A stretch of DNA of 61,089 nucleotides from IMG/VR virus record IMGVR_UViG_3300031658_000007, positions 1-61,089 of that record; one strand, 5' to 3'. Within the stretch, counting starts at the first letter, position 1. The number at the start of each line of letters is the position of its first letter. The translations under genes and the position numbers were made by a program. The notes beneath the pieces were generated by a model. It did no database searches, had not been told where the DNA came from, and was given only the letters and a program-made list of their open reading frames with translations. Below are positions 1-61,089 of this stretch, in pieces. Source of the DNA: a virus.

Positions 1-143
1 TGTTAGGAGCTACTACACTAGCTACGTCAGTGTTTACTTCACTTCTTTCACCACTTTCACTACTTTCACTAAGTAACTTATTCAGTGTAACAACATCTTT
101 AGTACCTGTAGTATCTGTAGTACCTGTAGTACCTGTTTTAGTA
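1..143. repeat. Terminal redundancy of the contig, left copy
   Basis: These bases match 60956-61089 except that the left copy has one extra 9-base unit (TACCTGTAG) in a short tandem run near 105-135. The repeat lies inside a protein-coding frame that stays open through the junction. It therefore looks like the overlap of a circularised assembly rather than the phage's physical direct terminal repeat. The 9-base difference is a whole number of codons and could be natural microvariation or assembly slippage. Confidence 0.9.
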
Positions 144-1498
144 CTCACTACTTTTGGAGTGTCTGTACCAGTAACTACTTCTGTAGTACCTGCACCAGAA
201 GGTGCTAGACCAGACATATATTGTGTTACTAACTGTTCGTCTGTTTGCCTCCTTGGTGCGCCTAGTTGCCTGATAGCATCAATTTCTAAACCTCTCATTA
301 TTTTATTTTGTTCAGCAGCAGCAGCAGCAGCAAGTTGAGATTGCTGTGGATTTCCTGCGTTGGGGTATGAAAGATTGCCAGTTTTGCTGTTTATTAGTAG
401 ATTTTCTTTTGCTTCAATACTTTTAGCAAGTGTTGTTAAATTTTTAAGACCACTACCTCCTTCAGCTATATAGTTGTAGTCATCTTTTAAAGTACCATCT
501 GGAGCCATAGCGAACACAAGAGCTTGTTGCATAGCTGTTGCACTTAAAACACCCAGTTTAGACAGATTAGCAACAGCACTATTAACATCAGACAGAGTAG
601 TGTTATTATCATTAATATCCAATCTGATACCAGCAACATGAGATGGTGTTGTGGCAGTTATACCAACAGCATCAATAACGGACTTTGCTACATTACTTAT
701 GTCTAGAAGATTACCACCTTTGTATAGAGAGGAGACGTTTCCTTGTGTACTACCCTTACCATTACCATAGTTAGTAAAGTAGTTACTAGTGTTGGGGGCA
801 TTTTTTTCTGTAGCATCGATAAGTTTAAGTATCATTGCTTCACTTTGAGTAGGAAACATCCTACCAAGTTGTTTTGCAACTGATGCATCAACTTGTGCAC
901 TAGTAAACTGACCTGATTGTACTAACGTTCTGCGTAGCTGGTCAGCGAAAAATGTAGGATCAACACCAGCTCCACTGTTATCTTTTATGACTTTGTTAAT
1001 AAAACCAATTTTAGTACTAACATCGTTTATTGCACCATCACCTTCAAAATCGCTAAGATTGCTGTACTCAGGGTATTTTTCCAGTAGTTTGATTACGTTA
1101 GGGTCGTCCGCACGATGCGCACCAGAATACGCCAAACCTGCGACTATTCCTTCTTCTGTTTTCTGGCGTTCTAAATCTAGTTTCTTTAGTCTAGATTCTT
1201 CGTCTATAGCACGTTGAGTTGCACCTTCGGTCCATTGCTGGCTTGCCTTGAATTGAGAGTTTTTGTCTAATCGTTCTTCTTCACGAAGACCTTGTTGTTG
1301 GTTAAACTGGTTTTGTTGGTTAAACAGTCTTTGTGTAAACTGATTTTGTTGTACTACTTCAGCTTGTCTTTCTGCTAAAGCTTCATTAATACTACCAATA
1401 TTTTGTGCGGCAGTAGCGTCTTGAAGAGCAGCAGCCTTTCTAAGAGCATTTGAGTTACTGTAATCAATACGATCATTACTAGATTTAAAAATTGCCAT
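1..1498 (-). CDS. Virion (probable ejection) protein, N-terminal part; continues across the junction
   Basis: The ATG is at 1498 and the frame is open to base 1. It continues in the same frame at 60955 down to 59799 once the 134/143-base overlap is removed (1498 + 1157 = 2655 nt, 884 residues). The N-terminal region is Gln/Ala-rich and charged (residues 30-120), as in coiled-coil virion proteins. The end of this part is a Thr/Gly/Ser-rich low-complexity linker. It lies between a 209-residue gene and the 969-residue gene next to the virion RNA polymerase, the place where N4 keeps proteins that enter the cell with the genome. I recognise no enzymatic motif. The virion/ejection role is inferred from position. 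Confidence 0.7.
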   Translation of the reverse strand, partial: MAIFKSSNDRIDYSNSNALRKAAALQDATAAQNIGSINEALAERQAEVVQQNQFTQRLFNQQNQFNQQQGLREEERLDKNSQFKASQQWTEGATQRAIDEESRLKKLDLERQKTEEGIVAGLAYSGAHRADDPNVIKLLEKYPEYSNLSDFEGDGAINDVSTKIGFINKVIKDNSGAGVDPTFFADQLRRTLVQSGQFTSAQVDASVAKQLGRMFPTQSEAMILKLIDATEKNAPNTSNYFTNYGNGKGSTQGNVSSLYKGGNLLDISNVAKSVIDAVGITATTPSHVAGIRLDINDNNTTLSDVNSAVANLSKLGVLSATAMQQALVFAMAPDGTLKDDYNYIAEGGSGLKNLTTLAKSIEAKENLLINSKTGNLSYPNAGNPQQSQLAAAAAAEQNKIMRGLEIDAIRQLGAPRRQTDEQLVTQYMSGLAPSGAGTTEVVTGTDTPKVVSTKTGTTGTTDTTGTKDVVTLNKLLSESSESGERSEVNTDVASVVAPN

Positions 1499-1520
1499 AT
1501 GAACGCTCTTTATATACTTA

Positions 1521-2150
1521 TTAAGTTATCGCACTGCCATCGACTTTCGATGCATTAGCTTGTGCCATTCTTCTTTGCCATTCTGGTGATCCTTCTGCGA
1601 CACTATTTAGTAGTAAACCATTACGTGTCCTTTCCATTAAATCTTGGTTATATGACAAAGTATCATTAGCAAGACTTCTATTGTAAGAAGCAAGCTCAGT
1701 ACCCGCCTGTCTTTCTGCTAACTTACGGCTTTTGTGTGCATTATACATATTGTAAAGACTACTTGCTCCTTGAGCAGCAAGACCAAAATTTTGCATACCT
1801 TGAGAAAATGGACTTAATTTTTGTGAATCCATAAGACTTTTGTACTGATCAAAAGTAAGTCCTTGTTGATTTCCACCTGTAGGATCAAAGTTAATTAAAG
1901 GTTTGTTAGTATTTTGGTCAGATGCCAAAACACCATAGCTAGTACTTTTAGGAGTAGCAAGACTACTACTATAGTTATTTTCGATATAATCAGGTACTCT
2001 TACAGGTTGATTAAAAGGTAAGTTACCAAAGCTATTAGTATCATCTTTAATAAACTTACCTCGGCTAATTAAACCTTCGTTAGTTATACTTTTATTGCGG
2101 ATAGCGTCTGCAGCTCTGTTACCTACAGTAGGATTTGATTCATATGCCAT
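1521..2150 (-). CDS. Virion-associated protein, 209 aa
   Basis: The product has no recognised domain. The first half is polar and Asn/Ser/Pro-rich. The second half has an Ala/Gly-rich segment followed by a charged helical stretch rich in Arg, Asn and Gln. In size, composition and position (just before a large virion protein) it resembles small internal virion proteins such as T7 gp14, but this is analogy only. Gaps to the neighbours are about 20 nt on each side, consistent with one late operon. Confidence 0.5.
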   Translation of the reverse strand: MAYESNPTVGNRAADAIRNKSITNEGLISRGKFIKDDTNSFGNLPFNQPVRVPDYIENNYSSSLATPKSTSYGVLASDQNTNKPLINFDPTGGNQQGLTFDQYKSLMDSQKLSPFSQGMQNFGLAAQGASSLYNMYNAHKSRKLAERQAGTELASYNRSLANDTLSYNQDLMERTRNGLLLNSVAEGSPEWQRRMAQANASKVDGSAIT

Positions 2151-2168
2151 AATTTATTTACCGTTTTT

Positions 2169-4637
2169 TTACACTACGCCCAAGATTAGAGCATTATCAT
2201 GATAGTTACCTACTAATGTATCATAATTATAGAAGCTAGAGAAGTCATATTGCATAGGACCAGCCATGTACCTTAAAGTATCTGGGCTACGTAAGTATGC
2301 TAGGTAGGTCGGGTTTAGTCCAGACTCCTGAGCTTCTATAAGACCAGCTATTTCCTGTGACCTAGTATTGAACTCATCATTTATCCTAGCTGACTCTTCT
2401 CTAAGAGCCATAAGGTCTGAATTTATATCAGCTGTTAGTATATCTGAGAAAGTAGTTACAGCATTTAAAACACTAGCAGGGTCAGAAAATAATGTACTTC
2501 CACCACCTGTTTGAAATGTTAAGTAAACTGCTACTGCAGCTACTACTGCTTTTAAGAAGTCGTTGTCTATAGTATTTATTATAGCTATAGCTACTGTCAT
2601 TATAATGTAGTTTGATATTATTTTTATAAAGAATTCCTTACCTAAAGTAGCGGGATTAAAGGTTATAACAGCAATAACTATAAGAATAAACTCCATAAAT
2701 GAAGCGAATAAGCTAGTTTCGTACCACTCTAAATGAGTTAGTGTAACACCGTAAAAGTTTAATCTTAATGATGCATTAAGTAATTCTATCTGCTCTAAAG
2801 GTGTTAAAGAGTTAACAGAAAAGTTAGAGATAAGTACAGTAAAGTTACTATTACCTAACTTGGAAACACTCATATTCTCATTTCCGTTACCAGCTATGAA
2901 ATCAATTCCAGATAAATCATTTAGTACTATAACTGAACACGTAGTAGGATTAATTTGTTTACGCATAGTTAATGTAGTTATAGAAGTAACAGAATGGTTA
3001 TATGTACCTACACTACCAATAACAAGTGCCTGTGTTGAAGCAGACTGAGTAGACCAAACTAAGGCTTTCTTAACGTTTTGCTCTATGAAAGTAGCGTAGT
3101 AGCCTTCGTCATTAAGATCACTATTAAAATTAACAGCTTGTGTTGTTACTAAACCATAGAACATTTCGTAAAGTATTTTTGATACTACTTTAGAAGTATC
3201 TGTAGGGTTTACAGCGAAAGTTAAAAACACCTCTGGTACGTTAGCTATATCAGGATTTTCCTCTACCTGTGTCATTATATCTTCAAAGTTTAAATCTAAA
3301 GTATCAAGTAACGCTACTGTGCCATCGTAGTTAGCTTGTCCTTCAGTAGCTACACTTACTGTTTCGTTACTCTCTCTTAAAATACCTATAGGCATCATTT
3401 CAAGATTTGTAACAGTACTGTAAACTCTTCTTACTTCAGGAAAGGTATTAGTAGTTAAATCATAAAGCCAATACCTCCACTCACTAGATGATGTAACCCA
3501 GTACGTAGCTATAACGTATACTTTTATAGGATACGCACTGTAACTAAGCGTAGTAGAAATAGTAGCAATTGAAGCAGAAGGCATAGTTGTATTATCTGTT
3601 TGTACAGAATTAGCTGCTGCCCACGTTATGTTTGTTGTTATTGAAGACTTACCTACAGCTAGTGAAGTCAGTTCAAAACTAGTTTGTGTAGATATACTAC
3701 TAATACTAACTGCCATACTTACACTACCAGAAGATAATACACCTCCTGTTGTACCTATAGTAAAAGTAGCAGTGGTACTATTTGCTGGTATAACTACACT
3801 AGAAACACCAGTGTAATGAGTGCCATTTACAGCACTTCCTGTGTAAGCTAGGTTTACTGTTACTGTGTTACCAGAAGGAACAGGTCTGTCTATGCTTATT
3901 GTATAGCTAGTGGTAGTGTTTCCTTGCTGTACTTCAGAAGGACCAGATAAGTAAAAGGTAGTAATTGGTCTTATTCTGGTAATTGGCATACTGTAAGTAT
4001 TGTTACCAGCGTTGTACGTAATAGCTCCTAGTGCGTAATTTGTCCAAGTACCATAAGCGTCTGTGTAAGTAAGAGTGTTAGACCAAGGGTGGTATGAAAA
4101 GTTGTCTTGTAGGTAATGCTTATAGTACTCTTCTTTAGATGGGTGTCTCTCAGTTACAGTAATAAGTGTAGGTGAACTGCTGGGTGTGCCATATGGTCTG
4201 TTAGGAACATATATATTTAGAGCATCTACAATTGCAGATTTATTTATACTACTTGTTTTTATATTTGAAGTAGGCAGCTCATAAGGGTAAGCACCAGATT
4301 CTGCAAAAGTGTAGTAGCCGTCTATCATAACTGATCCCATAAACGCATGTTTTATAAAAGCAGAAGTTAAAGGAACATCAGGATTTTTAGTATGTTCTAC
4401 AGCAATTTTTGTTATAGCATCACTTTCTAAGTCCATAGAATCAGGGTAAAGTTTTTGTGATACTAACTGAACATTAACTACAGTCTGGTCTTCTATACCG
4501 AATACTCCAGCAACTATCTCTAGTGCTGGCATTACTATTTCATCCCATATTCCCTCAACGATTCCAGTAACAACATCATCTACTACCTCTATGATGTCGT
4601 CTATGATGTCGTCTATGATTTCTACTAGGTCACTCAT
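2169..4637 (-). CDS. Large virion protein with Calx-beta-like domain and C-terminal membrane segments
   Basis: An 822-residue protein. The N-terminus is extremely acidic and Ile/Val-rich (repeated Asp-Asp-Ile/Val within residues 5-30). Residues about 225-310 look like a Calx-beta fold: a Thr/Ser-rich beta segment with Gly-x-x-Tyr-x-Gly-Val followed by a Val-Ile-Pro-Ala turn. Residues about 640-705 hold two or three hydrophobic stretches that could span a membrane, followed by a Gly-rich turn and an amphipathic C-terminus. The ATG overlaps the preceding stop by 4 nt. The position matches the N4 region of ejected proteins, so a membrane-penetrating role is plausible but inferred. It is the last gene before the 209-residue gene and lies directly downstream of the acyl module. 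Confidence 0.6.
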   Translation of the reverse strand: MSDLVEIIDDIIDDIIEVVDDVVTGIVEGIWDEIVMPALEIVAGVFGIEDQTVVNVQLVSQKLYPDSMDLESDAITKIAVEHTKNPDVPLTSAFIKHAFMGSVMIDGYYTFAESGAYPYELPTSNIKTSSINKSAIVDALNIYVPNRPYGTPSSSPTLITVTERHPSKEEYYKHYLQDNFSYHPWSNTLTYTDAYGTWTNYALGAITYNAGNNTYSMPITRIRPITTFYLSGPSEVQQGNTTTSYTISIDRPVPSGNTVTVNLAYTGSAVNGTHYTGVSSVVIPANSTTATFTIGTTGGVLSSGSVSMAVSISSISTQTSFELTSLAVGKSSITTNITWAAANSVQTDNTTMPSASIATISTTLSYSAYPIKVYVIATYWVTSSSEWRYWLYDLTTNTFPEVRRVYSTVTNLEMMPIGILRESNETVSVATEGQANYDGTVALLDTLDLNFEDIMTQVEENPDIANVPEVFLTFAVNPTDTSKVVSKILYEMFYGLVTTQAVNFNSDLNDEGYYATFIEQNVKKALVWSTQSASTQALVIGSVGTYNHSVTSITTLTMRKQINPTTCSVIVLNDLSGIDFIAGNGNENMSVSKLGNSNFTVLISNFSVNSLTPLEQIELLNASLRLNFYGVTLTHLEWYETSLFASFMEFILIVIAVITFNPATLGKEFFIKIISNYIIMTVAIAIINTIDNDFLKAVVAAVAVYLTFQTGGGSTLFSDPASVLNAVTTFSDILTADINSDLMALREESARINDEFNTRSQEIAGLIEAQESGLNPTYLAYLRSPDTLRYMAGPMQYDFSSFYNYDTLVGNYHDNALILGVV

Positions 4638-5119
4638 AGCCAGTTCAACTTCTTTATAAGGGTTTCTATTTTTAACTTAAATAAGTCTACACGAATAACA
4701 ACAGGAGTACCAAACTCGTACCATTTACGTATGCTTTTAATAGTTAGAAAACTTTTAAACTTTATAACTCCTTCATTTTTGTGGGGTGTAAAACTTAGTA
4801 ACTTTGTATTAGGATCTATGTCTTCAGAAAAAACACCTGTAAATAACGCTAACATTCCTAGTGGGTTATTATCACCATAGAAAATTAATCCGTTTGATTT
4901 ATAACGGTCTAATCTTGTGTAGTATAGAAAGCAAGAACCATCAACTAAGCAGTAAGCTGTACTTTCTTCTATGGATTTTAGCATTGCAGTCTTATACTTT
5001 TCTGAAGTACCAGAAGGAAGTATATGGGATACAGTAGAGTAATGGGTTACTATGTCTTCTTTAGTGCATTTCCTTACACTTTGGCGTATTAATTCTGGGG
5101 TGAACGATTGGTATTTCAT
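4634..5119 (-). CDS. Conserved phage protein, 161 aa, downstream of the ketoacyl synthase
   Basis: No motif identifies it with certainty. The centre contains Tyr-Cys-Leu-Val-Asp-Gly-Ser-Cys and an aromatic Tyr-Gly-Asp-Asn-Asn-Pro-Leu stretch (residues about 55-90). The C-terminus is basic. Small virion-operon proteins of this kind in podoviruses are sometimes labelled acyl/acetyltransferase-like (T7 gp13/DUF2833 type), but I do not see that family's signature clearly. It starts 6 nt after the ketoacyl synthase stop and overlaps the next start by 4 nt, so it is co-transcribed with the acyl genes and could be part of that module. Confidence 0.5.
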   Translation of the reverse strand: MKYQSFTPELIRQSVRKCTKEDIVTHYSTVSHILPSGTSEKYKTAMLKSIEESTAYCLVDGSCFLYYTRLDRYKSNGLIFYGDNNPLGMLALFTGVFSEDIDPNTKLLSFTPHKNEGVIKFKSFLTIKSIRKWYEFGTPVVIRVDLFKLKIETLIKKLNWL

Positions 5120-5125
5120 GTAAAC

Positions 5126-5962
5126 CTAGTGTTTATTTATTGTACATGCACCGAAAAACCCACCTGCTCCATTAGCTACAGCTAGTATAGTTCCTTTTAT
5201 ACTATCATCAGATAGTACCATACATACTTCTAGTAGGCTGCTTATACCCTGTGTGTGTCCTATATCTTGCTTGTAAGCTATTGGTGTAGCTAAGGCAGCT
5301 AGATCTACTTCTGCTTCAGTATTAGATGGTGTGCCTGTTCCGTGTAGTTTAACATAGTCAACAGGGTAACTTGGTATTAATGTGTTTAAGTTATCTCTTG
5401 TAAAATAGAAAGCATTTCTGTTGTAAACAAAGTCGAATCTAGAGTCTACTATGTCGTTACCACCTGCACCTAACTTCATATACACAAACCCATCACCACA
5501 CATGAGTTTTATCTTAATCTCTCTAAAAGACCTTAAAGTTTCTTTAGATGTACGCTCACCACCAATAATAATAACTTCTTCACATATACCTGAGTCTAAC
5601 CAAGAGTTAGCTATGGTAAGTGCTTGTACACCGCTAGAGCATGTACCACTGGTAGTGGTTGCTACTTTTATATGCTCTGGATTTTTAAAACTACCTATCC
5701 ATTTATGCATAATATAGCTAGTGCCGCATGTTAATGCCACTAGGTACTTAGTGGAATCATTACGAGAAACACCACTTTCAGCTTGTGAAATAGTGAAACC
5801 ATCAACGTATATAAAACCTGTATCCTTAGTCAGCTCTACGTTTAAGTCAGCTAACTTAATGAACTGGTTTACAGAGGATAAGTCTCTATCTAGTTCTGGT
5901 ATAGCGAAATAGTCTTCTCTTCTTTCCGTTGGAACTATGTGCTTGTACGAGAGGATTTGCAT
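5126..5962 (-). CDS. Beta-ketoacyl synthase (KAS, FabF/thiolase superfamily), compact
   Basis: Predicted condensing enzyme that extends an acyl chain by decarboxylative Claisen condensation on an acyl carrier protein. The catalytic residues are all present: nucleophile Cys108 in Thr-Cys-Ser-Ser-Gly, His207 in His-Gly-Thr-Gly-Thr, Lys231 five residues before His236, and His236 in Gly-His-Thr-Gln-Gly. The Gly-Asp-Gly motif (156-158) and the C-terminal Asn-Gly-Ala-Gly-Gly-Phe-Phe-Gly loop also fit the fold. At 278 residues it is far shorter than FabF (about 410), mostly by losing N-terminal and cap segments. It overlaps the acyl carrier protein gene by 28 nt. It sits inside the virion gene operon, not with metabolic genes. 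The real substrate and any acceptor are unknown. Confidence 0.88.
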   Translation of the reverse strand: MQILSYKHIVPTERREDYFAIPELDRDLSSVNQFIKLADLNVELTKDTGFIYVDGFTISQAESGVSRNDSTKYLVALTCGTSYIMHKWIGSFKNPEHIKVATTTSGTCSSGVQALTIANSWLDSGICEEVIIIGGERTSKETLRSFREIKIKLMCGDGFVYMKLGAGGNDIVDSRFDFVYNRNAFYFTRDNLNTLIPSYPVDYVKLHGTGTPSNTEAEVDLAALATPIAYKQDIGHTQGISSLLEVCMVLSDDSIKGTILAVANGAGGFFGACTINKH

Positions 5963-6180
5963 GTGTTCACTAAGTCCTTAACCGATAGTTTAAATTGATC
6001 TAGGGTTTCTACCAACTTTTCATCTATGTCATATTCTGCGGAAAGCATTAGCAACACCATTGAAACACCCAGACTATCTAGCTCACTGTCCATAAACATA
6101 TCGTCCATGAGAAGTGGCATACCATTCTCAGAGGCAACTTGTGTATTTATATTAGCTAGTATCTCTTCTTCTTCAGTCAT
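5935..6180 (-). CDS. Acyl carrier protein
   Basis: An 81-residue acidic protein with the phosphopantetheine attachment motif Asp-Ser-Leu at residues 35-37 (Ser36), preceded by acidic residues and followed by the helix II pattern Gly-Val-Ser-Met-Val-Leu-Leu. Length and position of the Ser match bacterial AcpP. It would need a host 4'-phosphopantetheinyl transferase, since none is seen here. The ATG overlaps the preceding stop (TAATG), and the gene runs into the ketoacyl synthase, so the two are translated together. The natural partner is very likely the adjacent synthase; the host fatty acid pathway is an alternative target. Confidence 0.85.
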   Translation of the reverse strand: MTEEEEILANINTQVASENGMPLLMDDMFMDSELDSLGVSMVLLMLSAEYDIDEKLVETLDQFKLSVKDLVNTCKSSRTST

Positions 6181-6995
6181 TATGGTATTGCTGTTCCACC
6201 AACGTCAGTCATTATACTGTTGTATAAGTTCTTGGTGTTAGCTTCTACGGTAGTACTAGGAGGATCACCTGTTTTAATTACGGAGTAGTAAATAGCCCAA
6301 GTCTCTAAGGCTTTAGCTAGTACTTTTTGTTTAGAGTCTACTTTAAATCCTAAAGTCTGTGCTACTATTAAGTCATCTTTTTTATCTTCAGTAACTTTTT
6401 GTGACTGCATTAACAAGTTCTGTGACCCAAGAAGTGTAATCTTAGCTGCTCCTTCAAGTACTTGTTTATCTACTAACAAACCTTGTTTACCAGTTAATGC
6501 TATCTTAGCTGTTCCTTCTTCTATCTGCTTATCTATCATAAGCCCTTGTTTCGTGTCTAGGCTAATTTTAGATGAACCTTCTTCTACCTGCTTGTCTACT
6601 AGTAAACCTTGCTTAGTTTCTATAGCTATCTTAGAACTTCCTTGCTCTACTTGTTTGTCTATTAGAACTCCTTGTTTTGTGTCTAGCGTAATCTTAGAAG
6701 TAGTTTCTTCAACCTGTTTATCTACTAGCAACTTTTGTGACTGTAGCATAGCAGATTGGTCTATCTGTATTTGAGTTTCTAAATATATCTTAGCTGATGT
6801 CTGAATTGCTGCTTGCATAGCACCAAGGTATACGTTGGCGTAATCAACGTTACTGATAGCTCCTGCTGTGTATTGGGATTTTATATGAGCAGTGATGGTT
6901 TCCATCATGTTGTCAAAAATACCACTACCAGTTACGGCAAAGGTAGTACCATCAGTAGCTACATTATTTGTAAATTCAGTAAAAGCTAAAGTCAT
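6180..6995 (-). CDS. Virion-region protein with five 21-residue repeats
   Basis: A 271-residue protein. Residues about 85-205 are built from about five copies of a 21-residue unit with the pattern Lys-Gln-Gly-Leu-Leu-Val-Asp-Lys-Gln-Val-Glu-Glu-Gly, then Ser/Ala-Lys-Ile-Ser-Leu-Asp-Thr. The repeat is also visible in the DNA as 63-base units. The hydrophobic spacing suggests a long rod, either coiled coil or beta-solenoid. The N-terminal 80 residues are non-repetitive. The gene precedes and overlaps the acyl carrier gene. The many Ser, Thr and Lys residues on a repeating surface make it one candidate acceptor for acylation, which is speculation. It is otherwise a probable structural protein. 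Confidence 0.6.
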   Translation of the reverse strand: MTLAFTEFTNNVATDGTTFAVTGSGIFDNMMETITAHIKSQYTAGAISNVDYANVYLGAMQAAIQTSAKIYLETQIQIDQSAMLQSQKLLVDKQVEETTSKITLDTKQGVLIDKQVEQGSSKIAIETKQGLLVDKQVEEGSSKISLDTKQGLMIDKQIEEGTAKIALTGKQGLLVDKQVLEGAAKITLLGSQNLLMQSQKVTEDKKDDLIVAQTLGFKVDSKQKVLAKALETWAIYYSVIKTGDPPSTTVEANTKNLYNSIMTDVGGTAIP

Positions 6996-6997
6996 TG

Positions 6998-7498
6998 TTA
7001 TTCACTTTCTCCGTAGCTAATAGCGTATTTCTTAACGCGAGTTGCTACTTTGTTTCCAGTACGCTTACCATCAATAATTTCATCTTTGTGCAGAGTCATC
7101 ATTGCTGAATTAGCAATTTTAATTAAAGACACTTCTAGTTCTACAGGGATGTCTAGTGGTACATTCTTAGCCATACCGAAAAAGTTATTCTCAAAACTTA
7201 GGTGTGCAGTAGTAACCATGTCAGCTTCACGTACATCTTTATTAGTAATTGTTACTACTTTAGTAAGGAAAGCTTCTTTTTTTGCTACTGCTATTTTTTG
7301 ACGAGAACTTAAAACAGTATCTTTTTTTGTTTCTGCCTTAGCAGGTGCAGAGGAGGCAAGGGTTTCGTCTGGCGAAATAACACCTTTAGCCTCATCTACT
7401 AAATTTTTAAGTTTGGTAGTTTGTATATTACTTTGGAAACTTAGCCCAAGGGTATTAGCTTCTTCTACTAGTATTGATCTTTCTGTTGGTTGTGGCAT
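6998..7498 (-). CDS. Virion-region protein with SAP/HeH-like N-terminus
   Basis: A 166-residue protein. Residues about 8-38 have the helix-extension-helix look of SAP/HeH motifs (small hydrophobics, Gly-Leu, then Lys-Leu-Lys-x-Leu). A linker rich in Ala, Lys and Ser follows, then a folded-looking C-terminal half from residue 75. It lies directly downstream of the major capsid gene, after a hairpin, so a capsid-associated or head-completion role is plausible. No specific family was recognised. Confidence 0.5.
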   Translation of the reverse strand: MPQPTERSILVEEANTLGLSFQSNIQTTKLKNLVDEAKGVISPDETLASSAPAKAETKKDTVLSSRQKIAVAKKEAFLTKVVTITNKDVREADMVTTAHLSFENNFFGMAKNVPLDIPVELEVSLIKIANSAMMTLHKDEIIDGKRTGNKVATRVKKYAISYGESE

Positions 7499-7527
7499 GT
7501 TAAATCTTCTCAGTTGTTTAACGGGTT

Positions 7528-7565
7528 ATAATAAATGGCTAGGACTCAAATGAATCCCAGCCATG
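7528..7565 (-). terminator. Stem-loop after the capsid gene
   Basis: ATGGCT (7536-7541) pairs with AGCCAT (7560-7565), with inner GGA/TCC pairing, and is followed on the minus strand by a T/A-rich run (7528-7535). It lies just downstream of the capsid stop, where phages often place an attenuator to raise capsid transcript relative to downstream genes. Function inferred. Confidence 0.5.
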
Positions 7566-7584
7566 TTCTACTTTACTCTACTGC

Positions 7585-8808
7585 TTACGAACTAGCGCAA
7601 ACATATCCTTTAAGTAAACGTTCTTCGCGCAAGATGATACCTGCATACCACATGTTGTAGCTGAAGAAACCTTGATTACCATAAGGGTTAGCAAGTTCAG
7701 TCTTCTCAGGAGACTGACTGTTGAACTTGATTTTTCCTTTACCTTTAAGACCAACAGTAGCAAAAGAGCCTTTAGTTGGGAAAAGAATTGGGAAAACGTC
7801 AAAGTTGTCTCTGTCACCAGCAGTAGCAGAAGTATTATCTGTACCACCACTAGCAGAAAGAGCACCAACGTAGCTTTGAGGTACAACAGCACCACCAGCA
7901 GCGTATACAACAGCAGATTCTGACTCAATGAAACGAACATCGTTCATTGCGCCAACTTCGCCTTCAGCTAGGTTAGTAGCGTCTGCATACTTGTATGCTG
8001 GAACATAAGCGAACTCTTCAGCATTACCAGAACCTTTTGTAAGACCTTCAAGGTCATACTTAATTTCTGGGCCAATGATTGCATAAAACGCTTTATTGAT
8101 TACACGGGTATCAATTTTAGTTGAACCTGTAACAATAGAAGTGTTTTTCTCAGCACGGTTACGTACAAGACGACGAGAGATCTTACGAACCATATCATAA
8201 GAAACTTGAGAATCCACATCGTCAGAACCTGAAGCAGAAGTGGTATCCTGTCCTACTGTCACAAGTGAAGTAGCAGTACCTACATACTGAATAGTAGTGG
8301 TATCAAGCATGTCTAACTGAATAAGATCTTCAGAACGACGATTAGCTAGATGACCTAACTCTTCACGATACTGAACCTGAACCATATCTTCAGAGAACAT
8401 AGTAACGTCATCAGTGTAGTCTAACATCTCACCATATCGTGCAAACGCACAACTAATAGTTACTTTCTTTAAAGCAACCTTGTTTACTGCAGCTGCGCCT
8501 TCAGCAAGAGTAGGCATTCCAGATGATACGTCAGTAATATTACGTGCTGACAAATAACCTTTAGTGCCAAAAGCTGCGTTAGTTCCACCAACTTGTGAGC
8601 TTGGATCTAGAATACGATCATAGATATGAAGGAACTTACTAACCTTGTAAGTTTTGCCCATGTTCATAGGCATAGAACGACGATCAGAGAACTGAGCGTA
8701 TACGTTTACGGCATTCGCAGCTTTAACACCTGCTTTGTCGTAATAATGAACAACAGTATTCGGACCGCCTGTGGCGTTCGTTCCTGCGTTATATTGATTT
8801 GTAGCCAT
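7585..8808 (-). CDS. Major capsid protein, N4-gp56 type
   Basis: A 407-residue protein with the general pattern of the N4 gp56 capsid family: near the N-terminus an Ala-Gln-Phe-x-x-Arg-x-Ser-Met-Pro-Met-Asn-x-Gly-Lys-Thr segment, then Val-Ser-Lys-Phe, a central Tyr-Gly-Glu-Met followed by an Asp-rich stretch, and a helical Leu-x-x-Arg-Arg-Ser-Glu-Asp region. It lies directly downstream of an acidic scaffold-like gene and two genes from the portal. This is the usual portal-scaffold-capsid order. The call rests on remembered family features and context, not on a search. Confidence 0.78.
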   Translation of the reverse strand: MATNQYNAGTNATGGPNTVVHYYDKAGVKAANAVNVYAQFSDRRSMPMNMGKTYKVSKFLHIYDRILDPSSQVGGTNAAFGTKGYLSARNITDVSSGMPTLAEGAAAVNKVALKKVTISCAFARYGEMLDYTDDVTMFSEDMVQVQYREELGHLANRRSEDLIQLDMLDTTTIQYVGTATSLVTVGQDTTSASGSDDVDSQVSYDMVRKISRRLVRNRAEKNTSIVTGSTKIDTRVINKAFYAIIGPEIKYDLEGLTKGSGNAEEFAYVPAYKYADATNLAEGEVGAMNDVRFIESESAVVYAAGGAVVPQSYVGALSASGGTDNTSATAGDRDNFDVFPILFPTKGSFATVGLKGKGKIKFNSQSPEKTELANPYGNQGFFSYNMWYAGIILREERLLKGYVCASS

Positions 8809-8830
8809 TTTAGTTTACCATTTAATAAGT

Positions 8831-9913
8831 TTAATTTGCTTGTTCAAGATTCTTGTACCAAGCATCAAATTTTTCATCATTTCCATCGTCTAAATAATCG
8901 ACGACACTTTTTTGTCCAGAACGGGAGCCTGTTGAAGTAGCTGCCCGTTTTGATTCAGCTTCTGATGATTCCTTACCAAATTTTGTTTCTGCTTCTTGTG
9001 CGCCTTTATTCAGATCATCTACCTGTTTCTGACCGTTATCAGTTTGAGTAGCTTTCTGGTATTCAGCACCTGCAAGAAGATAGTAATCTAAACTGGACTT
9101 AGAATTTCCATCTAACATCTGTAACTTTGCTGCTTCAGGAGCTACTTTAGCGTAGACACCTGATTTTACATCATTGTGCAGACCCAGAATAATATCGGGG
9201 TTGTCTGCAACACTTTTCCTAGACATATCATCCCACTGTTTGTCTATAACGTCAACAGTAGTACTATACTCTGGGTCTTTAGATATCTGAGAGTCTATCT
9301 CGTCTATCTTTATTTCAAAATCAGTTTTACCGTACCTTGTTGGGTTATACGGTGCATCATCATCCTCAAAACTTAAATCACTAAGATCTATATCTCTATC
9401 TGCAGCTAGTTTCTTTATAGCACCTTTGTCACCCTTTAAGATGTCTAGTGCCATATCAAACTGGTCTTGGGTGATACTTTCTTCTTCCAAGGCAGAAATC
9501 ATTTTACGGTAAGGAGCTATCTTCTGCATTTTCTGCGTGTAGTCCATAGCTTTACCGAACACACCTTCAAACTGAGACATAATTTCGTCATCAGTAAATT
9601 CAAAGTCCTGTCCGTTAGCTTTAAACTTACGTTTAATAGCTTCCTTTACTTCATCTTCTTTAACTTCTTCTGATAAAGGTTCTTCTTCACTAGCAACTTC
9701 TTCAGAAGTTTCTGATGTTGTGTCTTCACTATCAGAGTCACTAACTGTTTCTTCAATAGGTTCATCTATTTGATCACTAGTGTCAGTATCGACTGTTTCA
9801 ACACTATCACTAGTAGGATCAGATTTTTCTTCTTCCCTTCGGATAGCATTAATAGCATCCATAGGATCTATATCATTTTCTAAAATCTCGTCTTCTGAAA
9901 GTTCCTGAGACAT
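8831..9913 (-). CDS. Scaffolding-like protein
   Basis: A 360-residue protein, very acidic at the N-terminus (Glu/Asp/Ser/Thr-rich through residue about 95), then helical and charged throughout, ending in a short basic/aromatic helix. This composition and its place between portal and capsid are typical of phage head scaffolds, which assemble with capsid subunits and are removed before DNA packaging. The ATG lies at the preceding gene's stop. There is no sequence-specific motif, so the name rests on composition and position. Confidence 0.68.
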   Translation of the reverse strand: MSQELSEDEILENDIDPMDAINAIRREEEKSDPTSDSVETVDTDTSDQIDEPIEETVSDSDSEDTTSETSEEVASEEEPLSEEVKEDEVKEAIKRKFKANGQDFEFTDDEIMSQFEGVFGKAMDYTQKMQKIAPYRKMISALEEESITQDQFDMALDILKGDKGAIKKLAADRDIDLSDLSFEDDDAPYNPTRYGKTDFEIKIDEIDSQISKDPEYSTTVDVIDKQWDDMSRKSVADNPDIILGLHNDVKSGVYAKVAPEAAKLQMLDGNSKSSLDYYLLAGAEYQKATQTDNGQKQVDDLNKGAQEAETKFGKESSEAESKRAATSTGSRSGQKSVVDYLDDGNDEKFDAWYKNLEQAN

Positions 9914-10221
9914 TATTCAGGATCTCCTTCTGTACCTTCTTGAGTAGCTCCTTCGTAAAAGTTTTCAATCATAGCAAAAAAGTACTGCAGATTGCTCACA
10001 GAAACGAGGTCTTCCATTACATCACCACGTTCACCACGTTGTTTAATTCCTGGGACTGCTAAAAGACTAACAGAAGATTTAACCTTTTTAGTTAAGTAAC
10101 CTTCCATAATAACTTTTATAAAGTCAGGATTCTTTTGTAAACGGTGTAAAGCCTCACCCATGTCTAGGTACTCGTTTAACTCTACTGTCTCTAATTCTAC
10201 TTCGTTTTCTGGGTTGCTCAC
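9913..10221 (-). CDS. Hypothetical protein between portal and scaffold, 102 aa
   Basis: Acidic protein with a central basic stretch (Lys-Lys-Val-Lys). The start is a GTG at 10221 preceded by AGAGGA. It is the first gene behind the candidate late promoter at 10257-10285 and abuts the scaffold start. Function unknown; a head-assembly accessory is likely from position. Confidence 0.5.
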   Translation of the reverse strand: MSNPENEVELETVELNEYLDMGEALHRLQKNPDFIKVIMEGYLTKKVKSSVSLLAVPGIKQRGERGDVMEDLVSVSNLQYFFAMIENFYEGATQEGTEGDPE

Positions 10222-10256
10222 GATGAGTCCTCTGGTTTATGTAAATAAGTTTTTTA

Positions 10257-10285
10257 TTTATACTATAATTTAATTAACTTGTAAA
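10257..10285 (-). promoter_or_regulatory. Candidate sigma70-type late promoter
   Basis: On the minus strand, TTTACA (10285-10280) and TATAAA (10262-10257) are separated by exactly 17 bases, about 35 bases upstream of the GTG of the head genes. It lies in one of the few noncoding gaps of the late half (10222-10341). N4 late genes are read by host sigma70 polymerase with the phage SSB as activator, so this is the expected promoter class. Not experimentally shown. Confidence 0.5.
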
Positions 10286-10309
10286 CTAGTACTGTATCTA
10301 ATGTTTACA
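10280..10309. repeat. Inverted repeat overlapping the late promoter
   Basis: TGTAAAC (10280-10286) and GTTTACA (10303-10309) form a perfect 7-bp inverted repeat with a 16-base spacer, overlapping the -35 box. It could be an operator or an activator site for the late promoter, or the arms of a cruciform. Confidence 0.45.
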
Positions 10310-10341
10310 GGTATCCCACTATTAATGGTGTATTACTTGTG

Positions 10342-12267
10342 TTAACCATTCATAATATCTGCAGACTTTAAGTCTAGTTTTGTCATACGATCATGATCCT
10401 TCTTCGTTAATTCGTCAGCCATGTCTTCACCTGTAACCTTACTCATAAAGTCTAGATCTTTAATGTCTGTATCTGAATTTACAAGTCTTGCTTTAGCTTC
10501 AGCTAGTACAGCGTTAGCAGTTTTAAGTCGCATATCAACTTGATTTTCCATAGCCCTAGATTCACGCTCATTAATCTCAGCTTCCAGCTTACGCATCTCT
10601 AGAGAATGCATCTGTGCTTGATGCTCATCAGGTTGTGGTTGATATTCTTTAAGTGACTTGGCTAGGTCTGGCATTTTATGTAACCTAGCTACCTGACTCA
10701 TAAGAAGATTTCTCATTCCTGCGTCCATACCTTGTCCAAGTGTTTGCAGTAAGAATGAAAGTTGTTGTCCTTTACTTGAGTTATCTTCAGCTGTTGATAC
10801 TTCTATTTCAATATCAATGTCACCTCTAAGATCGTCTTTCCTTATTGTTACAAACTCTTCATTTGTTATACGAACAACCTCTTCGTCTTTTAACCACTTA
10901 GAGTTGTACGATAACCATTTACGCATAAGAGGTTTAACTAAGTTTTCAGCTATGTTTCTTACAATATCCAATCTTCGTACAGACACAGCATCTAGTGCTC
11001 CTCTGGCAGAAGTAGCTGTTGAACCTAAACTTGCTCCACTAATACCACCAGCAAAACCTTTTACACCAGTAATAGATTCTGTCTCGTTATTAACTAGCTC
11101 TAATACAGAAAACACACTACTAGGTATAGGGTTGTAAGAACCTTCAAAAAAGTCACTAGACGAAGTGTTGTATTCAAAGTGTTTGTTACCAAGAAATCTT
11201 TTTCTGTTAAGTGTATCTAAGGCACCTTTACGTATACCTTTCTGACCATTATTAGAATTAGCCATGTTATCTATAATTCCACGCTTTATAGCGGTAGATA
11301 TCTTTTGGTTATCACCAATAGTTTCTGCGTTAGCTTCACCTGTCATTTGGAAAGGTATAGAGTTATGAGCTACTACTAAGAATGGTATTTTATCATCAGG
11401 GTAAGGATTAGATTCTAGTCTAATAATAGTGTTGTTTATCCAAGTACAGACAATAGGTTTAGCTATACCAGTGTCTTCAATATCGTAATTACCCCAGTAC
11501 TCATGAACAATTATTTTCTTTCTTGGTTGGTCTTTAAACTCAAAGTTTGTGTCATCTTCATTTTCAAAGTCACCTGTGTCTTTAACTAGGTTAAGTGCTA
11601 CCTTATCCAGTTCTTTCTTCTTATACTTCTTGCTAGTTCTAAGAGTGGTTAGATCACTTTCATACCTATGTATTATAAACTGGCATTTATCAATATCACC
11701 AAGACAAGTAGGATCAATGTAAATATCTTCTATACGACAAGTTTCAGCATAAGGTTTATTTACAGTAACATTTAGTTCTTTTACTAGTTTTGTACCTGTC
11801 TGTACAGGTTCCATAGTAGCTGGGTCTAACTCGTAAGTAGGGTACTCAACTTCAACTTCTTCATCTGCGTAGTCCCATGAACACTTAACTACAAGTGTAC
11901 CCTCAGTAGTAAGTAGCTTTACTGCATCGGTAATAAACTTATACCTATTAAACTTTCTAGTAAACTGGTAGTTAAGTACTAATTCATTTTGTTCCGCTGC
12001 AGCTCTATCTTCTGATGTGATAGGTACACACTTTATAATATCACTAGTAGATAAAAAGGGATCTTTTAGAGAAGCATGTTGCCATTCATCTTGACGTTTT
12101 ATGTCTCTAGACACTAATGAAGATTTACCTTTTACTTCATTACCGTAGTTTTCTCCGTTGTAAGCTTTCTTCCAAGTTTCTACTTGGCTTACAGTTTCTA
12201 AACGAAGGTTATCTGCAGCAGTTAAATCATCTTTTAGACTACTTAAAATTTTAGCTTTATCTACCAT
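10342..12267 (-). CDS. Portal protein
   Basis: A 641-residue protein of portal size and position. Features seen: an N-terminal helical region with Trp-Lys-Lys-Ala-Tyr, a conserved-looking Ala-Ser-Leu-Lys-Asp-Pro-Phe stretch near residue 65, a long central mixed region, an Ala/Gly/Ser-rich stretch around residue 400-430 (Gly-Gly-Ile-Ser-Gly-Ala), and a long charged helical C-terminus (from about residue 520). N4-type portals form the dodecameric DNA entry ring and bind terminase and the tail. The assignment uses gene order plus general architecture. Confidence 0.72.
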   Translation of the reverse strand: MVDKAKILSSLKDDLTAADNLRLETVSQVETWKKAYNGENYGNEVKGKSSLVSRDIKRQDEWQHASLKDPFLSTSDIIKCVPITSEDRAAAEQNELVLNYQFTRKFNRYKFITDAVKLLTTEGTLVVKCSWDYADEEVEVEYPTYELDPATMEPVQTGTKLVKELNVTVNKPYAETCRIEDIYIDPTCLGDIDKCQFIIHRYESDLTTLRTSKKYKKKELDKVALNLVKDTGDFENEDDTNFEFKDQPRKKIIVHEYWGNYDIEDTGIAKPIVCTWINNTIIRLESNPYPDDKIPFLVVAHNSIPFQMTGEANAETIGDNQKISTAIKRGIIDNMANSNNGQKGIRKGALDTLNRKRFLGNKHFEYNTSSSDFFEGSYNPIPSSVFSVLELVNNETESITGVKGFAGGISGASLGSTATSARGALDAVSVRRLDIVRNIAENLVKPLMRKWLSYNSKWLKDEEVVRITNEEFVTIRKDDLRGDIDIEIEVSTAEDNSSKGQQLSFLLQTLGQGMDAGMRNLLMSQVARLHKMPDLAKSLKEYQPQPDEHQAQMHSLEMRKLEAEINERESRAMENQVDMRLKTANAVLAEAKARLVNSDTDIKDLDFMSKVTGEDMADELTKKDHDRMTKLDLKSADIMNG

Positions 12268-12306
12268 CTTGAAAACCTTTTTGAATTTTATTTAAGATAG
12301 TAAACA

Positions 12307-12456
12307 TTACTTACCACCTTTATTGTGCAAATCAAATAGTGTCTTAACTTTATCAGATAAGATTTCTATACTGAGATTCATTTTAGCTAGTACAACAACA
12401 AGAGTAATAGCAGCAAGTACAATAGGCCAAATAGACATTAGTTCATCGATAATCAT
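12307..12456 (-). CDS. Small one-TM protein, 49 aa, lysis region
   Basis: The short reading frame starts at ATG 12456, which overlaps the preceding stop by 4 nt (ATGA). Residues about 8-25 form a hydrophobic segment (Ile-Trp-Pro-Ile-Val-Leu-Ala-Ala), followed by an amphipathic charged tail. The same Trp-Pro-Ile plus hydrophobic pattern occurs in the neighbouring 92-residue protein, which hints at a related pair. Probably a membrane protein of the lysis cassette. Confidence 0.55.
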   Translation of the reverse strand: MIIDELMSIWPIVLAAITLVVVLAKMNLSIEILSDKVKTLFDLHNKGGK

Positions 12457-12731
12457 TTTGCCACCCTGTATAGTTCCCTAATATCTGATTGCATATCTCT
12501 TATAATATCTTCTTGTAGTTTGTAACCAGATTTTAATTGTTCAATTTGGTTATCTCTTACTTTTAACTCTAACTCTATACGTTCTTCACGAACAAGCATT
12601 TGTTTTAGTTCTGATACATCAACACTTAAACTTTGCATAGAGTGATAGAAGGCAAATCCACCAGATACACCAGCAAACGCTAACATAAGGATAGGCCAGT
12701 ATTTCAGTAGTGATGATATTTGGTCTGTCAT
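12453..12731 (-). CDS. Membrane-anchored coiled-coil protein, spanin- or holin-accessory-like
   Basis: A 92-residue protein with one hydrophobic segment (about 12-30) followed by a coiled-coil-like charged helix (about 35-85, Leu/Ile at heptad spacing). This N-anchor plus periplasmic coiled coil resembles inner-membrane spanin subunits, and also phage DUF2730-type proteins. It overlaps both neighbours by 1-4 nt within a lysis-like cassette. No lipoprotein partner was seen. Confidence 0.5.
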   Translation of the reverse strand: MTDQISSLLKYWPILMLAFAGVSGGFAFYHSMQSLSVDVSELKQMLVREERIELELKVRDNQIEQLKSGYKLQEDIIRDMQSDIRELYRVAK

Positions 12732-12940
12732 TACTGGTCACTTTTCCTGTGGAACTCTTTAGAATCCTTGTGTTTGTAATACCAATTAATTACAACAGAA
12801 ACTAAGGCAATACCTAATGACACCAACGCTACCCAAGGTATATCTGTTGTAGTAGTTGTGGTACTAGTTACTAGTGCAACTGAAGTAGCCGTGTATGTAG
12901 TAGGTTGTGTGAACGCTGCTACAGTATCACTTACACTCAT
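12731..12940 (-). CDS. Small one-TM protein, 69 aa, holin candidate
   Basis: A Thr/Ser/Val-rich N-terminal half without charges is followed by one transmembrane segment (about 34-53), then a short strongly basic tail (Lys-His-Lys-Asp-Ser-Lys). Holins with one membrane span and a charged C-tail have this layout. It overlaps the start of the 92-residue gene and the stop of the 3TM gene. Confidence 0.5.
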   Translation of the reverse strand: MSVSDTVAAFTQPTTYTATSVALVTSTTTTTTDIPWVALVSLGIALVSVVINWYYKHKDSKEFHRKSDQ

Positions 12941-13458
12941 AACTTGACTCCTCTGCTACCAAACCACCAAAGTACTGCTGTAACTGTTAGAAATACAGCT
13001 TGATTTATAATATGTGAGTACAATGTGTAAAGATCTGATACAGGAAGTGAGTTCAAACCTCCTAGTAACGCACTAATGTTATATGTTATAAACGTTACTA
13101 TAACTAGTAGGTATATAGTTATGGCAGGTCGCATTAGTGAACGTACACCGTCAATCCATTTAATACCAACTGGTTTAGACGAAACTAATTGAGATGCTGT
13201 AAATGCTTCTCCTGCTGATATTTCACTTTGTATATCAGCTTCTGCGATAGTCATATCAATTTTTTTATCAGCCATTGCTAAAGCTTGTTCTGACTCAGCC
13301 GCATCACGCTTTAAATCAACTTCAGCCATTGATAACTCATGAAGATTATTTAATTCATCGCTCTTGCGTTGCTCACGTTTAGCCATGTAGCTACCAACTA
13401 AACCGACAATCGCACCTAATCCTGATGAACTAGCTATTCCAAGAATTGCATCTAACAC
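12937..13458 (-). CDS. Holin-like 3TM membrane protein
   Basis: A 173-residue protein. A Gly/Ala-rich hydrophobic N-terminus (about 1-25) precedes a long charged helix (30-90). Then comes Trp-x-Asp-Gly-Val-Arg-Ser-Leu-Met-Arg-Pro, followed by two hydrophobic segments ending in Trp-Trp-Phe-Gly-Ser-Arg-Gly. The Arg-x-Leu-x-Arg-Pro plus terminal Trp-x-Phe-Gly pattern recalls the GTA-type 3TM holin family (PF11351). It would set lysis timing at the inner membrane together with the next genes. Confidence 0.6.
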   Translation of the reverse strand: MLDAILGIASSSGLGAIVGLVGSYMAKREQRKSDELNNLHELSMAEVDLKRDAAESEQALAMADKKIDMTIAEADIQSEISAGEAFTASQLVSSKPVGIKWIDGVRSLMRPAITIYLLVIVTFITYNISALLGGLNSLPVSDLYTLYSHIINQAVFLTVTAVLWWFGSRGVKL

Positions 13459-13859
13459 GGAGTATCTCCAATAATGTGTAAATTAAAACTTTTCTTACTT
13501 TGTAACTTGTTAAATTTAACTAAAGCCGTACCAGAACTTAAAACAGCAGGTAAACCAGATAGCCTACCTTTTCTAGACCCTAATATAATACAGCCTTTAC
13601 TGTGACTAGCCAAGTTTCCTTTGTGTATAAGTATGCCAGATCTTTTACTTACTGACTTAATATGCCAAACTTTTTGGTATTTTCCACTGCCAGAACGTGG
13701 AAGGTAGTCTACAACATAACGTCCTGCTGGTATGCAGCTGACATTAGATCTATTATCTAACCAAGGTCTTTCTATAGTAACAAACTGTTGTCCATTAGCT
13801 ATAAGAATACCGTAGGTATGAGTTTTAAAGTACTGTCTTATAAGGAAAATAGTATTCAT
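13452..13859 (-). CDS. DUF5675-like protein, possible peptidoglycan-active enzyme
   Basis: A 135-residue protein with the DUF5675 pattern: an early Glu-Arg-Pro-Trp-x-(Asp)-Asn segment, Ser-Cys-Ile-Pro-Ala-Gly-Arg-Tyr, Ser-Gly-Ile-Leu-Ile-His-Lys-Gly-Asn, and His-Ser-Lys-Gly-Cys-Ile-Ile-Leu-Gly. The His and Ser-x-Gly-Cys arrangement is reminiscent of L,D-transpeptidase/YkuD active sites. No classical muramidase or amidase gene is seen in the window, so this may supply or help cell-wall cleavage. It is next to the holin-like gene. Activity is inferred. Confidence 0.6.
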   Translation of the reverse strand: MNTIFLIRQYFKTHTYGILIANGQQFVTIERPWLDNRSNVSCIPAGRYVVDYLPRSGSGKYQKVWHIKSVSKRSGILIHKGNLASHSKGCIILGSRKGRLSGLPAVLSSGTALVKFNKLQSKKSFNLHIIGDTPC

Positions 13860-13861
13860 AC

Positions 13862-15028
13862 TTAACCCAGTTCTGTCTTACTCATAGAAACTCTATGGCG
13901 TTGAACTTCTCCCCACTCCTTACAGTATACTACTGCAGACATACTCCTAGATGATCCATAACCAGAATCTGAGTGCCAGTTATCAGGTGGAGCTAGTGTA
14001 TTAAAAGCTTCAAAGGTCATACTGCCACCAATCTCTGTAGCTTGTTTATGGTGGATATGACCCATAATACAGTAACGATGTTTAGTCTCACCCCATTCTT
14101 TAGCCATAGTTCTAGTGAAGTATTCAAAAGCAGATTGAGGTTTCATCCTGTCACCGTGATGAGATGTAATCATTACGTTACCGTATATGTAACTCATGAA
14201 CTTAGACACGTTGTCTAGTACAGTAACACGTGGTTCATCAGAGTAGAAAGTTTGTAACATTATGTTAACAACCATAGCTACATCACTATCATGATTACCT
14301 CTAGTATTCATAAGTACAACTTTATTGTGTACTTCAAGCATCATATCAACTGCATTCCTATAAACTCTAACAGCAGCCATTAACGCATCAGAAAAATGTC
14401 CATCTACATCTAGTGGTGTACCTTTAGCTGTAGTACCTGCAGCATTATTAGCATGTAGGAAGTCTCCCACATTTAATAGTAATCCTACTTCAGATGGCCC
14501 AGATGCTTTAATTAACTTCTGTATTGCCTGTGTAGTTACTCTTTCTGCTATCTCAATGTTCCATTCACCTTGGTCACTATTATTAGTGACAAGCATTCCT
14601 ATGTGAGCATCACCTATTATTATAGCGGTTAGCTGTTCTGCTTTAACTTCATTATTACTTACAGGTATAGGAACATACTTAGTAATTTCAGATGTCAAAC
14701 CATCCGCAAACGCAAGTAACGCAGCTTCTGCATTTTCCTTTTTAAGATCTGTTTTAACCCACTGTCTTATAGGTTTTCCATTTTCATCATAAAATGTACT
14801 AACACCTTTTACTACATGAGTACTTGGTGCTATATGGGTCATGTCGTGGTCAGGCGACCAGCCTTGCTTTGAGGCGTTAGCCTTTACTTTCTGCAAAGAC
14901 CTTTCTAGCGTCCTTTGGTTTACACCAAGGAAGTCAGCAGCTTGTCTTTGAGTTCCGTGGTTTAACACAGCGTCTATAAATTCTATCTGCCTATCAGATG
15001 CAAATTGCTTTAAGCTTTCTAAATTCAT
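13862..15028 (-). CDS. Metallophosphoesterase with N-terminal helix-turn-helix
   Basis: A 388-residue protein. Residues about 10-48 form a helix-turn-helix-like segment (Gln-Arg-Gln-Ala-Ala-Asp-Phe-Leu-Gly-Val, then Arg-Thr-Leu-Glu). From residue 134 the calcineurin-like phosphoesterase motifs follow in order: Asp140-x-His142, Gly-Asp189, Gly-Asn-His-Asp (244-247), a His-His-Gly-Asp site, and Gly-His-Ile-His-His near residue 325. All metal ligands appear intact, so it should be a two-metal nuclease or phosphatase. The fused DNA-binding-like domain favours nucleic acid as substrate. It lies between lysis and amidoligase genes. Confidence 0.8.
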   Translation of the reverse strand: MNLESLKQFASDRQIEFIDAVLNHGTQRQAADFLGVNQRTLERSLQKVKANASKQGWSPDHDMTHIAPSTHVVKGVSTFYDENGKPIRQWVKTDLKKENAEAALLAFADGLTSEITKYVPIPVSNNEVKAEQLTAIIIGDAHIGMLVTNNSDQGEWNIEIAERVTTQAIQKLIKASGPSEVGLLLNVGDFLHANNAAGTTAKGTPLDVDGHFSDALMAAVRVYRNAVDMMLEVHNKVVLMNTRGNHDSDVAMVVNIMLQTFYSDEPRVTVLDNVSKFMSYIYGNVMITSHHGDRMKPQSAFEYFTRTMAKEWGETKHRYCIMGHIHHKQATEIGGSMTFEAFNTLAPPDNWHSDSGYGSSRSMSAVVYCKEWGEVQRHRVSMSKTELG

Positions 15029-15085
15029 ATAATTTTATACCCTATTATTATTAGTATAGTAAGTAGATTTTACCAAAACAACTTT

Positions 15086-16093
15086 CTACTGGAATCCTTT
15101 GTCAATCCAATACTGGGGGTAGTTCAGATCTTTTATTGTAAGTTTTTTGTTAAGTAGAAGTAACGTAATATAGCGAATTGTTTTTTTCCTTAGAGTTTTA
15201 AAATCATTGACGTAAATACAAGTATTAGCTTTATTTTCTCGTACTTGATTATCTTCTTTTGCTGACCCCCACATACTATTATCTGCATACTCCCTGCCTT
15301 TGAATATCTTTTCAGGTTCAGGGTCATCTAGTAGTGCTGCGGTTATGTACTCACGAGAGAAGTTAAGTATGTTGGTTAAGTGTTCGACATTGAGTGTGGA
15401 GTTAAAGGATCTGAATTCAATTGTGCCTAAAGTTGGGAGGTGGCTGTAATTAACTGCTGGACGGCACTTAGTTCTGTCAGCGAATCCAAAAGCCTTTTGG
15501 TTAGTTACTCCACCGTGCAGTGCATCAACCATGCTATTTACAGATGTTAGATCACTCTCCATCATTCGCTGTACTGCTACTGAGTGATACGGATATGTAT
15601 AAACATTCGTGAAACATTCGTAGTGCCAATTGTAATACTCCCTCTGCTTTGCGGTTGGCATGGATTCAAAGTCTGGCCTATCAACTATATTTACCCATCG
15701 AAGTATGGAATAGTCACGCTTCTGACCATACTCAATAAGGTGCTTAAGTACATCAGGACGCTCAAGTAACTGCGGTATACGAATGTGTGTATGTATTGTG
15801 CCACGGTTCGTAGGCAGTTTGTAAGTAGGAATGACTGCTTCCGCAACATCTAATATTACTTTCAGTAACTCGCTTTCTGAATCACATGCTTTAGTTTGCA
15901 ACTCGCCACCAAACATATTGAATTGAAGTGTGGGGTCAATACTAATACCACATGGTGCAGAACCGTAGTCTTCAATACCACACCAAGTATTTCCCTCTGG
16001 CATTTCTATCCGTCTATCCGCACTTCCAAAGTCCACTTCTGCACCAAATGTAGCACCTTGGAGAAAGTCGGCAATTTCAGATTGGGTCATCAT
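15086..16093 (-). CDS. Amidoligase_2-family COOH-NH2 ligase
   Basis: A 335-residue protein with the glutamine-synthetase/GCS-like amidoligase pattern: Phe-Gly-Ala-Glu-Val-Asp (16-21, the metal/ATP-binding Gly-x-Glu-x-Glu/Asp strand), His-Thr-His-Ile-Arg-Ile near residue 120, and Gly-Thr-Ile-Glu-Phe-Arg-Ser near residue 233. Family members form amide bonds between a carboxylate and an amine using ATP. Phage copies have been proposed to modify cell-wall peptides or proteins. The neighbours are the lysis cassette and tail adhesins, which suits an action on the envelope or on virion proteins. Substrate unknown. Confidence 0.72.
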   Translation of the reverse strand: MMTQSEIADFLQGATFGAEVDFGSADRRIEMPEGNTWCGIEDYGSAPCGISIDPTLQFNMFGGELQTKACDSESELLKVILDVAEAVIPTYKLPTNRGTIHTHIRIPQLLERPDVLKHLIEYGQKRDYSILRWVNIVDRPDFESMPTAKQREYYNWHYECFTNVYTYPYHSVAVQRMMESDLTSVNSMVDALHGGVTNQKAFGFADRTKCRPAVNYSHLPTLGTIEFRSFNSTLNVEHLTNILNFSREYITAALLDDPEPEKIFKGREYADNSMWGSAKEDNQVRENKANTCIYVNDFKTLRKKTIRYITLLLLNKKLTIKDLNYPQYWIDKGFQ

Positions 16094-16371
16094 TAGCTAG
16101 GTGTACGTCCCTTACTCTCTAAGTACATTTTGTTTTGATATGCATCTTCTTCGGCTATTGCCCAAGCTGGTATTGCAGGTGCGTCTTCAACTTCAAGCAC
16201 GAAGTACGTTCTAAACTGTTCTTCAGTCCAGTTGTTTTCCACCGACTCTGGTGGGACTCTATGGTTGATGAGCATCTTGATATTAGGGGTATTAGATGCA
16301 GACCATTCAAGTACCATTTCACCTTGTGCTTCATTTGTCTCTACTACTTTAAAAGTGTTGTAAATTATCAT
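16093..16371 (-). CDS. Tail-region protein, paralogue of the next gene upstream
   Basis: A 92-residue protein sharing layout with the product of 16382-16654: a beta-like N-terminus, Leu/Val-Glu-Trp-Ser-Ala-Ser, His-x-(Ile/Val)-Pro, Asn-Trp-Thr-Glu, and Ile-Pro-x-Trp-Ala near the end. The pair arose by tandem duplication. Genes like this next to adhesins often encode tail fibre assembly factors or chaperones, but no family is recognised. It overlaps the amidoligase start. Confidence 0.55.
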   Translation of the reverse strand: MIIYNTFKVVETNEAQGEMVLEWSASNTPNIKMLINHRVPPESVENNWTEEQFRTYFVLEVEDAPAIPAWAIAEEDAYQNKMYLESKGRTPS

Positions 16372-16381
16372 GTTAGGTGTC

Positions 16382-16654
16382 CTATAGTTGCCCGTAAACT
16401 TGTTTAACTCTATTAATATTCTCAGCCGCTTCTTCTGCCTTCGCCCATTCAGGGATAGCAGTACTAGCTAAAAGTTCTGTTGCGAAGTGCGCTCGTAGTT
16501 CTGCCTCAGTCCAGTTATCCTGATCTGCTTCAAGTGGTATCTTGTGATCTCGCACTAACTTCAATGCGGGTTTAGTTGATGCAGACCACTCAACTGTCAG
16601 TGTTCCTGTTGCGGCATCGGTTGCGATTACTGTAAAACTATCTAAAGGATTCAT
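16382..16654 (-). CDS. Tail-region protein, paralogue of the neighbouring 92-residue protein
   Basis: A 90-residue protein with the same ordered motifs as the product of 16093-16371 (Val-Glu-Trp-Ser-Ala-Ser, His-Lys-Ile-Pro, Asp-Asn-Trp-Thr-Glu, Ala-Ile-Pro-Glu-Trp-Ala). It is diverged elsewhere, so the duplication is not recent. The start overlaps the stop of the SPOUT-like gene. A role in fibre folding or attachment is a guess from context. Confidence 0.55.
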   Translation of the reverse strand: MNPLDSFTVIATDAATGTLTVEWSASTKPALKLVRDHKIPLEADQDNWTEAELRAHFATELLASTAIPEWAKAEEAAENINRVKQVYGQL

Positions 16655-17079
16655 TGTTTATTCTCTTGGTCATTTAGCACAATTGCTAGTACCTGATCAC
16701 CGTAAAGTGGGTGATCGGGTTTTGGGGTTTTTACATGTAGTATAAAATCTGCATCGAAATAATCGCTAGGCCAGCGATACTCGCTGTTTCCTACGATGTA
16801 CATTGCGTCTTCTGGGTGCGTAAAATCACATAACTCAGTGGATTCAAACCCATCCCGTTCTTCTTCAATCACAACGATAGGGTGATCACCACCGAGCATA
16901 ACTTCGTCAACCGAATCAACTAGTTGAAGTGATACGCCGTAGGTATGCATCAGTGACCAGTAGTGGCATTCAAAGCGTTGCTTTCTAACAGGGTCATCAC
17001 ACTCAGGATGGGGATAAAACCCCACAATAAAGATGTGAGGGTCTGATGCTTTAGTTCGTTTGTATGCCTGTGTGATCAC
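16651..17079 (-). CDS. SPOUT/TrmH-like fold protein (tentative)
   Basis: I chose the GTG at 17079, which overlaps the preceding TGA by 4 nt (GTGA), over a longer frame that runs into the Gly-rich gene. The 142-residue product begins with a hydrophobic strand (Ile-Phe-Ile-Val-Gly-Phe-Tyr). The C-terminal half has His-Pro-Glu-Asp-Ala-Met-Tyr-Ile-Val-Gly-Asn-Ser-Glu-Tyr, then Ile-Leu-His-Val-Lys-Thr-Pro-Lys-Pro, which resembles the knot region of SPOUT RNA methyltransferases. This is a pattern-level resemblance; an unrelated alpha/beta protein is possible. Confidence 0.5.
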   Translation of the reverse strand: MITQAYKRTKASDPHIFIVGFYPHPECDDPVRKQRFECHYWSLMHTYGVSLQLVDSVDEVMLGGDHPIVVIEEERDGFESTELCDFTHPEDAMYIVGNSEYRWPSDYFDADFILHVKTPKPDHPLYGDQVLAIVLNDQENKQ

Positions 17080-17987
17080 GAGATAGTTCCAGCATATGAG
17101 CCGTATCCACCAGACCAAGAGATGTTTGAGCCGTTGCGTTGGATTGCAATACCTCTTGATCCACCAGCTCCACCACCCCAAGTTGAACTACCGCCACCAT
17201 TACCAGCTGCTCCAGCACCACCACCTGTACCACCAGATCCTGCTGTGCCAGAAACTCCACCAGAACAATGTGTTCTTGATAAAGATGCTCCACCACCCCC
17301 ACCAGCTTGAGATCCTGTGCTTCCGTAACCAGTACCGCCATTACCACCAGAGGCATATGAGTAGGAACTAGAGTTGGTACAAGTAGTAGCCCAACTGGTA
17401 CAGCCCCATTTATTACTAGTAGCACAATAGGTAGATGTGGTTCTGTCGTTTAGTATTCGGAAGCCACCACCGCCACCACCGCCACCGCCTCCACCATATA
17501 TCTGGCTGTTGTTGTCGATAGTGAGGTTGGATGTGCCTGTTGAAGACTGTATGGACATAGCACGGCCACCAGCACCACCACTATAGCCAGCAGCATTATT
17601 TCTGCCACCACCACCAGTACCACGATAACCTTTAATGCTTCCGTTTATTACTAAAGTTACGTGGTTATAACCAGTGATATTTCCAGTTTGGAATGCCCAG
17701 TTACCTGAATTACTGGCAATTGCATTACCTGTCAGGGTTACGTGAATTGGATTGCTACTATTTAGGTTGGAGAATGCAGATTGAGATGTCAATACAAAGT
17801 GTGTACCCATACTGATACTTACGTATTGGATATTAGACTTACCATGAAACTGGTTCATGGATATCTGTCCACTAGTAGGTATGCCAGAAGCACGACCATA
17901 GTATTCAGACATAGTGATAGGATGCCCTCCACCAAACTCACTTTGGAGGTTAGCGAAGCTTATTGCCCCTGAACCTTGTAGAGCCAT
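17076..17987 (-). CDS. Glycine-rich tail tip adhesin
   Basis: A 303-residue protein. The N-terminal 50 residues have the phage fibre-tip pattern (Ile-Ser-Phe-x-Asn-Leu-Gln-Ser-Glu-Phe-Gly-Gly, then Ser-Glu-Tyr-Tyr-Gly and Ile-Ser-Met-Asn-Gln-Phe). The C-terminal half carries long Gly runs (one of about eleven Gly) alternating with Ser/Asn/aromatic and Cys-containing loops, as in polyglycine-helix receptor-binding tips. It is translated after the S74 fibre gene and abuts it. Likely receptor recognition. Confidence 0.75.
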   Translation of the reverse strand: MALQGSGAISFANLQSEFGGGHPITMSEYYGRASGIPTSGQISMNQFHGKSNIQYVSISMGTHFVLTSQSAFSNLNSSNPIHVTLTGNAIASNSGNWAFQTGNITGYNHVTLVINGSIKGYRGTGGGGRNNAAGYSGGAGGRAMSIQSSTGTSNLTIDNNSQIYGGGGGGGGGGGFRILNDRTTSTYCATSNKWGCTSWATTCTNSSSYSYASGGNGGTGYGSTGSQAGGGGGASLSRTHCSGGVSGTAGSGGTGGGAGAAGNGGGSSTWGGGAGGSRGIAIQRNGSNISWSGGYGSYAGTIS

Positions 17988-19141
17988 TACTTACTCCCCA
18001 CTATACCCTTGAGTTCCTCAATCTGAGCCTGTTGCTCTTTTATTGCTTCAATGAGTAGACCTACAATATTACCGTATGCCACTGATTTCATACCGTCATC
18101 ATTATCGTAAACGGCTTCAGGTAAAACTGCTTCTAATTCTTGAGCAATCACACCTGTAGCTCGTTCCCCATGCATATCAAAAGTTACACCACGAACACTG
18201 GTGACTTTCTCTAAAGCGGAAGGGATTGTTTCAATGTTACTTTTTAAACGTAAATCTGAATATGCTGTGATGTTACCTGAAGCAGTGAAACTACCAGAAA
18301 GGGAATTACCATTACTGGATAGGTTACTGAGTCCCACTTCGGAAGGAGTATTGATGGTGCAACTAAACGCAGTACCTGACAAAGACATGCCCGTACTTGC
18401 TGTATAAGTTGTATTGGTATCAGTATTATTATCAGGAACTACTACAGTATCAGTAGTGCCGTCACCACGATTTAGCGTGATCGTGTGTCCACTAATTGTC
18501 ATTGCATTCGCTGCAGTACTTAGTGCCTGATTGGTTGTTTTAGTGACTTTAGTAGCAAGAGCTGTAGTCAACGTGGAAGCGTAAGACGCATCGTCATTTA
18601 TTGCTGCTGCTAGTTCGTTCAGATCATTCAGAGTACTTGGAGCACCGCCAATGAGATCAGTTATCTCGGTCTGTACGTAAGCAGTAGTAGCTACCTGAGT
18701 AGTGTTAGTATTAGCTGCGGCAGTGGGAGCAGTAGGTGCGCCAGTTAACGCAGGACTAGCCAAAGGTGCTTTTGCATCTAACGCTGCTTGCAATCCAGTT
18801 GTAACAGAAATCGCATGATTTGCTGGGTGAGTATAATTATTTGAAGATGCAGCTATTCCGTTTAGTTTTGTGTGGTCAGCATCAGTAAATACATTACTAT
18901 CTGCAGCAGATTCTACTGCGGTCCTGATTTCTGCGTCTGTTTGATCTGCTGTAGCAAGCGTTTCAATAGTATCTATCTTAGTTTTATCTGCACTAGAAGG
19001 CATCGGAAAACCACCAGCAGTAGACCCGTCATGGACTACTAAAGTGTCCTTGGTTGTGTCAACAGTAACTTCACGTAATGCGCCTATAAATGCGGCGTGT
19101 TCTGAAGTCGTGCCACCACGTAGTTGTAGTAGTTTGCTCAT
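17987..19141 (-). CDS. Tail fibre with C-terminal S74 self-cleaving chaperone
   Basis: A 384-residue protein. The N-terminus begins Lys-Leu-Leu-Gln-Leu-Arg-Gly-Gly-Thr, a start common in fibre domains. The middle (Ala/Thr/Asn-rich, Ala-Pro-Leu-Ala-Ser-Pro-x-Leu-Thr-Gly) is typical of trimeric tail fibres. From about residue 293, Ser-Asp-Leu-Arg-Leu-Lys and then Gly-Val-Ile-Ala-Gln-Glu give the peptidase S74 intramolecular chaperone with its Ser/Lys dyad, followed by a terminal coiled coil. The chaperone should trimerise the fibre and cut itself off. It follows the repeat fibre gene by 2 nt. Confidence 0.85.
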   Translation of the reverse strand: MSKLLQLRGGTTSEHAAFIGALREVTVDTTKDTLVVHDGSTAGGFPMPSSADKTKIDTIETLATADQTDAEIRTAVESAADSNVFTDADHTKLNGIAASSNNYTHPANHAISVTTGLQAALDAKAPLASPALTGAPTAPTAAANTNTTQVATTAYVQTEITDLIGGAPSTLNDLNELAAAINDDASYASTLTTALATKVTKTTNQALSTAANAMTISGHTITLNRGDGTTDTVVVPDNNTDTNTTYTASTGMSLSGTAFSCTINTPSEVGLSNLSSNGNSLSGSFTASGNITAYSDLRLKSNIETIPSALEKVTSVRGVTFDMHGERATGVIAQELEAVLPEAVYDNDDGMKSVAYGNIVGLLIEAIKEQQAQIEELKGIVGSK

Positions 19142-19143
19142 TC

Positions 19144-22086
19144 TTATAGACCTCCAAAGTCCATTTGTAAATTAGTACCAGATACAGTACCTATGTTTGT
19201 TAAATTGTTATTTTGTCCATCTAGTGCACCACCAAGTTGCGGGGAAGTGTCCCCTACCAAAGATGTCAGACCCACGGCAATAACTCCCCAAGCAGACCCT
19301 GTGTAGTATTTTAATAAGCTATTAGTTGTGTCGTACCACAAATTACCTGCAGTTGGTGAAGAAGGTGCACTAGCAGCTACTGTATACTCAGTAGCATACC
19401 TATTAACATCAGCAATAGATACACCTACAGTATTGACATTAGTAATTGAACCAGCAGTTAAATTAATGTTAGTTGAGTTACTAGCAACAGTATTAACATT
19501 TGTAGCGTTACCAGCTACAGCATTAATATTTGTGGATAATCCCGCCACAGAATTAATGTTAGAAGCATTAGATACAACAGCGGTGATATTAGAGGAGTTA
19601 CCAGCTGCCGTAGTAACATTTGATGATATTGCTGCAAGGGTATTCAGGTCCGATACTATCGCTGCAGTACCTAACGTATTTAGATCTGCGACGACATCGG
19701 CAGTTCCGAGTGTGTTCATATCAGCGACTACATCCGCTGTACCTAGTATCGCCATATCAGCTATAGCTGCGGAGGTTCCTAACAGAGTTACTTGAGCTGC
19801 TTTACCAGCAACTGTTGTCACATCTGCTGATATACCTGCTACTGTAGTTACATTTCCTGAAATACCAGAGACGGTTGTTACGTTACTAGATATACCAGCT
19901 AGGGTATTCATGTTAGTAACATTGCTAGATGTTCCTAACGTATTCATATCGGTTACAACATCTGCTGTACCAAGTGTATTCATGTCACTTACGACATCTG
20001 CAGTACCTAGCACATTCATATCAGATACAACGTCAGCTGTTCCTAATATAGATAAATCAGTTATAACAGCCGAAGTACCTAGTAAACCAATCTCTGCAGC
20101 TTTTCCTGCTACTGTAGTGATATTGGCATTATTGCCAGCAACGGTAGTTACGTTAGCTCCAATACCCGCTACTGTTGTCACATTCGCACTGATACCAGCC
20201 ACTGTAGTTACATTAGCGGCTATGCCACCTACCGTATTAACATTAGTTATGCTGTTAGCGACTGTTTCAATTTCTGATACAGCCTCATTTAAGTCGTTAG
20301 CAACTGTCTCTACTTCAGAGATAGCTTCATTTAAATCGTCAGCAACTTTTATGACTTTAACAATGTCATCAGCGACTGTAGTTACCTTGGCAATGTTTGT
20401 AGCTACTGTAGTAATATCAGCGTTATTACCTGCAACTGTATTAATATTAGTTGTGTTACCTGCTACTGTAGTCACATTGCTGGAAATGCCAGCTGTTGTA
20501 GTAATGTTGGCTGCAATACCTGCTGCTGTAGTGACGTTAGACGCTATCGCAGCAAGTGTATTTACACTACTTATTGAGTTACCAACTGTGGTAATTGAGT
20601 TACCAGAACCTGTAGTAACAGCATCTGTTATAGAACCTAAGTCTTCAGAATAGACAATATCACCAGCAACAATATCAATTGCTGCCTGATTAGCCGCTGT
20701 AGGAGCAGTAGCAGCCCATGAGGAAGTAGCTGTGCTATACGCTCTTAATTCGTTGTTTGAGGTATTCCACCATAAGTCACCAGAATCTAGTGATGTGGTA
20801 GGAGCAGTTGAAGTAACACGATACTTTTGGGCAAAACTGCTAACGTCTGTTACTACAGCAGCTAATGTATTCATATCAGATACGATATCAGCAGTGCCAA
20901 GTATAACCATGTCAGCAACAGCTGTAGACGTACCTAATAACCCAATCTCAGTTGCCTTTCCTGCTACAATTCCAATGTCAGTTGCATCATTTGCTACTGA
21001 AGTTACATCTGCTTGTATACCAGCCACGGTATTGATCTTTCCTTGGTCAACTGTAGTGGGTCTTAATGGGTCCCAAGCAGAACCAGTGTAGCCTTGCATA
21101 CGTGAGGTTGATGAGTCCCAATACATTGATCCCGTTAAAAGTGCATCACCATCGTTGTTTAATGTTGGTGCTGTACCCTTTACTCCGAGAAATCTGTCAT
21201 CAAATTCATCAAGTGCAGCCGCTACAAGAACCACATCTGCATTCGTTATTACAACATCTGCATTAGTAATCACTACGTCTGCATTAGTGGCAGTTTTATC
21301 ATTACCCGTGGCAGTGCGGTCTAGTGCGGTTTGCACCTTATCTGCCTCTGCCAAGCCTTCGCTCGTTAATGCAGCTGCTGCGCTAACAGCTGCTGCGTTT
21401 TTGGATGCAAGCGCAGCAATCCTATGAGCATTAGATTCATTCTTAAAAGTTTCAGTAACACCCATTGCTGTGTTAGCTACACCTGCCTTACTAGTTGCAA
21501 TCCCTGCTTGGGTAGTAGCAGTTACCACATCTGCATTAGTTAAAACAAGATCTGCTGCTGTATCAATTGTATCTTGATTAGTTGCTACTAAATCCGCAGC
21601 AGTATCGATCGTATCTTGATTAGTGGCGACTAGATCAGAAGCTACTGCTGTTCTATCCAGACCAGTTTGAACCTTATCAGCTTCAGCGAGAACAACATCA
21701 GCGTGAGTAAGTACAACGTCAGCATGTGTTAAAACCACATCAGCGTTAGTAGCAATTTTATCTAGTGCTGTTTGAACTTTATCAGCTTCCGCTAAACCTT
21801 CACTAACGAGAGCTGCCGATGCACTAACTGCTGCAGCATCTTCAGAAATTTGTGCGTCATCTTCACTAGACTGTGCTGCTACTGTATTTGCAGCAGTAGT
21901 AGTTGCTGCATTAATTATACTACCAGTATTAGTGTTTACTAAAAGTAGTGCAGCTAAATTTGTTTCTAACTCAGTTAACTCTGTAATTTTATCAGCTACA
22001 GTTTTTACTGTGTCGTATCCTGTAGTAGCCAGCTCTCTATTTATTGTTATTTCATTAGATGTTAATGAACTAGCTTTTCTTGCCAT
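19144..22086 (-). CDS. Long repeat tail fibre
   Basis: A 980-residue protein made largely of short Asn/Thr/Val/Ala/Asp repeats. Seen: a 10-residue unit (Asn-Val-Thr-Thr-Val-Ala-Gly-Ile-Ser-Ala), a 12-residue unit (Leu-Gly-Thr-Ala-Asp-Val-Val-Ser-Asp-Met-Asn-Thr), and 7- and 14-residue units near the N-terminus. Three copies of a carbohydrate-module-like segment (Gly-x-Leu/Met-Tyr/Trp-Trp/Asp, then Tyr-Thr-Gly-Ser-Ala-Trp) punctuate the repeats. The N-terminal 60 residues probably attach to the tail. A trimeric beta-helical shaft is likely. Confidence 0.75.
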   Translation of the reverse strand: MARKASSLTSNEITINRELATTGYDTVKTVADKITELTELETNLAALLLVNTNTGSIINAATTTAANTVAAQSSEDDAQISEDAAAVSASAALVSEGLAEADKVQTALDKIATNADVVLTHADVVLTHADVVLAEADKVQTGLDRTAVASDLVATNQDTIDTAADLVATNQDTIDTAADLVLTNADVVTATTQAGIATSKAGVANTAMGVTETFKNESNAHRIAALASKNAAAVSAAAALTSEGLAEADKVQTALDRTATGNDKTATNADVVITNADVVITNADVVLVAAALDEFDDRFLGVKGTAPTLNNDGDALLTGSMYWDSSTSRMQGYTGSAWDPLRPTTVDQGKINTVAGIQADVTSVANDATDIGIVAGKATEIGLLGTSTAVADMVILGTADIVSDMNTLAAVVTDVSSFAQKYRVTSTAPTTSLDSGDLWWNTSNNELRAYSTATSSWAATAPTAANQAAIDIVAGDIVYSEDLGSITDAVTTGSGNSITTVGNSISSVNTLAAIASNVTTAAGIAANITTTAGISSNVTTVAGNTTNINTVAGNNADITTVATNIAKVTTVADDIVKVIKVADDLNEAISEVETVANDLNEAVSEIETVANSITNVNTVGGIAANVTTVAGISANVTTVAGIGANVTTVAGNNANITTVAGKAAEIGLLGTSAVITDLSILGTADVVSDMNVLGTADVVSDMNTLGTADVVTDMNTLGTSSNVTNMNTLAGISSNVTTVSGISGNVTTVAGISADVTTVAGKAAQVTLLGTSAAIADMAILGTADVVADMNTLGTADVVADLNTLGTAAIVSDLNTLAAISSNVTTAAGNSSNITAVVSNASNINSVAGLSTNINAVAGNATNVNTVASNSTNINLTAGSITNVNTVGVSIADVNRYATEYTVAASAPSSPTAGNLWYDTTNSLLKYYTGSAWGVIAVGLTSLVGDTSPQLGGALDGQNNNLTNIGTVSGTNLQMDFGGL

Positions 22087-22703
22087 TAGGTAAAACCTCT
22101 TGTCTCAAATGTGAAAGATTCTAAATCGTCAGGAAGTATTAGGCCGTGCTCTATGACTCTATTACAGCTTTGTTCAAATCTTATATAATGTGCGTTGTTT
22201 TCAGCTTTTGTGTCAGAACTAATTGTGCTATTACCTCTATAACCTATGTAATGAAGTAATGCTTCAAGTAACTGTGGGGGTAAAGCTAGGTTGTTTGATA
22301 CTGCTGTAGCAAAGTCTGGGGAAACTCTGTATATAACACTTAACTTTTCGTCTTGTGCTACATTAGGAACTTCAACTGTGTTGTACGAAGGAGTCATTAT
22401 ACCTAGTGGGTCTGACTCGTCATTTATACTGACTGTATCTCCCTGTTCATCATAGCACTCAGAAACTAAGAGAAAATTTTGACTAGTTGTCATAGCTACA
22501 TCAGAATCAGTGCCATCTAGGGTGTAAGTGGTTTTACCATCTTGTAGAGTTATAATAGCTTCTTCTTGTTTAAGAGGAAATCTTTTGTACAACTCTAACA
22601 TACCAAGATTTACAAAACCTAGCACTGCAGTAACGTCGTCCTTTACGCCAAGCTGTCTAAGTTCTGTGCTCTTAGCTAAATCAATAACTTTACTAGCTAA
22701 CAT
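22086..22703 (-). CDS. Head-tail adaptor / tail tube-like protein
   Basis: A 205-residue protein located between the large terminase and the fibres, where N4-like phages carry a conserved connector/tail tube protein. The helical N-terminus (Asp-Val-Thr-Ala-Val-Leu-Gly-Phe-Val-Asn-Leu-Gly-Met-Leu-Glu-Leu-Tyr-Lys) and helical C-terminus with a beta middle are in keeping with phage adaptor folds. The assignment is from position and general layout only. Confidence 0.55.
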   Translation of the reverse strand: MLASKVIDLAKSTELRQLGVKDDVTAVLGFVNLGMLELYKRFPLKQEEAIITLQDGKTTYTLDGTDSDVAMTTSQNFLLVSECYDEQGDTVSINDESDPLGIMTPSYNTVEVPNVAQDEKLSVIYRVSPDFATAVSNNLALPPQLLEALLHYIGYRGNSTISSDTKAENNAHYIRFEQSCNRVIEHGLILPDDLESFTFETRGFT

Positions 22704-22745
22704 TACAAAATCCTTATAATTTTTAGCATACTATCATATAGTAAA

Positions 22746-24353
22746 TTAAAATACAGTACTGTTGCTATCTTCATTAAAATCGTCAACGTCTGGAAACATT
22801 GCAAAAGTGCCTGATTCATTTTCAGTATATGTTACAGCTAATTCTTCACTAGGTTTAAATGGTTGAAGTTCTGACAACATAGCTAGTGTATCAGCTACGT
22901 CATCATGTTTGGATTTAAACCCAGCTTTGGTTACGTACCTCAATTCTTCTAGACACTCTACCATATATTTAGAAGTTCTCATCTCTTCTGGGAACATTAA
23001 TTTTTTAGCTTTGATAATCGGGTGAAATATCAGAAATCTAGTTATCTTCTTTTTCGTAGGTCGTATTCCTTCTTTATTGCTGTCAAATCCTTTAGCAATA
23101 TTAAAAAATACGTTTCTTTCCAGCATTTCCTTTTTTATCCAAGCTATAAAACCTCCTTGCTGCCCGCTAACTTCAATACCTACCTCTAAAGGTTTGTACA
23201 TTGCTACATACCTAAATAGGTCATCAAGAGTCTTGTCCATTAGCTGTTGCCCAATCATACCATCTACTAACATCCAATCTCCGTTATTGTTATACGCAAA
23301 AACAGATATAACACTGTAGTCTGCTTTCTTTCCCTCAGAAGTTGCAAAGTCAGTAGTGATGTAGAAATTATAGCTACTCCTGTTCTTTAAAACATTTTTC
23401 CTGCTATACCACACCAAGTCGTCGTCTTTAACTAGTTTATCTTCATCACTTATAATTCTTATCATTAACTCTTGGTCAAATGACGCTAGTTCTCCACTAC
23501 CTTTAAGACTTTCATACTCATGTCTAACAAATGAGTAGGGGAATCTATCTTCCCAAGCACCTACAAATTCTTCTTCTGTGCACGGGAATTTTTCACACAA
23601 GGGGTATATCTTAGTACTCCATGATGTAGAACTAGCTGCTTCATACAAAGGATCTTGCTTGTTGAACGGCGTACCTGTCCAATTAGTCATACGTTTTTTA
23701 GGATGTAGGCACTGCCTTGCAGCTCTGTAAAGAACTTTCTTTATATCCTCTACTATCGTGGGTGATTCAGCATTTTTATCTGACATTAAATCATCTAAAC
23801 CTAGCCATGTGGGTCTTTGCCCATATTCTTTAAATCCACGCACACCAGTACTTGCACCGAACCCTCTTACACAAAAAAACTTACCGTCTAAGTTTTGAAA
23901 CTCCCAGCGAACATCTGTAAATTTTGCGTTAGGTACGTATTTCTGCAGAAAAGTAGAGTGCTCCCATCTGTACTGAAGATTTTGCCTCATAGACTTAATA
24001 CCATTATCAATAGTATCAGCTACATACATTGCTACGTCTACTTGACCAAACCCGTCAACTTTACCGTATACAGCTATGTATAACCACATATACTCATGTA
24101 TCACAGAAGTCTTAGCACCACCACGAAAACAAACAAATAGGTTTTGTCTTCCAGTGGTTAATTGGTCCAACATATCATAGTGAAATACTGGGGATACGTT
24201 CTCTTCCCCCATAGAACCATTAACCAATTTTATAAAAGCTATAAATTTAAGAGCAAATTTACTAGGTATATACCCCTCGTTAAACTTAGAGTAGCTAACA
24301 TCATGAAGCATATCTTCCAAATCTTTAGATTCACTCATATTAGCTATCTTCAT
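22746..24353 (-). CDS. Large terminase subunit (DNA packaging ATPase/nuclease)
   Basis: A 535-residue protein. Cys-Phe-Arg-Gly-Gly-Ala-Lys-Thr-Ser (75-83) is a Walker A-like packaging P-loop. Leu-Gly-Leu-Asp-Asp-Leu-Met (184-190) fits Walker B. Ile-Thr-Thr-Asp-Phe-Ala-Thr at about residue 330 begins the RNaseH-like nuclease with Asp-Tyr-Ser-Val, and a late Lys-His-Asp-Asp-Val-Ala-Asp-Thr completes the metal site. It drives DNA into the procapsid through the portal. The ATG at 24353 overlaps the upstream gene; an ATG at 24338, right after that gene's stop, is an equally good start. Confidence 0.88.
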   Translation of the reverse strand: MKIANMSESKDLEDMLHDVSYSKFNEGYIPSKFALKFIAFIKLVNGSMGEENVSPVFHYDMLDQLTTGRQNLFVCFRGGAKTSVIHEYMWLYIAVYGKVDGFGQVDVAMYVADTIDNGIKSMRQNLQYRWEHSTFLQKYVPNAKFTDVRWEFQNLDGKFFCVRGFGASTGVRGFKEYGQRPTWLGLDDLMSDKNAESPTIVEDIKKVLYRAARQCLHPKKRMTNWTGTPFNKQDPLYEAASSTSWSTKIYPLCEKFPCTEEEFVGAWEDRFPYSFVRHEYESLKGSGELASFDQELMIRIISDEDKLVKDDDLVWYSRKNVLKNRSSYNFYITTDFATSEGKKADYSVISVFAYNNNGDWMLVDGMIGQQLMDKTLDDLFRYVAMYKPLEVGIEVSGQQGGFIAWIKKEMLERNVFFNIAKGFDSNKEGIRPTKKKITRFLIFHPIIKAKKLMFPEEMRTSKYMVECLEELRYVTKAGFKSKHDDVADTLAMLSELQPFKPSEELAVTYTENESGTFAMFPDVDDFNEDSNSTVF

Positions 24354-25056
24354 CTTTATGTATTATTTTAGCTTCAATAATAGTTTTTATAGGGATACCT
24401 GCTTGTATGCTCTGCTGCTCTCTTATCACCATTTTCTCAGTAGCTTCCTGTAATGCTGCTATAGCTGATTTAGCACCATCTTCTACTTGAACACTAATAA
24501 CGTGGTCTTCCGTTGGTTTTAATTCTCTAATAAGAGTATCTGATGCTTTCTGTCTGACCATTTCTGATCTAGCATCCCGCATTAAATCTGCTTGAACTAG
24601 GATAGCCTCATGAAGTAAATGCCTGTGTATAAGTTGTACAGGTATACCAGCAACTTTTCGTATTTCATTAACTAGGGCTGTAGAGTTGTACCTAGATGCC
24701 TCGCCACGTATGTCTTCTTTTTTCTGCCCTCTATCTAACCTTCGTTTTAGCCTTTCAGGAAACACTTTAATATATGATTCAGTAATATTATTACCAGCTT
24801 CTATCAATGAGAAGAACTTGACTGCAGACATGTATGCGTTAGAAGTAAACTTATTATTAGAACTAAGTATATTCAAGTGATCCCTATATACGTCTAGGAA
24901 CTGCTCACCATACTCAGGGTCGTTAGCAAGTTTGTTTAACTCATCTACGGTTCCTTGGTTAACCATGTTCTTTTGTCTATTGGTTAACTGAGACTGTAAA
25001 ACTTCTAAATCTAGTTTGGCTGCTCTAATTTCTTGTTTTGTTACTACTGATCCCAT
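24340..25056 (-). CDS. Small terminase-like DNA packaging protein
   Basis: A 238-residue, mostly helical, charged protein directly upstream of the large terminase and overlapping it. Seen: an N-terminal helical block, a central Ser-Tyr-Ile-Lys-Val-Phe-Pro-Glu-Arg-Leu-Lys-Arg-Arg-Leu-Asp motif, Ala-Ser-Arg-Tyr-Asn-Ser-Thr, and a C-terminal helix. The Phe-Pro-Glu-Arg-x-x-Arg-Leu pattern is in keeping with N4-like small terminase genes. It would recognise the packaging site. Confidence 0.6.
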   Translation of the reverse strand: MGSVVTKQEIRAAKLDLEVLQSQLTNRQKNMVNQGTVDELNKLANDPEYGEQFLDVYRDHLNILSSNNKFTSNAYMSAVKFFSLIEAGNNITESYIKVFPERLKRRLDRGQKKEDIRGEASRYNSTALVNEIRKVAGIPVQLIHRHLLHEAILVQADLMRDARSEMVRQKASDTLIRELKPTEDHVISVQVEDGAKSAIAALQEATEKMVIREQQSIQAGIPIKTIIEAKIIHKDEDS

Positions 25057-25064
25057 TTTGGTAC

Positions 25065-25520
25065 CTAGTAAGGAATATCAATTGTTGGGTCGAAGTAAGG
25101 GCTAGTTTTCTGGCATATATATTTATAGTCATCTGAATCCATCTCTACTTTTCCTTTTAGTAGAACTGAGTAATCAAATTCTTTTATATACCTAATAACC
25201 TCTACTTCATCTAAACCTTTAAACATTTCCTGACCACCATCTACCTTTTTGTCAGGAACCCATTGCCAATCTGACAATACATCATGCATGTGCTTCTCAA
25301 CCAATAGCGGAACACCTGTCTCAAAATCTAGTCTTAACCTAGTGAGAGGTACATAACGATACTGTGTAAACCAAGACCTAAGTATTTCCATCATACGATC
25401 AGTAGATCTAGGGCTATGGCACATACCAACTTTGTGTACTAGCTCACCATCATCAAGAGTAATTTGGAGTACATATACTCTTCCAACAGAAGTATCGGGT
25501 GATTTCAGTTTAGCAAACAT
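25065..25520 (-). CDS. GIY-YIG-like (T5orf172/MUG113-type) nuclease domain protein
   Basis: A 151-residue protein. Residues 15-33 hold Val-Tyr-Val-Leu-Gln-Ile and later His-Lys-Val-Gly-Met, matching the paired strands of GIY-YIG proteins. It continues with an Arg-rich helix, an Arg-Leu-Arg-Leu-Asp-Phe strand, and Val-Glu-Lys-His-Met-His (about 74-79), where the family has its catalytic Glu and conserved His. It lies in the terminase operon, 8 nt from the small terminase. A role in genome-end cutting is possible; a free-standing nuclease is the alternative. Confidence 0.6.
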   Translation of the reverse strand: MFAKLKSPDTSVGRVYVLQITLDDGELVHKVGMCHSPRSTDRMMEILRSWFTQYRYVPLTRLRLDFETGVPLLVEKHMHDVLSDWQWVPDKKVDGGQEMFKGLDEVEVIRYIKEFDYSVLLKGKVEMDSDDYKYICQKTSPYFDPTIDIPY

Positions 25521-25892
25521 TTATGTACTGTATAAATTAAGGAACGTTGAGGTCGATACAACATGTACAGGTTGAGGATCAATAACAAGTTTTCTCACGT
25601 TAACCTTAGTAATACCATTAACTTTGGCGTTTAGTATCCTATGGAATCCGTCAGCTACAGTGCCATCAGAGTATAAAGTTATTGCGTACTCTTGGGTCAC
25701 GTTGTTTACTTTTGTTACGTGGTAAACAAGGTCATCACACATAAACTTTGTATTGTTGAATACCCAGAAGTTGTTTTCTGTGAGTTCAGGAATAGTACTT
25801 TCAGTAGTTACTCCGTATGCGTCCCATAAGTCCTGAACCATGTACACGGCTACGCTGTCACCTATTTTCCTTCCTCTCATTTCGTTAGACAT
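25521..25892 (-). CDS. ParB-like domain protein
   Basis: A 123-residue protein with Asp81-Gly-Phe-His-Arg85 followed by an Ala-x-x-x-Gly helix and a Val strand, the signature of ParB/sulfiredoxin-like nuclease folds. There is no C-terminal DNA-binding half, so this is the catalytic-type domain alone. It is the first gene of the terminase operon and abuts the GIY-YIG-like gene. It could act on DNA during packaging; CTPase activity is not evident. Confidence 0.55.
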   Translation of the reverse strand: MSNEMRGRKIGDSVAVYMVQDLWDAYGVTTESTIPELTENNFWVFNNTKFMCDDLVYHVTKVNNVTQEYAITLYSDGTVADGFHRILNAKVNGITKVNVRKLVIDPQPVHVVSTSTFLNLYST

Positions 25893-25963
25893 TACGTTTT
25901 TAAGTCCTGTTAAGGTTATTTAAAAATAGGAATATACACTATGTACTTTTAGTAGGCAATTAA

Positions 25964-25980
25964 AAGATGATTTTCATCTT
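25964..25980. promoter_or_regulatory. Perfect 7-bp stem with 3-base loop
   Basis: AAGATGA (25964-25970), loop TTT, TCATCTT (25974-25980). N4 virion polymerase recognises hairpins with 5-7 bp stems, 3-base loops and a purine at the loop centre on the template strand. Read rightward, the minus-strand loop is AAA, which meets that rule. It is a candidate early promoter or part of the phage end region. Confidence 0.4.
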
Positions 25981-26014
25981 AGCTAGGATACAGGTGATTC
26001 AGGGGTAGGGTGTA

Positions 26015-26050
26015 GAAAAAACCCCTCGCTAACTCTCGTCAGTAGGGGTT
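26015..26050 (-). terminator. Rho-independent terminator, leftward
   Basis: On the minus strand AACCCCT (26050-26044) pairs with AGGGGTT (26026-26020) and is followed by a T run (26021-26015). It would stop leftward transcription from the winged-helix gene at 26161-26577 before the terminase operon. Confidence 0.7.
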
Positions 26051-26060
26051 CAGTTAAGAC

Positions 26061-26092
26061 GGACAAAAGACTACCCCCTAAAGGGGGTGTCC
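26061..26092. terminator. Strong GC hairpin
   Basis: ACCCCC (26073-26078) pairs with GGGGGT (26083-26088) around a TAAA loop, with outer GGAC (26061-26064)/GTCC (26089-26092). There is no long T run on either side. It is probably a second termination or transcript-protection element, or a structure at a genome end. Confidence 0.5.
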
Positions 26093-26160
26093 TGTCTGTC
26101 CCGATGGATCACCTCCAGAGGTAATGGACAAAATGAGGGTTTACATTGTCGGGTAAATTC

Positions 26161-26577
26161 TCATTTATGAACTGTATCACAGTCACCCCATTTCTTAAAC
26201 AACACAGCACCTTTAGTCTGACTTCCGTGCCTAAGTAAGCTAGGGGATAACATATATATACCGTTCTGGACTTTCCGTATAAATTCTTTTTTATATAATT
26301 TTTGGAATAATGTAGACACAGTAGGAACTGTAGTACCACACTCTTCTGCTATCTTAGCAAACGTACCGATAATGCGGTTATTACTGTCTTTATTCTTAAT
26401 GAGCCAAGCAAGAACTTTATTAGTTGCTGTACCTGCTACACCAATATATTCAGCTAGTACTTTAGCGTAAGCTCTCTCCCAGTATTCTTTAGGTATCTTC
26501 TCAATAAATATATCAACAGACAACATCTCACCTGTTCTTGTATTCACCATCATGTACTTATCTTCTTCTCTATCCAT
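26161..26577 (-). CDS. RepL-like winged-helix protein
   Basis: A 138-residue protein. Residues about 25-135 follow the plasmid RepL replication-protein pattern: a helical Ala-Lys-Val-Leu-Ala-Glu-Tyr-Ile-Gly-Val-Ala, Asn-Lys-Val-Leu-Ala-Trp, a winged helix (Ile-Ala-Glu-Glu-Cys-Gly-Thr-Thr-Val-Pro-Thr-Val-Ser, then Leu-Tyr-Lys-Lys-Glu-Phe-Ile), and Gly-Ile-Tyr-Met-Leu-Ser-Pro. It is transcribed leftward, opposite to the early genes, and ends in its own terminators. It could initiate replication or repress the divergent early region. Inverted repeats at 26684-26723 lie just upstream of its start. Confidence 0.68.
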   Translation of the reverse strand: MDREEDKYMMVNTRTGEMLSVDIFIEKIPKEYWERAYAKVLAEYIGVAGTATNKVLAWLIKNKDSNNRIIGTFAKIAEECGTTVPTVSTLFQKLYKKEFIRKVQNGIYMLSPSLLRHGSQTKGAVLFKKWGDCDTVHK

Positions 26578-26683
26578 TACAATATTCTTTAGCCTTTATA
26601 TAAATTATATTTTAGCACTTATATAGTTTGTGGTACACCTTTTATACTACTTACTAAAACCTAATGCCATGTGGTAGTGAGTT

Positions 26684-26723
26684 TACTAAAGAATATTTTA
26701 GTAGACTATAAAGAATATTATAG
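26684..26723. promoter_or_regulatory. Two adjacent inverted repeats, candidate operators
   Basis: TACTAAA (26684-26690)/TTTAGTA (26697-26703) with spacer GAATAT, then CTATAA (26706-26711)/TTATAG (26718-26723) with spacer AGAATA. Both share the core AAAGAATATT and their centres are about 21 bp apart, two helical turns. Half-sites recur nearby. This fits binding by a dimeric regulator such as the neighbouring winged-helix protein. Confidence 0.5.
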
Positions 26724-26882
26724 TGAACTTTTCCGTAAAGCTAGGTACAGCGTCATTCCTAATGTCTTCCCTTTATATATCTATTACGTGTTGAAAACTT
26801 ACGTAATGAGCTTGTTAGTTTCCATAGGGAGTTTACTAAAATTTAATTTATAAAAATTCCGTATGGGGATTTAAAAAATTAG

Positions 26883-26931
26883 TACTGAGGCAGTATATAT
26901 GTGCGTAGCACATGTACAGGGGGATACCCCC
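26883..26931. promoter_or_regulatory. Three tandem perfect hairpins with 3-base loops
   Basis: TACTG-AGG-CAGTA (26883-26895), ATGTGC-GTA-GCACAT (26899-26913) and GGGGG-ATA-CCCCC (26919-26931), followed by ATGGG-A-CCCAT (26944-26954). N4 virion polymerase promoters are 5-7 bp stems with 3-base loops whose centre is a purine on the template strand, at position -11. Read rightward, the second and third hairpins have template loops TAC and TAT, so they qualify. Starts would be near 26917 and 26936, just upstream of the first early gene. The first hairpin qualifies for leftward reading. Confidence 0.55.
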
Positions 26932-26987
26932 CCGCTGGGATAGATGGGACCCATTATAAAACCTCATCAACTATAGGAAGAAACAAA

Positions 26988-27227
26988 ATGACAAACTTAT
27001 ACAACACAGTACAAGAAGACTTAGTATCCACGTTACTAGACGCGAACAGACTCATTGAGTCTGTAATAATATGCGGCTCTAGGAGCCTGTCGTTGAGCTG
27101 CAAGACTACCGTAGTATTAGTGGAAACACTAAACGTGGGGCTAGACTTAGCACTAGATAGTATACCTTCTAGTTACAAGGAAACGGAGACTCGTCTTCAT
27201 TCACTGTTCGAAGAAGTACAAAGCTAA
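26988..27227 (+). CDS. First early gene, hypothetical, 79 aa
   Basis: The ATG at 26988 is preceded by AGGAAG, so I rejected an upstream start at 26901 that would put the hairpin cluster inside the gene. The product is helical with a central Cys/Ser-rich turn and an acidic C-terminus. No family recognised. As the first gene behind the presumed virion-polymerase promoters it should be expressed at the start of infection, and host takeover is the usual role of such genes. Confidence 0.65.
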   Translation: MTNLYNTVQEDLVSTLLDANRLIESVIICGSRSLSLSCKTTVVLVETLNVGLDLALDSIPSSYKETETRLHSLFEEVQS

Positions 27228-27354
27228 CATCTGTACACTGTCATAGTCACTGACATTAACTGTGACTACTTACCACCATACATCCTACTAATACAGGGTG
27301 TATGTTAGTGAGTGTACGTACCATTCAGGTATGCCTTACAATAGGAGAATAGAT

Positions 27355-27456
27355 ATGAACGATAACGTAGAAGTGGCATCAGTAATAGCTGTAACAACAG
27401 CTGTAGTACTCACATGTTTACTAGCTGTAGTACTAGTCCACTATGGGTGGATGTAA
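27355..27456 (+). CDS. Small membrane protein, 33 aa
   Basis: Preceded by AGGAG at 27343. After a short acidic start the peptide is one long Ala/Val/Leu/Thr membrane segment ending His-Tyr-Gly-Trp-Met. The stop overlaps the next start (TAATG). Early inner-membrane peptide of unknown function. Confidence 0.6.
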   Translation: MNDNVEVASVIAVTTAVVLTCLLAVVLVHYGWM

Positions 27457-27578
27457 TGAACAGTGCAGCTAAAAGAATGCACAATATAAACAGATTGTAT
27501 GAAGTCTGTAGCAGTCTTAGTATAACAATTACTTACATAACATTATTGGTAGGAATACCGTTGATGTTTATGTGGTAA
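27456..27578 (+). CDS. Small membrane protein, 40 aa
   Basis: The start overlaps the preceding stop (TAATG), so the two peptides are translationally coupled. A basic N-terminal half (Lys-Arg-Met-His) is followed by a hydrophobic segment (about 22-40) ending in Met-Phe-Met-Trp. Probably a membrane peptide working with the 33-residue one. Confidence 0.55.
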   Translation: MNSAAKRMHNINRLYEVCSSLSITITYITLLVGIPLMFMW

Positions 27579-27610
27579 CACATAAGACCTGATCATGTCT
27601 AAAACTGATT

Positions 27611-27650
27611 ACCTAGCTATAAGTGCCGTAAGCGGTATTTATAAGTAGGT
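27611..27650 (+). other. Long imperfect RNA hairpin in a leader
   Basis: ACCTA (27611-27615) pairs with TAGGT (27646-27650), and TATAAGTGCCG pairs with CGGTATTTATA with two G-T pairs, leaving a TAAG loop. It lies between early genes, about 40 bases upstream of the next start. It could be a processing site or a leader structure. Confidence 0.5.
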
Positions 27651-27692
27651 GTTGTTACCGTATTGAGTAACAGCCTATTAACGGAGAATATT

Positions 27693-27980
27693 ATGAACAC
27701 ATTATTAATAAACAGCACACTTACTGTTTTAAGTATTGACGAAATAGTGGCTAATTATGCTCAAGCAGTATCTTTAGTATTAGTTGGTTTGTATGACATG
27801 CATGTTCAGGTAACTAAGAAAAATAACTCTTTATTCTTTAAGTACATGACAGATCAAGAGATGGATTACGCATTGAGTGATGTTGATGTTGGTACTTCAA
27901 GCCAGTTTAATTACCACAACCCTAATTGGCACTTTGTACCATCATTACGAATAGCTATCAGAGATAGTTTAGAAGGTTAA
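27693..27980 (+). CDS. Hypothetical early protein, 95 aa
   Basis: The ATG at 27693 follows ACGGAGAA; an in-frame upstream TTG is less likely. The N-terminal half is hydrophobic/helical without a clear membrane span, and the C-terminal half is aromatic and acidic (Tyr-His-Asn-Pro-Asn-Trp-His). No family recognised. Confidence 0.6.
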   Translation: MNTLLINSTLTVLSIDEIVANYAQAVSLVLVGLYDMHVQVTKKNNSLFFKYMTDQEMDYALSDVDVGTSSQFNYHNPNWHFVPSLRIAIRDSLEG

Positions 27981-28038
27981 ATAATGACCACCTAGCTCTA
28001 TGGAAAGTGTTAGGAATTTTTAAGGAGTATGACAGTAC

Positions 28039-28060
28039 CATGCATACATTTGTGTGCATG
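28039..28060 (+). other. Stem-loop ahead of a small gene
   Basis: CATGCATAC (28039-28047) and GTGTGCATG (28052-28060) pair over 9 bp with one G-T pair around ATTT. It is located 18 bases before the next start codon, so it could affect transcript stability or translation. Confidence 0.5.
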
Positions 28061-28077
28061 TAAATTAGGAGATTACA

Positions 28078-28179
28078 ATGGCTACATATATGGATTTGCT
28101 GCCTATCACACTAATTGACCCAAAAAGGAGAAGAAAAATATTAATTCCTCTCCTATTCGGGGTATTTGTTGGCACCTAG
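28078..28179 (+). CDS. Short peptide, 33 aa, basic then hydrophobic
   Basis: ATG 28078 is preceded by TAGGAG. A run of Pro-Lys-Arg-Arg-Arg-Lys in the middle is followed by Ile-Leu-Ile-Pro-Leu-Leu-Phe-Gly-Val-Phe, a possible membrane anchor. Function unknown. Directly upstream of the RNA polymerase gene. Confidence 0.45.
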   Translation: MATYMDLLPITLIDPKRRRKILIPLLFGVFVGT

Positions 28180-28244
28180 CTTTGTTGGGTAGCCTTGTAG
28201 TACCACTTGTGAATTATCATAGGTGTAATTTTTGGAGTAGTAAT

Positions 28245-30206
28245 ATGAAAAAGTTTAATGTACAGCCCACGTTAGAGGCTTTTGAAGTAGTAAGACCTAA
28301 GATGAAGGACTTGCTTACTCTTAGAGTGCATGAAGCACTATTGTTAGGTCATTTCTTAAATAAGTACAACAACTATTTGCGTAAGACTTTAGGTAAGCTT
28401 GAAGTCACTAGCAACGATGTGCTTCTTGCCAGTTTCATAGGCAAGTTGGCAGTTCGTATGCCATTAGTTGTGGAGGGTAAGTGGGATGATTTCCAGAAAC
28501 AACAGCAGAAGTTTTTGGCTGCTTCACTGCTTATCAACATACTGGTTGATAGTGGTGAGTATGTTCTTGAGGAACGTATTAAGGAAGTAGATCCGTCTAG
28601 TAACTATGGTAAACCTTACCGTAAAGATTTATTTCTTATCTTTGATGGTGTTGAACCTAAGAAAGAGTTGTTACGTGGTCTTGAGACTAGATCAGGAGTT
28701 TACTATCAGGATAAAGTAGGCAGTATTAAGCTTAGTGCTGAGTTTAAAGGTGTGTTGCACGATGTTGGGTCAATGGCGTTTAAGTTAAGTGATGTAGCTA
28801 GTGAAGAGTTAATTCTTCATGGTTATAAACTGTCCAAGAACTACGTTTCTAGTGGTGACGGCAGGGGTGAAGATCCTACTCTTAAGCGCGAAAGGTACAA
28901 GTCTTACGCTGCACTTATTATGAATGATGTAGCAGCATTAGATAAGTTTTACTTGCCTATGAAGTATGATTCTAGAAGTCGTATGTATTACGAGTTTCAA
29001 CTAGAAGGTATGCGTCCACAAGGACATTTGTGGGAGACATTAATGATAGACGCTTATGAGCCTCAGATACTTAGCAGGAGTGCTGTAAACCACCTCAAAC
29101 ACATCATATATGTTACTAGATATGGTAGGTGTTCATTAGACCAAGCATTATATGGTTGGACTAATAGTGATTGGGTATGGGCTAATAATAGAGATCCTCT
29201 AAAAGCTACTACTGAAAAGGAGTTTGGTGAGTTCATACTAGTAAACAAGGCTGTTCAAGCTGTGGCTGATGCAGTTGACGGTACACCTTCACATTATATG
29301 TTTGGTAAGGATCTTACTAACTCAGGATTGATGATGGCAGGTAGTTGTTTTAAGTCAGCTAAGATGTTAAAGATGGCTAATCTTATTCAGTTGAAGACTG
29401 TACATGATAGTCACACTGATATGCAAAAGTCTTATGGTTTAGACCATTTGACTAGGAAAGATATGAAGAAAATATCTAACCCGATGCTGCATGGAGCGTC
29501 TATAGGTAGCATGGTTAAAAACGTACAGTTAGCATTGCGTGAAAATGGAGAAAGCGATGACACTGTTGACACTATAACTAAGGACTTTGTTATAGGTAAA
29601 AACCATGAAGCATTTGGCTTAGAAGTGGATAATATCTTTACTATTTCGTCTTGGGGTGCATCAGCAGTTAGCAATACTCAAACTGAGCTTTATTGGACAA
29701 CACCAGACGGCTTTAAGGCGTACCACAGAGCACATATGAAGTATTGTCCAGTAGTAATACATACTGCTACTGCGTCTGTTAAAGCTTGTTTTAGGGAGAC
29801 TAAGCTAGTGTCCGATATGCCATTAAAGCAACAAGCTAATGGTCGACCATTGCATGATAAGTCATTTATTGCTAATGGTAGTAAACATGCTGTGGAAGTT
29901 AGTAAGACAGGGCTACATGCCAACTTGACACATAGCTTTGACGCTACGTTATTACGTAGAGTTGTCAATAGAGTTGTCAGTAAAGGTGAAGTATGTTTGC
30001 TGAAGCATGATGACTATATGGTGTTTCCTGATATGTATGACGATATAATAGAGATTGGTCAAGTATTCTTTAAGGAAGCAGCTAGTGTTAACTTCTATGA
30101 AGTAGCAATGAAGGATATTGCCAGTAATGGCAGTACACCACCAATACCTGATCTAGTTATAGGTGATTGTGAAGTAGAAGATAGTGTTAATTATTTAATG
30201 CCATAA
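28245..30206 (+). CDS. Single-chain T7/N4 RNAPII-type RNA polymerase, 653 aa
   Basis: I chose the ATG at 28245 (GGAGTAG upstream) over 28182. Catalytic motifs of single-subunit RNA polymerases are in order: Asp242-Ser-Arg-Ser-Arg246 (the DxxGR-type motif), motif A Asp356 in Gly-Lys-Asp-Leu-Thr-Asn-Ser-Gly, motif B Arg404-x3-Lys408, and motif C His588-Asp589-Asp. It is much shorter than T7 RNAP (883). Its length is close to the sum of N4's two RNAPII subunits gp15 and gp16 (about 670), so it looks like the single-chain equivalent. Position 416, aligned with the conserved motif B Tyr (T7 Y639), is His. It should transcribe middle genes, possibly with a phage cofactor. Confidence 0.88.
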   Translation: MKKFNVQPTLEAFEVVRPKMKDLLTLRVHEALLLGHFLNKYNNYLRKTLGKLEVTSNDVLLASFIGKLAVRMPLVVEGKWDDFQKQQQKFLAASLLINILVDSGEYVLEERIKEVDPSSNYGKPYRKDLFLIFDGVEPKKELLRGLETRSGVYYQDKVGSIKLSAEFKGVLHDVGSMAFKLSDVASEELILHGYKLSKNYVSSGDGRGEDPTLKRERYKSYAALIMNDVAALDKFYLPMKYDSRSRMYYEFQLEGMRPQGHLWETLMIDAYEPQILSRSAVNHLKHIIYVTRYGRCSLDQALYGWTNSDWVWANNRDPLKATTEKEFGEFILVNKAVQAVADAVDGTPSHYMFGKDLTNSGLMMAGSCFKSAKMLKMANLIQLKTVHDSHTDMQKSYGLDHLTRKDMKKISNPMLHGASIGSMVKNVQLALRENGESDDTVDTITKDFVIGKNHEAFGLEVDNIFTISSWGASAVSNTQTELYWTTPDGFKAYHRAHMKYCPVVIHTATASVKACFRETKLVSDMPLKQQANGRPLHDKSFIANGSKHAVEVSKTGLHANLTHSFDATLLRRVVNRVVSKGEVCLLKHDDYMVFPDMYDDIIEIGQVFFKEAASVNFYEVAMKDIASNGSTPPIPDLVIGDCEVEDSVNYLMP

Positions 30207-30251
30207 GGTAGCTAGTGTACTACTGGTGTATCTAGTTAAGAAGTAAATGTA

Positions 30252-30275
30252 CCTTGTCCATAGGACAGGTTTTCT
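30252..30275 (+). terminator. Terminator after the RNA polymerase gene
   Basis: CCTTGTCC (30252-30259) pairs with GGACAGG (30263-30269) around loop ATA, followed by TTTTCTT. Typical intrinsic terminator. The 3-base loop (TAT on the opposite strand) also matches the shape of a virion-polymerase promoter hairpin, so a double role is possible. Confidence 0.6.
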
Positions 30276-30363
30276 TACCTAATTACTACACCTTTATTAC
30301 ATATAAACTACTTTTTAAACTATTTGAAAAAGGGTTAATAGCCATGATTCGACATGCTTAAAG

Positions 30364-30379
30364 CCTCGCATTCGCGAGG
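30364..30379. other. GC-rich hairpin in intergenic region
   Basis: CCTCGC (30364-30369) and GCGAGG (30374-30379) with loop ATTC, in the 236-bp gap between the polymerase gene and the next gene, about 63 bases before its start. Apart from this and the terminator at 30252 I see no other element in the gap. Confidence 0.5.
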
Positions 30380-30442
30380 TATAGTGATTATAGGTTATGT
30401 ACTACTACCTATTTTAAAGTAGTTATTTAAGAGGAAACTATT

Positions 30443-30754
30443 ATGGAACGTAATCCATTAGTGCTTTCTACAGCATTTAAGAAAGCTAAAAGTAAGTTAA
30501 GAAGGATTGATCAGTTAAACATTCGTTCTTCGATGGATGTTGAAGAAACTGACATTATTGTGTTACAGCTTTCAGAAGCCAAGGCACTTGAATTTAACCT
30601 ACCAATGGCTAGCTTTGTGAAAGGTCAGCAGTGGTATGTTAAATCTTTGATTGACTTCGCAGGTATGTCTGCTGAAGACCGTCTAGAAACTGAATACATC
30701 GACTGTTTTCCCGATGTTGCCAGTGAAGAAGAGTTGCTAGCTGAACTAGCTTAA
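30443..30754 (+). CDS. Hypothetical protein, 103 aa
   Basis: Preceded by AGAGGAAA. Basic N-terminus (Lys-Lys-Ala-Lys-Ser-Lys-Leu-Arg-Arg) and acidic C-terminus (Glu-Glu-Glu-Leu-Leu-Ala-Glu-Leu-Ala). No family recognised. As the gene right after the RNA polymerase it is a candidate cofactor, but only by position. Confidence 0.6.
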   Translation: MERNPLVLSTAFKKAKSKLRRIDQLNIRSSMDVEETDIIVLQLSEAKALEFNLPMASFVKGQQWYVKSLIDFAGMSAEDRLETEYIDCFPDVASEEELLAELA

Positions 30755-30763
30755 TTCTGCGTA

Positions 30764-30901
30764 ACACACGGGCTGTGTGTAATGCGCTACAGGACGTTTG
30801 TACCATTAGTGGTACCTATGTACCTGTTTGCCTAAGAGGGCTTTGAAACACTTACTGGATCACTCCCAGTATTGATAACATAATGTTTGGGTAGTACCCA
30901 A
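30764..30901. other. Cluster of hairpins in a 183-bp leader
   Basis: ACACAC/GTGTGT (30764-30780), GTACCA-TTAG-TGGTAC (30800-30815), ACTGG/CCAGT (about 30854-30869) and TTGGGT-AGT-ACCCAA (30887-30901, 3-base loop) lie head to tail before the gene at 30938. Such density is not chance-like and suggests promoter, processing or stability elements. Confidence 0.5.
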
Positions 30902-30937
30902 TAACTAACAAAATTGTAAACCAAGGAGTTGTGTATT

Positions 30938-31378
30938 ATGAAAGACGATGAAATGCAACGTTTATGGGACTCACTAATTATTAATGGTTGGAAATATAAT
31001 GCTAGTACAGGAAGGATATTTATTGGCTTTATCAAACAAGCAGCACCAATACTAGCTAAACTAGATGATTGGGATAGGTCGTATGCATTTTTTGATAGTC
31101 ATATTAAAATACGAAAGATCAGTAGATTTGAATTAAACCAACCAGTATTAGCGTTTGTCAATAATCACTCTCCGCAGCTATCCAATTATCTATGGGACGC
31201 TGATTTTGATGTATCTAAGGTTATAATTAACATCGATAATTTTAAATGGTTTAAGGAAAGACGTATAAGCAAACGTCATGCTGCAATGAAGTCCAACTAT
31301 AAAAAAATATGTCAAGCTACCAAGGTTGTATCAGCAAGAGCACTAAGCAAAAATCATGATTGGACTACTGTTAAATAA
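30938..31378 (+). CDS. Hypothetical protein, 146 aa
   Basis: The ATG at 30938 follows AAGGAG. The N-terminal part is aromatic (Trp-Asp-Ser-Leu, Trp-Lys-Tyr-Asn), there is a central Asn-His-Ser-Pro-Gln-Leu stretch, and the C-terminus is strongly basic (Lys-Glu-Arg-Arg-Ile-Ser-Lys-Arg-His), so nucleic acid binding is possible. No family recognised. Confidence 0.6.
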   Translation: MKDDEMQRLWDSLIINGWKYNASTGRIFIGFIKQAAPILAKLDDWDRSYAFFDSHIKIRKISRFELNQPVLAFVNNHSPQLSNYLWDADFDVSKVIINIDNFKWFKERRISKRHAAMKSNYKKICQATKVVSARALSKNHDWTTVK

Positions 31379-31399
31379 CATTAAAAAAGGAAACTAGTA

Positions 31400-31597
31400 A
31401 TGAATAAAAAAGTAGATATTAATTCTTTGTGTATTGGTGGAGTTTCTATGCAAGACTACCCAGACTTTTGTGATTCTTATATTGAATCAGGGTGTTATGT
31501 TGATGGATCTACTATATCAGAAGAAGAGATAGAAGAATTGAACTGTAATAGTCCAGAAATAGCGCAAAGTGCGGCATTTCAGTCGTTAACTGATTAA
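31400..31597 (+). CDS. Small acidic phage protein, 65 aa
   Basis: Preceded by AAAGGAAA. Contains Tyr-Pro-Asp-Phe-Cys-Asp-Ser-Tyr-Ile and Val-Asp-Gly-Ser-Thr-Ile-Ser-Glu-Glu-Glu-Ile-Glu-Glu-Leu-Asn, a pattern common in small phage proteins of unknown role (short beta, then a Ser/Thr-capped acidic helix). Function unknown. Confidence 0.6.
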   Translation: MNKKVDINSLCIGGVSMQDYPDFCDSYIESGCYVDGSTISEEEIEELNCNSPEIAQSAAFQSLTD

Positions 31598-31608
31598 GGT
31601 GTAGTGAT

Positions 31609-31893
31609 ATGACCAATAAAACTAAATGTCTAGTGTTACTAGCTAAAATACAAGCATACATATACTGTCTATTGGACAGTAATGCTAGATTTCATCTAGA
31701 AAACACTTGGTCAGAGTCACTAGTACATAAAAATATATATGGTGAACCTTCCTATGCAGAAGTAGTTACGTATATTGGTGTTATTACAGGAAGTATTAAG
31801 GATAAAAATATAAAAGTTCTTAAAACTTTCTATGGAGAACTAAGATTTGATCTAGAAGACTATATTAATAACTATAACAACAGAGAATTATAA
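31609..31893 (+). CDS. Hypothetical protein, 94 aa
   Basis: A helical protein with Tyr/Leu-rich N-terminus and acidic C-terminal helix ending in Asn-Asn-Tyr-Asn-Asn. The stop overlaps the next ATG by one base (TAATG), so it is coupled to the Cys-rich protein that follows. No family recognised. Confidence 0.55.
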   Translation: MTNKTKCLVLLAKIQAYIYCLLDSNARFHLENTWSESLVHKNIYGEPSYAEVVTYIGVITGSIKDKNIKVLKTFYGELRFDLEDYINNYNNREL

Positions 31894-32108
31894 TGACTGT
31901 TTTAAGAGGAACTATTGCTATATGTCAAGATTGTGCTTACCAAAGTCCCTACAAAATAGGGAAAAAAAGAATAGAGTACTACTGCAACCAAAAGGATAAT
32001 ATATGCAAGGAAGCAGTAAAAGACTGCGACTACAAGCAACAACTGGACAGCATATATAATAGTATGACTGATACTGAAGTATCCAGTAAATACTTTACTA
32101 AAAGATAA
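31893..32108 (+). CDS. Small Cys-cluster protein, 71 aa
   Basis: Cys-x2-Cys-Ala-Tyr, then Tyr-Tyr-Cys, Cys and Cys-Asp-Tyr at spacings 16, 6 and 6 give a possible zinc-binding fold. The same ordered pattern occurs in the product of 33070-33318, so the two are paralogues. Function unknown. Confidence 0.6.
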   Translation: MTVLRGTIAICQDCAYQSPYKIGKKRIEYYCNQKDNICKEAVKDCDYKQQLDSIYNSMTDTEVSSKYFTKR

Positions 32109-32148
32109 AACTTGTATTAATATGAGTGCTCCTAAAGGAGTTAATAAA

Positions 32149-32439
32149 TTGAAGACAATACTATTTGTACCACTACTATTCTTACTAGTATTCATGTGTG
32201 CAGCAGCTTTTGCTGACGTAGGCACTTTCAAAAAAGGTTTTATTATACATCTAGGATCAGCACCAAACACTATAGTTGTTTGCAATCCTACAGGTGAATC
32301 TCAAGCAAATGGTACTCAAGTAGTATGTGCTGCAATAAGCTTAGAACAATTAAGAAGTTTATCGACTATGTGTATTATATACAGTCACCCAGTAGGGGTA
32401 AATCTAGTATGCAATACACAACAAACATCACTGGAGTAA
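32149..32439 (+). CDS. Secreted/periplasmic protein with signal peptide, 96 aa
   Basis: I chose the TTG at 32149 because AAAGGAG sits 8 bases upstream; an ATG at 32122 has no such site. Met-Lys is followed by a hydrophobic core (Ile-Leu-Phe-Val-Pro-Leu-Leu-Phe) and Ala-Phe-Ala, a clear Sec signal with cleavage near residue 22. The mature part has four Cys (likely two disulfides). It would act in the periplasm early in infection, for example in superinfection exclusion, which is a guess. Confidence 0.65.
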   Translation: MKTILFVPLLFLLVFMCAAAFADVGTFKKGFIIHLGSAPNTIVVCNPTGESQANGTQVVCAAISLEQLRSLSTMCIIYSHPVGVNLVCNTQQTSLE

Positions 32440-32442
32440 CCC

Positions 32443-32742
32443 ATGAATTTAAGAAACAAAGCTCTACCTTATTCCGTAATGTACGAAAGAGTTTCAAGAT
32501 GGACTTACAATATTACACCATTACCAGAAAGGTATAAATTTGGTAATTTGTGCAAAAAAGAAAGACACGTAAGTAATGAGCGTACTGTAAGGTACGAAAA
32601 ATCTGGACGTTGCCTACTTTGTAGCTCAGAAACCTCAAGAAGCTACAGCAGTAAAAAAGATGCAAGAGACATGACAGCTATGCACTTGTACGAAGACAGC
32701 CTAGAAAGAAAAAAAGATAAAGACCCTTTATTCGATACATAG
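32443..32742 (+). CDS. Basic Cys protein, HNH-associated zinc-ribbon-like, 99 aa
   Basis: Contains Gly-Asn-Leu-Cys-Lys-Lys-Glu-Arg-His, then Arg-Tyr-Glu-Lys-Ser-Gly-Arg-Cys-Leu-Leu-Cys, the half-finger pattern seen at the ends of many phage and restriction HNH proteins, but no HNH core follows. Strongly basic, so nucleic acid binding is likely. Confidence 0.55.
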   Translation: MNLRNKALPYSVMYERVSRWTYNITPLPERYKFGNLCKKERHVSNERTVRYEKSGRCLLCSSETSRSYSSKKDARDMTAMHLYEDSLERKKDKDPLFDT

Positions 32743-32801
32743 TCTGATTATACTTTCAGATTTGTAAACTTTGGTAATCAATGTAAATTTGGAGAAACAA
32801 A

Positions 32802-33068
32802 ATGACAGACCGTTTAAAAGAAAAATTTGTTACTTATAACAAAGAAAATCCTGATATTTACGAGAAATTTAAAGAACTAGCGTTTATTGCCGCTTCCCAT
32901 AGAAAAAATTTTGCTGCTAGAGCAATATTTCATATTATTAGATGGGATAGCATGGTTACAGGTAAAGATGCTTTTAAAGTAAACAACGATTATTCAGCGT
33001 ATTATTCACGAAAGTTTATGACTGAATTTCCAGAACATAGCTCATTATTCAGGACTAGGGGCGTATGA
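32802..33068 (+). CDS. Conserved phage protein, 88 aa
   Basis: Pattern Ala-Arg-Ala-Ile-Phe-His-Ile-Ile-Arg-Trp, then Phe-Lys-Val-Asn-Asn-Asp-Tyr-Ser-Ala-Tyr-Tyr-Ser-Arg-Lys-Phe-Met, then Phe-Pro-Glu-His and Phe-Arg-Thr-Arg. This is a widespread small phage/bacterial protein family without known function, helical and basic, probably DNA-associated. Preceded by a possible terminator hairpin (TCTGA/TCAGA near 32743-32760). Confidence 0.65.
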   Translation: MTDRLKEKFVTYNKENPDIYEKFKELAFIAASHRKNFAARAIFHIIRWDSMVTGKDAFKVNNDYSAYYSRKFMTEFPEHSSLFRTRGV

Positions 33069-33069
33069 A

Positions 33070-33318
33070 ATGGGTAGCCCTAGATTAATACCTAATATAT
33101 GCATAGAATGTGTATATAGGACAAACACAAAATTAAAAAGTGCGGTAGTTTACATGTGCACTAGATTTAACATAGACTGTAATACTAGTGTTGTACACAG
33201 ATGCTCTTACCAAAAAGACAAAGAAAACTCAAAGTTAAGAAGAGAAGAGTGTGACAACCATAACTTAAATTTTAACCATAGATTTGCAAATACAGAAATT
33301 TGCGATTCTATGCAATAA
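33070..33318 (+). CDS. Small Cys-cluster protein, 82 aa, paralogue of 31893-32108
   Basis: Cys-x2-Cys-Val-Tyr, Tyr-Met-Cys, Cys and Cys-Ser-Tyr at spacings 15, 6 and 7 repeat the arrangement of the other small Cys protein, with extra Cys/His residues in the C-tail. Likely zinc-binding. Follows the preceding gene by one base. Confidence 0.58.
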   Translation: MGSPRLIPNICIECVYRTNTKLKSAVVYMCTRFNIDCNTSVVHRCSYQKDKENSKLRREECDNHNLNFNHRFANTEICDSMQ

Positions 33319-33319
33319 C

Positions 33320-33448
33320 GTGGTTACTAAAGTAGTACAGGCACTGGTTATTGTGTTTTTACTAGTTGTTATGTATTCCAAAGGTCAAATTGATATTGGT
33401 AATACAGAAAGTATACCTTATTGGAACATCTGCCTAAGTCTGGACTAA
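33320..33448 (+). CDS. Small membrane or secreted peptide, 42 aa, GTG start
   Basis: A frame from GTG 33320 gives Val-Thr-Lys then a hydrophobic core (Ala-Leu-Val-Ile-Val-Phe-Leu-Leu-Val-Val-Met-Tyr) and a polar tail with Trp and Cys, like an N-in membrane anchor. No strong ribosome site, but it fills the gap exactly between two genes. Confidence 0.4.
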   Translation: MVTKVVQALVIVFLLVVMYSKGQIDIGNTESIPYWNICLSLD

Positions 33449-33450
33449 CA

Positions 33451-33675
33451 ATGAAGTTACTAACTGAACATGAATGGCGAAATAAGTATATCCCTACTAA
33501 TATTAATCCTATTAAATATAAGGATATTCCTGAAGAAACTAGCAATTCAAATGTTTGGACTTTAGTAGAGAGAAATAACTCTTTATCATTGGTAGCAGGA
33601 TTTGTACATTTAAACAGATTGGGGTACTACTTAACTAAAAATACTCATAAGTATGACGTAGAGGTGTACTTATAA
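33451..33675 (+). CDS. Hypothetical protein, 74 aa
   Basis: The start is taken at ATG 33451; an in-frame TTG at 33421 would overlap the previous peptide. Contains Glu-His-Glu-Trp-Arg-Asn-Lys-Tyr-Ile-Pro and a Leu/Tyr-rich C-terminal part. No family recognised. The last gene before the iteron array. Confidence 0.5.
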   Translation: MKLLTEHEWRNKYIPTNINPIKYKDIPEETSNSNVWTLVERNNSLSLVAGFVHLNRLGYYLTKNTHKYDVEVYL

Positions 33676-33692
33676 AATTACTGTTATTAAGG

Positions 33693-33769
33693 TAGTACGC
33701 TTTTAGTACACCATTAGCACACCATTAGTACGCTTTTAGTGCACCTTTAGTACACCTTTAGTACACCAA
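33693..33769 (+). repeat. Seven tandem 11-bp iterons
   Basis: Uninterrupted 11-mers with consensus TAGTACACCWT: TAGTACGCTTT, TAGTACACCAT, TAGCACACCAT, TAGTACGCTTT, TAGTGCACCTT, TAGTACACCTT, TAGTACACCAA. They occupy a 161-bp noncoding gap and are followed by an A/T-rich run. A unit close to one helical turn places every copy on the same DNA face, as in iteron origins or regulator arrays. Candidate replication origin or polymerase regulatory site. Confidence 0.85.
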
Positions 33770-33836
33770 AACCCTTTTTTTGTGTATACCCACACTTAAT
33801 AAGCCATAGTCTAAACTCATTTAATGACTAACAAAC

Positions 33837-34034
33837 ATGGAAAAACTAAAAAACATACCAGCAGGTATGACACCAAAAGGTAAAAAAATACCTTATACAG
33901 TAGAGGACTATAAATACCTTCTTGACCTAATTGAGAAACGTATGTTGCTTGATAAGGCAGTAATTAGTGACCTCAAATCACGAATTAACGTAGTAGAATC
34001 CAAATTAAATAGTATTAAATTACAAAGGAGATAA
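33837..34034 (+). CDS. Small basic protein with C-terminal coiled coil, 65 aa
   Basis: Begins with a polar segment (Pro-Ala-Gly-Met-Thr-Pro-Lys-Gly-Lys-Lys-Ile-Pro-Tyr-Thr), then a helix with heptad Leu/Ile/Val from residue 25 to the end. No family recognised. First gene after the iterons and the stretch of T residues. Confidence 0.55.
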   Translation: MEKLKNIPAGMTPKGKKIPYTVEDYKYLLDLIEKRMLLDKAVISDLKSRINVVESKLNSIKLQRR

Positions 34035-34036
34035 GT

Positions 34037-34210
34037 ATGAAAGAAATATTTGTAGACATAGCTTTAACATCTACGCTTGTTATAGTGGCATCAGTATTAT
34101 TTTCACTAGCAATAACAGATAGCCGTGATCCACCACGATGGCTGTCTTACTTAGTCGCTACTTTAATAGTAGTAATAACAATATCAATTATAGGAGCACT
34201 TTGGTCATGA
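34037..34210 (+). CDS. Two-TM membrane protein, 57 aa
   Basis: ATG 34037 follows AAGGAG. Two hydrophobic segments (about 9-24 and 36-55) flank a short charged loop (Asp-Ser-Arg-Asp-Pro-Pro-Arg-Trp). The stop overlaps the next start by 4 nt, coupling it to the secreted protein downstream. Confidence 0.6.
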   Translation: MKEIFVDIALTSTLVIVASVLFSLAITDSRDPPRWLSYLVATLIVVITISIIGALWS

Positions 34211-34440
34211 AATGTTTAGTACTTTTAGTATCACTTACCTGCACATACACAACAGCAAGTGCTGGAATTACCTGTAGTACAGATTACTATGGCAATCAAA
34301 CTTGCACAGGAACAGGCGATAATTACGGCTATAAAAGCCAAGGCTCTACTGACTATTATGGAAACCAAACTTGGAGTGACAACCAAGGCAATAGAACAAC
34401 TTGCAGCACGGATTACTATGGTAACTATTCGTGTAACTAA
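34207..34440 (+). CDS. Secreted repeat protein with signal peptide, 77 aa
   Basis: The ATG at 34207 overlaps the preceding TGA. Residues 1-20 are a Sec signal (Met-Lys-Cys-Leu-Val-Leu-Leu-Val-Ser, ending Ala-Ser-Ala). The mature 57 residues are Tyr/Gly/Asn/Thr-rich with three copies of Ser-Thr-Asp-Tyr-Tyr-Gly-Asn and four Cys. This resembles short secreted repeat proteins of bacteria. A phage-made periplasmic or surface protein is unusual. Confidence 0.65.
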   Translation: MKCLVLLVSLTCTYTTASAGITCSTDYYGNQTCTGTGDNYGYKSQGSTDYYGNQTWSDNQGNRTTCSTDYYGNYSCN

Positions 34441-34612
34441 TTCGTGGACTACTAAGACGCGGAAACTGGAGCTGGCCCAGATGCCGAGCTGATATTGGCT
34501 CGTAATAAGTGAAGTCCTGTACTGGAAAAATCGAGTCATGCCGTAATTTTCAAAGCTAATACAGGCAATAAATTTAGTACAAAGGAAAATGAAACTACGG
34601 AAGATTAATTAA

Positions 34613-34834
34613 ATGAAAACAATATGTGAGCTAGAAAAAGAAGTAGATATACTATACGAAAAAGCAATGCTATATTTAAAAGAATCAGAATCTGATTGGA
34701 GATGTTTATCTGCTCACAGTAAAGCAAGAGAATACTGGGGTAAATACCAAGTAGCATGTGATAACTTAGATATTGCTAAAGACGAAGAAACCTGTAGTTT
34801 CAGTAATGAGAGTAGTTTAAGGAAAATAAAATGA
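34613..34834 (+). CDS. Hypothetical helical protein, 73 aa
   Basis: Mostly charged helices with Trp/Tyr/Cys scattered. Overlaps the next ATG by 4 nt. No family recognised. The 172-bp gap upstream (34441-34612) is less AT-rich than its surroundings, has a GAGC/GGCTC-type hairpin, and holds no convincing gene. Confidence 0.55.
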   Translation: MKTICELEKEVDILYEKAMLYLKESESDWRCLSAHSKAREYWGKYQVACDNLDIAKDEETCSFSNESSLRKIK

Positions 34835-35247
34835 ATATTAATGCTTGCCCTTTTTGTCACTCAATTGATACACAAATAGTTTCTTACGAAGATGAAGGTT
34901 CTTCGCATGTATGCATAGTTTGTATCCAATGTGAAGCTAGGGGGCCAATAGCCTACTTAGATGACGAGTACAACGCGAAAGAGTACGCAACAAACCATTG
35001 GAATAATGGTATGTTCTTGACAGAGCCTGTAGTAACTAAAGTAGCTGTAATACGGGATGAAGATACTGATGTTTTAACAATCAGAGTTAGATTTACTAAC
35101 CATGAATATTCAGATATCTGCACGTTTAACACTAATAGTATAACTTTTGATGTTAAAGAGTTTATGGGGCTAACTTATGGTGAAGCACTGTCACTAAAGT
35201 TTAAAAAAGAAGAGCAACACTTTGATTCTTATATTAAAAGAAGGTAA
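34831..35247 (+). CDS. Lar-like restriction alleviation protein with extra C-terminal domain
   Basis: Residues 1-60 follow the Lar pattern: Cys-Pro-Phe-Cys, later Val-x-Cys-Ile-Gln-Cys-Glu-Ala-Arg-Gly-Pro, and Ala-Thr-Asn-His-Trp-Asn. Lar (Rac prophage) lowers host type I restriction. Here a further 75 residues of beta-rich sequence are attached, giving 138 residues against about 60 for Lar. As an early gene it could protect incoming DNA; a general zinc-ribbon role is the alternative. Confidence 0.6.
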   Translation: MNINACPFCHSIDTQIVSYEDEGSSHVCIVCIQCEARGPIAYLDDEYNAKEYATNHWNNGMFLTEPVVTKVAVIRDEDTDVLTIRVRFTNHEYSDICTFNTNSITFDVKEFMGLTYGEALSLKFKKEEQHFDSYIKRR

Positions 35248-35288
35248 CTAATTACTGGGTAGTTTAATTATAACTAGGGGGTAGTACA

Positions 35289-35510
35289 ATGAGAGTAGAA
35301 ACATACAAAAAAGCACACGCTGTAATAAATCAATATGCTACTTTTGAAGTACCCAAAGAAGATTGGGATACAATGAAATTAGCAGGATTTGACGATACTA
35401 CAACTATCGATAAATTAATCGTAACAGGTGAGGTCAAATGTTTAGACTATGAAATAGATATCGTAGATATCCTATCTGTACACGAAGAAGATACAGTTGT
35501 AGACGCGTAA
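35289..35510 (+). CDS. Hypothetical acidic protein, 73 aa
   Basis: Preceded by AGGGGGT. A helical start (Lys-Lys-Ala-His-Ala-Val-Ile-Asn-Gln-Tyr) is followed by a beta/acidic end rich in Asp, Val and Ile. No family recognised. Confidence 0.55.
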   Translation: MRVETYKKAHAVINQYATFEVPKEDWDTMKLAGFDDTTTIDKLIVTGEVKCLDYEIDIVDILSVHEEDTVVDA

Positions 35511-35534
35511 CCACATTATAGGAGTAATTTTACT

Positions 35535-35798
35535 ATGTATTTAGAAGAAGAAATAAAAGACTTACATAAAGACGTAGATACGAATTTTACAAAAGAATTA
35601 AATACTTTAGCTGGCAGCATCATAAAAGTTACAGAATCTTATGTAATGTTTAAAACTATATGCGGTCCTATTACAGACCTTAAGTCTGAACTAGGCAGTG
35701 TGTACACAACATGGGTTAACCTATGTGCTACTATTGGATTAGATCCAGAATCTTGTGTTGAAGAATCACTAAAAGATAAACACAAAAATGTAACTTAA
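35535..35798 (+). CDS. Hypothetical acidic helical protein, 87 aa
   Basis: Preceded by AGGAG. A charged N-terminal helix, then Ile-Cys-Gly-Pro-Ile and a second helix. No family recognised. Spaced 17 nt from the DUF3310 gene. Confidence 0.55.
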   Translation: MYLEEEIKDLHKDVDTNFTKELNTLAGSIIKVTESYVMFKTICGPITDLKSELGSVYTTWVNLCATIGLDPESCVEESLKDKHKNVT

Positions 35799-35815
35799 AA
35801 TAAAAGGAACTAATT

Positions 35816-36145
35816 ATGTCTAGTAATTATAAAAAAATTGTGGATAAAATATCAAAAGAATATGAAACAAACTATGGGATAGAGAGTAAAAAAGTAGCTA
35901 TCTCTGCTATAGACACTCAAGTTGGTGGTAGCCACTACAAAAAACTAGGCATACAACCTTTAGAGCTAACATACGCTAACTTTGGTTACACAGGTTTACG
36001 TGCTGCAATATACACAAAGGTAAATAAGTACCTCTCTAGGGACAAAGATAACCATCGTGAAGATATAGAAAAAGCTAGGCAGATACTAGATATGCAGTTA
36101 TATTTTTACGATAAACATGTATTAGACCAGAAAAAGGATTGTTAG
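35816..36145 (+). CDS. DUF3310 family protein (T7 gp1.7-related)
   Basis: From residue 40: Val-Gly-Gly-Ser-His-Tyr-Lys-Lys-Leu-Gly-Ile-Gln-Pro-Leu-Glu, then Ala-Ala-Ile-Tyr-Thr-Lys-Val-Asn-Lys-Tyr-Leu-Ser-Arg and Asp-Ile-Glu-Lys-Ala-Arg, the DUF3310 signature in full. T7 gp1.7, which carries this domain, is a nucleotide kinase. A role in nucleotide supply is therefore likely. 109 residues. Confidence 0.82.
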   Translation: MSSNYKKIVDKISKEYETNYGIESKKVAISAIDTQVGGSHYKKLGIQPLELTYANFGYTGLRAAIYTKVNKYLSRDKDNHREDIEKARQILDMQLYFYDKHVLDQKKDC

Positions 36146-36147
36146 TT

Positions 36148-36438
36148 ATGAAACATTACGCTGTGTCTATAAGCATACTTATACAAAATGAGTATGTAAA
36201 AAATAGTGTAGTCATAATAGAAGGTGCTAACAACTCTATAGAGGCACAAAAAGTAGCTCTTTATGGTGAGGCACATAACCAAGAAGATATGGAATGGATT
36301 GATAGAGAAACAGTAAAAGAAGAAATTTTCTTGTACGAAGTAGATGACGTAGTAGAAGTACCAGAAGAAGACCTTAAAGTGTTAGAAAAATACTTTAATT
36401 TCTACACTGTTAACGAACTAATGCCTTCAATACACTAA
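36148..36438 (+). CDS. Hypothetical protein, 96 aa
   Basis: The ATG at 36148, 2 bases after the previous stop and preceded by AAAGGA, is preferred to an upstream TTG. Beta-rich start (Tyr-Ala-Val-Ser-Ile-Ser-Ile-Leu-Ile), acidic second half (Asp-Asp-Val-Val-Glu-Val-Pro-Glu-Glu-Asp). No family recognised. Confidence 0.55.
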   Translation: MKHYAVSISILIQNEYVKNSVVIIEGANNSIEAQKVALYGEAHNQEDMEWIDRETVKEEIFLYEVDDVVEVPEEDLKVLEKYFNFYTVNELMPSIH

Positions 36439-36451
36439 ACGAGTATATATA

Positions 36452-36655
36452 ATGACAAAAACAGAGAAAGCAAAGGAACTTAAACAAAAAAGTAGTCACA
36501 GGATATCAGTAGAAACAGTGCTTGGACGAATACAAAAAGGATGGACTGACGAAAAAATACTTAGTACTCCAGTACAAAAGAAACCTCCAAGCACACACCC
36601 GCTAAAAAACCCTAGCTATCAAGCAATGGCTAAGTTTAAAGGGTGGAAAACTTAA
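36452..36655 (+). CDS. Small basic protein with HTH-like Gly-Trp motif, 67 aa
   Basis: Ile-Ser-Val-Glu-Thr-Val-Leu-Gly-Arg-Ile-Gln-Lys-Gly-Trp-Thr-Asp-Glu-Lys-Ile-Leu-x-Thr-Pro is the helix-turn-helix often fused to HNH and homing nucleases (Arg-x-x-x-Gly-Trp then Ala/Ile-Leu-x-x-Pro). Here it stands alone, with a basic Pro-rich tail. A DNA-binding role is likely. Confidence 0.6.
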   Translation: MTKTEKAKELKQKSSHRISVETVLGRIQKGWTDEKILSTPVQKKPPSTHPLKNPSYQAMAKFKGWKT

Positions 36656-36861
36656 CTACTCTGTATTAAAATAAAATTACAGGTTGCGGTTACTCCTTGA
36701 AAGTCTCGTATCTTTCGCAAAACTCGACTGAAGGTGTCGATTAAAATTATGCTGTGCAAGTATCCTAGATTCCTTATTTACAAAATCTTTACTTGTATTA
36801 ATGTTGACCGCGTAATCATATACAACAAAGTGTAATACCATTACTTATATAGGAAATAAAA

Positions 36862-37023
36862 ATGAGAAAACAAAGAGAATTCACAGATTACGTAGATCAC
36901 TTAATTGATGATGTGCATGAAGAATGCACTAATACTAAGAATAGAGAAGAAATTAATAATAGTACTAAATTTTTAATGCTTCTACTTCAAATACAGAATA
37001 TTCTAAAGAAACCAAAACCCTAA
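36862..37023 (+). CDS. Hypothetical protein, 53 aa
   Basis: ATG 36862 preceded by AGGAAA. A charged helical peptide (Asp-His-Leu-Ile-Asp-Asp-Val-His-Glu-Glu) with a Leu-rich second helix. It sits between a 206-bp gap (36656-36861, where I see no clear gene or promoter) and a strong terminator. Confidence 0.5.
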   Translation: MRKQREFTDYVDHLIDDVHEECTNTKNREEINNSTKFLMLLLQIQNILKKPKP

Positions 37024-37068
37024 ACAGTCTCACTTACCGAAGATTCCCTTCTTCACCAGAGACTTTTT

Positions 37069-37095
37069 GCCCTAGTTATTCTAGGGCTTTTTTTT
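37069..37095 (+). terminator. Intrinsic terminator
   Basis: GCCCTAG (37069-37075), loop TTATT, CTAGGGC (37081-37087), then eight T. An outer AGTCTC/GAGACT pair at 37026-37064 lies just upstream. It divides the small early genes from the replication module. Confidence 0.88.
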
Positions 37096-37111
37096 GCACG
37101 GAATAAAAGAT

Positions 37112-37441
37112 ATGAAAATTACTATAGATCCATTAGATATGCACACAGAAATTCCACAAGAGCACTTAGTGGAGTCTTTAGGTTATATACCTTACTTTTT
37201 AAAACAAAGAATGTCTGACGAAACAGCCAAGGAAGCTTTAACAAGAATGTATGGGTTTGGTGAGTTATTTGAAATGACAAACGGGAAAGTAGTAGATTAT
37301 GTTTACAAATACTCAGGTGATCCTGACCTATACCCAATAGCTGAAATGACTAGTGGTAATACTACTGTTCTACAGTACAAATATGGGATTATAGCTATAT
37401 TAGAAGAAAACGGATCTACTTTTGTAACAAGGATGGACTAA
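37112..37441 (+). CDS. Hypothetical protein, 109 aa, upstream of helicase
   Basis: The ATG at 37112 is preferred over a TTG inside the terminator tail. A mixed alpha/beta protein with Phe-Gly-Glu-Leu-Phe-Glu-Met and Val-Val-Asp-Tyr-Val-Tyr-Lys-Tyr. No family recognised. Spaced 2 nt from the helicase, so probably co-translated. Confidence 0.55.
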   Translation: MKITIDPLDMHTEIPQEHLVESLGYIPYFLKQRMSDETAKEALTRMYGFGELFEMTNGKVVDYVYKYSGDPDLYPIAEMTSGNTTVLQYKYGIIAILEENGSTFVTRMD

Positions 37442-37443
37442 GT

Positions 37444-38841
37444 ATGCAGTTAACAAACGAACAAAAAGACATTATAGACTACACGGTACACGAAGGAGGT
37501 ATGTTACTAGTTCCAGCAGGTGCTGGTTGTGGTAAGACATTTATATCTCAAGAAGTAGTAAAAAAACTTAATCCTGCTAATGGTCTGTACACAGCTTTTA
37601 ATAAAGCAATTGTCACAGAATCAGAAGAAAAATTCAGTGATTTTAATATTACCTGTAAAACTTTACACGCACTAGCCTATAAGTACGTTAAACCTAAAAG
37701 GAATGGTGTACAGGAGCTAAGTTACAATGGTATCAAAGAAGATTTAACATACCCTGAAAAAGCATTGGTGTTAGAAAACATTAATTTATTTTTTGTATCC
37801 GATTCTATAGATATGTGGGAATTTTTTGATTTAGAATTTTCTGACGAAAAAGCATACCTTAAAAAATACGCTATTAAGTACGTTAACTTAATGTTACAAA
37901 AGAAAATACCAATGTCTTTTAACTTCATGCTGAAATACTTTCACATACTTCTAAGTGAGGGTAGGGACTGTAAATACGATATAGTAATACTAGATGAAAT
38001 TAATGATACTACGGCTGTAGCACTAGAGATATTCAAACTTATAGACTCTCCTATTAAGTTAGGTCTTGGTGAGTCTAATCAAGCTATATACCACTTCTTA
38101 AACCTTAAAGACGGTTTTGTAGAGTTGGATAAAGCTAAAACATTACCATTAACAAATTCATTTAGATGTAGTACTAGTATAGCGGCTTCTATACAAAAGT
38201 TTATGAGATCTTGGGTAACAGAAACTTTTACTTTTGTAGGTACTGAAACTCCTGTCAGTAACGGTAATACTTTATACGTCACTATGACTAACGCAGCTAT
38301 TATTTATATTATAAAAGAATTTCTTACTATAAATAAAAGATTTACGTTACTTAGAAAGATATCAGAGATATTCGCTTACCCATTAGCTATAGTCTCAGCT
38401 TCTTCAGGAAATACTGTGTACCAACACAAGTATAAGTTCTTAGAAAAAGAATACCTTTCTTATATAAAAACTAGTTGTCATAAAATGACATTTTTCTCTT
38501 ACCTGAAAGAAGTAGTAAACGATCAAGATACAAAATCAGCAGTAAACTTAATTATGTCGTTAAAAACTAGTGGTACAAACATATTTGATTTGTACGCTAA
38601 AGCAAAGGCTGTAAAGCCAGACCCTAAATACACAATTTCAACAGTCTTTACCTCTAAAGGTTTAGAATTTGAAACAGTCTATATAAATAGTGATATGAAT
38701 AATCGTATCTCTAAAATTATAGAAAAAGGAGGAATACACTCCGAAGAAGACTTGGTAGCATTTAGGTGCTACTACGTTGCATGTAGCCGTGCTGGTACAA
38801 ATTTGTACGGTGCGTCTCACTTAGACTATTATCAAAAATGA
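37444..38841 (+). CDS. UvrD/PcrA-like SF1 DNA helicase
   Basis: A 465-residue protein. Walker A Ala-Gly-Ala-Gly-Cys-Gly-Lys-Thr (25-32); motif II Asp184-Glu-Ile-Asn-Asp; Leu-Thr-Asn-Ser-Phe-Arg-Cys (motif IV-like); Thr-Ser-Lys-Gly-Leu-Glu-Phe-Glu-Thr-Val (motif V); and Tyr-Tyr-Val-Ala-Cys-Ser-Arg-Ala (motif VI). It is shorter than UvrD (about 720) because the B subdomains are small. It would unwind DNA 3' to 5' at phage forks or in recombination. Confidence 0.85.
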   Translation: MQLTNEQKDIIDYTVHEGGMLLVPAGAGCGKTFISQEVVKKLNPANGLYTAFNKAIVTESEEKFSDFNITCKTLHALAYKYVKPKRNGVQELSYNGIKEDLTYPEKALVLENINLFFVSDSIDMWEFFDLEFSDEKAYLKKYAIKYVNLMLQKKIPMSFNFMLKYFHILLSEGRDCKYDIVILDEINDTTAVALEIFKLIDSPIKLGLGESNQAIYHFLNLKDGFVELDKAKTLPLTNSFRCSTSIAASIQKFMRSWVTETFTFVGTETPVSNGNTLYVTMTNAAIIYIIKEFLTINKRFTLLRKISEIFAYPLAIVSASSGNTVYQHKYKFLEKEYLSYIKTSCHKMTFFSYLKEVVNDQDTKSAVNLIMSLKTSGTNIFDLYAKAKAVKPDPKYTISTVFTSKGLEFETVYINSDMNNRISKIIEKGGIHSEEDLVAFRCYYVACSRAGTNLYGASHLDYYQK

Positions 38842-38851
38842 GGAACTCAAA

Positions 38852-39202
38852 ATGAGTATTAGTAAAATTTTAGAAATGTCAAAAAATGAAATGTCAGATG
38901 CTGAAAAACTAAGAGCTATTTCCGTTACTGTGTCTGCAGCAAGAGAATCTTATGGTAATGCTGACGCAGAAATATCAGCTGACTACGTAAGTACTGCAGA
39001 TGGTGATTTTGAAATGAAATTCCTAAATGATGAGACAAAACTTGTCTTAGTCCGCAGGGAAGTAAAACGTATTAAGATAGAGGCAATTGAAATGTCTGAA
39101 TACAGGCAAGGTGTAAATATTAACAAAGTAGTAGAGCAGCTTGTTGCTACTTCTCCTGTGTTAGTAAATATTTCTGACACTACAGAGTTTTCTTACCTGT
39201 AG
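38852..39202 (+). CDS. Hypothetical protein, 116 aa
   Basis: An acidic helical N-terminus and beta-rich middle (Glu-Met-Lys-Phe-Leu-Asn-Asp, Leu-Val-Leu-Val-Arg-Arg-Glu). No family recognised. Located between helicase and AAA ATPase genes, so a replication accessory is plausible. Confidence 0.55.
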   Translation: MSISKILEMSKNEMSDAEKLRAISVTVSAARESYGNADAEISADYVSTADGDFEMKFLNDETKLVLVRREVKRIKIEAIEMSEYRQGVNINKVVEQLVATSPVLVNISDTTEFSYL

Positions 39203-39233
39203 TTTTTATACATCGTACTAGGAGGTAATAACT

Positions 39234-39854
39234 GTGTTTTTAGCTTTCATAAAAAACAGGGCAACAGAGTTAGAAGTTGCGTCAAAAATAATGGGTGTAC
39301 ACAAAACATTACCTTTTAGTGCTGTGTTAGGTTTAGTACTAATACACAATAAAATGGGAACGCTTGAACTAAACAGGGAAATAAAAAAGTTTTCCGTAAC
39401 GGAAGATTACTCAGACGTAAATACTGTACAAGCTTTCATACAAAATCACGTTCCATATAACGTGGATACTAACGTAGCTCCTAGCGTCATAGAAAGTTAT
39501 ATAGACTACTTTGTACCTAAAGATGATTGGTCAAAAACCAATGTTAGCAATAAAGATATAATGCATTTTTGTTTAGTTATAACTAAAACAGAAGAACTAA
39601 TTTTTAAAACAAAGCTAGGGGATTTGGTGTCTAGTACAAAAACTATAAGACTACTAGCTAATGTACAAAACATATTTAAATCGTTAAAGGAGCACATATC
39701 TCTATCTGACACAGGAGGTACACTTATAGAGTTTAGTACAAGAGGACAACTTAAAAAAAAGTTAATGCATGAAATAATTAATAGTACAAATAACACATAC
39801 ACTATTAAGTACAACCCAGAATCTACACACCAAGAAGAAAAAGGTATTATATAA
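39234..39854 (+). CDS. Hypothetical protein, 206 aa, GTG start
   Basis: GTG 39234 is preceded by TAGGAGG at ideal spacing. A helical, mildly basic protein with Ser-Thr-Arg-Gly-Gln-Leu-Lys-Lys-Lys near residue 170. Its stop touches the start of the MoxR-like ATPase gene, suggesting a shared function. No family recognised. Confidence 0.55.
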   Translation: MFLAFIKNRATELEVASKIMGVHKTLPFSAVLGLVLIHNKMGTLELNREIKKFSVTEDYSDVNTVQAFIQNHVPYNVDTNVAPSVIESYIDYFVPKDDWSKTNVSNKDIMHFCLVITKTEELIFKTKLGDLVSSTKTIRLLANVQNIFKSLKEHISLSDTGGTLIEFSTRGQLKKKLMHEIINSTNNTYTIKYNPESTHQEEKGII

Positions 39855-40624
39855 TGAAACATAATAGATATGATGAAGTTATAAACCTAGTAGAAAATGA
39901 TATTCCTATACTGCTTATAGGTGAAGCAGGTAGTGGAAAAACGACACTTATAAAACAAATAGCAGAACAACTAAATCTAAAGTTTTTTTCTGTATCAATG
40001 ACAAGACAAACTACCTTATCTAGCTTAGTAGGGTTTAAAAACATTAATGGTGACTATGTTAGTAGTCAACTACGGGAAGCAGTTGAGTTTGGTGGCTTAA
40101 TGCTACTAGACGAAATTGATGCGGGAGATCCAAATGTACTACTGTGTATTAACACATTAGAAAATAATTTTATGTCATTTCCTGATATAATAGTAAAAAA
40201 ACATAAAGACTTTAGGTTGTGTGCAACAGCTAACCCTCAAGGTAAACAATTTACTGGAAGAGCAGTGCTAGATGCAGCAACACTCGATAGGTTTGACATA
40301 ATAGATTTACCTACAGACAAAAGTTTAGAAACAGAAATAATTGGTGCCTCAGTAGCAGACCAAGTTAAAGACATAAGAGAAACATTAAAAAAGTGGAATT
40401 ACGAAAAATCCATAACTATGCGTGACTCTATAAGACTAAAGAAAAGAATAGAACTTAACTTAGTTACTGGCTTTATAGAAAAGTTGTTTGAAAACAACGA
40501 TGAACTAATAGCAGATTTCAATGAAAGAAGAGAACGTAAAACTTTCATACCACAAGAAATGTGTAACACAATAGATGAATTAATTTTAAACGTAAAAAAA
40601 TCTCAAGGAGTACATGATGCTTAG
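39854..40624 (+). CDS. MoxR/CobS-type AAA+ ATPase
   Basis: A 256-residue protein. Walker A Gly-Glu-Ala-Gly-Ser-Gly-Lys-Thr (23-30), Walker B Leu-Leu-Asp-Glu-Ile-Asp (84-89), sensor Thr-Ala-Asn-Pro-Gln-Gly, and Leu-Asp-Ala-Ala-Thr-Leu-Asp-Arg-Phe with the arginine finger. MoxR/CobS proteins remodel partner proteins, usually with a metal-binding or von Willebrand A partner encoded next door. N4 has a conserved AAA ATPase and partner in the same module. Overlaps the next gene by 11 nt. Confidence 0.85.
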   Translation: MKHNRYDEVINLVENDIPILLIGEAGSGKTTLIKQIAEQLNLKFFSVSMTRQTTLSSLVGFKNINGDYVSSQLREAVEFGGLMLLDEIDAGDPNVLLCINTLENNFMSFPDIIVKKHKDFRLCATANPQGKQFTGRAVLDAATLDRFDIIDLPTDKSLETEIIGASVADQVKDIRETLKKWNYEKSITMRDSIRLKKRIELNLVTGFIEKLFENNDELIADFNERRERKTFIPQEMCNTIDELILNVKKSQGVHDA

Positions 40625-41417
40625 ATTACCAGATGTTTTTCCAAAATCATGGGGGGAAAGAATAAACTTAGAAAACCTAGACTTTCTACCATTTCGTAAC
40701 TTATTACATTTTAAAAACCATGTATCTTTATTGTCACAATATGACGATGATCGTTGTGGTGTTACTTACAAACAAGCAGTATCAGATCTACTTAAAGGTA
40801 CAAGTGTTTACAACGAAGATGAGTATAAAACTATTAGGAATCTAGTGCGTAGTAACCTTCTTAAACGAGGATTACTGACACAAGAGGTATATGAACATTT
40901 TAAATATGCTACTGATGGTATTGTGGTAGATTATGATATGGGTAAGTACTCAGCAGGTGAGCCTGACTGTGTTATTACTCCTACAATGCAGTACGTAAAT
41001 TTCTTTTATGAGCTGTACATTAATATTAGCTACAGACACAACATAGAAGATTCAACTATAGCTCATAACATGAATAAAATGTTAGCTACAGTTGAAGAAT
41101 TACAACGACAGCACATCAACATTAAAATTTCTTTAGTGTTTCCTGCTAGTAAGTCTAACGATAAAAATGATTTTCTATCTGTCATACCTATTTATTCTCA
41201 CAGAGAGTTTAAAACTGCTAAAAAAATGGCTTCAGTACTAAACAATAGGTTACTACGTAAATTTTACTTTGCTATTTTAGAAAAGTATTACGGCAAAGAT
41301 TTGTCTGAAGGTTACGGAAATGAGTTAAAACTACCACATACAATGAATTTGGCTGACAATTTTGATGAAATTGAGTTTTTCACAAAAATTCAATCTCAAG
41401 CACAGGAATCACTGTAA
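40614..41417 (+). CDS. Probable partner of the MoxR-like ATPase
   Basis: A 267-residue protein overlapping the ATPase gene by 11 nt and the following gene by 1 nt. Contains Gly-Glu-Pro-Asp-Cys-Val-Ile, a Tyr/Phe-rich helix, and Ile-Lys-Ile-Ser-Leu-Val-Phe-Pro-Ala-Ser-Lys-Ser, a strand that could hold a degenerate von Willebrand A metal site, though the canonical Asp-x-Ser-x-Ser is absent. The function is inferred from the pairing. Confidence 0.55.
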   Translation: MMLRLPDVFPKSWGERINLENLDFLPFRNLLHFKNHVSLLSQYDDDRCGVTYKQAVSDLLKGTSVYNEDEYKTIRNLVRSNLLKRGLLTQEVYEHFKYATDGIVVDYDMGKYSAGEPDCVITPTMQYVNFFYELYINISYRHNIEDSTIAHNMNKMLATVEELQRQHINIKISLVFPASKSNDKNDFLSVIPIYSHREFKTAKKMASVLNNRLLRKFYFAILEKYYGKDLSEGYGNELKLPHTMNLADNFDEIEFFTKIQSQAQESL

Positions 41418-42835
41418 TGAGTACTTTTGAACTACTAGAGAAGTACGTAAAAAGTAAAACTAGTAACTTGGGGTATTTTCCTGAAGTAGTACAAAAAGGT
41501 ATTAACACTATTAACGGAGAGATACCGTTTAAGCTAAAACTGTCTATTACGCTATCTGAGCTGATAACATTCTCATCTCATCTAAGGAAGTCTATATCTT
41601 TGTTTGACGGTACACTAGTGCCTACAAACGCTATAGTATTTGCATTAAGCGCATCAGGTACTTCAAAAGATAAATCACTGAACGCAATTAGGAAATCGTT
41701 ACACACAGCATACTATAAGCTAGAAGAGAAACGTAAAGACTACGCTAAAGATAAAGCTAGGAAAATGGCTGTTGGACAAGGTGACACTAGAGAAGATTGG
41801 CAAAAGTACTATTTACCCCCAAAACCACTACAAGCTGGTCTAGGTACAGTAGAAGGACTGTTACACCACTTTTCTGACATAGCCTCTAACCCTTTGGGTG
41901 CAGGAAGTATTCTCAGTACAGAGATAGGAAGTGACCTACAAACTAATGGTGCTATGACCGATATTATTAAGACTATAGCCGTAGCTTATGACTTAGGTAA
42001 CGTTCCTCCTAAAATAGTTAAATCCGTAGAGAATCAAACATCAAGTATTAAAGGTTTACCTATTAATGCTCTTTTGTTTGGGTCACAGGAAGCTTTACTA
42101 TATAACAACGATATTAAGTCTAGGTTCAAACTTATATTTAATACACAGTTAGCTAGACGAAGTATATTTTCGTTTACTCCAGAAGTACCTGTTAAACCTC
42201 CTATCAAGTCTATTGATGAGTTATACGCTTTAAAGGAAAAAGAACGTGCTCAAGTACTACTAGCTCAGAAGGAACTAGACGAATTTACATCAGATCTAGT
42301 TGAACTAACTAACCAAGAACCTTTATCTGTCACTCCAGATGCTAACAAGTTATTCGATGTTTATATGGAGTACAACTCAATTATGGCTGATAACTTATCT
42401 AATAAGTATCCTATATCTAAGTTAAGCCGTAGACACAAACAATGGTTAGCACTAAAGCTGTCAGGTACTTACGCGATACTACAAAATGAAGAGCATGTTA
42501 CAGAGTTAACCTACGCTTACGCTATTAAAACAATAGAGTTTTTAGCAGAAGACTTACAAAAATTTGAGGTAGAGCTAGTAAAGGAACCTTACGAGCAACT
42601 AGCAGATCTTTGCTACTCTAAAGCAGAAGAAGGAAAGTTCACTATGTCATTACATGACTTACGTAAAATGGGCTATATAGCAGGTACAGGATCTCCTAAG
42701 AATAAGATTCTTGATCTAGCGACACTAGTTAACAGCTATGACCAAAATGCTACATACACAGGAAACCCTGATTCTATCAGTTACCAGCAAAGGTTAAAAA
42801 CTGACATTATAGGTGTTAGTTACATTATATTTTAA
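41417..42835 (+). CDS. Putative replication NTPase (DUF3987-like), 472 aa
   Basis: A hydrophobic strand then Ala-Ser-Gly-Thr-Ser-Lys-Asp-Lys-Ser (residues about 78-86) resembles a degenerate P-loop. It is followed by long charged helices and a C-terminal helical domain with Arg-Arg-His-Lys-Gln-Trp-Leu-Ala-Leu-Lys. DUF3987-type phage proteins in replication modules have this layout, but the match is weak. It sits next to the AEP-like primase gene, so a helicase or primase-associated role is plausible. Confidence 0.5.
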   Translation: MSTFELLEKYVKSKTSNLGYFPEVVQKGINTINGEIPFKLKLSITLSELITFSSHLRKSISLFDGTLVPTNAIVFALSASGTSKDKSLNAIRKSLHTAYYKLEEKRKDYAKDKARKMAVGQGDTREDWQKYYLPPKPLQAGLGTVEGLLHHFSDIASNPLGAGSILSTEIGSDLQTNGAMTDIIKTIAVAYDLGNVPPKIVKSVENQTSSIKGLPINALLFGSQEALLYNNDIKSRFKLIFNTQLARRSIFSFTPEVPVKPPIKSIDELYALKEKERAQVLLAQKELDEFTSDLVELTNQEPLSVTPDANKLFDVYMEYNSIMADNLSNKYPISKLSRRHKQWLALKLSGTYAILQNEEHVTELTYAYAIKTIEFLAEDLQKFEVELVKEPYEQLADLCYSKAEEGKFTMSLHDLRKMGYIAGTGSPKNKILDLATLVNSYDQNATYTGNPDSISYQQRLKTDIIGVSYIIF

Positions 42836-42847
42836 GGAGATACCACA

Positions 42848-43174
42848 ATGAAAAGTAAAAATAAAAATAGGCAGTTAGTTCAAGATATGATTTACATTCT
42901 AAAATCATGGAAAAATGGAAAAGCAGTAGAGTACTACTCTAAAGAAGCTCAAGATTGGTTAGAACTGTCTGATACTCCTGTATGGGACTTTAAAGAAGAG
43001 GTGTACAGAGTTAAACCATCATACAAATACATAATGCTACACCCAAATAAGGAATACGACAGAGTACCAGTTAATCCCGTATGCGAAGATATAGAACGAT
43101 ACGTTAAAAATATAGAAGAAATAGGTGAACTTGAGAAATTAGGGTACGAACTGTATAAAAGAGATAGTGTATGA
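42848..43174 (+). CDS. Hypothetical protein, 108 aa
   Basis: Preceded by AAGGAG. Trp-Lys-Asn-Gly-Lys-Ala-Val-Glu-Tyr, Asp-Thr-Pro-Val-Trp-Asp-Phe and Tyr-Arg-Val-Lys-Pro-Ser are features of small phage proteins with a beta-rich fold seen near nucleic acid enzymes. Overlaps the primase-like gene by 4 nt. Confidence 0.55.
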   Translation: MKSKNKNRQLVQDMIYILKSWKNGKAVEYYSKEAQDWLELSDTPVWDFKEEVYRVKPSYKYIMLHPNKEYDRVPVNPVCEDIERYVKNIEEIGELEKLGYELYKRDSV

Positions 43175-43947
43175 AAAATGCAGAGATGAAAGAGTACATG
43201 AAAGTTAATTGTGATAGTGGTTACGAACACCATGAAACAAAATTTGATGAACTTCCATTACTTCTACAAGAAAACGCTGCTTACAGCCCATTTAAATTTG
43301 AAAACGGGAAGAGAGCTAAAGCTAATATCATTGGTGGTGCTAAGTTTGTTGTGCTAGATATAGATAAATCTAAGCTAACAGATGAAGAAGCACATGTTCT
43401 TCTAGACGAGTATAACCACCATATTGCTAGAACTAGTGACCCTGAAAACAAATACAAGTTTCGTGTACTTGTAGAGCTAGACGCTGTTGTAGACGTAGAA
43501 GATCGTATGTGGACTTCTTTTATAGAAGAAGTAGGTATTGAACTTGGTTTTGTTATAGACAACCTACCTAAGAGCCAGATTTTCTTTTCTTACGCAGGAA
43601 GAGATATCCATACGCAACTAGAAGGCATACCTATGAAAGTTAAGCCACTGCTAGACCGTGCAGCTATACGATTACGTGATAAGCCAAAACCTGCTAGAGA
43701 GCTTCCAAATGCTAATAAACAGCAACTACTAGATGACCCACGTACTACGTTTGAATTTGCGTATAACGCAGAACAAGGAGAACGCAGCAGGTTAATGTAT
43801 AGATGTCTGGCCTACGCAATTGATCTAGGGGCTAGTGAAGAATATGTGACAACTCTAGCACACGAGGTTGATAACTATTGGGTTACACCTATGGACCCAG
43901 ATCGTTTGTTACACACACTAATAAACCCAGCGTTAAGGAGAATGTAA
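43171..43947 (+). CDS. AEP-superfamily primase-like protein
   Basis: A 258-residue protein. Phe-Val-Val-Leu-Asp63-Ile-Asp65 is the metal-binding motif of archaeo-eukaryotic-type primases. It is followed by Thr-Ser-Asp-Pro, then Lys-Phe-Arg-Val-Leu-Val-Glu-Leu-Asp (motif II/III region) and Gln-Ile-Phe-Phe-Ser-Tyr-Ala-Gly-Arg. A helical C-terminal part resembles the primase-associated domain. Located among replication genes of an N4-like phage, which use a phage primase. The catalytic call is by motif only. Confidence 0.65.
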   Translation: MKNAEMKEYMKVNCDSGYEHHETKFDELPLLLQENAAYSPFKFENGKRAKANIIGGAKFVVLDIDKSKLTDEEAHVLLDEYNHHIARTSDPENKYKFRVLVELDAVVDVEDRMWTSFIEEVGIELGFVIDNLPKSQIFFSYAGRDIHTQLEGIPMKVKPLLDRAAIRLRDKPKPARELPNANKQQLLDDPRTTFEFAYNAEQGERSRLMYRCLAYAIDLGASEEYVTTLAHEVDNYWVTPMDPDRLLHTLINPALRRM

Positions 43948-43949
43948 GT

Positions 43950-44369
43950 ATGTGGGAGTGTGTTGATAAAAAAATACTTTCACATGAAGATTTACACAAA
44001 GAATGTGTATCTATTGTATACGAACTTGAGTTTGAAGACGGTACACTATACATAGGAAAACTAGTAGTTAGGTCTATGCGTAGGCTAAAGCCCACTAAGG
44101 CTCAGTTAGCTATCCGCAAAAACTACAAAAGAGTAGAACTTAAAAATATACCTTTTGTGAACTACACAGGGTCATCAGAAGAAGTTAAAGGTAAAATTGC
44201 AGTAAGAAAAGAAATACTACACCAGTGTAGCAATAAAAAAACTGCAACATATCTGGAAGCAAAAGAACTATTTACTGCTAATGTTTTATACAACGACAGT
44301 TACTTAAATAAAAATATTAGTGGTGTTTACTTTGAAAATTCGTTAGACGGATTAATTTTACTTAGTTAG
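43950..44369 (+). CDS. GIY-YIG-family endonuclease-like protein
   Basis: The start is taken at ATG 43950, three bases after the primase stop. 139 residues: Val-Tyr-Glu-Leu-Glu-Phe with Leu-Tyr-Ile-Gly-Lys (GIY-YIG strands), then Tyr-Thr-Gly-Ser-Ser, Lys-Glu-Ile-Leu-His-Gln-Cys, Glu-Ala-Lys-Glu-Leu-Phe-Thr, and Asn-Val-Leu-Tyr-Asn-Asp-Ser-Tyr-Leu-Asn, all characteristic of a common phage endonuclease family. It may be a free-standing homing endonuclease inserted in the replication module. Confidence 0.7.
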   Translation: MWECVDKKILSHEDLHKECVSIVYELEFEDGTLYIGKLVVRSMRRLKPTKAQLAIRKNYKRVELKNIPFVNYTGSSEEVKGKIAVRKEILHQCSNKKTATYLEAKELFTANVLYNDSYLNKNISGVYFENSLDGLILLS

Positions 44370-44379
44370 GAGAAATATT

Positions 44380-44847
44380 ATGGGACTAGACATGTATCTA
44401 GATGCCGATATTTATATTGGTGCAAAGCACGATCATAGAAAAGTTAGTGGTAAAATTGAAATTGAAATTGAAGGTTTACTAGTACCTCTAGGTATAGAAG
44501 ATGTTGAGTCTATAACAAAAAACATAGGTTACTGGAGAAAAGCTAATGCAATACATAATTGGTTTTTAGAAAATTGTACATGCAGTGAAGAGGGACAAGA
44601 AGCGTCTGTGTCAATAGACGATCTAGAGAATCTAGCGGTAGCTTGTGAGAAAGTTTTAGCTTATAGAACACTAGCAGAAGACATACTTCCTACAAGCAGT
44701 GGGTTTTTCTTTGGTTGTACAGACTACGACGATTACTACTATGAAACACTTAAAGATACTTTAGATGTAATAGACAAAGCTAAAGAATTAAAAGATACGT
44801 TACCTCTTAGTGCTTACTTAACATTTAAGTACACAGCTAGTTGGTAG
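44380..44847 (+). CDS. Conserved phage protein (Met-Gly-Leu-Asp-Met-Tyr type), 155 aa
   Basis: Starts Met-Gly-Leu-Asp-Met-Tyr-Leu and contains Ile-Gly-Tyr-Trp-Arg-Lys-Ala-Asn-Ala-Ile-His-x-Trp-Phe, then Gly-Phe-Phe-Phe-Gly-Cys-Thr-Asp-Tyr-Asp-Asp-Tyr-Tyr. This is a widely distributed phage protein of unknown function. Its occurrence between nuclease and polymerase genes gives no clear role. Confidence 0.68.
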   Translation: MGLDMYLDADIYIGAKHDHRKVSGKIEIEIEGLLVPLGIEDVESITKNIGYWRKANAIHNWFLENCTCSEEGQEASVSIDDLENLAVACEKVLAYRTLAEDILPTSSGFFFGCTDYDDYYYETLKDTLDVIDKAKELKDTLPLSAYLTFKYTASW

Positions 44848-44881
44848 CCAATAAAATAACTAATAAACAACGTGGGGTACT

Positions 44882-45535
44882 ATGTCATACCTAAAAGTAA
44901 CTTATGAAGTGTACAACACTTTATTTAAAATAAATAAGGTACTTAAAAAGCTAAACACACACAGTATATTAGCATTTGACGTTGAAACTAGATCTGCTTA
45001 CTCACAAAAAGAAGTTAAAGAAGCTAAAGATCTACTAAAACATCCTGAACTTATAAAACCTGAGTACCTAATCCTAGTTAAACAGGTAGCTAAATCATCA
45101 GGTTTGAGTTGTCCACAGCTTATACACACGACACACTTTATATTTGGTTTGTCAGAAACTGAGAGTGTGATACTGATCGCACCAGATAAAAAGACAGAAG
45201 TAGCCTTATGGAATTGGGTTGTACAGTACAAAGGTAAATTGTTAATACATAACACAGGGTTTGATTTAAAGATCTGTTACCAGCGTACAGGACAGTTTCC
45301 TGTTGATTACGAAGATACTCAACTACTAGCTAAGTGCTACATGAATAACGCAGAAAACTGGAAGGCTAGAACAGGACTTAAATTGTTAATGGGACAGTAC
45401 TATGATCCTAAATGGAGTTTGTTTGAAGACTACAATGTTGAAAAACTAAACAACAAAGACTTTGTATCATACTGCTCAATTGATGGTGCTGCAGTAGTAA
45501 TGCTGTGGAACCAATTAAAGGAGTACGTAAAATGA
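44882..45535 (+). CDS. 3'-5' exonuclease subunit of a split family A DNA polymerase
   Basis: A 217-residue DnaQ-like domain: Exo I Asp33-Val-Glu35, Exo II His-Asn124-Thr-Gly-Phe-Asp129, Exo III Tyr197-Cys-Ser-Ile-Asp201. These are the proofreading motifs of family A polymerases, but here they form a separate gene ending 258 nt before the polymerase gene. It should proofread in complex with that protein. Confidence 0.82.
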   Translation: MSYLKVTYEVYNTLFKINKVLKKLNTHSILAFDVETRSAYSQKEVKEAKDLLKHPELIKPEYLILVKQVAKSSGLSCPQLIHTTHFIFGLSETESVILIAPDKKTEVALWNWVVQYKGKLLIHNTGFDLKICYQRTGQFPVDYEDTQLLAKCYMNNAENWKARTGLKLLMGQYYDPKWSLFEDYNVEKLNNKDFVSYCSIDGAAVVMLWNQLKEYVK

Positions 45536-45618
45536 AAACCAAGATAGAGTACAGAGTAAATGGCTGCTTAACTGACATAGAGACATCTGCTAGTAGTATA
45601 TTTGTGGAGGTGTTGTGA
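45532..45618 (+). CDS. Tiny peptide between exonuclease and polymerase, 28 aa
   Basis: Its ATG overlaps the exonuclease stop (ATGA) and its stop overlaps the next ATG (TGATG), so the frame could act as a translational coupler. Composition is unremarkable. It may be real or a relic of a once continuous polymerase gene. Confidence 0.35.
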   Translation: MKTKIEYRVNGCLTDIETSASSIFVEVL

Positions 45619-45797
45619 TGTCAGGCAACATGTACCAACTAAGGCACCCTAACAAAATACCTATAGGTGGGTATTTTTTTGTGGATGGTCCTTTTGATGC
45701 TCATGGTTATGTACTTCAACATATACATACCAACGAAAAAGGTACTCTGCACCTAATAAGAGGTACTGGTACTAAAGACAGGAGGAATAAAAAATGA
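45618..45797 (+). CDS. Small hypothetical protein, 59 aa
   Basis: Preceded by GGAGG. Contains Gly-Gly-Tyr-Phe-Phe-Val-Asp-Gly-Pro and a basic C-terminus (Lys-Asp-Arg-Arg-Asn-Lys-Lys). The last codons overlap the polymerase ATG. No family recognised. Confidence 0.5.
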   Translation: MSGNMYQLRHPNKIPIGGYFFVDGPFDAHGYVLQHIHTNEKGTLHLIRGTGTKDRRNKK

Positions 45798-47581
45798 GAC
45801 CTTGGCAAATACTACCAGTACCGTACCCTAAAGACTTTGATCCTTCAAAGGAGCAGCCAGACTATTTCTACCAAAACTTTGTAAAACACTTCATACCTGA
45901 CATGATTCAAATGACTTCTGTTGGATTGAATATAGACCAACAAGCAGTAGAAGAGCTAAGAAATACTATAGATACTGTACTAGAGTCTGTATCTGAAACT
46001 CTTGAAAACAACACACTAATTAAGGAGTATCAAGAACATACACATCCTTACTTGGTGAAAGAGTATAAAGATAAAGTACTAGGCAGCGTCAGAACAGTTG
46101 AACATTATGTTAAGGAATACAACCCAAAAAACATTACACATAGGACTTACGTAGTTAATAACTATGTTGAGAATAAAAAAGTACACGAAGTTAAAAGCAA
46201 GTGGACTATTTCAGACATAAAAAAGCTAAACACATACGTAAAAGAAAAATTCCTTAGTATGATTATTGATGGTTCTGTGTCTGTAAAAAATAAGTTTGTT
46301 GTAGGAGGTATGCTGACTATGGCGAAAGATCAGTCTGCATTATGGAACAAACCTAGATACGAAAAATCTGATATACCAGTAGAAATTCCTAAGTTCAATC
46401 CTGGGAGTAACAAGCAATTACAAGAATTTTTTGAGCTGCTGAAAGTATCTCCTATTACTGTTAGTAAAAAAACAGGTAACGCCAGCTGGAACCGAGATAA
46501 CATAGAACTTTTGTATAAAATTAGTTCTGATAAAAAGTTACTAGAAGTGTTACAAGCAGTAATTGACCACTCATTTAGTGGTATAATAAGAAATAACTTC
46601 CTTGCTGCATTCGACAACTTTACTGTTGACGGAGTACTGTACGGAAACATTAAGTTATTTGGGGCTAAATCGTTTAGAAACACCTCTAACGGCCCTAACT
46701 TACTTAATATGCCTAGTAGTAGGTCTATATACGCTAAACCGCTTAAAAGGTGCTTTACGGCTCCCTGCGGGTACATTGTATACGCAATAGACTACAGTGC
46801 ATTAGAAGACAGAGTAATAGCAAATTTATCAGACGATAAAAATAAACAAAATATATTTTTAGAAAACCTTGATGGTCATTCGCTTAACGCTTGCGGTTAC
46901 TTCCCAAAAGAAATAGCAAAAGTACTAGGCGAGAACAAAGACAATGTAGCTTACGTTAAAGAGTTTTACAGACTAGTAGAAGATGAAAAGCATCCTATAC
47001 TTTCTAAGATACGATTTATCTCTAAAGCTCCTACTTTTAAACTTGCTTATGGTGGGTATCCTGACGCAAGTAAAGGAGGAGTAATTACACAAGACATATT
47101 TGATAATTATCATAATGTCTTATACCCATCTATAACAAAGTATAGAGAAGAATACGTATTACCTTTTGCTAAAAAGAATGGATATGTGCATCTAGGGTTA
47201 GGTTGCAAAATATACTCAAATGAAGCAGAAAGTCATATTCGTACACTACATAACGCAACTTGTCAGTTCTGGAGCATACTAAGTTTAATAACTGTAAACG
47301 AAATTAACTACCAGATACGAAAAGAAGGTTTAGAGGAACAAATTAAAGTTTGTTCTACTATATATGACTCTATATATTTTGTAGTTAAAGAAGAAGCTGA
47401 AGTTATTAAGTGGCTAAACAACATACTAGTACCAATAATGAACTCAGACTACTTGGTGAATGCACCTGTTGGAAATGAATGCGTAGGAGAAATAGGTAAA
47501 AACTGGAGTGACTTACACACTATAAAAAATAATGCTTCTATTGAAGAAATAAATAAAGTAATGGAGAAAATCAACAAATGA
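45794..47581 (+). CDS. Family A DNA polymerase, polymerase domain only
   Basis: A 595-residue protein. Motif A Asp333-Tyr-Ser-Ala-Leu-Glu-Asp-Arg; motif B Arg407-x3-Lys411-x3-Phe415-x3-Tyr419-Gly, the exact Pol I spacing; motif C Tyr524-Asp525-Ser, where most members have His-Asp-Glu. The thumb-like N-terminal 300 residues lack exonuclease motifs, which lie in the separate 217-residue protein. It is the phage replicative polymerase. Confidence 0.9.
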   Translation: MRPWQILPVPYPKDFDPSKEQPDYFYQNFVKHFIPDMIQMTSVGLNIDQQAVEELRNTIDTVLESVSETLENNTLIKEYQEHTHPYLVKEYKDKVLGSVRTVEHYVKEYNPKNITHRTYVVNNYVENKKVHEVKSKWTISDIKKLNTYVKEKFLSMIIDGSVSVKNKFVVGGMLTMAKDQSALWNKPRYEKSDIPVEIPKFNPGSNKQLQEFFELLKVSPITVSKKTGNASWNRDNIELLYKISSDKKLLEVLQAVIDHSFSGIIRNNFLAAFDNFTVDGVLYGNIKLFGAKSFRNTSNGPNLLNMPSSRSIYAKPLKRCFTAPCGYIVYAIDYSALEDRVIANLSDDKNKQNIFLENLDGHSLNACGYFPKEIAKVLGENKDNVAYVKEFYRLVEDEKHPILSKIRFISKAPTFKLAYGGYPDASKGGVITQDIFDNYHNVLYPSITKYREEYVLPFAKKNGYVHLGLGCKIYSNEAESHIRTLHNATCQFWSILSLITVNEINYQIRKEGLEEQIKVCSTIYDSIYFVVKEEAEVIKWLNNILVPIMNSDYLVNAPVGNECVGEIGKNWSDLHTIKNNASIEEINKVMEKINK

Positions 47582-47778
47582 AAAGTACTATAGAAAATAA
47601 AGAAGAAATACTAGACGCAATGGCAAACAGTGCTATTAAAGATCTAGACATGAAAAATTTATTGGAAATTGCTTATGAGTCTGCATACACGTACTTAGAA
47701 ACACTGACAGACGCAGAGCTAATGGAAGCTATTTTAACTAGGATGCCAGATTTAGAACCAGATGTAGTCTGGTCATAG
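47578..47778 (+). CDS. Small acidic protein, 66 aa
   Basis: Overlaps the polymerase stop by 4 nt. Acidic helices (Asn-Lys-Glu-Glu-Ile-Leu-Asp-Ala, Leu-Thr-Asp-Ala-Glu-Leu-Met). No family recognised; close coupling suggests a polymerase accessory, by position only. Confidence 0.5.
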   Translation: MKSTIENKEEILDAMANSAIKDLDMKNLLEIAYESAYTYLETLTDAELMEAILTRMPDLEPDVVWS

Positions 47779-47813
47779 TAAACAACATACGTGTTACAAC
47801 AGGAGTAAAAAGT

Positions 47814-48617
47814 ATGACAAACCCACTACACTACGATAACAGTGTCAATTACTTACCAGATAACTGTGTATTAAAAATTAGCCCAAGCAAATTTAGCAAG
47901 TTTGTTAATAGTAAACATAACTGGTACAGAGAAGAAGTTTTAAAAGAAGAAGGGTTCACCTACAGCACAGCATCAGTATTAGGAACTGTAGTTCACTATG
48001 TTGCTGAAGTAGTAGGAAAAAAAGGAAATATCAGTAAAGATTCTATTTATAGCTATATAGATTCTTTTGAAGAAAACGATGATTACTGTAAAGAAACCGT
48101 GCTATCTAACTTTGAATCAATGTCAAGTGTGCTAGTTAACCAGTACATACTATCTAATATGGATAACTTCTTAGAAGTAGAATCTAAAGTGTTCGCAGAA
48201 ATTAAGGATAGCTACTACGCAGCTGGAACACTGGACATACTTTTAGGCACTAAAGACGACTGTATGGTAGGTGACTACAAAACGTATAACAGTAAGTACC
48301 CACCAAAGACTATACCTAGACACTATAAGTACCAGTTGCTTGTGTACGCGTATATTCTAACAAAGCTAGGGTATACGGTAAGTCGTGTACAGCTTATATA
48401 CGTTAATAGGCATATTGATGGTGGTGTTAGTGAAAAAACAGGTAAACCTTTAAAATCTTACCCTCCTGAAGTTGCTGTATTAACAGAAGTAATAACAGAA
48501 GAAGACATAGCATTTATAACATCTCTACTTGAGCTGGCTGTGGAATCTTGTGTTAGTACCATAAAGTATCCAAATCTTACACACGTAATTTGGCAAGACA
48601 TGAGGCTTAAACAATGA
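47814..48617 (+). CDS. PD-(D/E)XK exonuclease (RecB/Cas4-like)
   Basis: A 267-residue protein. His61 in Gly-Thr-Val-Val-His, Asp141 in Gly-Thr-Leu-Asp, and Asp154-Tyr-Lys156, followed by Gln-Leu-Leu-Val-Tyr-Ala-Tyr, give the RecB-nuclease-type active site in the correct order. No iron-sulfur Cys cluster is visible, so it is not a typical Cas4. Probably resects or degrades DNA during replication or recombination, with the adjacent Sak4-like ATPase. Confidence 0.78.
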   Translation: MTNPLHYDNSVNYLPDNCVLKISPSKFSKFVNSKHNWYREEVLKEEGFTYSTASVLGTVVHYVAEVVGKKGNISKDSIYSYIDSFEENDDYCKETVLSNFESMSSVLVNQYILSNMDNFLEVESKVFAEIKDSYYAAGTLDILLGTKDDCMVGDYKTYNSKYPPKTIPRHYKYQLLVYAYILTKLGYTVSRVQLIYVNRHIDGGVSEKTGKPLKSYPPEVAVLTEVITEEDIAFITSLLELAVESCVSTIKYPNLTHVIWQDMRLKQ

Positions 48618-48787
48618 GTAGTAGACACGAACCAGCAGGTACACGAAGCTATGATAGCAACCCTAGATCACCATACTATGATGAACCTGATGATCAGGCA
48701 GCGTATGAATTAGCTAGGGAACAAGAACTTATAGCAAAGGCTGAAACACAAGAAGAAGAAAGACTAGACATATATTTATTTGAATAA
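48614..48787 (+). CDS. Small acidic protein, 57 aa
   Basis: Overlaps the nuclease stop by 4 nt. Pro/Tyr/Asp-rich front, then a Glu/Ala helix (Ala-Arg-Glu-Gln-Glu-Leu-Ile). No family recognised. Confidence 0.5.
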   Translation: MSSRHEPAGTRSYDSNPRSPYYDEPDDQAAYELAREQELIAKAETQEEERLDIYLFE

Positions 48788-48804
48788 CACAGGAGAGAAC
48801 AATA

Positions 48805-49542
48805 ATGGGTGCTAAAATACTAATAAATGGTATTAGTGGTTCAGGCAAAACCACTTTAATGAAATCACTAACAAATACTTTCGTAGTATCAAGAGACGGA
48901 AAAGCTTTTCCTTTTAACATACCACACATGCTAGTTCCTACATTCTACAGTATGAATGCACTTATTAACGGTGGAGTAGTAAAGAGTGAAGGAGAAGAAA
49001 TTGAAGTTGAAGGTTTCTTTGACAAGCTAGAGAAGTACAAGGAAGTTATAGGAGACTACCCTAAAACTATAGCTATAGATTCTGCGTCTAAACTAATGCA
49101 GGATATTATTGATTTTTCAAACTTAAACTTTACTAACTTCGATATTCATTCACATATTAATAAAGAAGTAGCTGTGTTCACATCGTTTGTGCAAGAAGAT
49201 CTTGTAGCTAATGGTATAAACGTAGTTATTCTTAATCATGTAATGGATAACGACAAAAAAGGTTTAGTACCTATCGGTCAAGGAAAGTTTAAAGATAAAG
49301 GAGGTTTTTACGGGGAAGTAGACCACTCTATACTAGTAAGTGATATGAAAGTTCATCACAGAGGAGTAAAAAATCAAGCTAGGACTACTATCGCAGAATT
49401 GCCTGATACTCAGTACGTAGAAAACATTGTTGATCCTTCAAAAAGTAAGAAGCTTAAAGAAGGTGAAACTTACTACGATCTGCAGAAACACATAGATTTG
49501 ATACTAGAAACTCATAATAACAATTCTGAGTGGTCGTTTTAA
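48805..49542 (+). CDS. Sak4-like RecA-type ATPase
   Basis: A 245-residue protein. Walker A Gly-Ile-Ser-Gly-Ser-Gly-Lys-Thr (9-16) and Walker B Thr-Ile-Ala-Ile-Asp-Ser-Ala (about 87-93), then Val-Val-Ile-Leu-Asn-His-Val and Gly-Gln-Gly-Lys-Phe-Lys-Asp, layout of the AAA_24/Sak4 phage ATPases that assist strand annealing with an SSB. It is in fact followed by the SSB gene. N4 keeps a similar ATPase (gp43) near its SSB. Confidence 0.75.
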   Translation: MGAKILINGISGSGKTTLMKSLTNTFVVSRDGKAFPFNIPHMLVPTFYSMNALINGGVVKSEGEEIEVEGFFDKLEKYKEVIGDYPKTIAIDSASKLMQDIIDFSNLNFTNFDIHSHINKEVAVFTSFVQEDLVANGINVVILNHVMDNDKKGLVPIGQGKFKDKGGFYGEVDHSILVSDMKVHHRGVKNQARTTIAELPDTQYVENIVDPSKSKKLKEGETYYDLQKHIDLILETHNNNSEWSF

Positions 49543-49769
49543 TGCGTACCGTAGAGCAAGTGGAGTATGTAATAACTAATTCTTCATTTGTTGAAATAGA
49601 TAACTACTTTTATCGTGTAGAGTCTTACACTTCAGACACAGAAGAAAAAATGTTGTATTTATTTGATGAAGACGGAGGTGAAGAAGTAATATATGACTTA
49701 AACAATGAACAAGACATGAATATTCTGCAGTACGCAGGTTTCTACGAAATACGATTAATAGATGTTTAA
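49542..49769 (+). CDS. Small acidic protein, 75 aa
   Basis: ATG 49542 overlaps the ATPase stop (TAATG). Beta-rich and acidic (Tyr-Phe-Tyr-Arg-Val-Glu, Asp-Glu-Asp-Gly-Gly-Glu-Glu). No family recognised. Confidence 0.55.
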   Translation: MRTVEQVEYVITNSSFVEIDNYFYRVESYTSDTEEKMLYLFDEDGGEEVIYDLNNEQDMNILQYAGFYEIRLIDV

Positions 49770-49774
49770 TGGCA

Positions 49775-49849
49775 GGTAGGAAAGACTACCAAGAAGTTAG
49801 CAGTAACAACGGGAATTTTCCCTTAATCCTACAATGGAACTAAGTTCCA
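49775..49849 (+). other. Three hairpins in the SSB leader
   Basis: GGTAG-GAAAGA-CTACC (49775-49790), GGGAA-TT-TTCCC (49811-49822) and TGGAAC-TAA-GTTCCA (49835-49849), the last with a 3-base loop and 14 bases before the SSB start. They could be autoregulatory, since SSB proteins of several phages repress their own translation, or promoter elements. Confidence 0.5.
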
Positions 49850-49862
49850 CAGGAAAAAAATC

Positions 49863-50549
49863 ATGGCATTTGCAACACAAAGTACAAATAAAGAAGATAT
49901 CAAACAATCAGGAAGTAGCTACATTAGTGGTTCAGGATTTTATCCTGTAAACATTCTTGCACCTTTCGTAGACACTAATGCTAGTGACTCTAGCGTGGTA
50001 AACTTTTTTGTAGAGCATAAAGGACAACAGCAGGTAATCTACGGAAATTTACGTGTAACTAACAACGGTGGACTAGAAAACAAGTTCGGTATGAAAGTGT
50101 TTAACCAACTTCTTGTCATTGCTGAAGTGCAAGAGGTTACTGACCCAGTAGAAGCTGATTTGCCAATAGGAAAAGGAGCCTCTGAAAAAACTGTAGCTGT
50201 GCTAGAAGACCTAGCTGACCAAGAAGTTATGATGCGTATACAAATGGAATACTCTGTATTTGATCATAAAATCAAAGAGAAAAAAATCATTAAAGCATTT
50301 TACCGTGCTGGAGATAATGCTACAGCTGAAGAAATAGTTAATGATAATAATCACGGAGATAGCTACAAAAAAGATCTGGATTCTGCCAATAGAGTAACAT
50401 ATAAAAATGATCTTACTGAAGAAGACATTAAACTATGGGTTACTGGTGGTCGTAAGGGTGGTGTGCCAAGGGCTGTAACAGAGTCAAAAGAACCTTCTTT
50501 TGGTGCAGCTAAGCCTTTTGGGGCAAAAAAGACTTTCGGTAAAAAGTAG
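49863..50549 (+). CDS. Single-stranded DNA binding protein (N4 SSB-like)
   Basis: A 228-residue protein. Tyr-Ile-Ser-Gly-Ser-Gly-Phe-Tyr-Pro-Val-Asn-Ile, Val-Asn-Phe-Phe-Val, Gln-Gln-Val-Ile-Tyr-Gly-Asn-Leu-Arg-Val and Gly-Met-Lys-Val-Phe-Asn-Gln-Leu follow the conserved N4-like SSB pattern. The tail is basic and ends Phe-Gly-Lys-Lys rather than in the acidic tip of bacterial SSB. N4 SSB's C-terminal residues activate late sigma70 promoters, so the same dual role (replication and late transcription) is likely. Confidence 0.75.
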   Translation: MAFATQSTNKEDIKQSGSSYISGSGFYPVNILAPFVDTNASDSSVVNFFVEHKGQQQVIYGNLRVTNNGGLENKFGMKVFNQLLVIAEVQEVTDPVEADLPIGKGASEKTVAVLEDLADQEVMMRIQMEYSVFDHKIKEKKIIKAFYRAGDNATAEEIVNDNNHGDSYKKDLDSANRVTYKNDLTEEDIKLWVTGGRKGGVPRAVTESKEPSFGAAKPFGAKKTFGKK

Positions 50550-50550
50550 T

Positions 50551-50712
50551 TTGTACCTGATAGTTACTGCGCTAAAAACTGCGGTTGTTTTGATTATCGC
50601 AGCTTTTGCAATATTTCTATCTGTCTACTCTGGTTACATAATAACTTTTGTAGGGGTACTGACAGTTATAGGTTTTTTAACTTTTATAGTTTTACATAAA
50701 GCTAAAACTTAA
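50551..50712 (+). CDS. Small two-TM protein, 53 aa, TTG start
   Basis: The frame from TTG 50551, right after the SSB stop, gives two hydrophobic segments with a short Ser-Gly-Tyr turn and a basic end (His-Lys-Ala-Lys-Thr). A longer version would overlap the SSB. The last rightward gene before the terminator. Confidence 0.45.
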   Translation: MYLIVTALKTAVVLIIAAFAIFLSVYSGYIITFVGVLTVIGFLTFIVLHKAKT

Positions 50713-50719
50713 AGTATAT

Positions 50720-50746
50720 AAGTGGGGTGTAAAACCCCCACTTTTA
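50720..50746. terminator. Bidirectional terminator between convergent halves
   Basis: AGTGGGG (50721-50727) pairs with CCCCACT (50736-50742), flanked by A/T-rich runs on both sides (TTTTAT rightward, TTATAT leftward). It separates the end of the middle genes from the stop of the virion polymerase gene, which lies within it. Confidence 0.8.
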
Positions 50747-53700
50747 TATTATGCTTTTCATTCCTATGTAGTTCCAAGGATTCTGGAATATGCCAGTAAA
50801 AGAAGTATGCATGTTCCAAACATTTGAATCCCATATTTGTTGTGCATTAAGATTAAAGTAGTTTTCAATTGCCAGTTCTGTACCAAAACTAACTGGCTTG
50901 TTTTTAACCATTCTGTATATTGCTTTCTGTATACGAAGTCCATAGTTAGGAAAGGGAATAATTCCTACGTCACTAAGTTGTTTTATCTTTAATGGTAGAA
51001 CTTCCTTATAATCAGGAAAGGAGTCTGTAACCTCTAACTCAGCTTTCTTAGGGTCCATATCTTTAACTCCTACAAGATGCCTGTAATAAGTTTCTTTAGC
51101 TAGTATGTCTGTAAGATCAGTCATATGACTGCCTAGTTTTACAAACTCACTGTCAGGGCTATTAAGGTACTGGTGCAGGTAACTAATTAAATCATCTTCT
51201 GACTTAATGTCTTTAAGTCTTTTAGCAATTCTATTAAGCTCAGTCTCAACATTTTTAGTAGAGTCAAGGCTTCCAAACACAGGACTCAGAGTTTCTAAAA
51301 ATTCTTCTAGTCCTACATTCCATCTAGAAAAGTTCATAATGAATTTACCTATATCATTATTTTTACCTTTGTTATCTTGAAATATGGTTTTTAAAACTGA
51401 GTCTAAGTCTTTTTTAAACCCTGAAGATGGGTCATTAGCATTAACAATTAATTCAGAACCTAGAGAGTTAATGAAGCCTCTAGTCACTAAACCATTAGAA
51501 GGATGAGCTTTCAACTTATCATTTAAAAGTTTAATTTTCTTTTGCAAAGATTTATCATCAGGTCTAGCGTAACCTCTTACTCTAAGTTGTGTAAGTTCAT
51601 TTTTAATCTTTTGATAACCATCGAATTCGCTACTAATTAACCTGTAACTTTTCTGTATCTCTAGAGGGTCTACACCCATTACAGACAAGTATGACAAATT
51701 AGACATGTTATCTGCTGCTATTTTGGCTGGGTTTAAAATAACCATACTAATCTTAGCACCAGTTACAAAACTTTTAGTAATACGTAATGCCCATTTTAAC
51801 TTTGGGTCTGTAGCAATAGAGCTTTCAGTAGCACCTACTAGCCAATAGTTTATATCTTTCCTAACGTATTGAACTCTAGATTCTAGTGTACCTTTTCCAT
51901 TACTACTTTTAACATTAGATAGTTTCTTACTTTTTGGCATATAAGCTGCTTGAACTTCTTTTGGCAAGTCACTAAATTTAATGTCTTCATTCCCACCTAT
52001 AAACCAAGGATGATCTCTGTTTTTGTCTTTAATCAAGTCAGATAGGTTATCAGTTCCTTTACTCCCTAAATTCCAGTAATTAGTTTCTTCCATTATCAAA
52101 TCACGAATAATATGAGTATCAAGTATAGCCATGTTATGAGCCATAGTTCTAACTAGACCTTGTGAGGCATCTTTAACTAAACCTATTTCATTCTTGTACT
52201 TTGTCTCTAGTATGTACTTATACTTATCACCAATTTTTACTACTCTAGGGTCATGTCTCATTTCCTTACCAACAACAATGTCAGTACTTTGAGTGCGTAT
52301 GTCAGTAAAAGCACCTTCAATAAATGTACTATCTATTACTTGTTTATACACAACACCTAATGAATTTTTTGTAGGAGATTTTAAAACTTTCCACCCTGAT
52401 TTTTCTTCATAAGCGTAGTTGTTTACCTGCTCTTGGTTAACAACCTTAAACACAGTTTGTTCTTTATACTGGTCTGTCATTTGGCTATCTCTCATGTCTA
52501 ACTTAGGTATTCTACCTTCTGTTAGTATGAGTTCATTTGCTACCACTACATCTTTAACAAGATCTGCCATAGCTGTGTTGGACATAAGTTTAGTAAACCG
52601 TTGTGGACCATCCTCTATAGCTAGGATAGACTTTAGTACTACTAGCTTTCTAGCAGAAGACTTTAAGTTGTCCTGAACGCTAAGAGCATTAACATTGTAA
52701 ATAGTGTCTGTATATACTTTGTCGTTTACGTTTAACTCAACTATTGTCTCCATTTTACGTAATTGGGGTGTATCAAATAGCACCTCTAGTGCTTTTACCT
52801 CTGCATCAAAATCTGTTACACCTTCTGCGAATAGAAAGTAATCTTGAATCGCCATCTTACTTGTAAAGTCATACAAGTCAGTCTTTTCAACATCACTTAA
52901 CTTTAACTTGTTAAACTTTTGTAGTTCTTTACTAGTTAAGTCTTCTCTCCCAGAACGAGTAGCAGCAGCTAAAGACAAAACTTTATTCTTTAAATCTGTG
53001 TTTACATTAGAGTTTGTAATCTTATGTATTATTCCTTGTAGTGCTTCAGAACTATCGTAAATTCCTTTAATTTTATCTAGTGTAGTCGCATATAAAGGAA
53101 AGTTTGTCCTCATAAAGTCGTCTACCCACTTAATTCCCTCACCAGATTTATTAACTAATGGGTCATTAATACGCCTAGCTATAGAAGCATTCATAAGCTC
53201 AACTGCTCCACTTATTCCATCAGAATTTATAGGAGAAGCTGCAAACAAATCTTTACCATACCAAGTTTGAATTGCTTTTATATTAGCAATATTTGTTTCT
53301 CTTTCACTAGTACCTTCAGCAATTACTGAATTAATAGCCGTATACAACTTACCAGCGTCTACATCATTAGTTACAACATCTCTATAAGAAACAGAAGATA
53401 ACATTTCTTTAACTTTAGCTTTGACAAAAGCAATAACTTTTTTAAGCCTAGATTTATTACTGTCACCTAAAGCTTTATATACTTTTTTAGCTACTTCAGA
53501 CTCAGAATTCATAATAGCTATAAACTCTGCTAATCTAGTGGCTTCTCCTCCTGTATTGTCAAGAGCGTATTTTAAGCGGTTTATAGTAGTATTGTCTAAA
53601 ACTATTCTGCCTGAGTCTATATTGTCACGAAGCCTGTTCATGCTTTTAGATATGTAAGCAAGATTAAGGTCTAGCTGCGGACTAGTTGATTTAACGTTGT

Positions 53701-56700
53701 TAGATCTATTAATTGCCCAATCAGAAATTAAACCAATAGTATAGCTGTGTGTAATTTCGTGTTCAATTAACTCAATTAAATTTTTGCGGCCTTTAGCAGT
53801 TTTTATACTCTGAACACTGCCACCAGTACGATCATCTTTATCAGATATAACAATAGTGTCATTATCAGTATCAAATTTATTCTGAGATCCTTTTATTACT
53901 GTTGAAGAATTATTTTCTGTAAGAAACTTACTAATTACTGCAGATTCTGAAGCTAGGTCTTCTAGTATGTCTGTTTCAGACAAAGAAGAATCTTTAAAAG
54001 ATTTTTTAGGTTTAGGTTTAGGTTTTACAATAGACGTTGGCACAAGACCATCACCTATGACACTAAGAGTTTTAAATCCACGAGACTCTTCTAGTATTTC
54101 CTGCTTTACTGATTTTTCCTTGCGTATAGTATCAAGCAAACTCACAAAATCTGAATCTTTTTTTAATGAAGGATCATATGCAAGAGCAGCCATTAATGCC
54201 TGTTCGTGTATATCAAAATCAAATGCAGCATTAAAATCTTGTTCTACGTACTGACCTTCAAACTCCATAAGAGCAGGTGCAGAAGTACGTGTATCATCGT
54301 GGATACTTATTGATCCTGTTTCATGTTTAGTAGGTAAACCAGCTATGCCTCTGTACTGGTTGCTAGTGTCTACACCATGTACTTGAGACACACCAAGAAC
54401 AGTAGGTTGAAGTTTATCTTCTCTTGTTAATACTGTTTCACCGTCAACAGTATTTTGAACTTCAAATACTTTAGTTAACGGTAAACCAAAATCTTTAAGG
54501 TGTTCTTTTGTGTAAGATAAAGCTTTGCCACCGTTAAAAGCTTCTACAACTGCAGCAGCAGGATACATTCTCATTTTACTGAGAAGAGGATTGTTGTTTA
54601 AAAATTTAAATACTTGTTCACTACGTTTTCTGTAAGTAGCTAAGTATTCTGTAACTAGCGAATCAGTTAAAGTATCAAACAAGAAAGAAGGCATACCAGA
54701 ACTAGCAAATGCTTTTCTTAGCTCGTCTTTAATATTTCTGTCATCTCGAAGTGCGTCTCTGCCTTCTTGATTATTTTTGTGGTCTGTACCAAGTAACTCA
54801 TTAACTAAATCTATTGTGTCACTAGAAACCTTAATTTTATTTAAATTAGCAACTAACAAACCACTAAAAGTATTAGACAAAGAATTGTTAGCACCCTCTT
54901 CAGACTGTTGGTAAATAAAAGTCATTGTCGGTCCTTTGGACAATTCTCTTATGTCTCCGTTATAAAGATCTTTAGATACTAAATCTACAATTTTCTTTAT
55001 TTTGTCATTGTTTTCATTTTCTCTAACGTAAAAGTCATCTAAGTCAGTAATGTTATTAACAAAGTTTTCAAGCTTAACTTTAAGAATTCCGTATATGTCT
55101 TTTAACTTATCTTGTGTGTCTACTTCACCATCAAGTAACCCAAGTCTTTGCATAAGTTTTTTTATACTGCTAGGATTTGTCCCAAGTGCTTGTTTAAGTA
55201 TCAGCTGTCCACCAGATGCTGTAGCGTCACTGCTGACCATATAAGAGGTCTTAATAGTTTTACTACCTAGTGAATCTCTTATACCTTTAGCAGCTCTTAC
55301 AGTAGTTACAATGTCTGCAAAATCAAGATGCGGAAATAACCCTTGTAACTGAGTTAGTTGTTTTAATTTTCCTGCAGCCGTGTCTTTACTGACAAACTTA
55401 TCATACATTTCAAATGCTTGAGTGAGAGTTTTACCTTCTTCAGTAACGTTATCAGAATCTAAAAGTACTTCAGGAGTACTATTTCCTTCAAAGTCTGTTA
55501 AACCTAGACGTAAAGCAACTTTGTTTACGTAAAAATTATATACTTCAGAACCTACAGACATTTCATATTCAGAAATAGTTAAAGCATGACGCATTAATTT
55601 AGACGCTTGTGGGTTAACAACACTATTTTCGTAATATAATCTTGCGTTTTTACCACCAAACATAGGCATATACAGACTTGCTGCTTTTCCGTTAGCGTCT
55701 GTCATATGGTCGTAGTATTCAATTAAATCATCTACAGGAGTAGTTTTAGATAAATTACGACCTACATGACTAGATTGGTCAGCAAGGACAATATTAATTT
55801 TTTCTACTTTAAACAGATTTTTTAACGTTTCTGTATCCTTAATGTGATTTGATATCCATTTAGAAGCACTCATGTCACTGTCTTTTAGTTCTTTGTGCAA
55901 AAGATCAAAAAAACTGTGTAAATCAGAGTCTATAAACACTGGGTTAGACTCAAGTTCTTTACGTGCTGCTTCCATTTCTGGTGTAAGAGTATAAGCGTCT
56001 TGATTTTTTCGCTCTTTTATAGGAGAAGTAGAAGGTAAAGTAATATTACTTGGTTGAGACACGTAGTTAATAGATTCAATCACTTTAACGTATGCTGATA
56101 AAGGATGGTTGTTTATGTCAATAATAGATTTATCAGTAAAATATTTTTTAGCAGATGACTTAGCAGTAACATCAAATGCTTTAAGATTTAACTCTACCAC
56201 AGAAACTTCTGTAGTAACTTTTTCACTGTAATTACGTTTACTTGATATGTCATCAAGATAGTCTTTTATAGACCCTCTACCTTCGTGTACAGAAATAAAT
56301 CCGTTGTCCTGTAAGTTGTTGATAGCTACCATACCTGAACGATAATAAGCACGTTCTACGTCTACAGCAGACCCTTTACTGTCACTTATTTTTTTAAATC
56401 TATAACCTTCTAGATATAAAATTTTACGTCCTATAGTAGCAGCTAGTCGGTGAAGAGGAATATATGGGTTAACACCGTCATTACTAATGTCATTAATATT
56501 AACATTTTCGTTGCCAGCTTTGTCAATTTCACCTTTTATTGAGTCCATTATGTCTTTAAGTGCAATAGCTTGGTGTCTTGCAGACTTATCACTAGTAGTC
56601 TGTACACCATTGACTGTAACAGTCTGTAAACTTTTAACAAAAGTCTGCATTGCAGGTCGGAATTTTTCTGCTACGTCTAAGGATCTATCCAGTTTTCCCT

Positions 56701-56884
56701 TAATGCGTTTAGAGTCTACTTGAACATCTTTAGAAGAGAAGGATTCAAACATATCCATAACTTTTTTATCAGTTATTTCCCAGACATTCACCCTAGTTTC
56801 TTTATCAGTATTTCGGTCTATTTCGACATCTTTAGCTATGTTTCGTAACATACCTTTAACTGTGTTTCTTGGTGTACAGCTCAT
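50744..56884 (-). CDS. Virion RNA polymerase (N4 vRNAP type), 2046 aa, with internal zincin motif
   Basis: Giant single-subunit RNA polymerase packed in the virion and injected to transcribe early genes. Catalytic residues: Arg415 in Ala-Arg-Leu-Tyr-Tyr-Glu-Asn-Ser then Asn-Pro-Gln; motif A Asp553 in Ser-Asp-Ala-Thr-Ala-Ser-Gly; motif B Arg646-x3-Lys650, Met-Thr, Tyr658; motif C His862-Asp863-Asp. N4 mini-vRNAP uses R424, D559, R666, K670, Y678 and D951, the same order and the same motif B spacing. Downstream, His1042-Glu-Ile-Thr-His1046, with Glu in a following Ala-Glu-Phe helix, looks like a metallopeptidase. The C-terminal 700 residues resemble packaging/ejection segments. Shorter than N4 gp50 (about 3500). 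Convergent end gene of the late operon. Confidence 0.9.
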   Translation of the reverse strand: MSCTPRNTVKGMLRNIAKDVEIDRNTDKETRVNVWEITDKKVMDMFESFSSKDVQVDSKRIKGKLDRSLDVAEKFRPAMQTFVKSLQTVTVNGVQTTSDKSARHQAIALKDIMDSIKGEIDKAGNENVNINDISNDGVNPYIPLHRLAATIGRKILYLEGYRFKKISDSKGSAVDVERAYYRSGMVAINNLQDNGFISVHEGRGSIKDYLDDISSKRNYSEKVTTEVSVVELNLKAFDVTAKSSAKKYFTDKSIIDINNHPLSAYVKVIESINYVSQPSNITLPSTSPIKERKNQDAYTLTPEMEAARKELESNPVFIDSDLHSFFDLLHKELKDSDMSASKWISNHIKDTETLKNLFKVEKINIVLADQSSHVGRNLSKTTPVDDLIEYYDHMTDANGKAASLYMPMFGGKNARLYYENSVVNPQASKLMRHALTISEYEMSVGSEVYNFYVNKVALRLGLTDFEGNSTPEVLLDSDNVTEEGKTLTQAFEMYDKFVSKDTAAGKLKQLTQLQGLFPHLDFADIVTTVRAAKGIRDSLGSKTIKTSYMVSSDATASGGQLILKQALGTNPSSIKKLMQRLGLLDGEVDTQDKLKDIYGILKVKLENFVNNITDLDDFYVRENENNDKIKKIVDLVSKDLYNGDIRELSKGPTMTFIYQQSEEGANNSLSNTFSGLLVANLNKIKVSSDTIDLVNELLGTDHKNNQEGRDALRDDRNIKDELRKAFASSGMPSFLFDTLTDSLVTEYLATYRKRSEQVFKFLNNNPLLSKMRMYPAAAVVEAFNGGKALSYTKEHLKDFGLPLTKVFEVQNTVDGETVLTREDKLQPTVLGVSQVHGVDTSNQYRGIAGLPTKHETGSISIHDDTRTSAPALMEFEGQYVEQDFNAAFDFDIHEQALMAALAYDPSLKKDSDFVSLLDTIRKEKSVKQEILEESRGFKTLSVIGDGLVPTSIVKPKPKPKKSFKDSSLSETDILEDLASESAVISKFLTENNSSTVIKGSQNKFDTDNDTIVISDKDDRTGGSVQSIKTAKGRKNLIELIEHEITHSYTIGLISDWAINRSNNVKSTSPQLDLNLAYISKSMNRLRDNIDSGRIVLDNTTINRLKYALDNTGGEATRLAEFIAIMNSESEVAKKVYKALGDSNKSRLKKVIAFVKAKVKEMLSSVSYRDVVTNDVDAGKLYTAINSVIAEGTSERETNIANIKAIQTWYGKDLFAASPINSDGISGAVELMNASIARRINDPLVNKSGEGIKWVDDFMRTNFPLYATTLDKIKGIYDSSEALQGIIHKITNSNVNTDLKNKVLSLAAATRSGREDLTSKELQKFNKLKLSDVEKTDLYDFTSKMAIQDYFLFAEGVTDFDAEVKALEVLFDTPQLRKMETIVELNVNDKVYTDTIYNVNALSVQDNLKSSARKLVVLKSILAIEDGPQRFTKLMSNTAMADLVKDVVVANELILTEGRIPKLDMRDSQMTDQYKEQTVFKVVNQEQVNNYAYEEKSGWKVLKSPTKNSLGVVYKQVIDSTFIEGAFTDIRTQSTDIVVGKEMRHDPRVVKIGDKYKYILETKYKNEIGLVKDASQGLVRTMAHNMAILDTHIIRDLIMEETNYWNLGSKGTDNLSDLIKDKNRDHPWFIGGNEDIKFSDLPKEVQAAYMPKSKKLSNVKSSNGKGTLESRVQYVRKDINYWLVGATESSIATDPKLKWALRITKSFVTGAKISMVILNPAKIAADNMSNLSYLSVMGVDPLEIQKSYRLISSEFDGYQKIKNELTQLRVRGYARPDDKSLQKKIKLLNDKLKAHPSNGLVTRGFINSLGSELIVNANDPSSGFKKDLDSVLKTIFQDNKGKNNDIGKFIMNFSRWNVGLEEFLETLSPVFGSLDSTKNVETELNRIAKRLKDIKSEDDLISYLHQYLNSPDSEFVKLGSHMTDLTDILAKETYYRHLVGVKDMDPKKAELEVTDSFPDYKEVLPLKIKQLSDVGIIPFPNYGLRIQKAIYRMVKNKPVSFGTELAIENYFNLNAQQIWDSNVWNMHTSFTGIFQNPWNYIGMKSII

Positions 56885-56887
56885 AGT

Positions 56888-59797
56888 TTATACCGCGCAA
56901 ACATCGTCTTTACTAAAGTTATTATCAATAAATTCATCTAATTGCTCATCTGTGACAATTTCATCTATTAACCACATACCATTTTCGTCAACTTCAAGTT
57001 GCCCACTGGGGGGTACAGGAACAGAGCTATCTCGTTGAGTAGTTTCTGTCTCTGTTTGTGTATCAGCAGTCTTTAGAGCTGTCTCTATACTACCACGGTA
57101 AGATTCTATATTCCCTTTTTTACCTATGTCTGGTAACACATTTACCATTATAGCTAGTAACGCACCAGCTTCGGTAGTTTCAAATAGCTTACTAGCTGCT
57201 TGTATAAATTTTGTAGATGATACTAATTTTATAGTGTCAGCTAACATTGCTTCTTTATCTGCTGGGTCAGTTAAAGCATCTCTTTTTTGTTCTTCTAATT
57301 TCAGACCAGCTATAAACTTATTAGTCTGAGGACTTGTTTTAATAACATAAGAAGTTTTAGTGTCTACATCAGTTACTTCACTATCTGTCTTATCTTCTGA
57401 GTTAAATATACTACTATTAATAATAGAACTAACTAAAGATTCTACTTTAGTTGCAGTAGACTTTGCGACTTCTGTAACTTTTTCAGCTGCACTTGCTACT
57501 TTTCCAGCGACAGTACCTTTAAAAACTTTTCGGTATCTATCAAGTTTACGGTTAATTGTATCTAGTGTTTCTTTGTCTAGTGAATTAGAGCTATCAGGTG
57601 AGTAACTTTCATTACTTGTGTACAAGTCTAAAACTTTTTGTACTGTTTCAACTGTATCTATGTCTTCTAGCTTAACTTTAGAAACTTCCAGTAATTCAGC
57701 TGCTACAGCACTCATACTACCTACAGGTATGGCTTGTCTTCTAGCTACTGACTTTATAACAGGACTAAGCCCCCCTAAATTTACTAGTCCTTCTACTACA
57801 CGACCAGATGATAAAGAAGCTCTTTCTCTTCTGTCAGCAAGAGTATCTAGCTTTGCTGAAAGCTTAGGCATTGTGCTGCTTAGAGCGTTAGATAGCTTAC
57901 GTATGGTTTCAGGTGTGTTTTCTCTTACTTCTGCTTCAAGAGATTGCAGACCTTCCTTAGTAGCGTTATTACCGTAAGAAACAGCTTTTTCAGCCAGTCC
58001 ATAAGTTGCTGAAGTATTAAAAGTTTTTAGTTCTTCGATAGCAGCAGTACTTACAACTTTAGCAGCAGTTATTACTTGTTCTATAGCATCATCAGGTAAG
58101 TTAACAAAAGCAGCAGCTTTCTTAGCAAGTAAAACAGCTTCTTCAGAGGCTTGTTTAGTTTTTGATGCGGCAATCTTATAGTAAAAATTAGACTCTAACT
58201 TTATTTTAGAAAGAGCTACGTCAGATTCGTACTCTCTAATAATACTATTTTTAACTCTGTTAAAAACTTTTTCATTATTTAAGTCATCAGTTTTTGCAAC
58301 CTTACCTAGTTCTTCTTCTAAATCAGGATCAGTAATATCTGCAAAACTTGTGGCTTTACTAAGTGTTTCTTTTCTTGCACTTGTACTAGTCTTAAATTCT
58401 TCATGTTGAGCTTTAGCTATTTCATACTCATTACGTATTTCATTAGTTTGTTCGTCAGAAAGGTATTTACTAAGTTTTTTGGCATTTCTTTCACTAGCAA
58501 ACTTGTTAGTTGCCAAAACTGCTTTTTTGCCTAATTTAAACGTAGTTTTTGCTGTACCTACAGTAGCGTCTGCTGCTACTCCAATACCAACAGCAGGAAC
58601 TGTAGTAAGACCTTTAGTGCCAGAACCAGCACCGAATCCTAGTGCAGCACCTAACTTTGCTTCAAATTGGTTTTCAGGGTTGTTTATTTCTGCTTTTACT
58701 GCATTCCAAAATTCACCTTTCTGTGCTGCTGTAGCATTTACGTTTATTATTTCTCCCCAAGTTTGGGCATACTCTTGTAATCCTTCAGCAGTACCAGCGG
58801 CACCTAGTTTTACAACACCTTTCCCAAGACGTTTAGCTATGCTTACTAAGCTAGAATCTTTACTCATAGACTTAATAGCTGTTGTTATGTCATTTTTTAA
58901 ATGTTTAGCAAAATTAGGTATAACTAGGTTTTTAATTATAGCTGGTTCAAATATAGTAGTAGAAAGATTCACAAGATACATTTGTGCTACTTCAGAAGTT
59001 GTAGGATTTCTTGAATTTTTCTCACGAAAGTCATTTACTTGTCGTTGAGTTAAATCTGCATTCATTACACTTACTTGAGCAGCAGATTTAGCTACTGCTT
59101 TACTAGCAGTAATAAGTTTAGAAGCTTTTTTAGTCTTATCTACAGCGTCTACAATAGCGTTAGCACCTTTGTATAACTTGTATGCTTTATTGGCAAGGGC
59201 TGTTATACCTATAGCACTAGCTACTGCTGGGGCTAACGCAGTTGTTCCTGCAATTGCTGCAGTAGTAGCAACAGCTGTACCTATACTACCAGAACTATCA
59301 GAAATAGTAGCTGGAGCAGCAAGAACCGAATTCTTTAGAACATCCCAATAGTTGCCTTCAGCAAGTGACTCAGTAACTCTTCTCTGTGGTGCGTCTACTA
59401 ACCTTTCACGATCTTGTAACGAAACACCAGAAGCTAAGTCAGCATCTGCCCTGTTTTCTGCATTAGTTCTTTCTTCCCCAGTAAATATGTCTGATATGTT
59501 TGTACCAGTTTGACGAAAACCAGACTCCATAATATCTAGGTAGTTACTATTACCATTACTTTGTTCTGGTGTAAATGCCCCCCCAGCAAGACTCATTGGG
59601 TTATTTGGCAAATAAGGATTAACAACAGGATTAACAACAGGGTTAGTATCTGGAATACCAGTAGTAACTTCTGATGGAGCTAGGCGTTCTTGTTTTTCAG
59701 CTATCCTAGAATTCAATATCTCCTTCTTTTTATCGAATAGAGACTGTGTGTATATTGGTTGAAAGGCAGCAGTAGGATCGTAAAAGGGATCAGCCAT
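56888..59797 (-). CDS. Large virion (probable ejection) protein, 969 aa
   Basis: ATG 59797 follows AGGAAAA. Residues 155-215 form a hydrophobic Ala/Gly/Val/Ile segment that could insert into membranes, and residues 370-400 form a second Gly/Ala-rich stretch. The rest is long Lys/Glu/Ala helices, probably coiled coil. It lies between the virion polymerase and the 884-residue protein, as gp51/gp52 do in N4, so it is likely to enter the cell with the polymerase. No catalytic motif seen. Confidence 0.65.
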   Translation of the reverse strand: MADPFYDPTAAFQPIYTQSLFDKKKEILNSRIAEKQERLAPSEVTTGIPDTNPVVNPVVNPYLPNNPMSLAGGAFTPEQSNGNSNYLDIMESGFRQTGTNISDIFTGEERTNAENRADADLASGVSLQDRERLVDAPQRRVTESLAEGNYWDVLKNSVLAAPATISDSSGSIGTAVATTAAIAGTTALAPAVASAIGITALANKAYKLYKGANAIVDAVDKTKKASKLITASKAVAKSAAQVSVMNADLTQRQVNDFREKNSRNPTTSEVAQMYLVNLSTTIFEPAIIKNLVIPNFAKHLKNDITTAIKSMSKDSSLVSIAKRLGKGVVKLGAAGTAEGLQEYAQTWGEIINVNATAAQKGEFWNAVKAEINNPENQFEAKLGAALGFGAGSGTKGLTTVPAVGIGVAADATVGTAKTTFKLGKKAVLATNKFASERNAKKLSKYLSDEQTNEIRNEYEIAKAQHEEFKTSTSARKETLSKATSFADITDPDLEEELGKVAKTDDLNNEKVFNRVKNSIIREYESDVALSKIKLESNFYYKIAASKTKQASEEAVLLAKKAAAFVNLPDDAIEQVITAAKVVSTAAIEELKTFNTSATYGLAEKAVSYGNNATKEGLQSLEAEVRENTPETIRKLSNALSSTMPKLSAKLDTLADRRERASLSSGRVVEGLVNLGGLSPVIKSVARRQAIPVGSMSAVAAELLEVSKVKLEDIDTVETVQKVLDLYTSNESYSPDSSNSLDKETLDTINRKLDRYRKVFKGTVAGKVASAAEKVTEVAKSTATKVESLVSSIINSSIFNSEDKTDSEVTDVDTKTSYVIKTSPQTNKFIAGLKLEEQKRDALTDPADKEAMLADTIKLVSSTKFIQAASKLFETTEAGALLAIMVNVLPDIGKKGNIESYRGSIETALKTADTQTETETTQRDSSVPVPPSGQLEVDENGMWLIDEIVTDEQLDEFIDNNFSKDDVCAV

Positions 59798-59798
59798 G

Positions 59799-61089
59799 TT
59801 ATTTTCCTATTATTCTATTTGTCTCTTTTTGTCTTCTAATAGTAGAATTTATTAAGGCAGATCTTTTACCTTTAACTCTACTCTTTTCTAGCTTATACAT
59901 AGCTTTTATTACACGTTCATTATAATTAGTACTTTCAGGAGAACCTACACCAGATATTTCTCCTAACTCAACAGCTAGTTTTCCACGCTCTAGTAGTTGT
60001 TCTTTCATGAAAGAAGACATATTTTTACTGTAAACACCGTTACCTACTATTACTTCATTTAATGTTGTAGTAACAAACAATTTGTCTAACTCTGCGTTGT
60101 ACTTAGGATCTACTTTATTAAACTCTTCTACTTGTTTAGACACTACTGAGATATTAGGGTTTACACCAGTTACTAAGGGTTCAGTAGAGTTTACTACAGA
60201 TTCACTAGGGTTTACTGCATATTCATTAGGGTTTACTGGGTTTACGCCAGAAGTTACTAAAGGTTCCACAGAATCTTCTGCAGTTACACGAGAATTTACT
60301 AAAGATTCGGCAATAGTATTAGGTTGTGAACCCTTACGACTATCTTTACGGAATATAGGGGTATTTATAGGTCTACCAGTAAATATAGAAGGCTCCTTCC
60401 AGTTGTTAGCAGATCTTTCTTTTTCAAGATTAAAAATAGTTGTTACAATAGCATTAGTTCTATCAGCACCTTTTAAGTTTTCTATATTAGGAATACTTAA
60501 TGTTCCCTGTTCTAAGCCAGCGTTACCTCTTTTTATCATTTCTGATTTAGTTCTGTGTTTTAGTGTATTAACAGCCCACTCAGGTCTACCTTTCAAATCT
60601 TTATTTGGATCTAGGGAATTAAATATTTGTGTAAGATTCTTCTGGTACTCACCAAGTTCTCTAGAATCTTCTTTATTTGCCTTAATAAACTCTGCTTGTT
60701 TATCAGCTTTTCGGTTAAGTATTCTGTTCAATTCTGATGTATTTTTAACTTCATCTGTAAAAAGTACATCAGAAAGCTCTACGCCTTCAGGTGGTTTTTC
60801 ACTGTTAAACTTGTTACTTAAATTTTCATAATCTTCATCGTAACGGTCCAGTTCTCCTTGTTGTTTAGCTGTTAGACTATCAAATGCTGTTACCACAGTT
60901 GGAGAATTTACACTATTATCTGTACTTACTTCTTTATCTTTACCAGTGAAAATTTTGTTAGGAGCTACTACACTAGCTACGTCAGTGTTTACTTCACTTC
61001 TTTCACCACTTTCACTACTTTCACTAAGTAACTTATTCAGTGTAACAACATCTTTAGTACCTGTAGTATCTGTAGTACCTGTTTTAGTA
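59799..61089 (-). CDS. Virion (probable ejection) protein, C-terminal part of the gene starting at 1498
   Basis: The frame is open from 59799 to the window edge and matches, through the 60956-61089 repeat, the frame of 1-1498. The apparent start at 60896 (GTG) is therefore internal. This half is Lys/Glu/Asn-rich and helical, with a Val-Asn-Pro-Ser repeat stretch (Val-Asn-Ser-Arg, Val-Asn-Pro-Asn, Val-Asn-Pro-Ser, Val-Asn-Ser-Thr) near the middle. The product ends Ile-Ile-Gly-Lys. Whole protein 884 residues. Role inferred from position. Confidence 0.7.
   Translation of the reverse strand, partial: TKTGTTDTTGTKDVVTLNKLLSESSESGERSEVNTDVASVVAPNKIFTGKDKEVSTDNSVNSPTVVTAFDSLTAKQQGELDRYDEDYENLSNKFNSEKPPEGVELSDVLFTDEVKNTSELNRILNRKADKQAEFIKANKEDSRELGEYQKNLTQIFNSLDPNKDLKGRPEWAVNTLKHRTKSEMIKRGNAGLEQGTLSIPNIENLKGADRTNAIVTTIFNLEKERSANNWKEPSIFTGRPINTPIFRKDSRKGSQPNTIAESLVNSRVTAEDSVEPLVTSGVNPVNPNEYAVNPSESVVNSTEPLVTGVNPNISVVSKQVEEFNKVDPKYNAELDKLFVTTTLNEVIVGNGVYSKNMSSFMKEQLLERGKLAVELGEISGVGSPESTNYNERVIKAMYKLEKSRVKGKRSALINSTIRRQKETNRIIGK
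60956..61089. repeat. Terminal redundancy of the contig, right copy
   Basis: Same as 1-143 but one 9-base unit shorter. Removing one copy gives a circle of about 60,955 bases with an intact 885-codon frame across the junction. Confidence 0.9.

Follow-up and report, generated by a model that had tools for sequence, protein, structure and literature searches.

An acyl carrier protein (ACP) and a beta-ketoacyl-ACP synthase (KAS) encoded in the virion operon of an N4-like phage are, on balance, probably the acyl-supply half of a cassette that N-acylates a plug or ejection protein through a GNAT-like enzyme; the acylation itself is predicted. The window analyzed is the whole of virus record IMGVR_UViG_3300031658_000007 (61,089 bases), which is of N4-like (schitovirus) type. 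Among its N4-like virion genes on the minus strand are those for the portal (10342-12267), a tape-measure-like protein (8831-9913), and the major capsid protein (7585-8808). Three genes on the same strand, encoding the ACP (5935-6180), the KAS (5126-5962), and a 161-amino-acid (aa) protein (4634-5119), lie between two structural genes: that of an N4 gp54-like virion structural protein (6180-6995, minus strand; phrog_2050, 3.5e-26), which forms the upstream boundary of the cassette, and that of an 822-aa N4 gp53-like tail-plug protein (2169-4637, minus strand), assigned by homology and position and proposed to be the substrate.

A first-pass annotation of this DNA had given both the ACP and KAS reading frames and their key residues correctly, and it was right about their 28-nt overlap and their siting among structural genes. 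It also had the pair in contact with both neighbors. The ACP start does overlap the stop of the preceding gp54-like gene by a single base, but the KAS stop is separated from the 161-aa gene by a 6-nt gap; the 161-aa gene in turn overlaps the start of the gp53-like gene by 4 nt.

Two other regions of the record were noted in passing. Three adjoining minus-strand open reading frames (ORFs) of 2046, 969, and 365 aa (50744-56884, 56888-59797, and 59799-60896), 1 to 3 nt apart, occupy the expected place of the giant virion RNA polymerase. Only the first (50744-56884) matched the virion RNA polymerase family, its best stretch falling near the C-terminal end of the profile, and the polymerase of this phage may be split into several proteins. 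A match to the phage tail fiber adhesin Gp38 (PF05268, 1.2e-8) was found at 17076-17987, near a 980-aa tail fiber gene.

The 81-aa ACP had no Pfam match by itself, and PF00550 was matched weakly by 11 of 26 ACP relatives. When the family profile was searched against the PDB, the best 60 matches were ACPs only (top match, 2.8e-6), with the serine aligned. The phosphopantetheine serine, Ser36, had been placed in an Asp-Ser-Leu motif; it is indeed found there (D35-S36-L37; codon 6073-6075) and is kept in 103/103 relatives. The gene product is an ACP by homology to known ACPs, and its phosphopantetheinylation is predicted.

On its own, the 278-aa KAS matched ACP_syn_III (7e-6) and Ketoacyl-synt_C (7e-4) in Pfam, the latter at 20.0 bits against a curated cutoff of 20.8 bits; 25 of 27 KAS relatives matched Ketoacyl-synt_C at an E value of ≤0.01 (best, 4e-22). 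The KAS profile retrieved FabF from the PDB at 2.6e-26, with the motifs of the two aligned. All four residues that the first-pass annotation had listed as the complete set of a condensing enzyme, C108 (5639-5641), H207, K231, and H236, were invariant across 27 diverse KAS sequences. Because the catalytic set includes a second histidine (Cys-His-His plus Lys), the enzyme is of KAS I/II type and not KAS III (Cys-His-Asn). An AlphaFold2 model (pLDDT, 89.6; pTM, 0.88) was used for the structural comparison with FabF and FabB that had been suggested earlier, and Foldseek returned fatty acid and polyketide synthase (FAS/PKS) ketosynthases, FabF, and FabB at a probability of 1.0, indicating the thiolase fold. 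Fold and active site thus support the product as a KAS with predicted condensing activity. It resembles FabF and FabB, which are KAS I/II enzymes, in its thiolase fold, its Cys-His-His plus Lys set, and its HGTGT and GHT motifs; those enzymes are ~410 aa long, whereas the window KAS is compact, shares 12 to 16% identity with solved ketosynthases, and is encoded inside a virion operon. The possibility that the ACP and KAS frames are chance ORFs was ruled out by their strong conservation.

In mitochondria, acyl-ACP serves structurally with LYR proteins, and an ACP as structural subunit has precedent. By analogy, the ACP, the KAS, and the small protein could, without any acyl transfer, be virion or assembly factors that chaperone a hydrophobic tag on the gp53-like protein (described below); the cassette does lie among virion genes, and such a tag may need a chaperone. 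Structure alone, however, does not demand an invariant KAS C108/H207/K231/H236 set or an invariant ACP serine, and we regard domestication of this kind as distinctly unlikely.

The product of the third gene was modeled from six sequences (pLDDT, 82.6). A search with the model gave three matches at an E value of ≤0.001, all of them GNAT proteins with TM-scores of ~0.5, and the top structural matches included the N-terminal acetyltransferases Ard1, NatA, and NatE, to which the fold is nearest. No sequence-level match was found. Given this and the TM-scores, GNAT is for the 161-aa protein a fold assignment and not proof of activity, and we refer to the product as a candidate GNAT-fold acyltransferase, as predicted from the model. 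The CoA pyrophosphate loop motif, [QR]xxGx[GA], is absent from the window protein; it occurs in 13 of 78 relatives, at scattered, nonequivalent positions. A missing CoA loop would suit an acyl-ACP donor. No HlyC-family match was found in Pfam at an E value of ≤1. The first-pass annotation, correct on the ACP/KAS pair, had overlooked both this GNAT-fold gene and the tagged gp53-like protein. It had offered the option that the synthase itself acts as an acyltransferase, which we set aside as unnecessary since a distinct GNAT-fold candidate is encoded by the next gene.

N4 gp53 is the tail plug, and its residues 29 to 56 and 670 to 716 form a hydrophobic knot at the base of the tail tube (PMC12633501). 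The window protein belongs to the same family, but it carries an extra amphipathic N-terminal tag of ~45 residues (MSDLVEIIDDIIDDIIEVVDDVV...; 4503-4637, minus strand) that is not in N4 gp53, whose start (MGLFSSKTKIYVASS), by eye, aligns with the window protein near its residue 46. Six N4-like phages that lack the cassette (N4, Pollock, pVa5, VBP47, pYD6-A, and PT15-A5) also lack the extra N terminus. The tag is present in cassette carriers, including phages R22Y and PT11-V19, which have the ACP and small gene and lack a KAS; L191, which is more closely related to the window, likewise combines ACP, small gene, and tag without a KAS. As a separate observation, N4 gp53 itself (17538-20195 of L142) begins MGLFSSK, and several cassette-free relatives begin MGK, MGR, or MGLFSSK. 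Such starts resemble a myristoylation signal, probably by chance.

Tagged large proteins begin M-[SGA]-A-V-[VI]-[ED]-A-[IV], the predominant form of the motif being M-[SG]-A-V-V-[ED]-A-[VI], and the tag helix is strongly amphipathic (moment of 0.44, versus 0.17 ± 0.09 for shuffled sequences). The helix is also acidic, which is unusual for membrane insertion and counts against its acting as an acylated membrane helix; the tag could instead play a part in assembly. Among 74 distinct tags, none has a cysteine in its first 30 residues, lysine reaches at most 22% at any position, and no Lys, Ser, or Thr is conserved. In the absence of Cys and of any conserved Lys, the sole invariant nucleophile of the tag is its N-terminal amine, and residue 2 is the proposed acyl acceptor. 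That residue is Ser in 35 tags, Gly in 31, Ala in 4, Thr in 2, and Pro in 2. Ser or Gly thus accounts for 66 of 74 tags, against 19 of 149 for the remaining long genes at these loci, but the 74 sequences are related to one another, so that the counts are not independent and Ser/Gly could be conserved simply by common descent of the tag.

A small ACP together with a fatty acid condensing enzyme occurs in several groups of uncultured phages that are not related to one another. Two IMG/VR scans yielded more than 100 distinct KAS genes. An ACP gene lay directly upstream of 102/102 distinct KAS genes with enough upstream sequence to be testable. About 70 of the KAS relatives are in phages of P22-like gene order (e.g., MW202545), and at least 8 are in schito-like phages. 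Where the neighborhood is readable, the ACP and KAS genes stand just upstream of an enzyme-like gene, which is followed by a tagged virion protein. The small gene was recognized by profile after the KAS in 75 of 96 testable cases; L016 and L018 have a right-sized small gene in this position that is too diverged for the profile. The order ACP, KAS, small gene, tagged large virion protein recurs in both schito-like and P22-like phages, and the tagged proteins of the P22-like phages differ beyond the tag. The KAS, ACP, and small gene products co-diverge (r of 0.88 to 0.90), as adjacent genes are expected to do through joint inheritance alone.

The corresponding small gene of the P22-like phages is similar in size to the 161-aa schito-like gene. 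Homology between the two was not detected (hhalign probability, 0.1%), and the P22-like gene had no match in Pfam, PHROG, or the PDB. From its position, its size, and its residue pattern as we read it, we infer that it may likewise encode an acyltransferase.

A scan of genome contigs gave one close relative, on a Balneolaceae metagenome-assembled genome (MAG) contig that is phage-like in appearance. There, ACP, KAS, small gene, and a protein beginning MSAVV lie among phage-like tail genes (L143, 5705-8384), a hint of a Bacteroidota-related host. The other contig matches were distant and were taken for generic ketosynthases.

The association between small gene and tag was examined blind by scanning IMG/VR with the DNA of the first ten codons of the tag, making no use of the cassette. 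Of 51 matches, 30 were gene starts leading into an amphipathic helix, each of them placed directly after the small gene; the remaining 21 were internal or unrelated and had no small gene. This sorting used ORF context and is not fully independent of analyst judgment. Most of the 30 tagged starts had ACP and KAS genes upstream, and at least 6 had the small gene but neither ACP nor KAS, with enough upstream sequence to tell. In the four such loci inspected, the small gene adjoins the same upstream gene. P22-like phages L213, L222, L224, and L226 have the small gene and tagged protein without ACP and KAS and represent a natural minimal cassette. Since every genuine tagged start follows the small gene while ACP and KAS are sometimes absent, small gene and tag are the constant core and the ACP and KAS are optional suppliers.

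Some GNAT-fold enzymes are known to acylate small molecules from acyl-ACP. The GNAT-like enzyme might accordingly modify a small molecule of the N-acyl amino acid or acyl-homoserine lactone type, a host protein, or another virion protein, and the exact acceptor here is a proposal. With 30/30 genuine tagged starts directly following the small gene and no tag on cassette-free gp53, we consider a different acyl target unlikely. Of the roles raised in the first-pass annotation, the comparative evidence best supports acylation of a virion protein, although the acylation is still a prediction; the strict coupling of small gene and tag can be explained without invoking a decoy of host acyl carriers or a free lipid for entry. 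A free-standing ACP-KAS pair without other pathway enzymes would be in keeping with a decoy or an inhibitor of host fatty acid synthesis, but gene order, virion-operon siting, and the tag would all be left unexplained, and we judge this highly improbable.

Phage ACPs have been reported as auxiliary metabolic genes in the excerpts available from three papers (PMC11705849, PMC8224337, and PMC5463345). Alteromonas phage R22Y, Rhodobacteraceae prophages, and Erythrobacter phage R6L (acpP/fabF) resemble the window in having a phage-borne ACP, sometimes with a KAS, and those excerpts treat them as host-metabolism genes, among them the R22Y ACP (PMC11705849) and the acpP-fabF-fabG set of the prophages (PMC8224337). 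On such a reading, the phage ACP and KAS would boost or retune host fatty acid synthesis or membrane lipids during infection. One group of relatives keeps the pair beside replication genes: in L048 (6934-8644), L020, L036, L052, and L062, ACP and KAS stand between a helicase gene and a 105-aa gene. Neither small gene nor tag was found within these fragments at the loci of the L020/L048/L052 type, the visible virion genes are distant, and this group counts against an acylation cassette. A metabolic role agrees poorly, however, with a pair that in the window is flanked by gp54 and gp53 within the virion operon and is virion embedded in most relatives as well, or with the recurrence of small gene and tagged protein downstream in two phage lineages; R22Y has its own small gene and tag, for which a metabolic role does not account. 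Nor did the record contain a ketoreductase (FabG, PF13561), a malonyl transferase (FabD, PF00698), or a phosphopantetheinyl transferase (AcpS, PF01648), in searches whose controls were positive. The first-pass annotation had seen none of the three and had assigned the remaining steps to host enzymes, which fits their absence. We view a metabolic role as rather unlikely.

For the acylation cassette, the following sequence of events can be proposed. Host holo-ACP synthase (AcpS) would load phosphopantetheine onto the phage ACP. The phage KAS would then condense or extend a chain on this ACP, with host malonyl-ACP and reductases finishing the work; we infer this step because the active site is conserved and the other pathway enzymes are absent. 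Once the downstream virion protein had lost its initiator Met, the GNAT-fold enzyme would move the chain from acyl-ACP to the N-terminal amine thus exposed. In the window phage, the acceptor would be the gp53 tail plug, whose extra N terminus may lie close to the hydrophobic knot closing the tail tube. Once acylated, this helix might help the protein insert into the host envelope as the tail opens; alternatively, it might hold the plug.

There is about an even chance, in our estimate, that this extends to a general strategy in which at least two tailed-phage lineages encode their own lipidation machinery (a dedicated ACP, often a dedicated ketosynthase, possibly for a special chain, and an N-terminal acyltransferase) to acylate the Ser/Gly N terminus of a plug or ejection protein for envelope entry, tag and enzyme traveling as a module. 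If so, phages bring along the enzymes that lipidate their own entry protein, and structural studies of virions would overlook the modification unless it was sought by mass. A function would follow for many ACP and ketosynthase genes of phages that are currently assigned to host metabolism, and the breaching of the envelope by short-tailed phages would have a chemical handle. The cultured Alteromonas phages R22Y and PT11-V19 carry the version with ACP, GNAT-like gene, and tag, so direct testing is possible. No description of such a phage cassette was found in the open-licence literature searched, where absence is not proof of novelty.

In animal viruses, entry proteins are N-myristoylated at Gly2 by host N-myristoyltransferase (NMT) in an acyl-CoA-dependent reaction. 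The shared idea is a nonenveloped virus with a lipidated N terminus, predicted in the phage case, on its membrane-penetration protein; the phage differs in its virus-encoded, probably acyl-ACP-dependent machinery, in that residue 2 can be Ser and not just Gly, and in its bacterial host. The closest working analogues are HlyC/CyaC with RTX toxins and CdiC with class IV CdiA, where, as for HlyC/HlyA, an acyl-ACP-dependent enzyme encoded beside a large protein lipidates it and the lipid aids action at the envelope or membrane (PMC8510554). HlyC, CyaC, and CdiC draw on host ACP, have no KAS of their own, and modify internal lysines by means of a His/Asp dyad (PMC8510554), whereas the phage cassette has its own ACP and KAS, has no HlyC-family match, and offers the N-terminal amine as the only constant acceptor. 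Finally, compared with the N4 tail plug gp53 (PMC12633501), the window protein is of the same family and likewise follows a gp54-like gene, and it is set apart by its ~45-residue N-terminal tag and by the ACP-KAS-GNAT cassette inserted ahead of it.

Follow-up and report, generated by a model that had tools for sequence, protein, structure and literature searches.

A putative two-chain N4-type virion RNA polymerase with lone cysteines at its split ends

The polymerase chain and its genomic setting

The window (i.e., the whole stretch of DNA that was analyzed; 61,089 nucleotides) carries a 2046-aa ORF on the minus strand, which is adjoined by a 969-aa gene (Table 1). The first-pass annotation had delimited the larger ORF correctly, leaving its strand unstated, and the codon coordinates place R415, N424-P425-Q426, D553, R646/K650/Y658, and H862-D863 at the residue numbers that it had given. 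The genes of the locus follow the order gp53, gp52, gp51 position, N-terminal domain (NTD), and polymerase, and a schitovirus-type portal, major head protein, tape measure, and TerL are present in the genome. The gene in the gp51 position (884 aa) is whole in a separate contig (L001, 66-2720), and in the window it spans the contig ends, with its 5' part at 2-1498. This 884-aa neighbor gave no match when compared with gp51 by profile, and its label is by position only. The two contig ends (i.e., 1-134 and 60956-61089) are repeats of one another, with identity at 129 of 134 bases. Because of this end repeat and of the gp51-position gene that runs across the ends, the contig probably represents a complete genome, circular or permuted.

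TABLE 1 Features of the virion RNA polymerase (vRNAP) locus in the window
Feature	Position	Strand	Basis
vRNAP main chain, 2046 aa: polymerase (~1-950), C1 with HExxH (~953-1159), C2 (~1159-2046)	50744..56884	(-)	
R415 (N4 R424), T/DxxGR motif	55640..55642	(-)	hhalign pairing
D553 (N4 D559), motif A SSDATASGGQ	55226..55228	(-)	hhalign pairing
Motif B, R646-K650-Y658 (N4 R666-K670-Y678)	54911..54949	(-)	hhalign pairing
Motif C, H862-D863 (D863, N4 D951)	54296..54301	(-)	hhalign pairing
HExxH, H1042-H1046, C1 metallopeptidase-like domain	53747..53761	(-)	alignment
E1120, probable third ligand of HExxH	53525-53527	(-)	
Cys3 codon TGT, sole Cys of the 2046-aa chain	56876..56878	(-)	
969-aa gene, homolog of the single-chain vRNAP NTD; 3-nt gap to the vRNAP ATG	56888..59797	(-)	hhalign
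Cys967 codon TGC, sole Cys of the N-terminal chain, third from its end	56897..56899	(-)	
gp51-position gene, 3' part; no Cys	59799..61088	(-)	position only
gp52-like ejection protein, 209 aa; no Cys	1521..2150	(-)	hhalign probability 88.6 to the N4 gp52 family
gp53-like protein, 822 aa	2169..4637	(-)	hhalign probability 99.8 to the N4 gp53 family

We aligned the window protein with its homologs from R22Y, PT11-V19, and the metagenomic viruses L021 and L023 (38 to 47% identical to the window protein in this alignment; as full-length homologs, R22Y and PT11-V19 are 36 to 39% identical). R415, D553, R646, K650, Y658, H862, and D863 are invariant in all five full-length sequences, as is the Asn-Pro pair, while two of the five have His in place of the Gln that follows it. 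Taken by itself, the R-x3-K-x7-Y spacing is weak evidence, because of the 14 vRNAPs tested, 6 also have a second, chance match ending in Tyr or Phe. The catalytic spacing in this protein is more than chance, because an unguided hhalign comparison of the window family with eleven N4-like vRNAPs (probability, 99.9; E = 7e-32; 1712 columns) pairs R415, D553, R646, K650, Y658, and D863 each with its counterpart in the N4 mini-vRNAP (Table 1). PHROGs independently assigns the protein to "virion RNA polymerase" (E = 2.7e-31). The HExxH is aligned with that of N4 and is present in 11 of 11 N4-like vRNAPs tested, in agreement with Iyer et al. (PMC5512222), and the profile alignment gives the domain order polymerase, C1, and C2 as in N4, with the N4 domain limits taken from PMC12633501. 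Judged by homology, the 2046-aa protein is a virion RNA polymerase of the N4-type family, and the earlier call of an N4-kind enzyme is borne out by profile homology, catalytic residues, domain order, PHROGs, and gene neighborhood. The accompanying remark that the gene would easily be labeled hypothetical is half true: the homolog in R22Y is already called a 2083-aa vRNAP in PMC11705849, and that of PT11-V19 is already annotated as "RNA polymerase."

The AlphaFold2 models were poor (mean pLDDT, 37.7 for the polymerase part with 3 sequences and 45.3 for the C-terminal part with 7 sequences). The polymerase-part model matched no structure; the low-confidence C-terminal model matched the N4 vRNAP in Foldseek (9pnt, E = 7.6e-6; 9pnr, E = 3.5e-5; next match, E = 1.1). 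Because the models are poor and the polymerase model is without a match, we infer the polymerase fold from the sequence profiles. Neither sequence nor profile searches against the PDB recovered N4, and a scan of the genome contigs found no cellular relative. PF00940 gave no match to the protein or to the control sequences and is therefore uninformative.

Several further features of these genomes were recorded. Motif A of the clade with the divided gene (see below) reads DATASGG, versus the ExDGxxxG search filter of PMC10654107. In L007 (LIT1) and L018 (TEMp-D2), the vRNAP motif B (RNVIKKPLTAMMF) has Phe at the place of the catalytic Tyr (N4 Y678). The same Tyr-to-Phe change in T7 RNAP (Y639F) relaxes ribose selection. 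The middle-gene RNA polymerase of the window (28182-30206, +) is one 674-aa chain, which N4 RNAP1 and RNAP2 match in order (hhalign, 73% and 96%); PT11, R22Y, and L041 have a similar single-chain enzyme, and that of N4 has two subunits. The DNA primase occupies two ORFs (41417-42835 and 43171-43947, +) with a small ORF between them, while that of PT11 is one ORF. Tandem repeats of 11 bases (TAGTACACCAT and variants) lie at 33693-33780, with a partial copy at 30283. A scan for hairpin promoters found no convincing conserved ones. Four hairpins with 3-nt loops are clustered within 190 bases at 26899-27087, and two of the four immediately precede the first rightward gene (ATG near 26988); such hairpins were not found in PT11, and the loops are unlike the N4 type. 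These four are possible early promoters.

The detached N-terminal domain

The 2046-aa main chain matches only the polymerase and C-terminal domain (CTD) of single-chain vRNAPs. Its residue numbering is nearly level with that of the N4 mini-vRNAP (415 versus 424 and 553 versus 559), and therefore the first 997 residues of N4 are absent from this chain. The 969-aa gene, which lies directly upstream, has the size of the missing N4 part (~1000 residues). A family of six chains of the 969-aa type matched the NTDs of sixteen other vRNAPs with an hhalign probability of 96.9 (E = 1.7e-10) and a score of 100.6, versus 24.2 for the best of 50 shuffles; this homology is limited to ~136 columns at about 15% identity. 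The same family reached a probability of at most 0.5% against gp51, gp52, gp53, or RNAP/CTD. The 2046-aa protein is thus short mainly because its NTD is a separate gene immediately upstream, and the remaining shortening, in the polymerase (~950 versus 1106 aa) and in C2, is moderate. The two halves combined measure 3015 aa, inside the span of the reference vRNAPs (i.e., 2,842 to 3,820 aa; PMC10654107), and the vRNAP predicted from both genes is of normal size. The proposal that a much smaller protein narrows what is needed around the catalytic core therefore fails, since the N-terminal ~1000 residues are found in the adjacent gene.

The same split is present in PT11, R22Y, L021, L023, L057, and the separate contig L001. 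The junction gap is 3 nt in the window and PT11, 7 in L021, and 2 in L023, and R22Y has a 1-nt overlap; the gap lengths vary, so the second gene lies in different frames among the phages. The canonical vRNAP is a single polypeptide that includes the NTD, while here the NTD has its own ORF. N4 gp50 (3500 aa; 9pnt/9pnr; mini-vRNAP, 2PO4) has the polymerase motifs, the HExxH C1, C2, and the gp52- and gp53-like neighbors in common with the window phage, but it is one chain with no Cys, whereas the window phage has a separate NTD gene and one end Cys per chain. R22Y (2083 aa) and PT11-V19 (2082 aa), Alteromonas phages of the Schitoviridae, have full-length homologs with the same split and single end cysteines. 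They were published as a very large vRNAP (R22Y; PMC11705849) and in a genome comparison (PT11-V19; PMC10579305), and the available parts of these papers mention neither the split nor the detached NTD nor the cysteines. For R22Y, the closest isolate, a small vRNAP is thus already in print (PMC11705849). Likewise, the available part of the study of polyvalent phage proteins with MPTase domains (Iyer 2017, PMC5512222) does not treat split chains or end cysteines, and no paper linking a split vRNAP with a cysteine or disulfide was found among the open-access literature.

Cysteines at the split ends

The single-chain vRNAPs contain no Cys in 14 of 14 cases (nACB1 among them without its first ~92 residues), while at the window rate of 0.72% the first 11 of them should have ~265. 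The absence of cysteine from vRNAPs was already known and has been ascribed to passage through the tail and periplasm (PMC2784036, PMC3715699, and PMC3915230), an explanation for which we found no test. The ejected proteins gp51 and gp52 are likewise Cys free, and gp53 has Cys. The split vRNAP departs from the canonical absence of cysteine by a lone Cys in each of its chains, located at the split end. All six split phages carry exactly one Cys per half, among the final 5 residues of the upstream chain and within the first 6 residues of the downstream chain. The N-terminal chains end in CAV (window), CNGK (PT11), CDGKD (R22Y), CP (L021), CKV (L023), and CKT (L057), and the Cys of the polymerase chain is at position 3, 6, 6, 5, 4, and 5, respectively. 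L057, which a final scan added once this pattern was known, conforms to it. At each of the two ends, the Cys codon is TGT in some phages and TGC in others and its distance is not constant, so it is the amino acid that is conserved. For the same reasons, we rejected the idea that the cysteines stem from a DNA motif conserved at the junction.

The vRNAPs of AD45-P1 and pSb-1 are also in pieces, which Zheng et al. (PMC10654107) took as gene-calling error or read-through. The AD45-P1 gene (L046, 627-12405) bears the GenBank label "potential frameshift." Its upstream chain ends in SKHCKQ and its downstream chain begins with MTIC, with no other Cys, a count that presumes a translation start at the first in-frame ATG. 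In L049, a relative 57% identical to AD45-P1, the chains end in NSC and begin with MITC, again with no other Cys. The downstream chain is 99.7 to 100% identical across the records of AD45-P1 to P4. These Alteromonas phages thus resemble the window phage in having two chains with one Cys per split end and no others, but they differ in their annotation and in the cut, which falls between the polymerase and the C-terminal domain in AD45-P1 and L049 (i.e., at the other N4 linker). An HExxH was not found in either AD45-P1 chain. As a negative control, pSb-1, annotated in three pieces, has no Cys in any of them, which is what one would expect if sequence errors had interrupted an intact gene. The "potential frameshift" of AD45-P1 is probably a true two-gene split. 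A tree places the two split groups together (0.954, long branches), beside the intact, Cys-free A5; they may be sisters and hence not fully independent events.

A proposed disulfide between the chains

We consider it likely that this vRNAP works as two chains held by a disulfide of their terminal cysteines, in a course of split, packaging, bond, and release. It would consist of a 969-aa N-terminal chain of the membrane/ejection kind and a 2046-aa chain with polymerase, C1, and C2, the products of adjacent genes, and both would be packaged in the virion. A single intermolecular disulfide, most likely an end-to-end link between the chains, would give back one linear polypeptide that can thread the tail; because both cysteines are terminal, the original order would be regained, which suits such threading. 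The bond may form either in the mature particle or once it reaches the periplasm of the host, and the reducing cytoplasm would break it, so that the polymerase is freed from the membrane-bound N-terminal chain for early-gene transcription. Since the N4 NTD inserts into membranes (PMC12633501), breakage of the bond in the cytoplasm could have this effect. More tentatively, the bond may serve as a redox switch that keeps one thread through the oxidizing periplasm and frees the polymerase from its anchor in the cytoplasm.

The split might be real and the terminal cysteines be used otherwise (i.e., for metal binding, homodimers, or modification), with the chains associating noncovalently. Virion assembly takes place in the reducing cytoplasm, and we infer the disulfide from the Cys pattern, both of which leave room for this reading. 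However, one Cys per chain, always at the facing ends and at two split sites, is what an inter-chain link predicts, and a metal site usually needs more ligands, while no conserved His or Cys surrounds the terminal cysteines; we therefore regard other uses as unlikely. It is quite improbable that the 969-aa gene encodes an unrelated extra ejection protein and that the vRNAP merely lost its NTD. The short extent and low identity of the NTD similarity would allow it, but the match is NTD specific and far above the shuffles, and the size, position, and terminal Cys of the protein fit an NTD.

An inactive protein with a role in ejection only would agree with the departure of motif A (DATASGG) from the N4-like ExDGxxxG signature (PMC10654107). 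Against this, the catalytic residues are all invariant in the relatives, which makes such a loss very improbable. Motif A also resembles that of T7 RNAP, to which the DATASGG around its Asp is closer than to the N4-like ExDGxxxG. In favor of errors in sequencing or assembly, or of one chain made by reading through the stop codon, a single stop separates the two ORFs of the window and of PT11, which share a frame, and AD45-P1 carries its frameshift label. Yet in R22Y, L021, and L023 the two ORFs lie in different frames, the split recurs in several independent assemblies, every downstream ORF starts with an ATG of its own, and pSb-1, which is probably broken, lacks end cysteines. Read-through fusion and sequencing error were rejected because the junction frames differ between phages, and we give this explanation hardly any credence; by comparison across these genomes, the split is not an artefact of sequencing or assembly.

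With one Cys on each side of the split in two different linkers, the Cys-exclusion idea becomes testable: under the two-chain disulfide reading, Cys is seemingly allowed only at places where the chain would be rejoined by a disulfide. The N4-like screen of PMC10654107, which drops proteins of <2,500 aa and requires ExDGxxxG, would have missed the split clade, and lone terminal cysteines in adjacent genes provide a search pattern for other split ejected proteins. The splits mark natural break points between vRNAP domains and inform the threading of very large proteins through a channel of ~35 Å.
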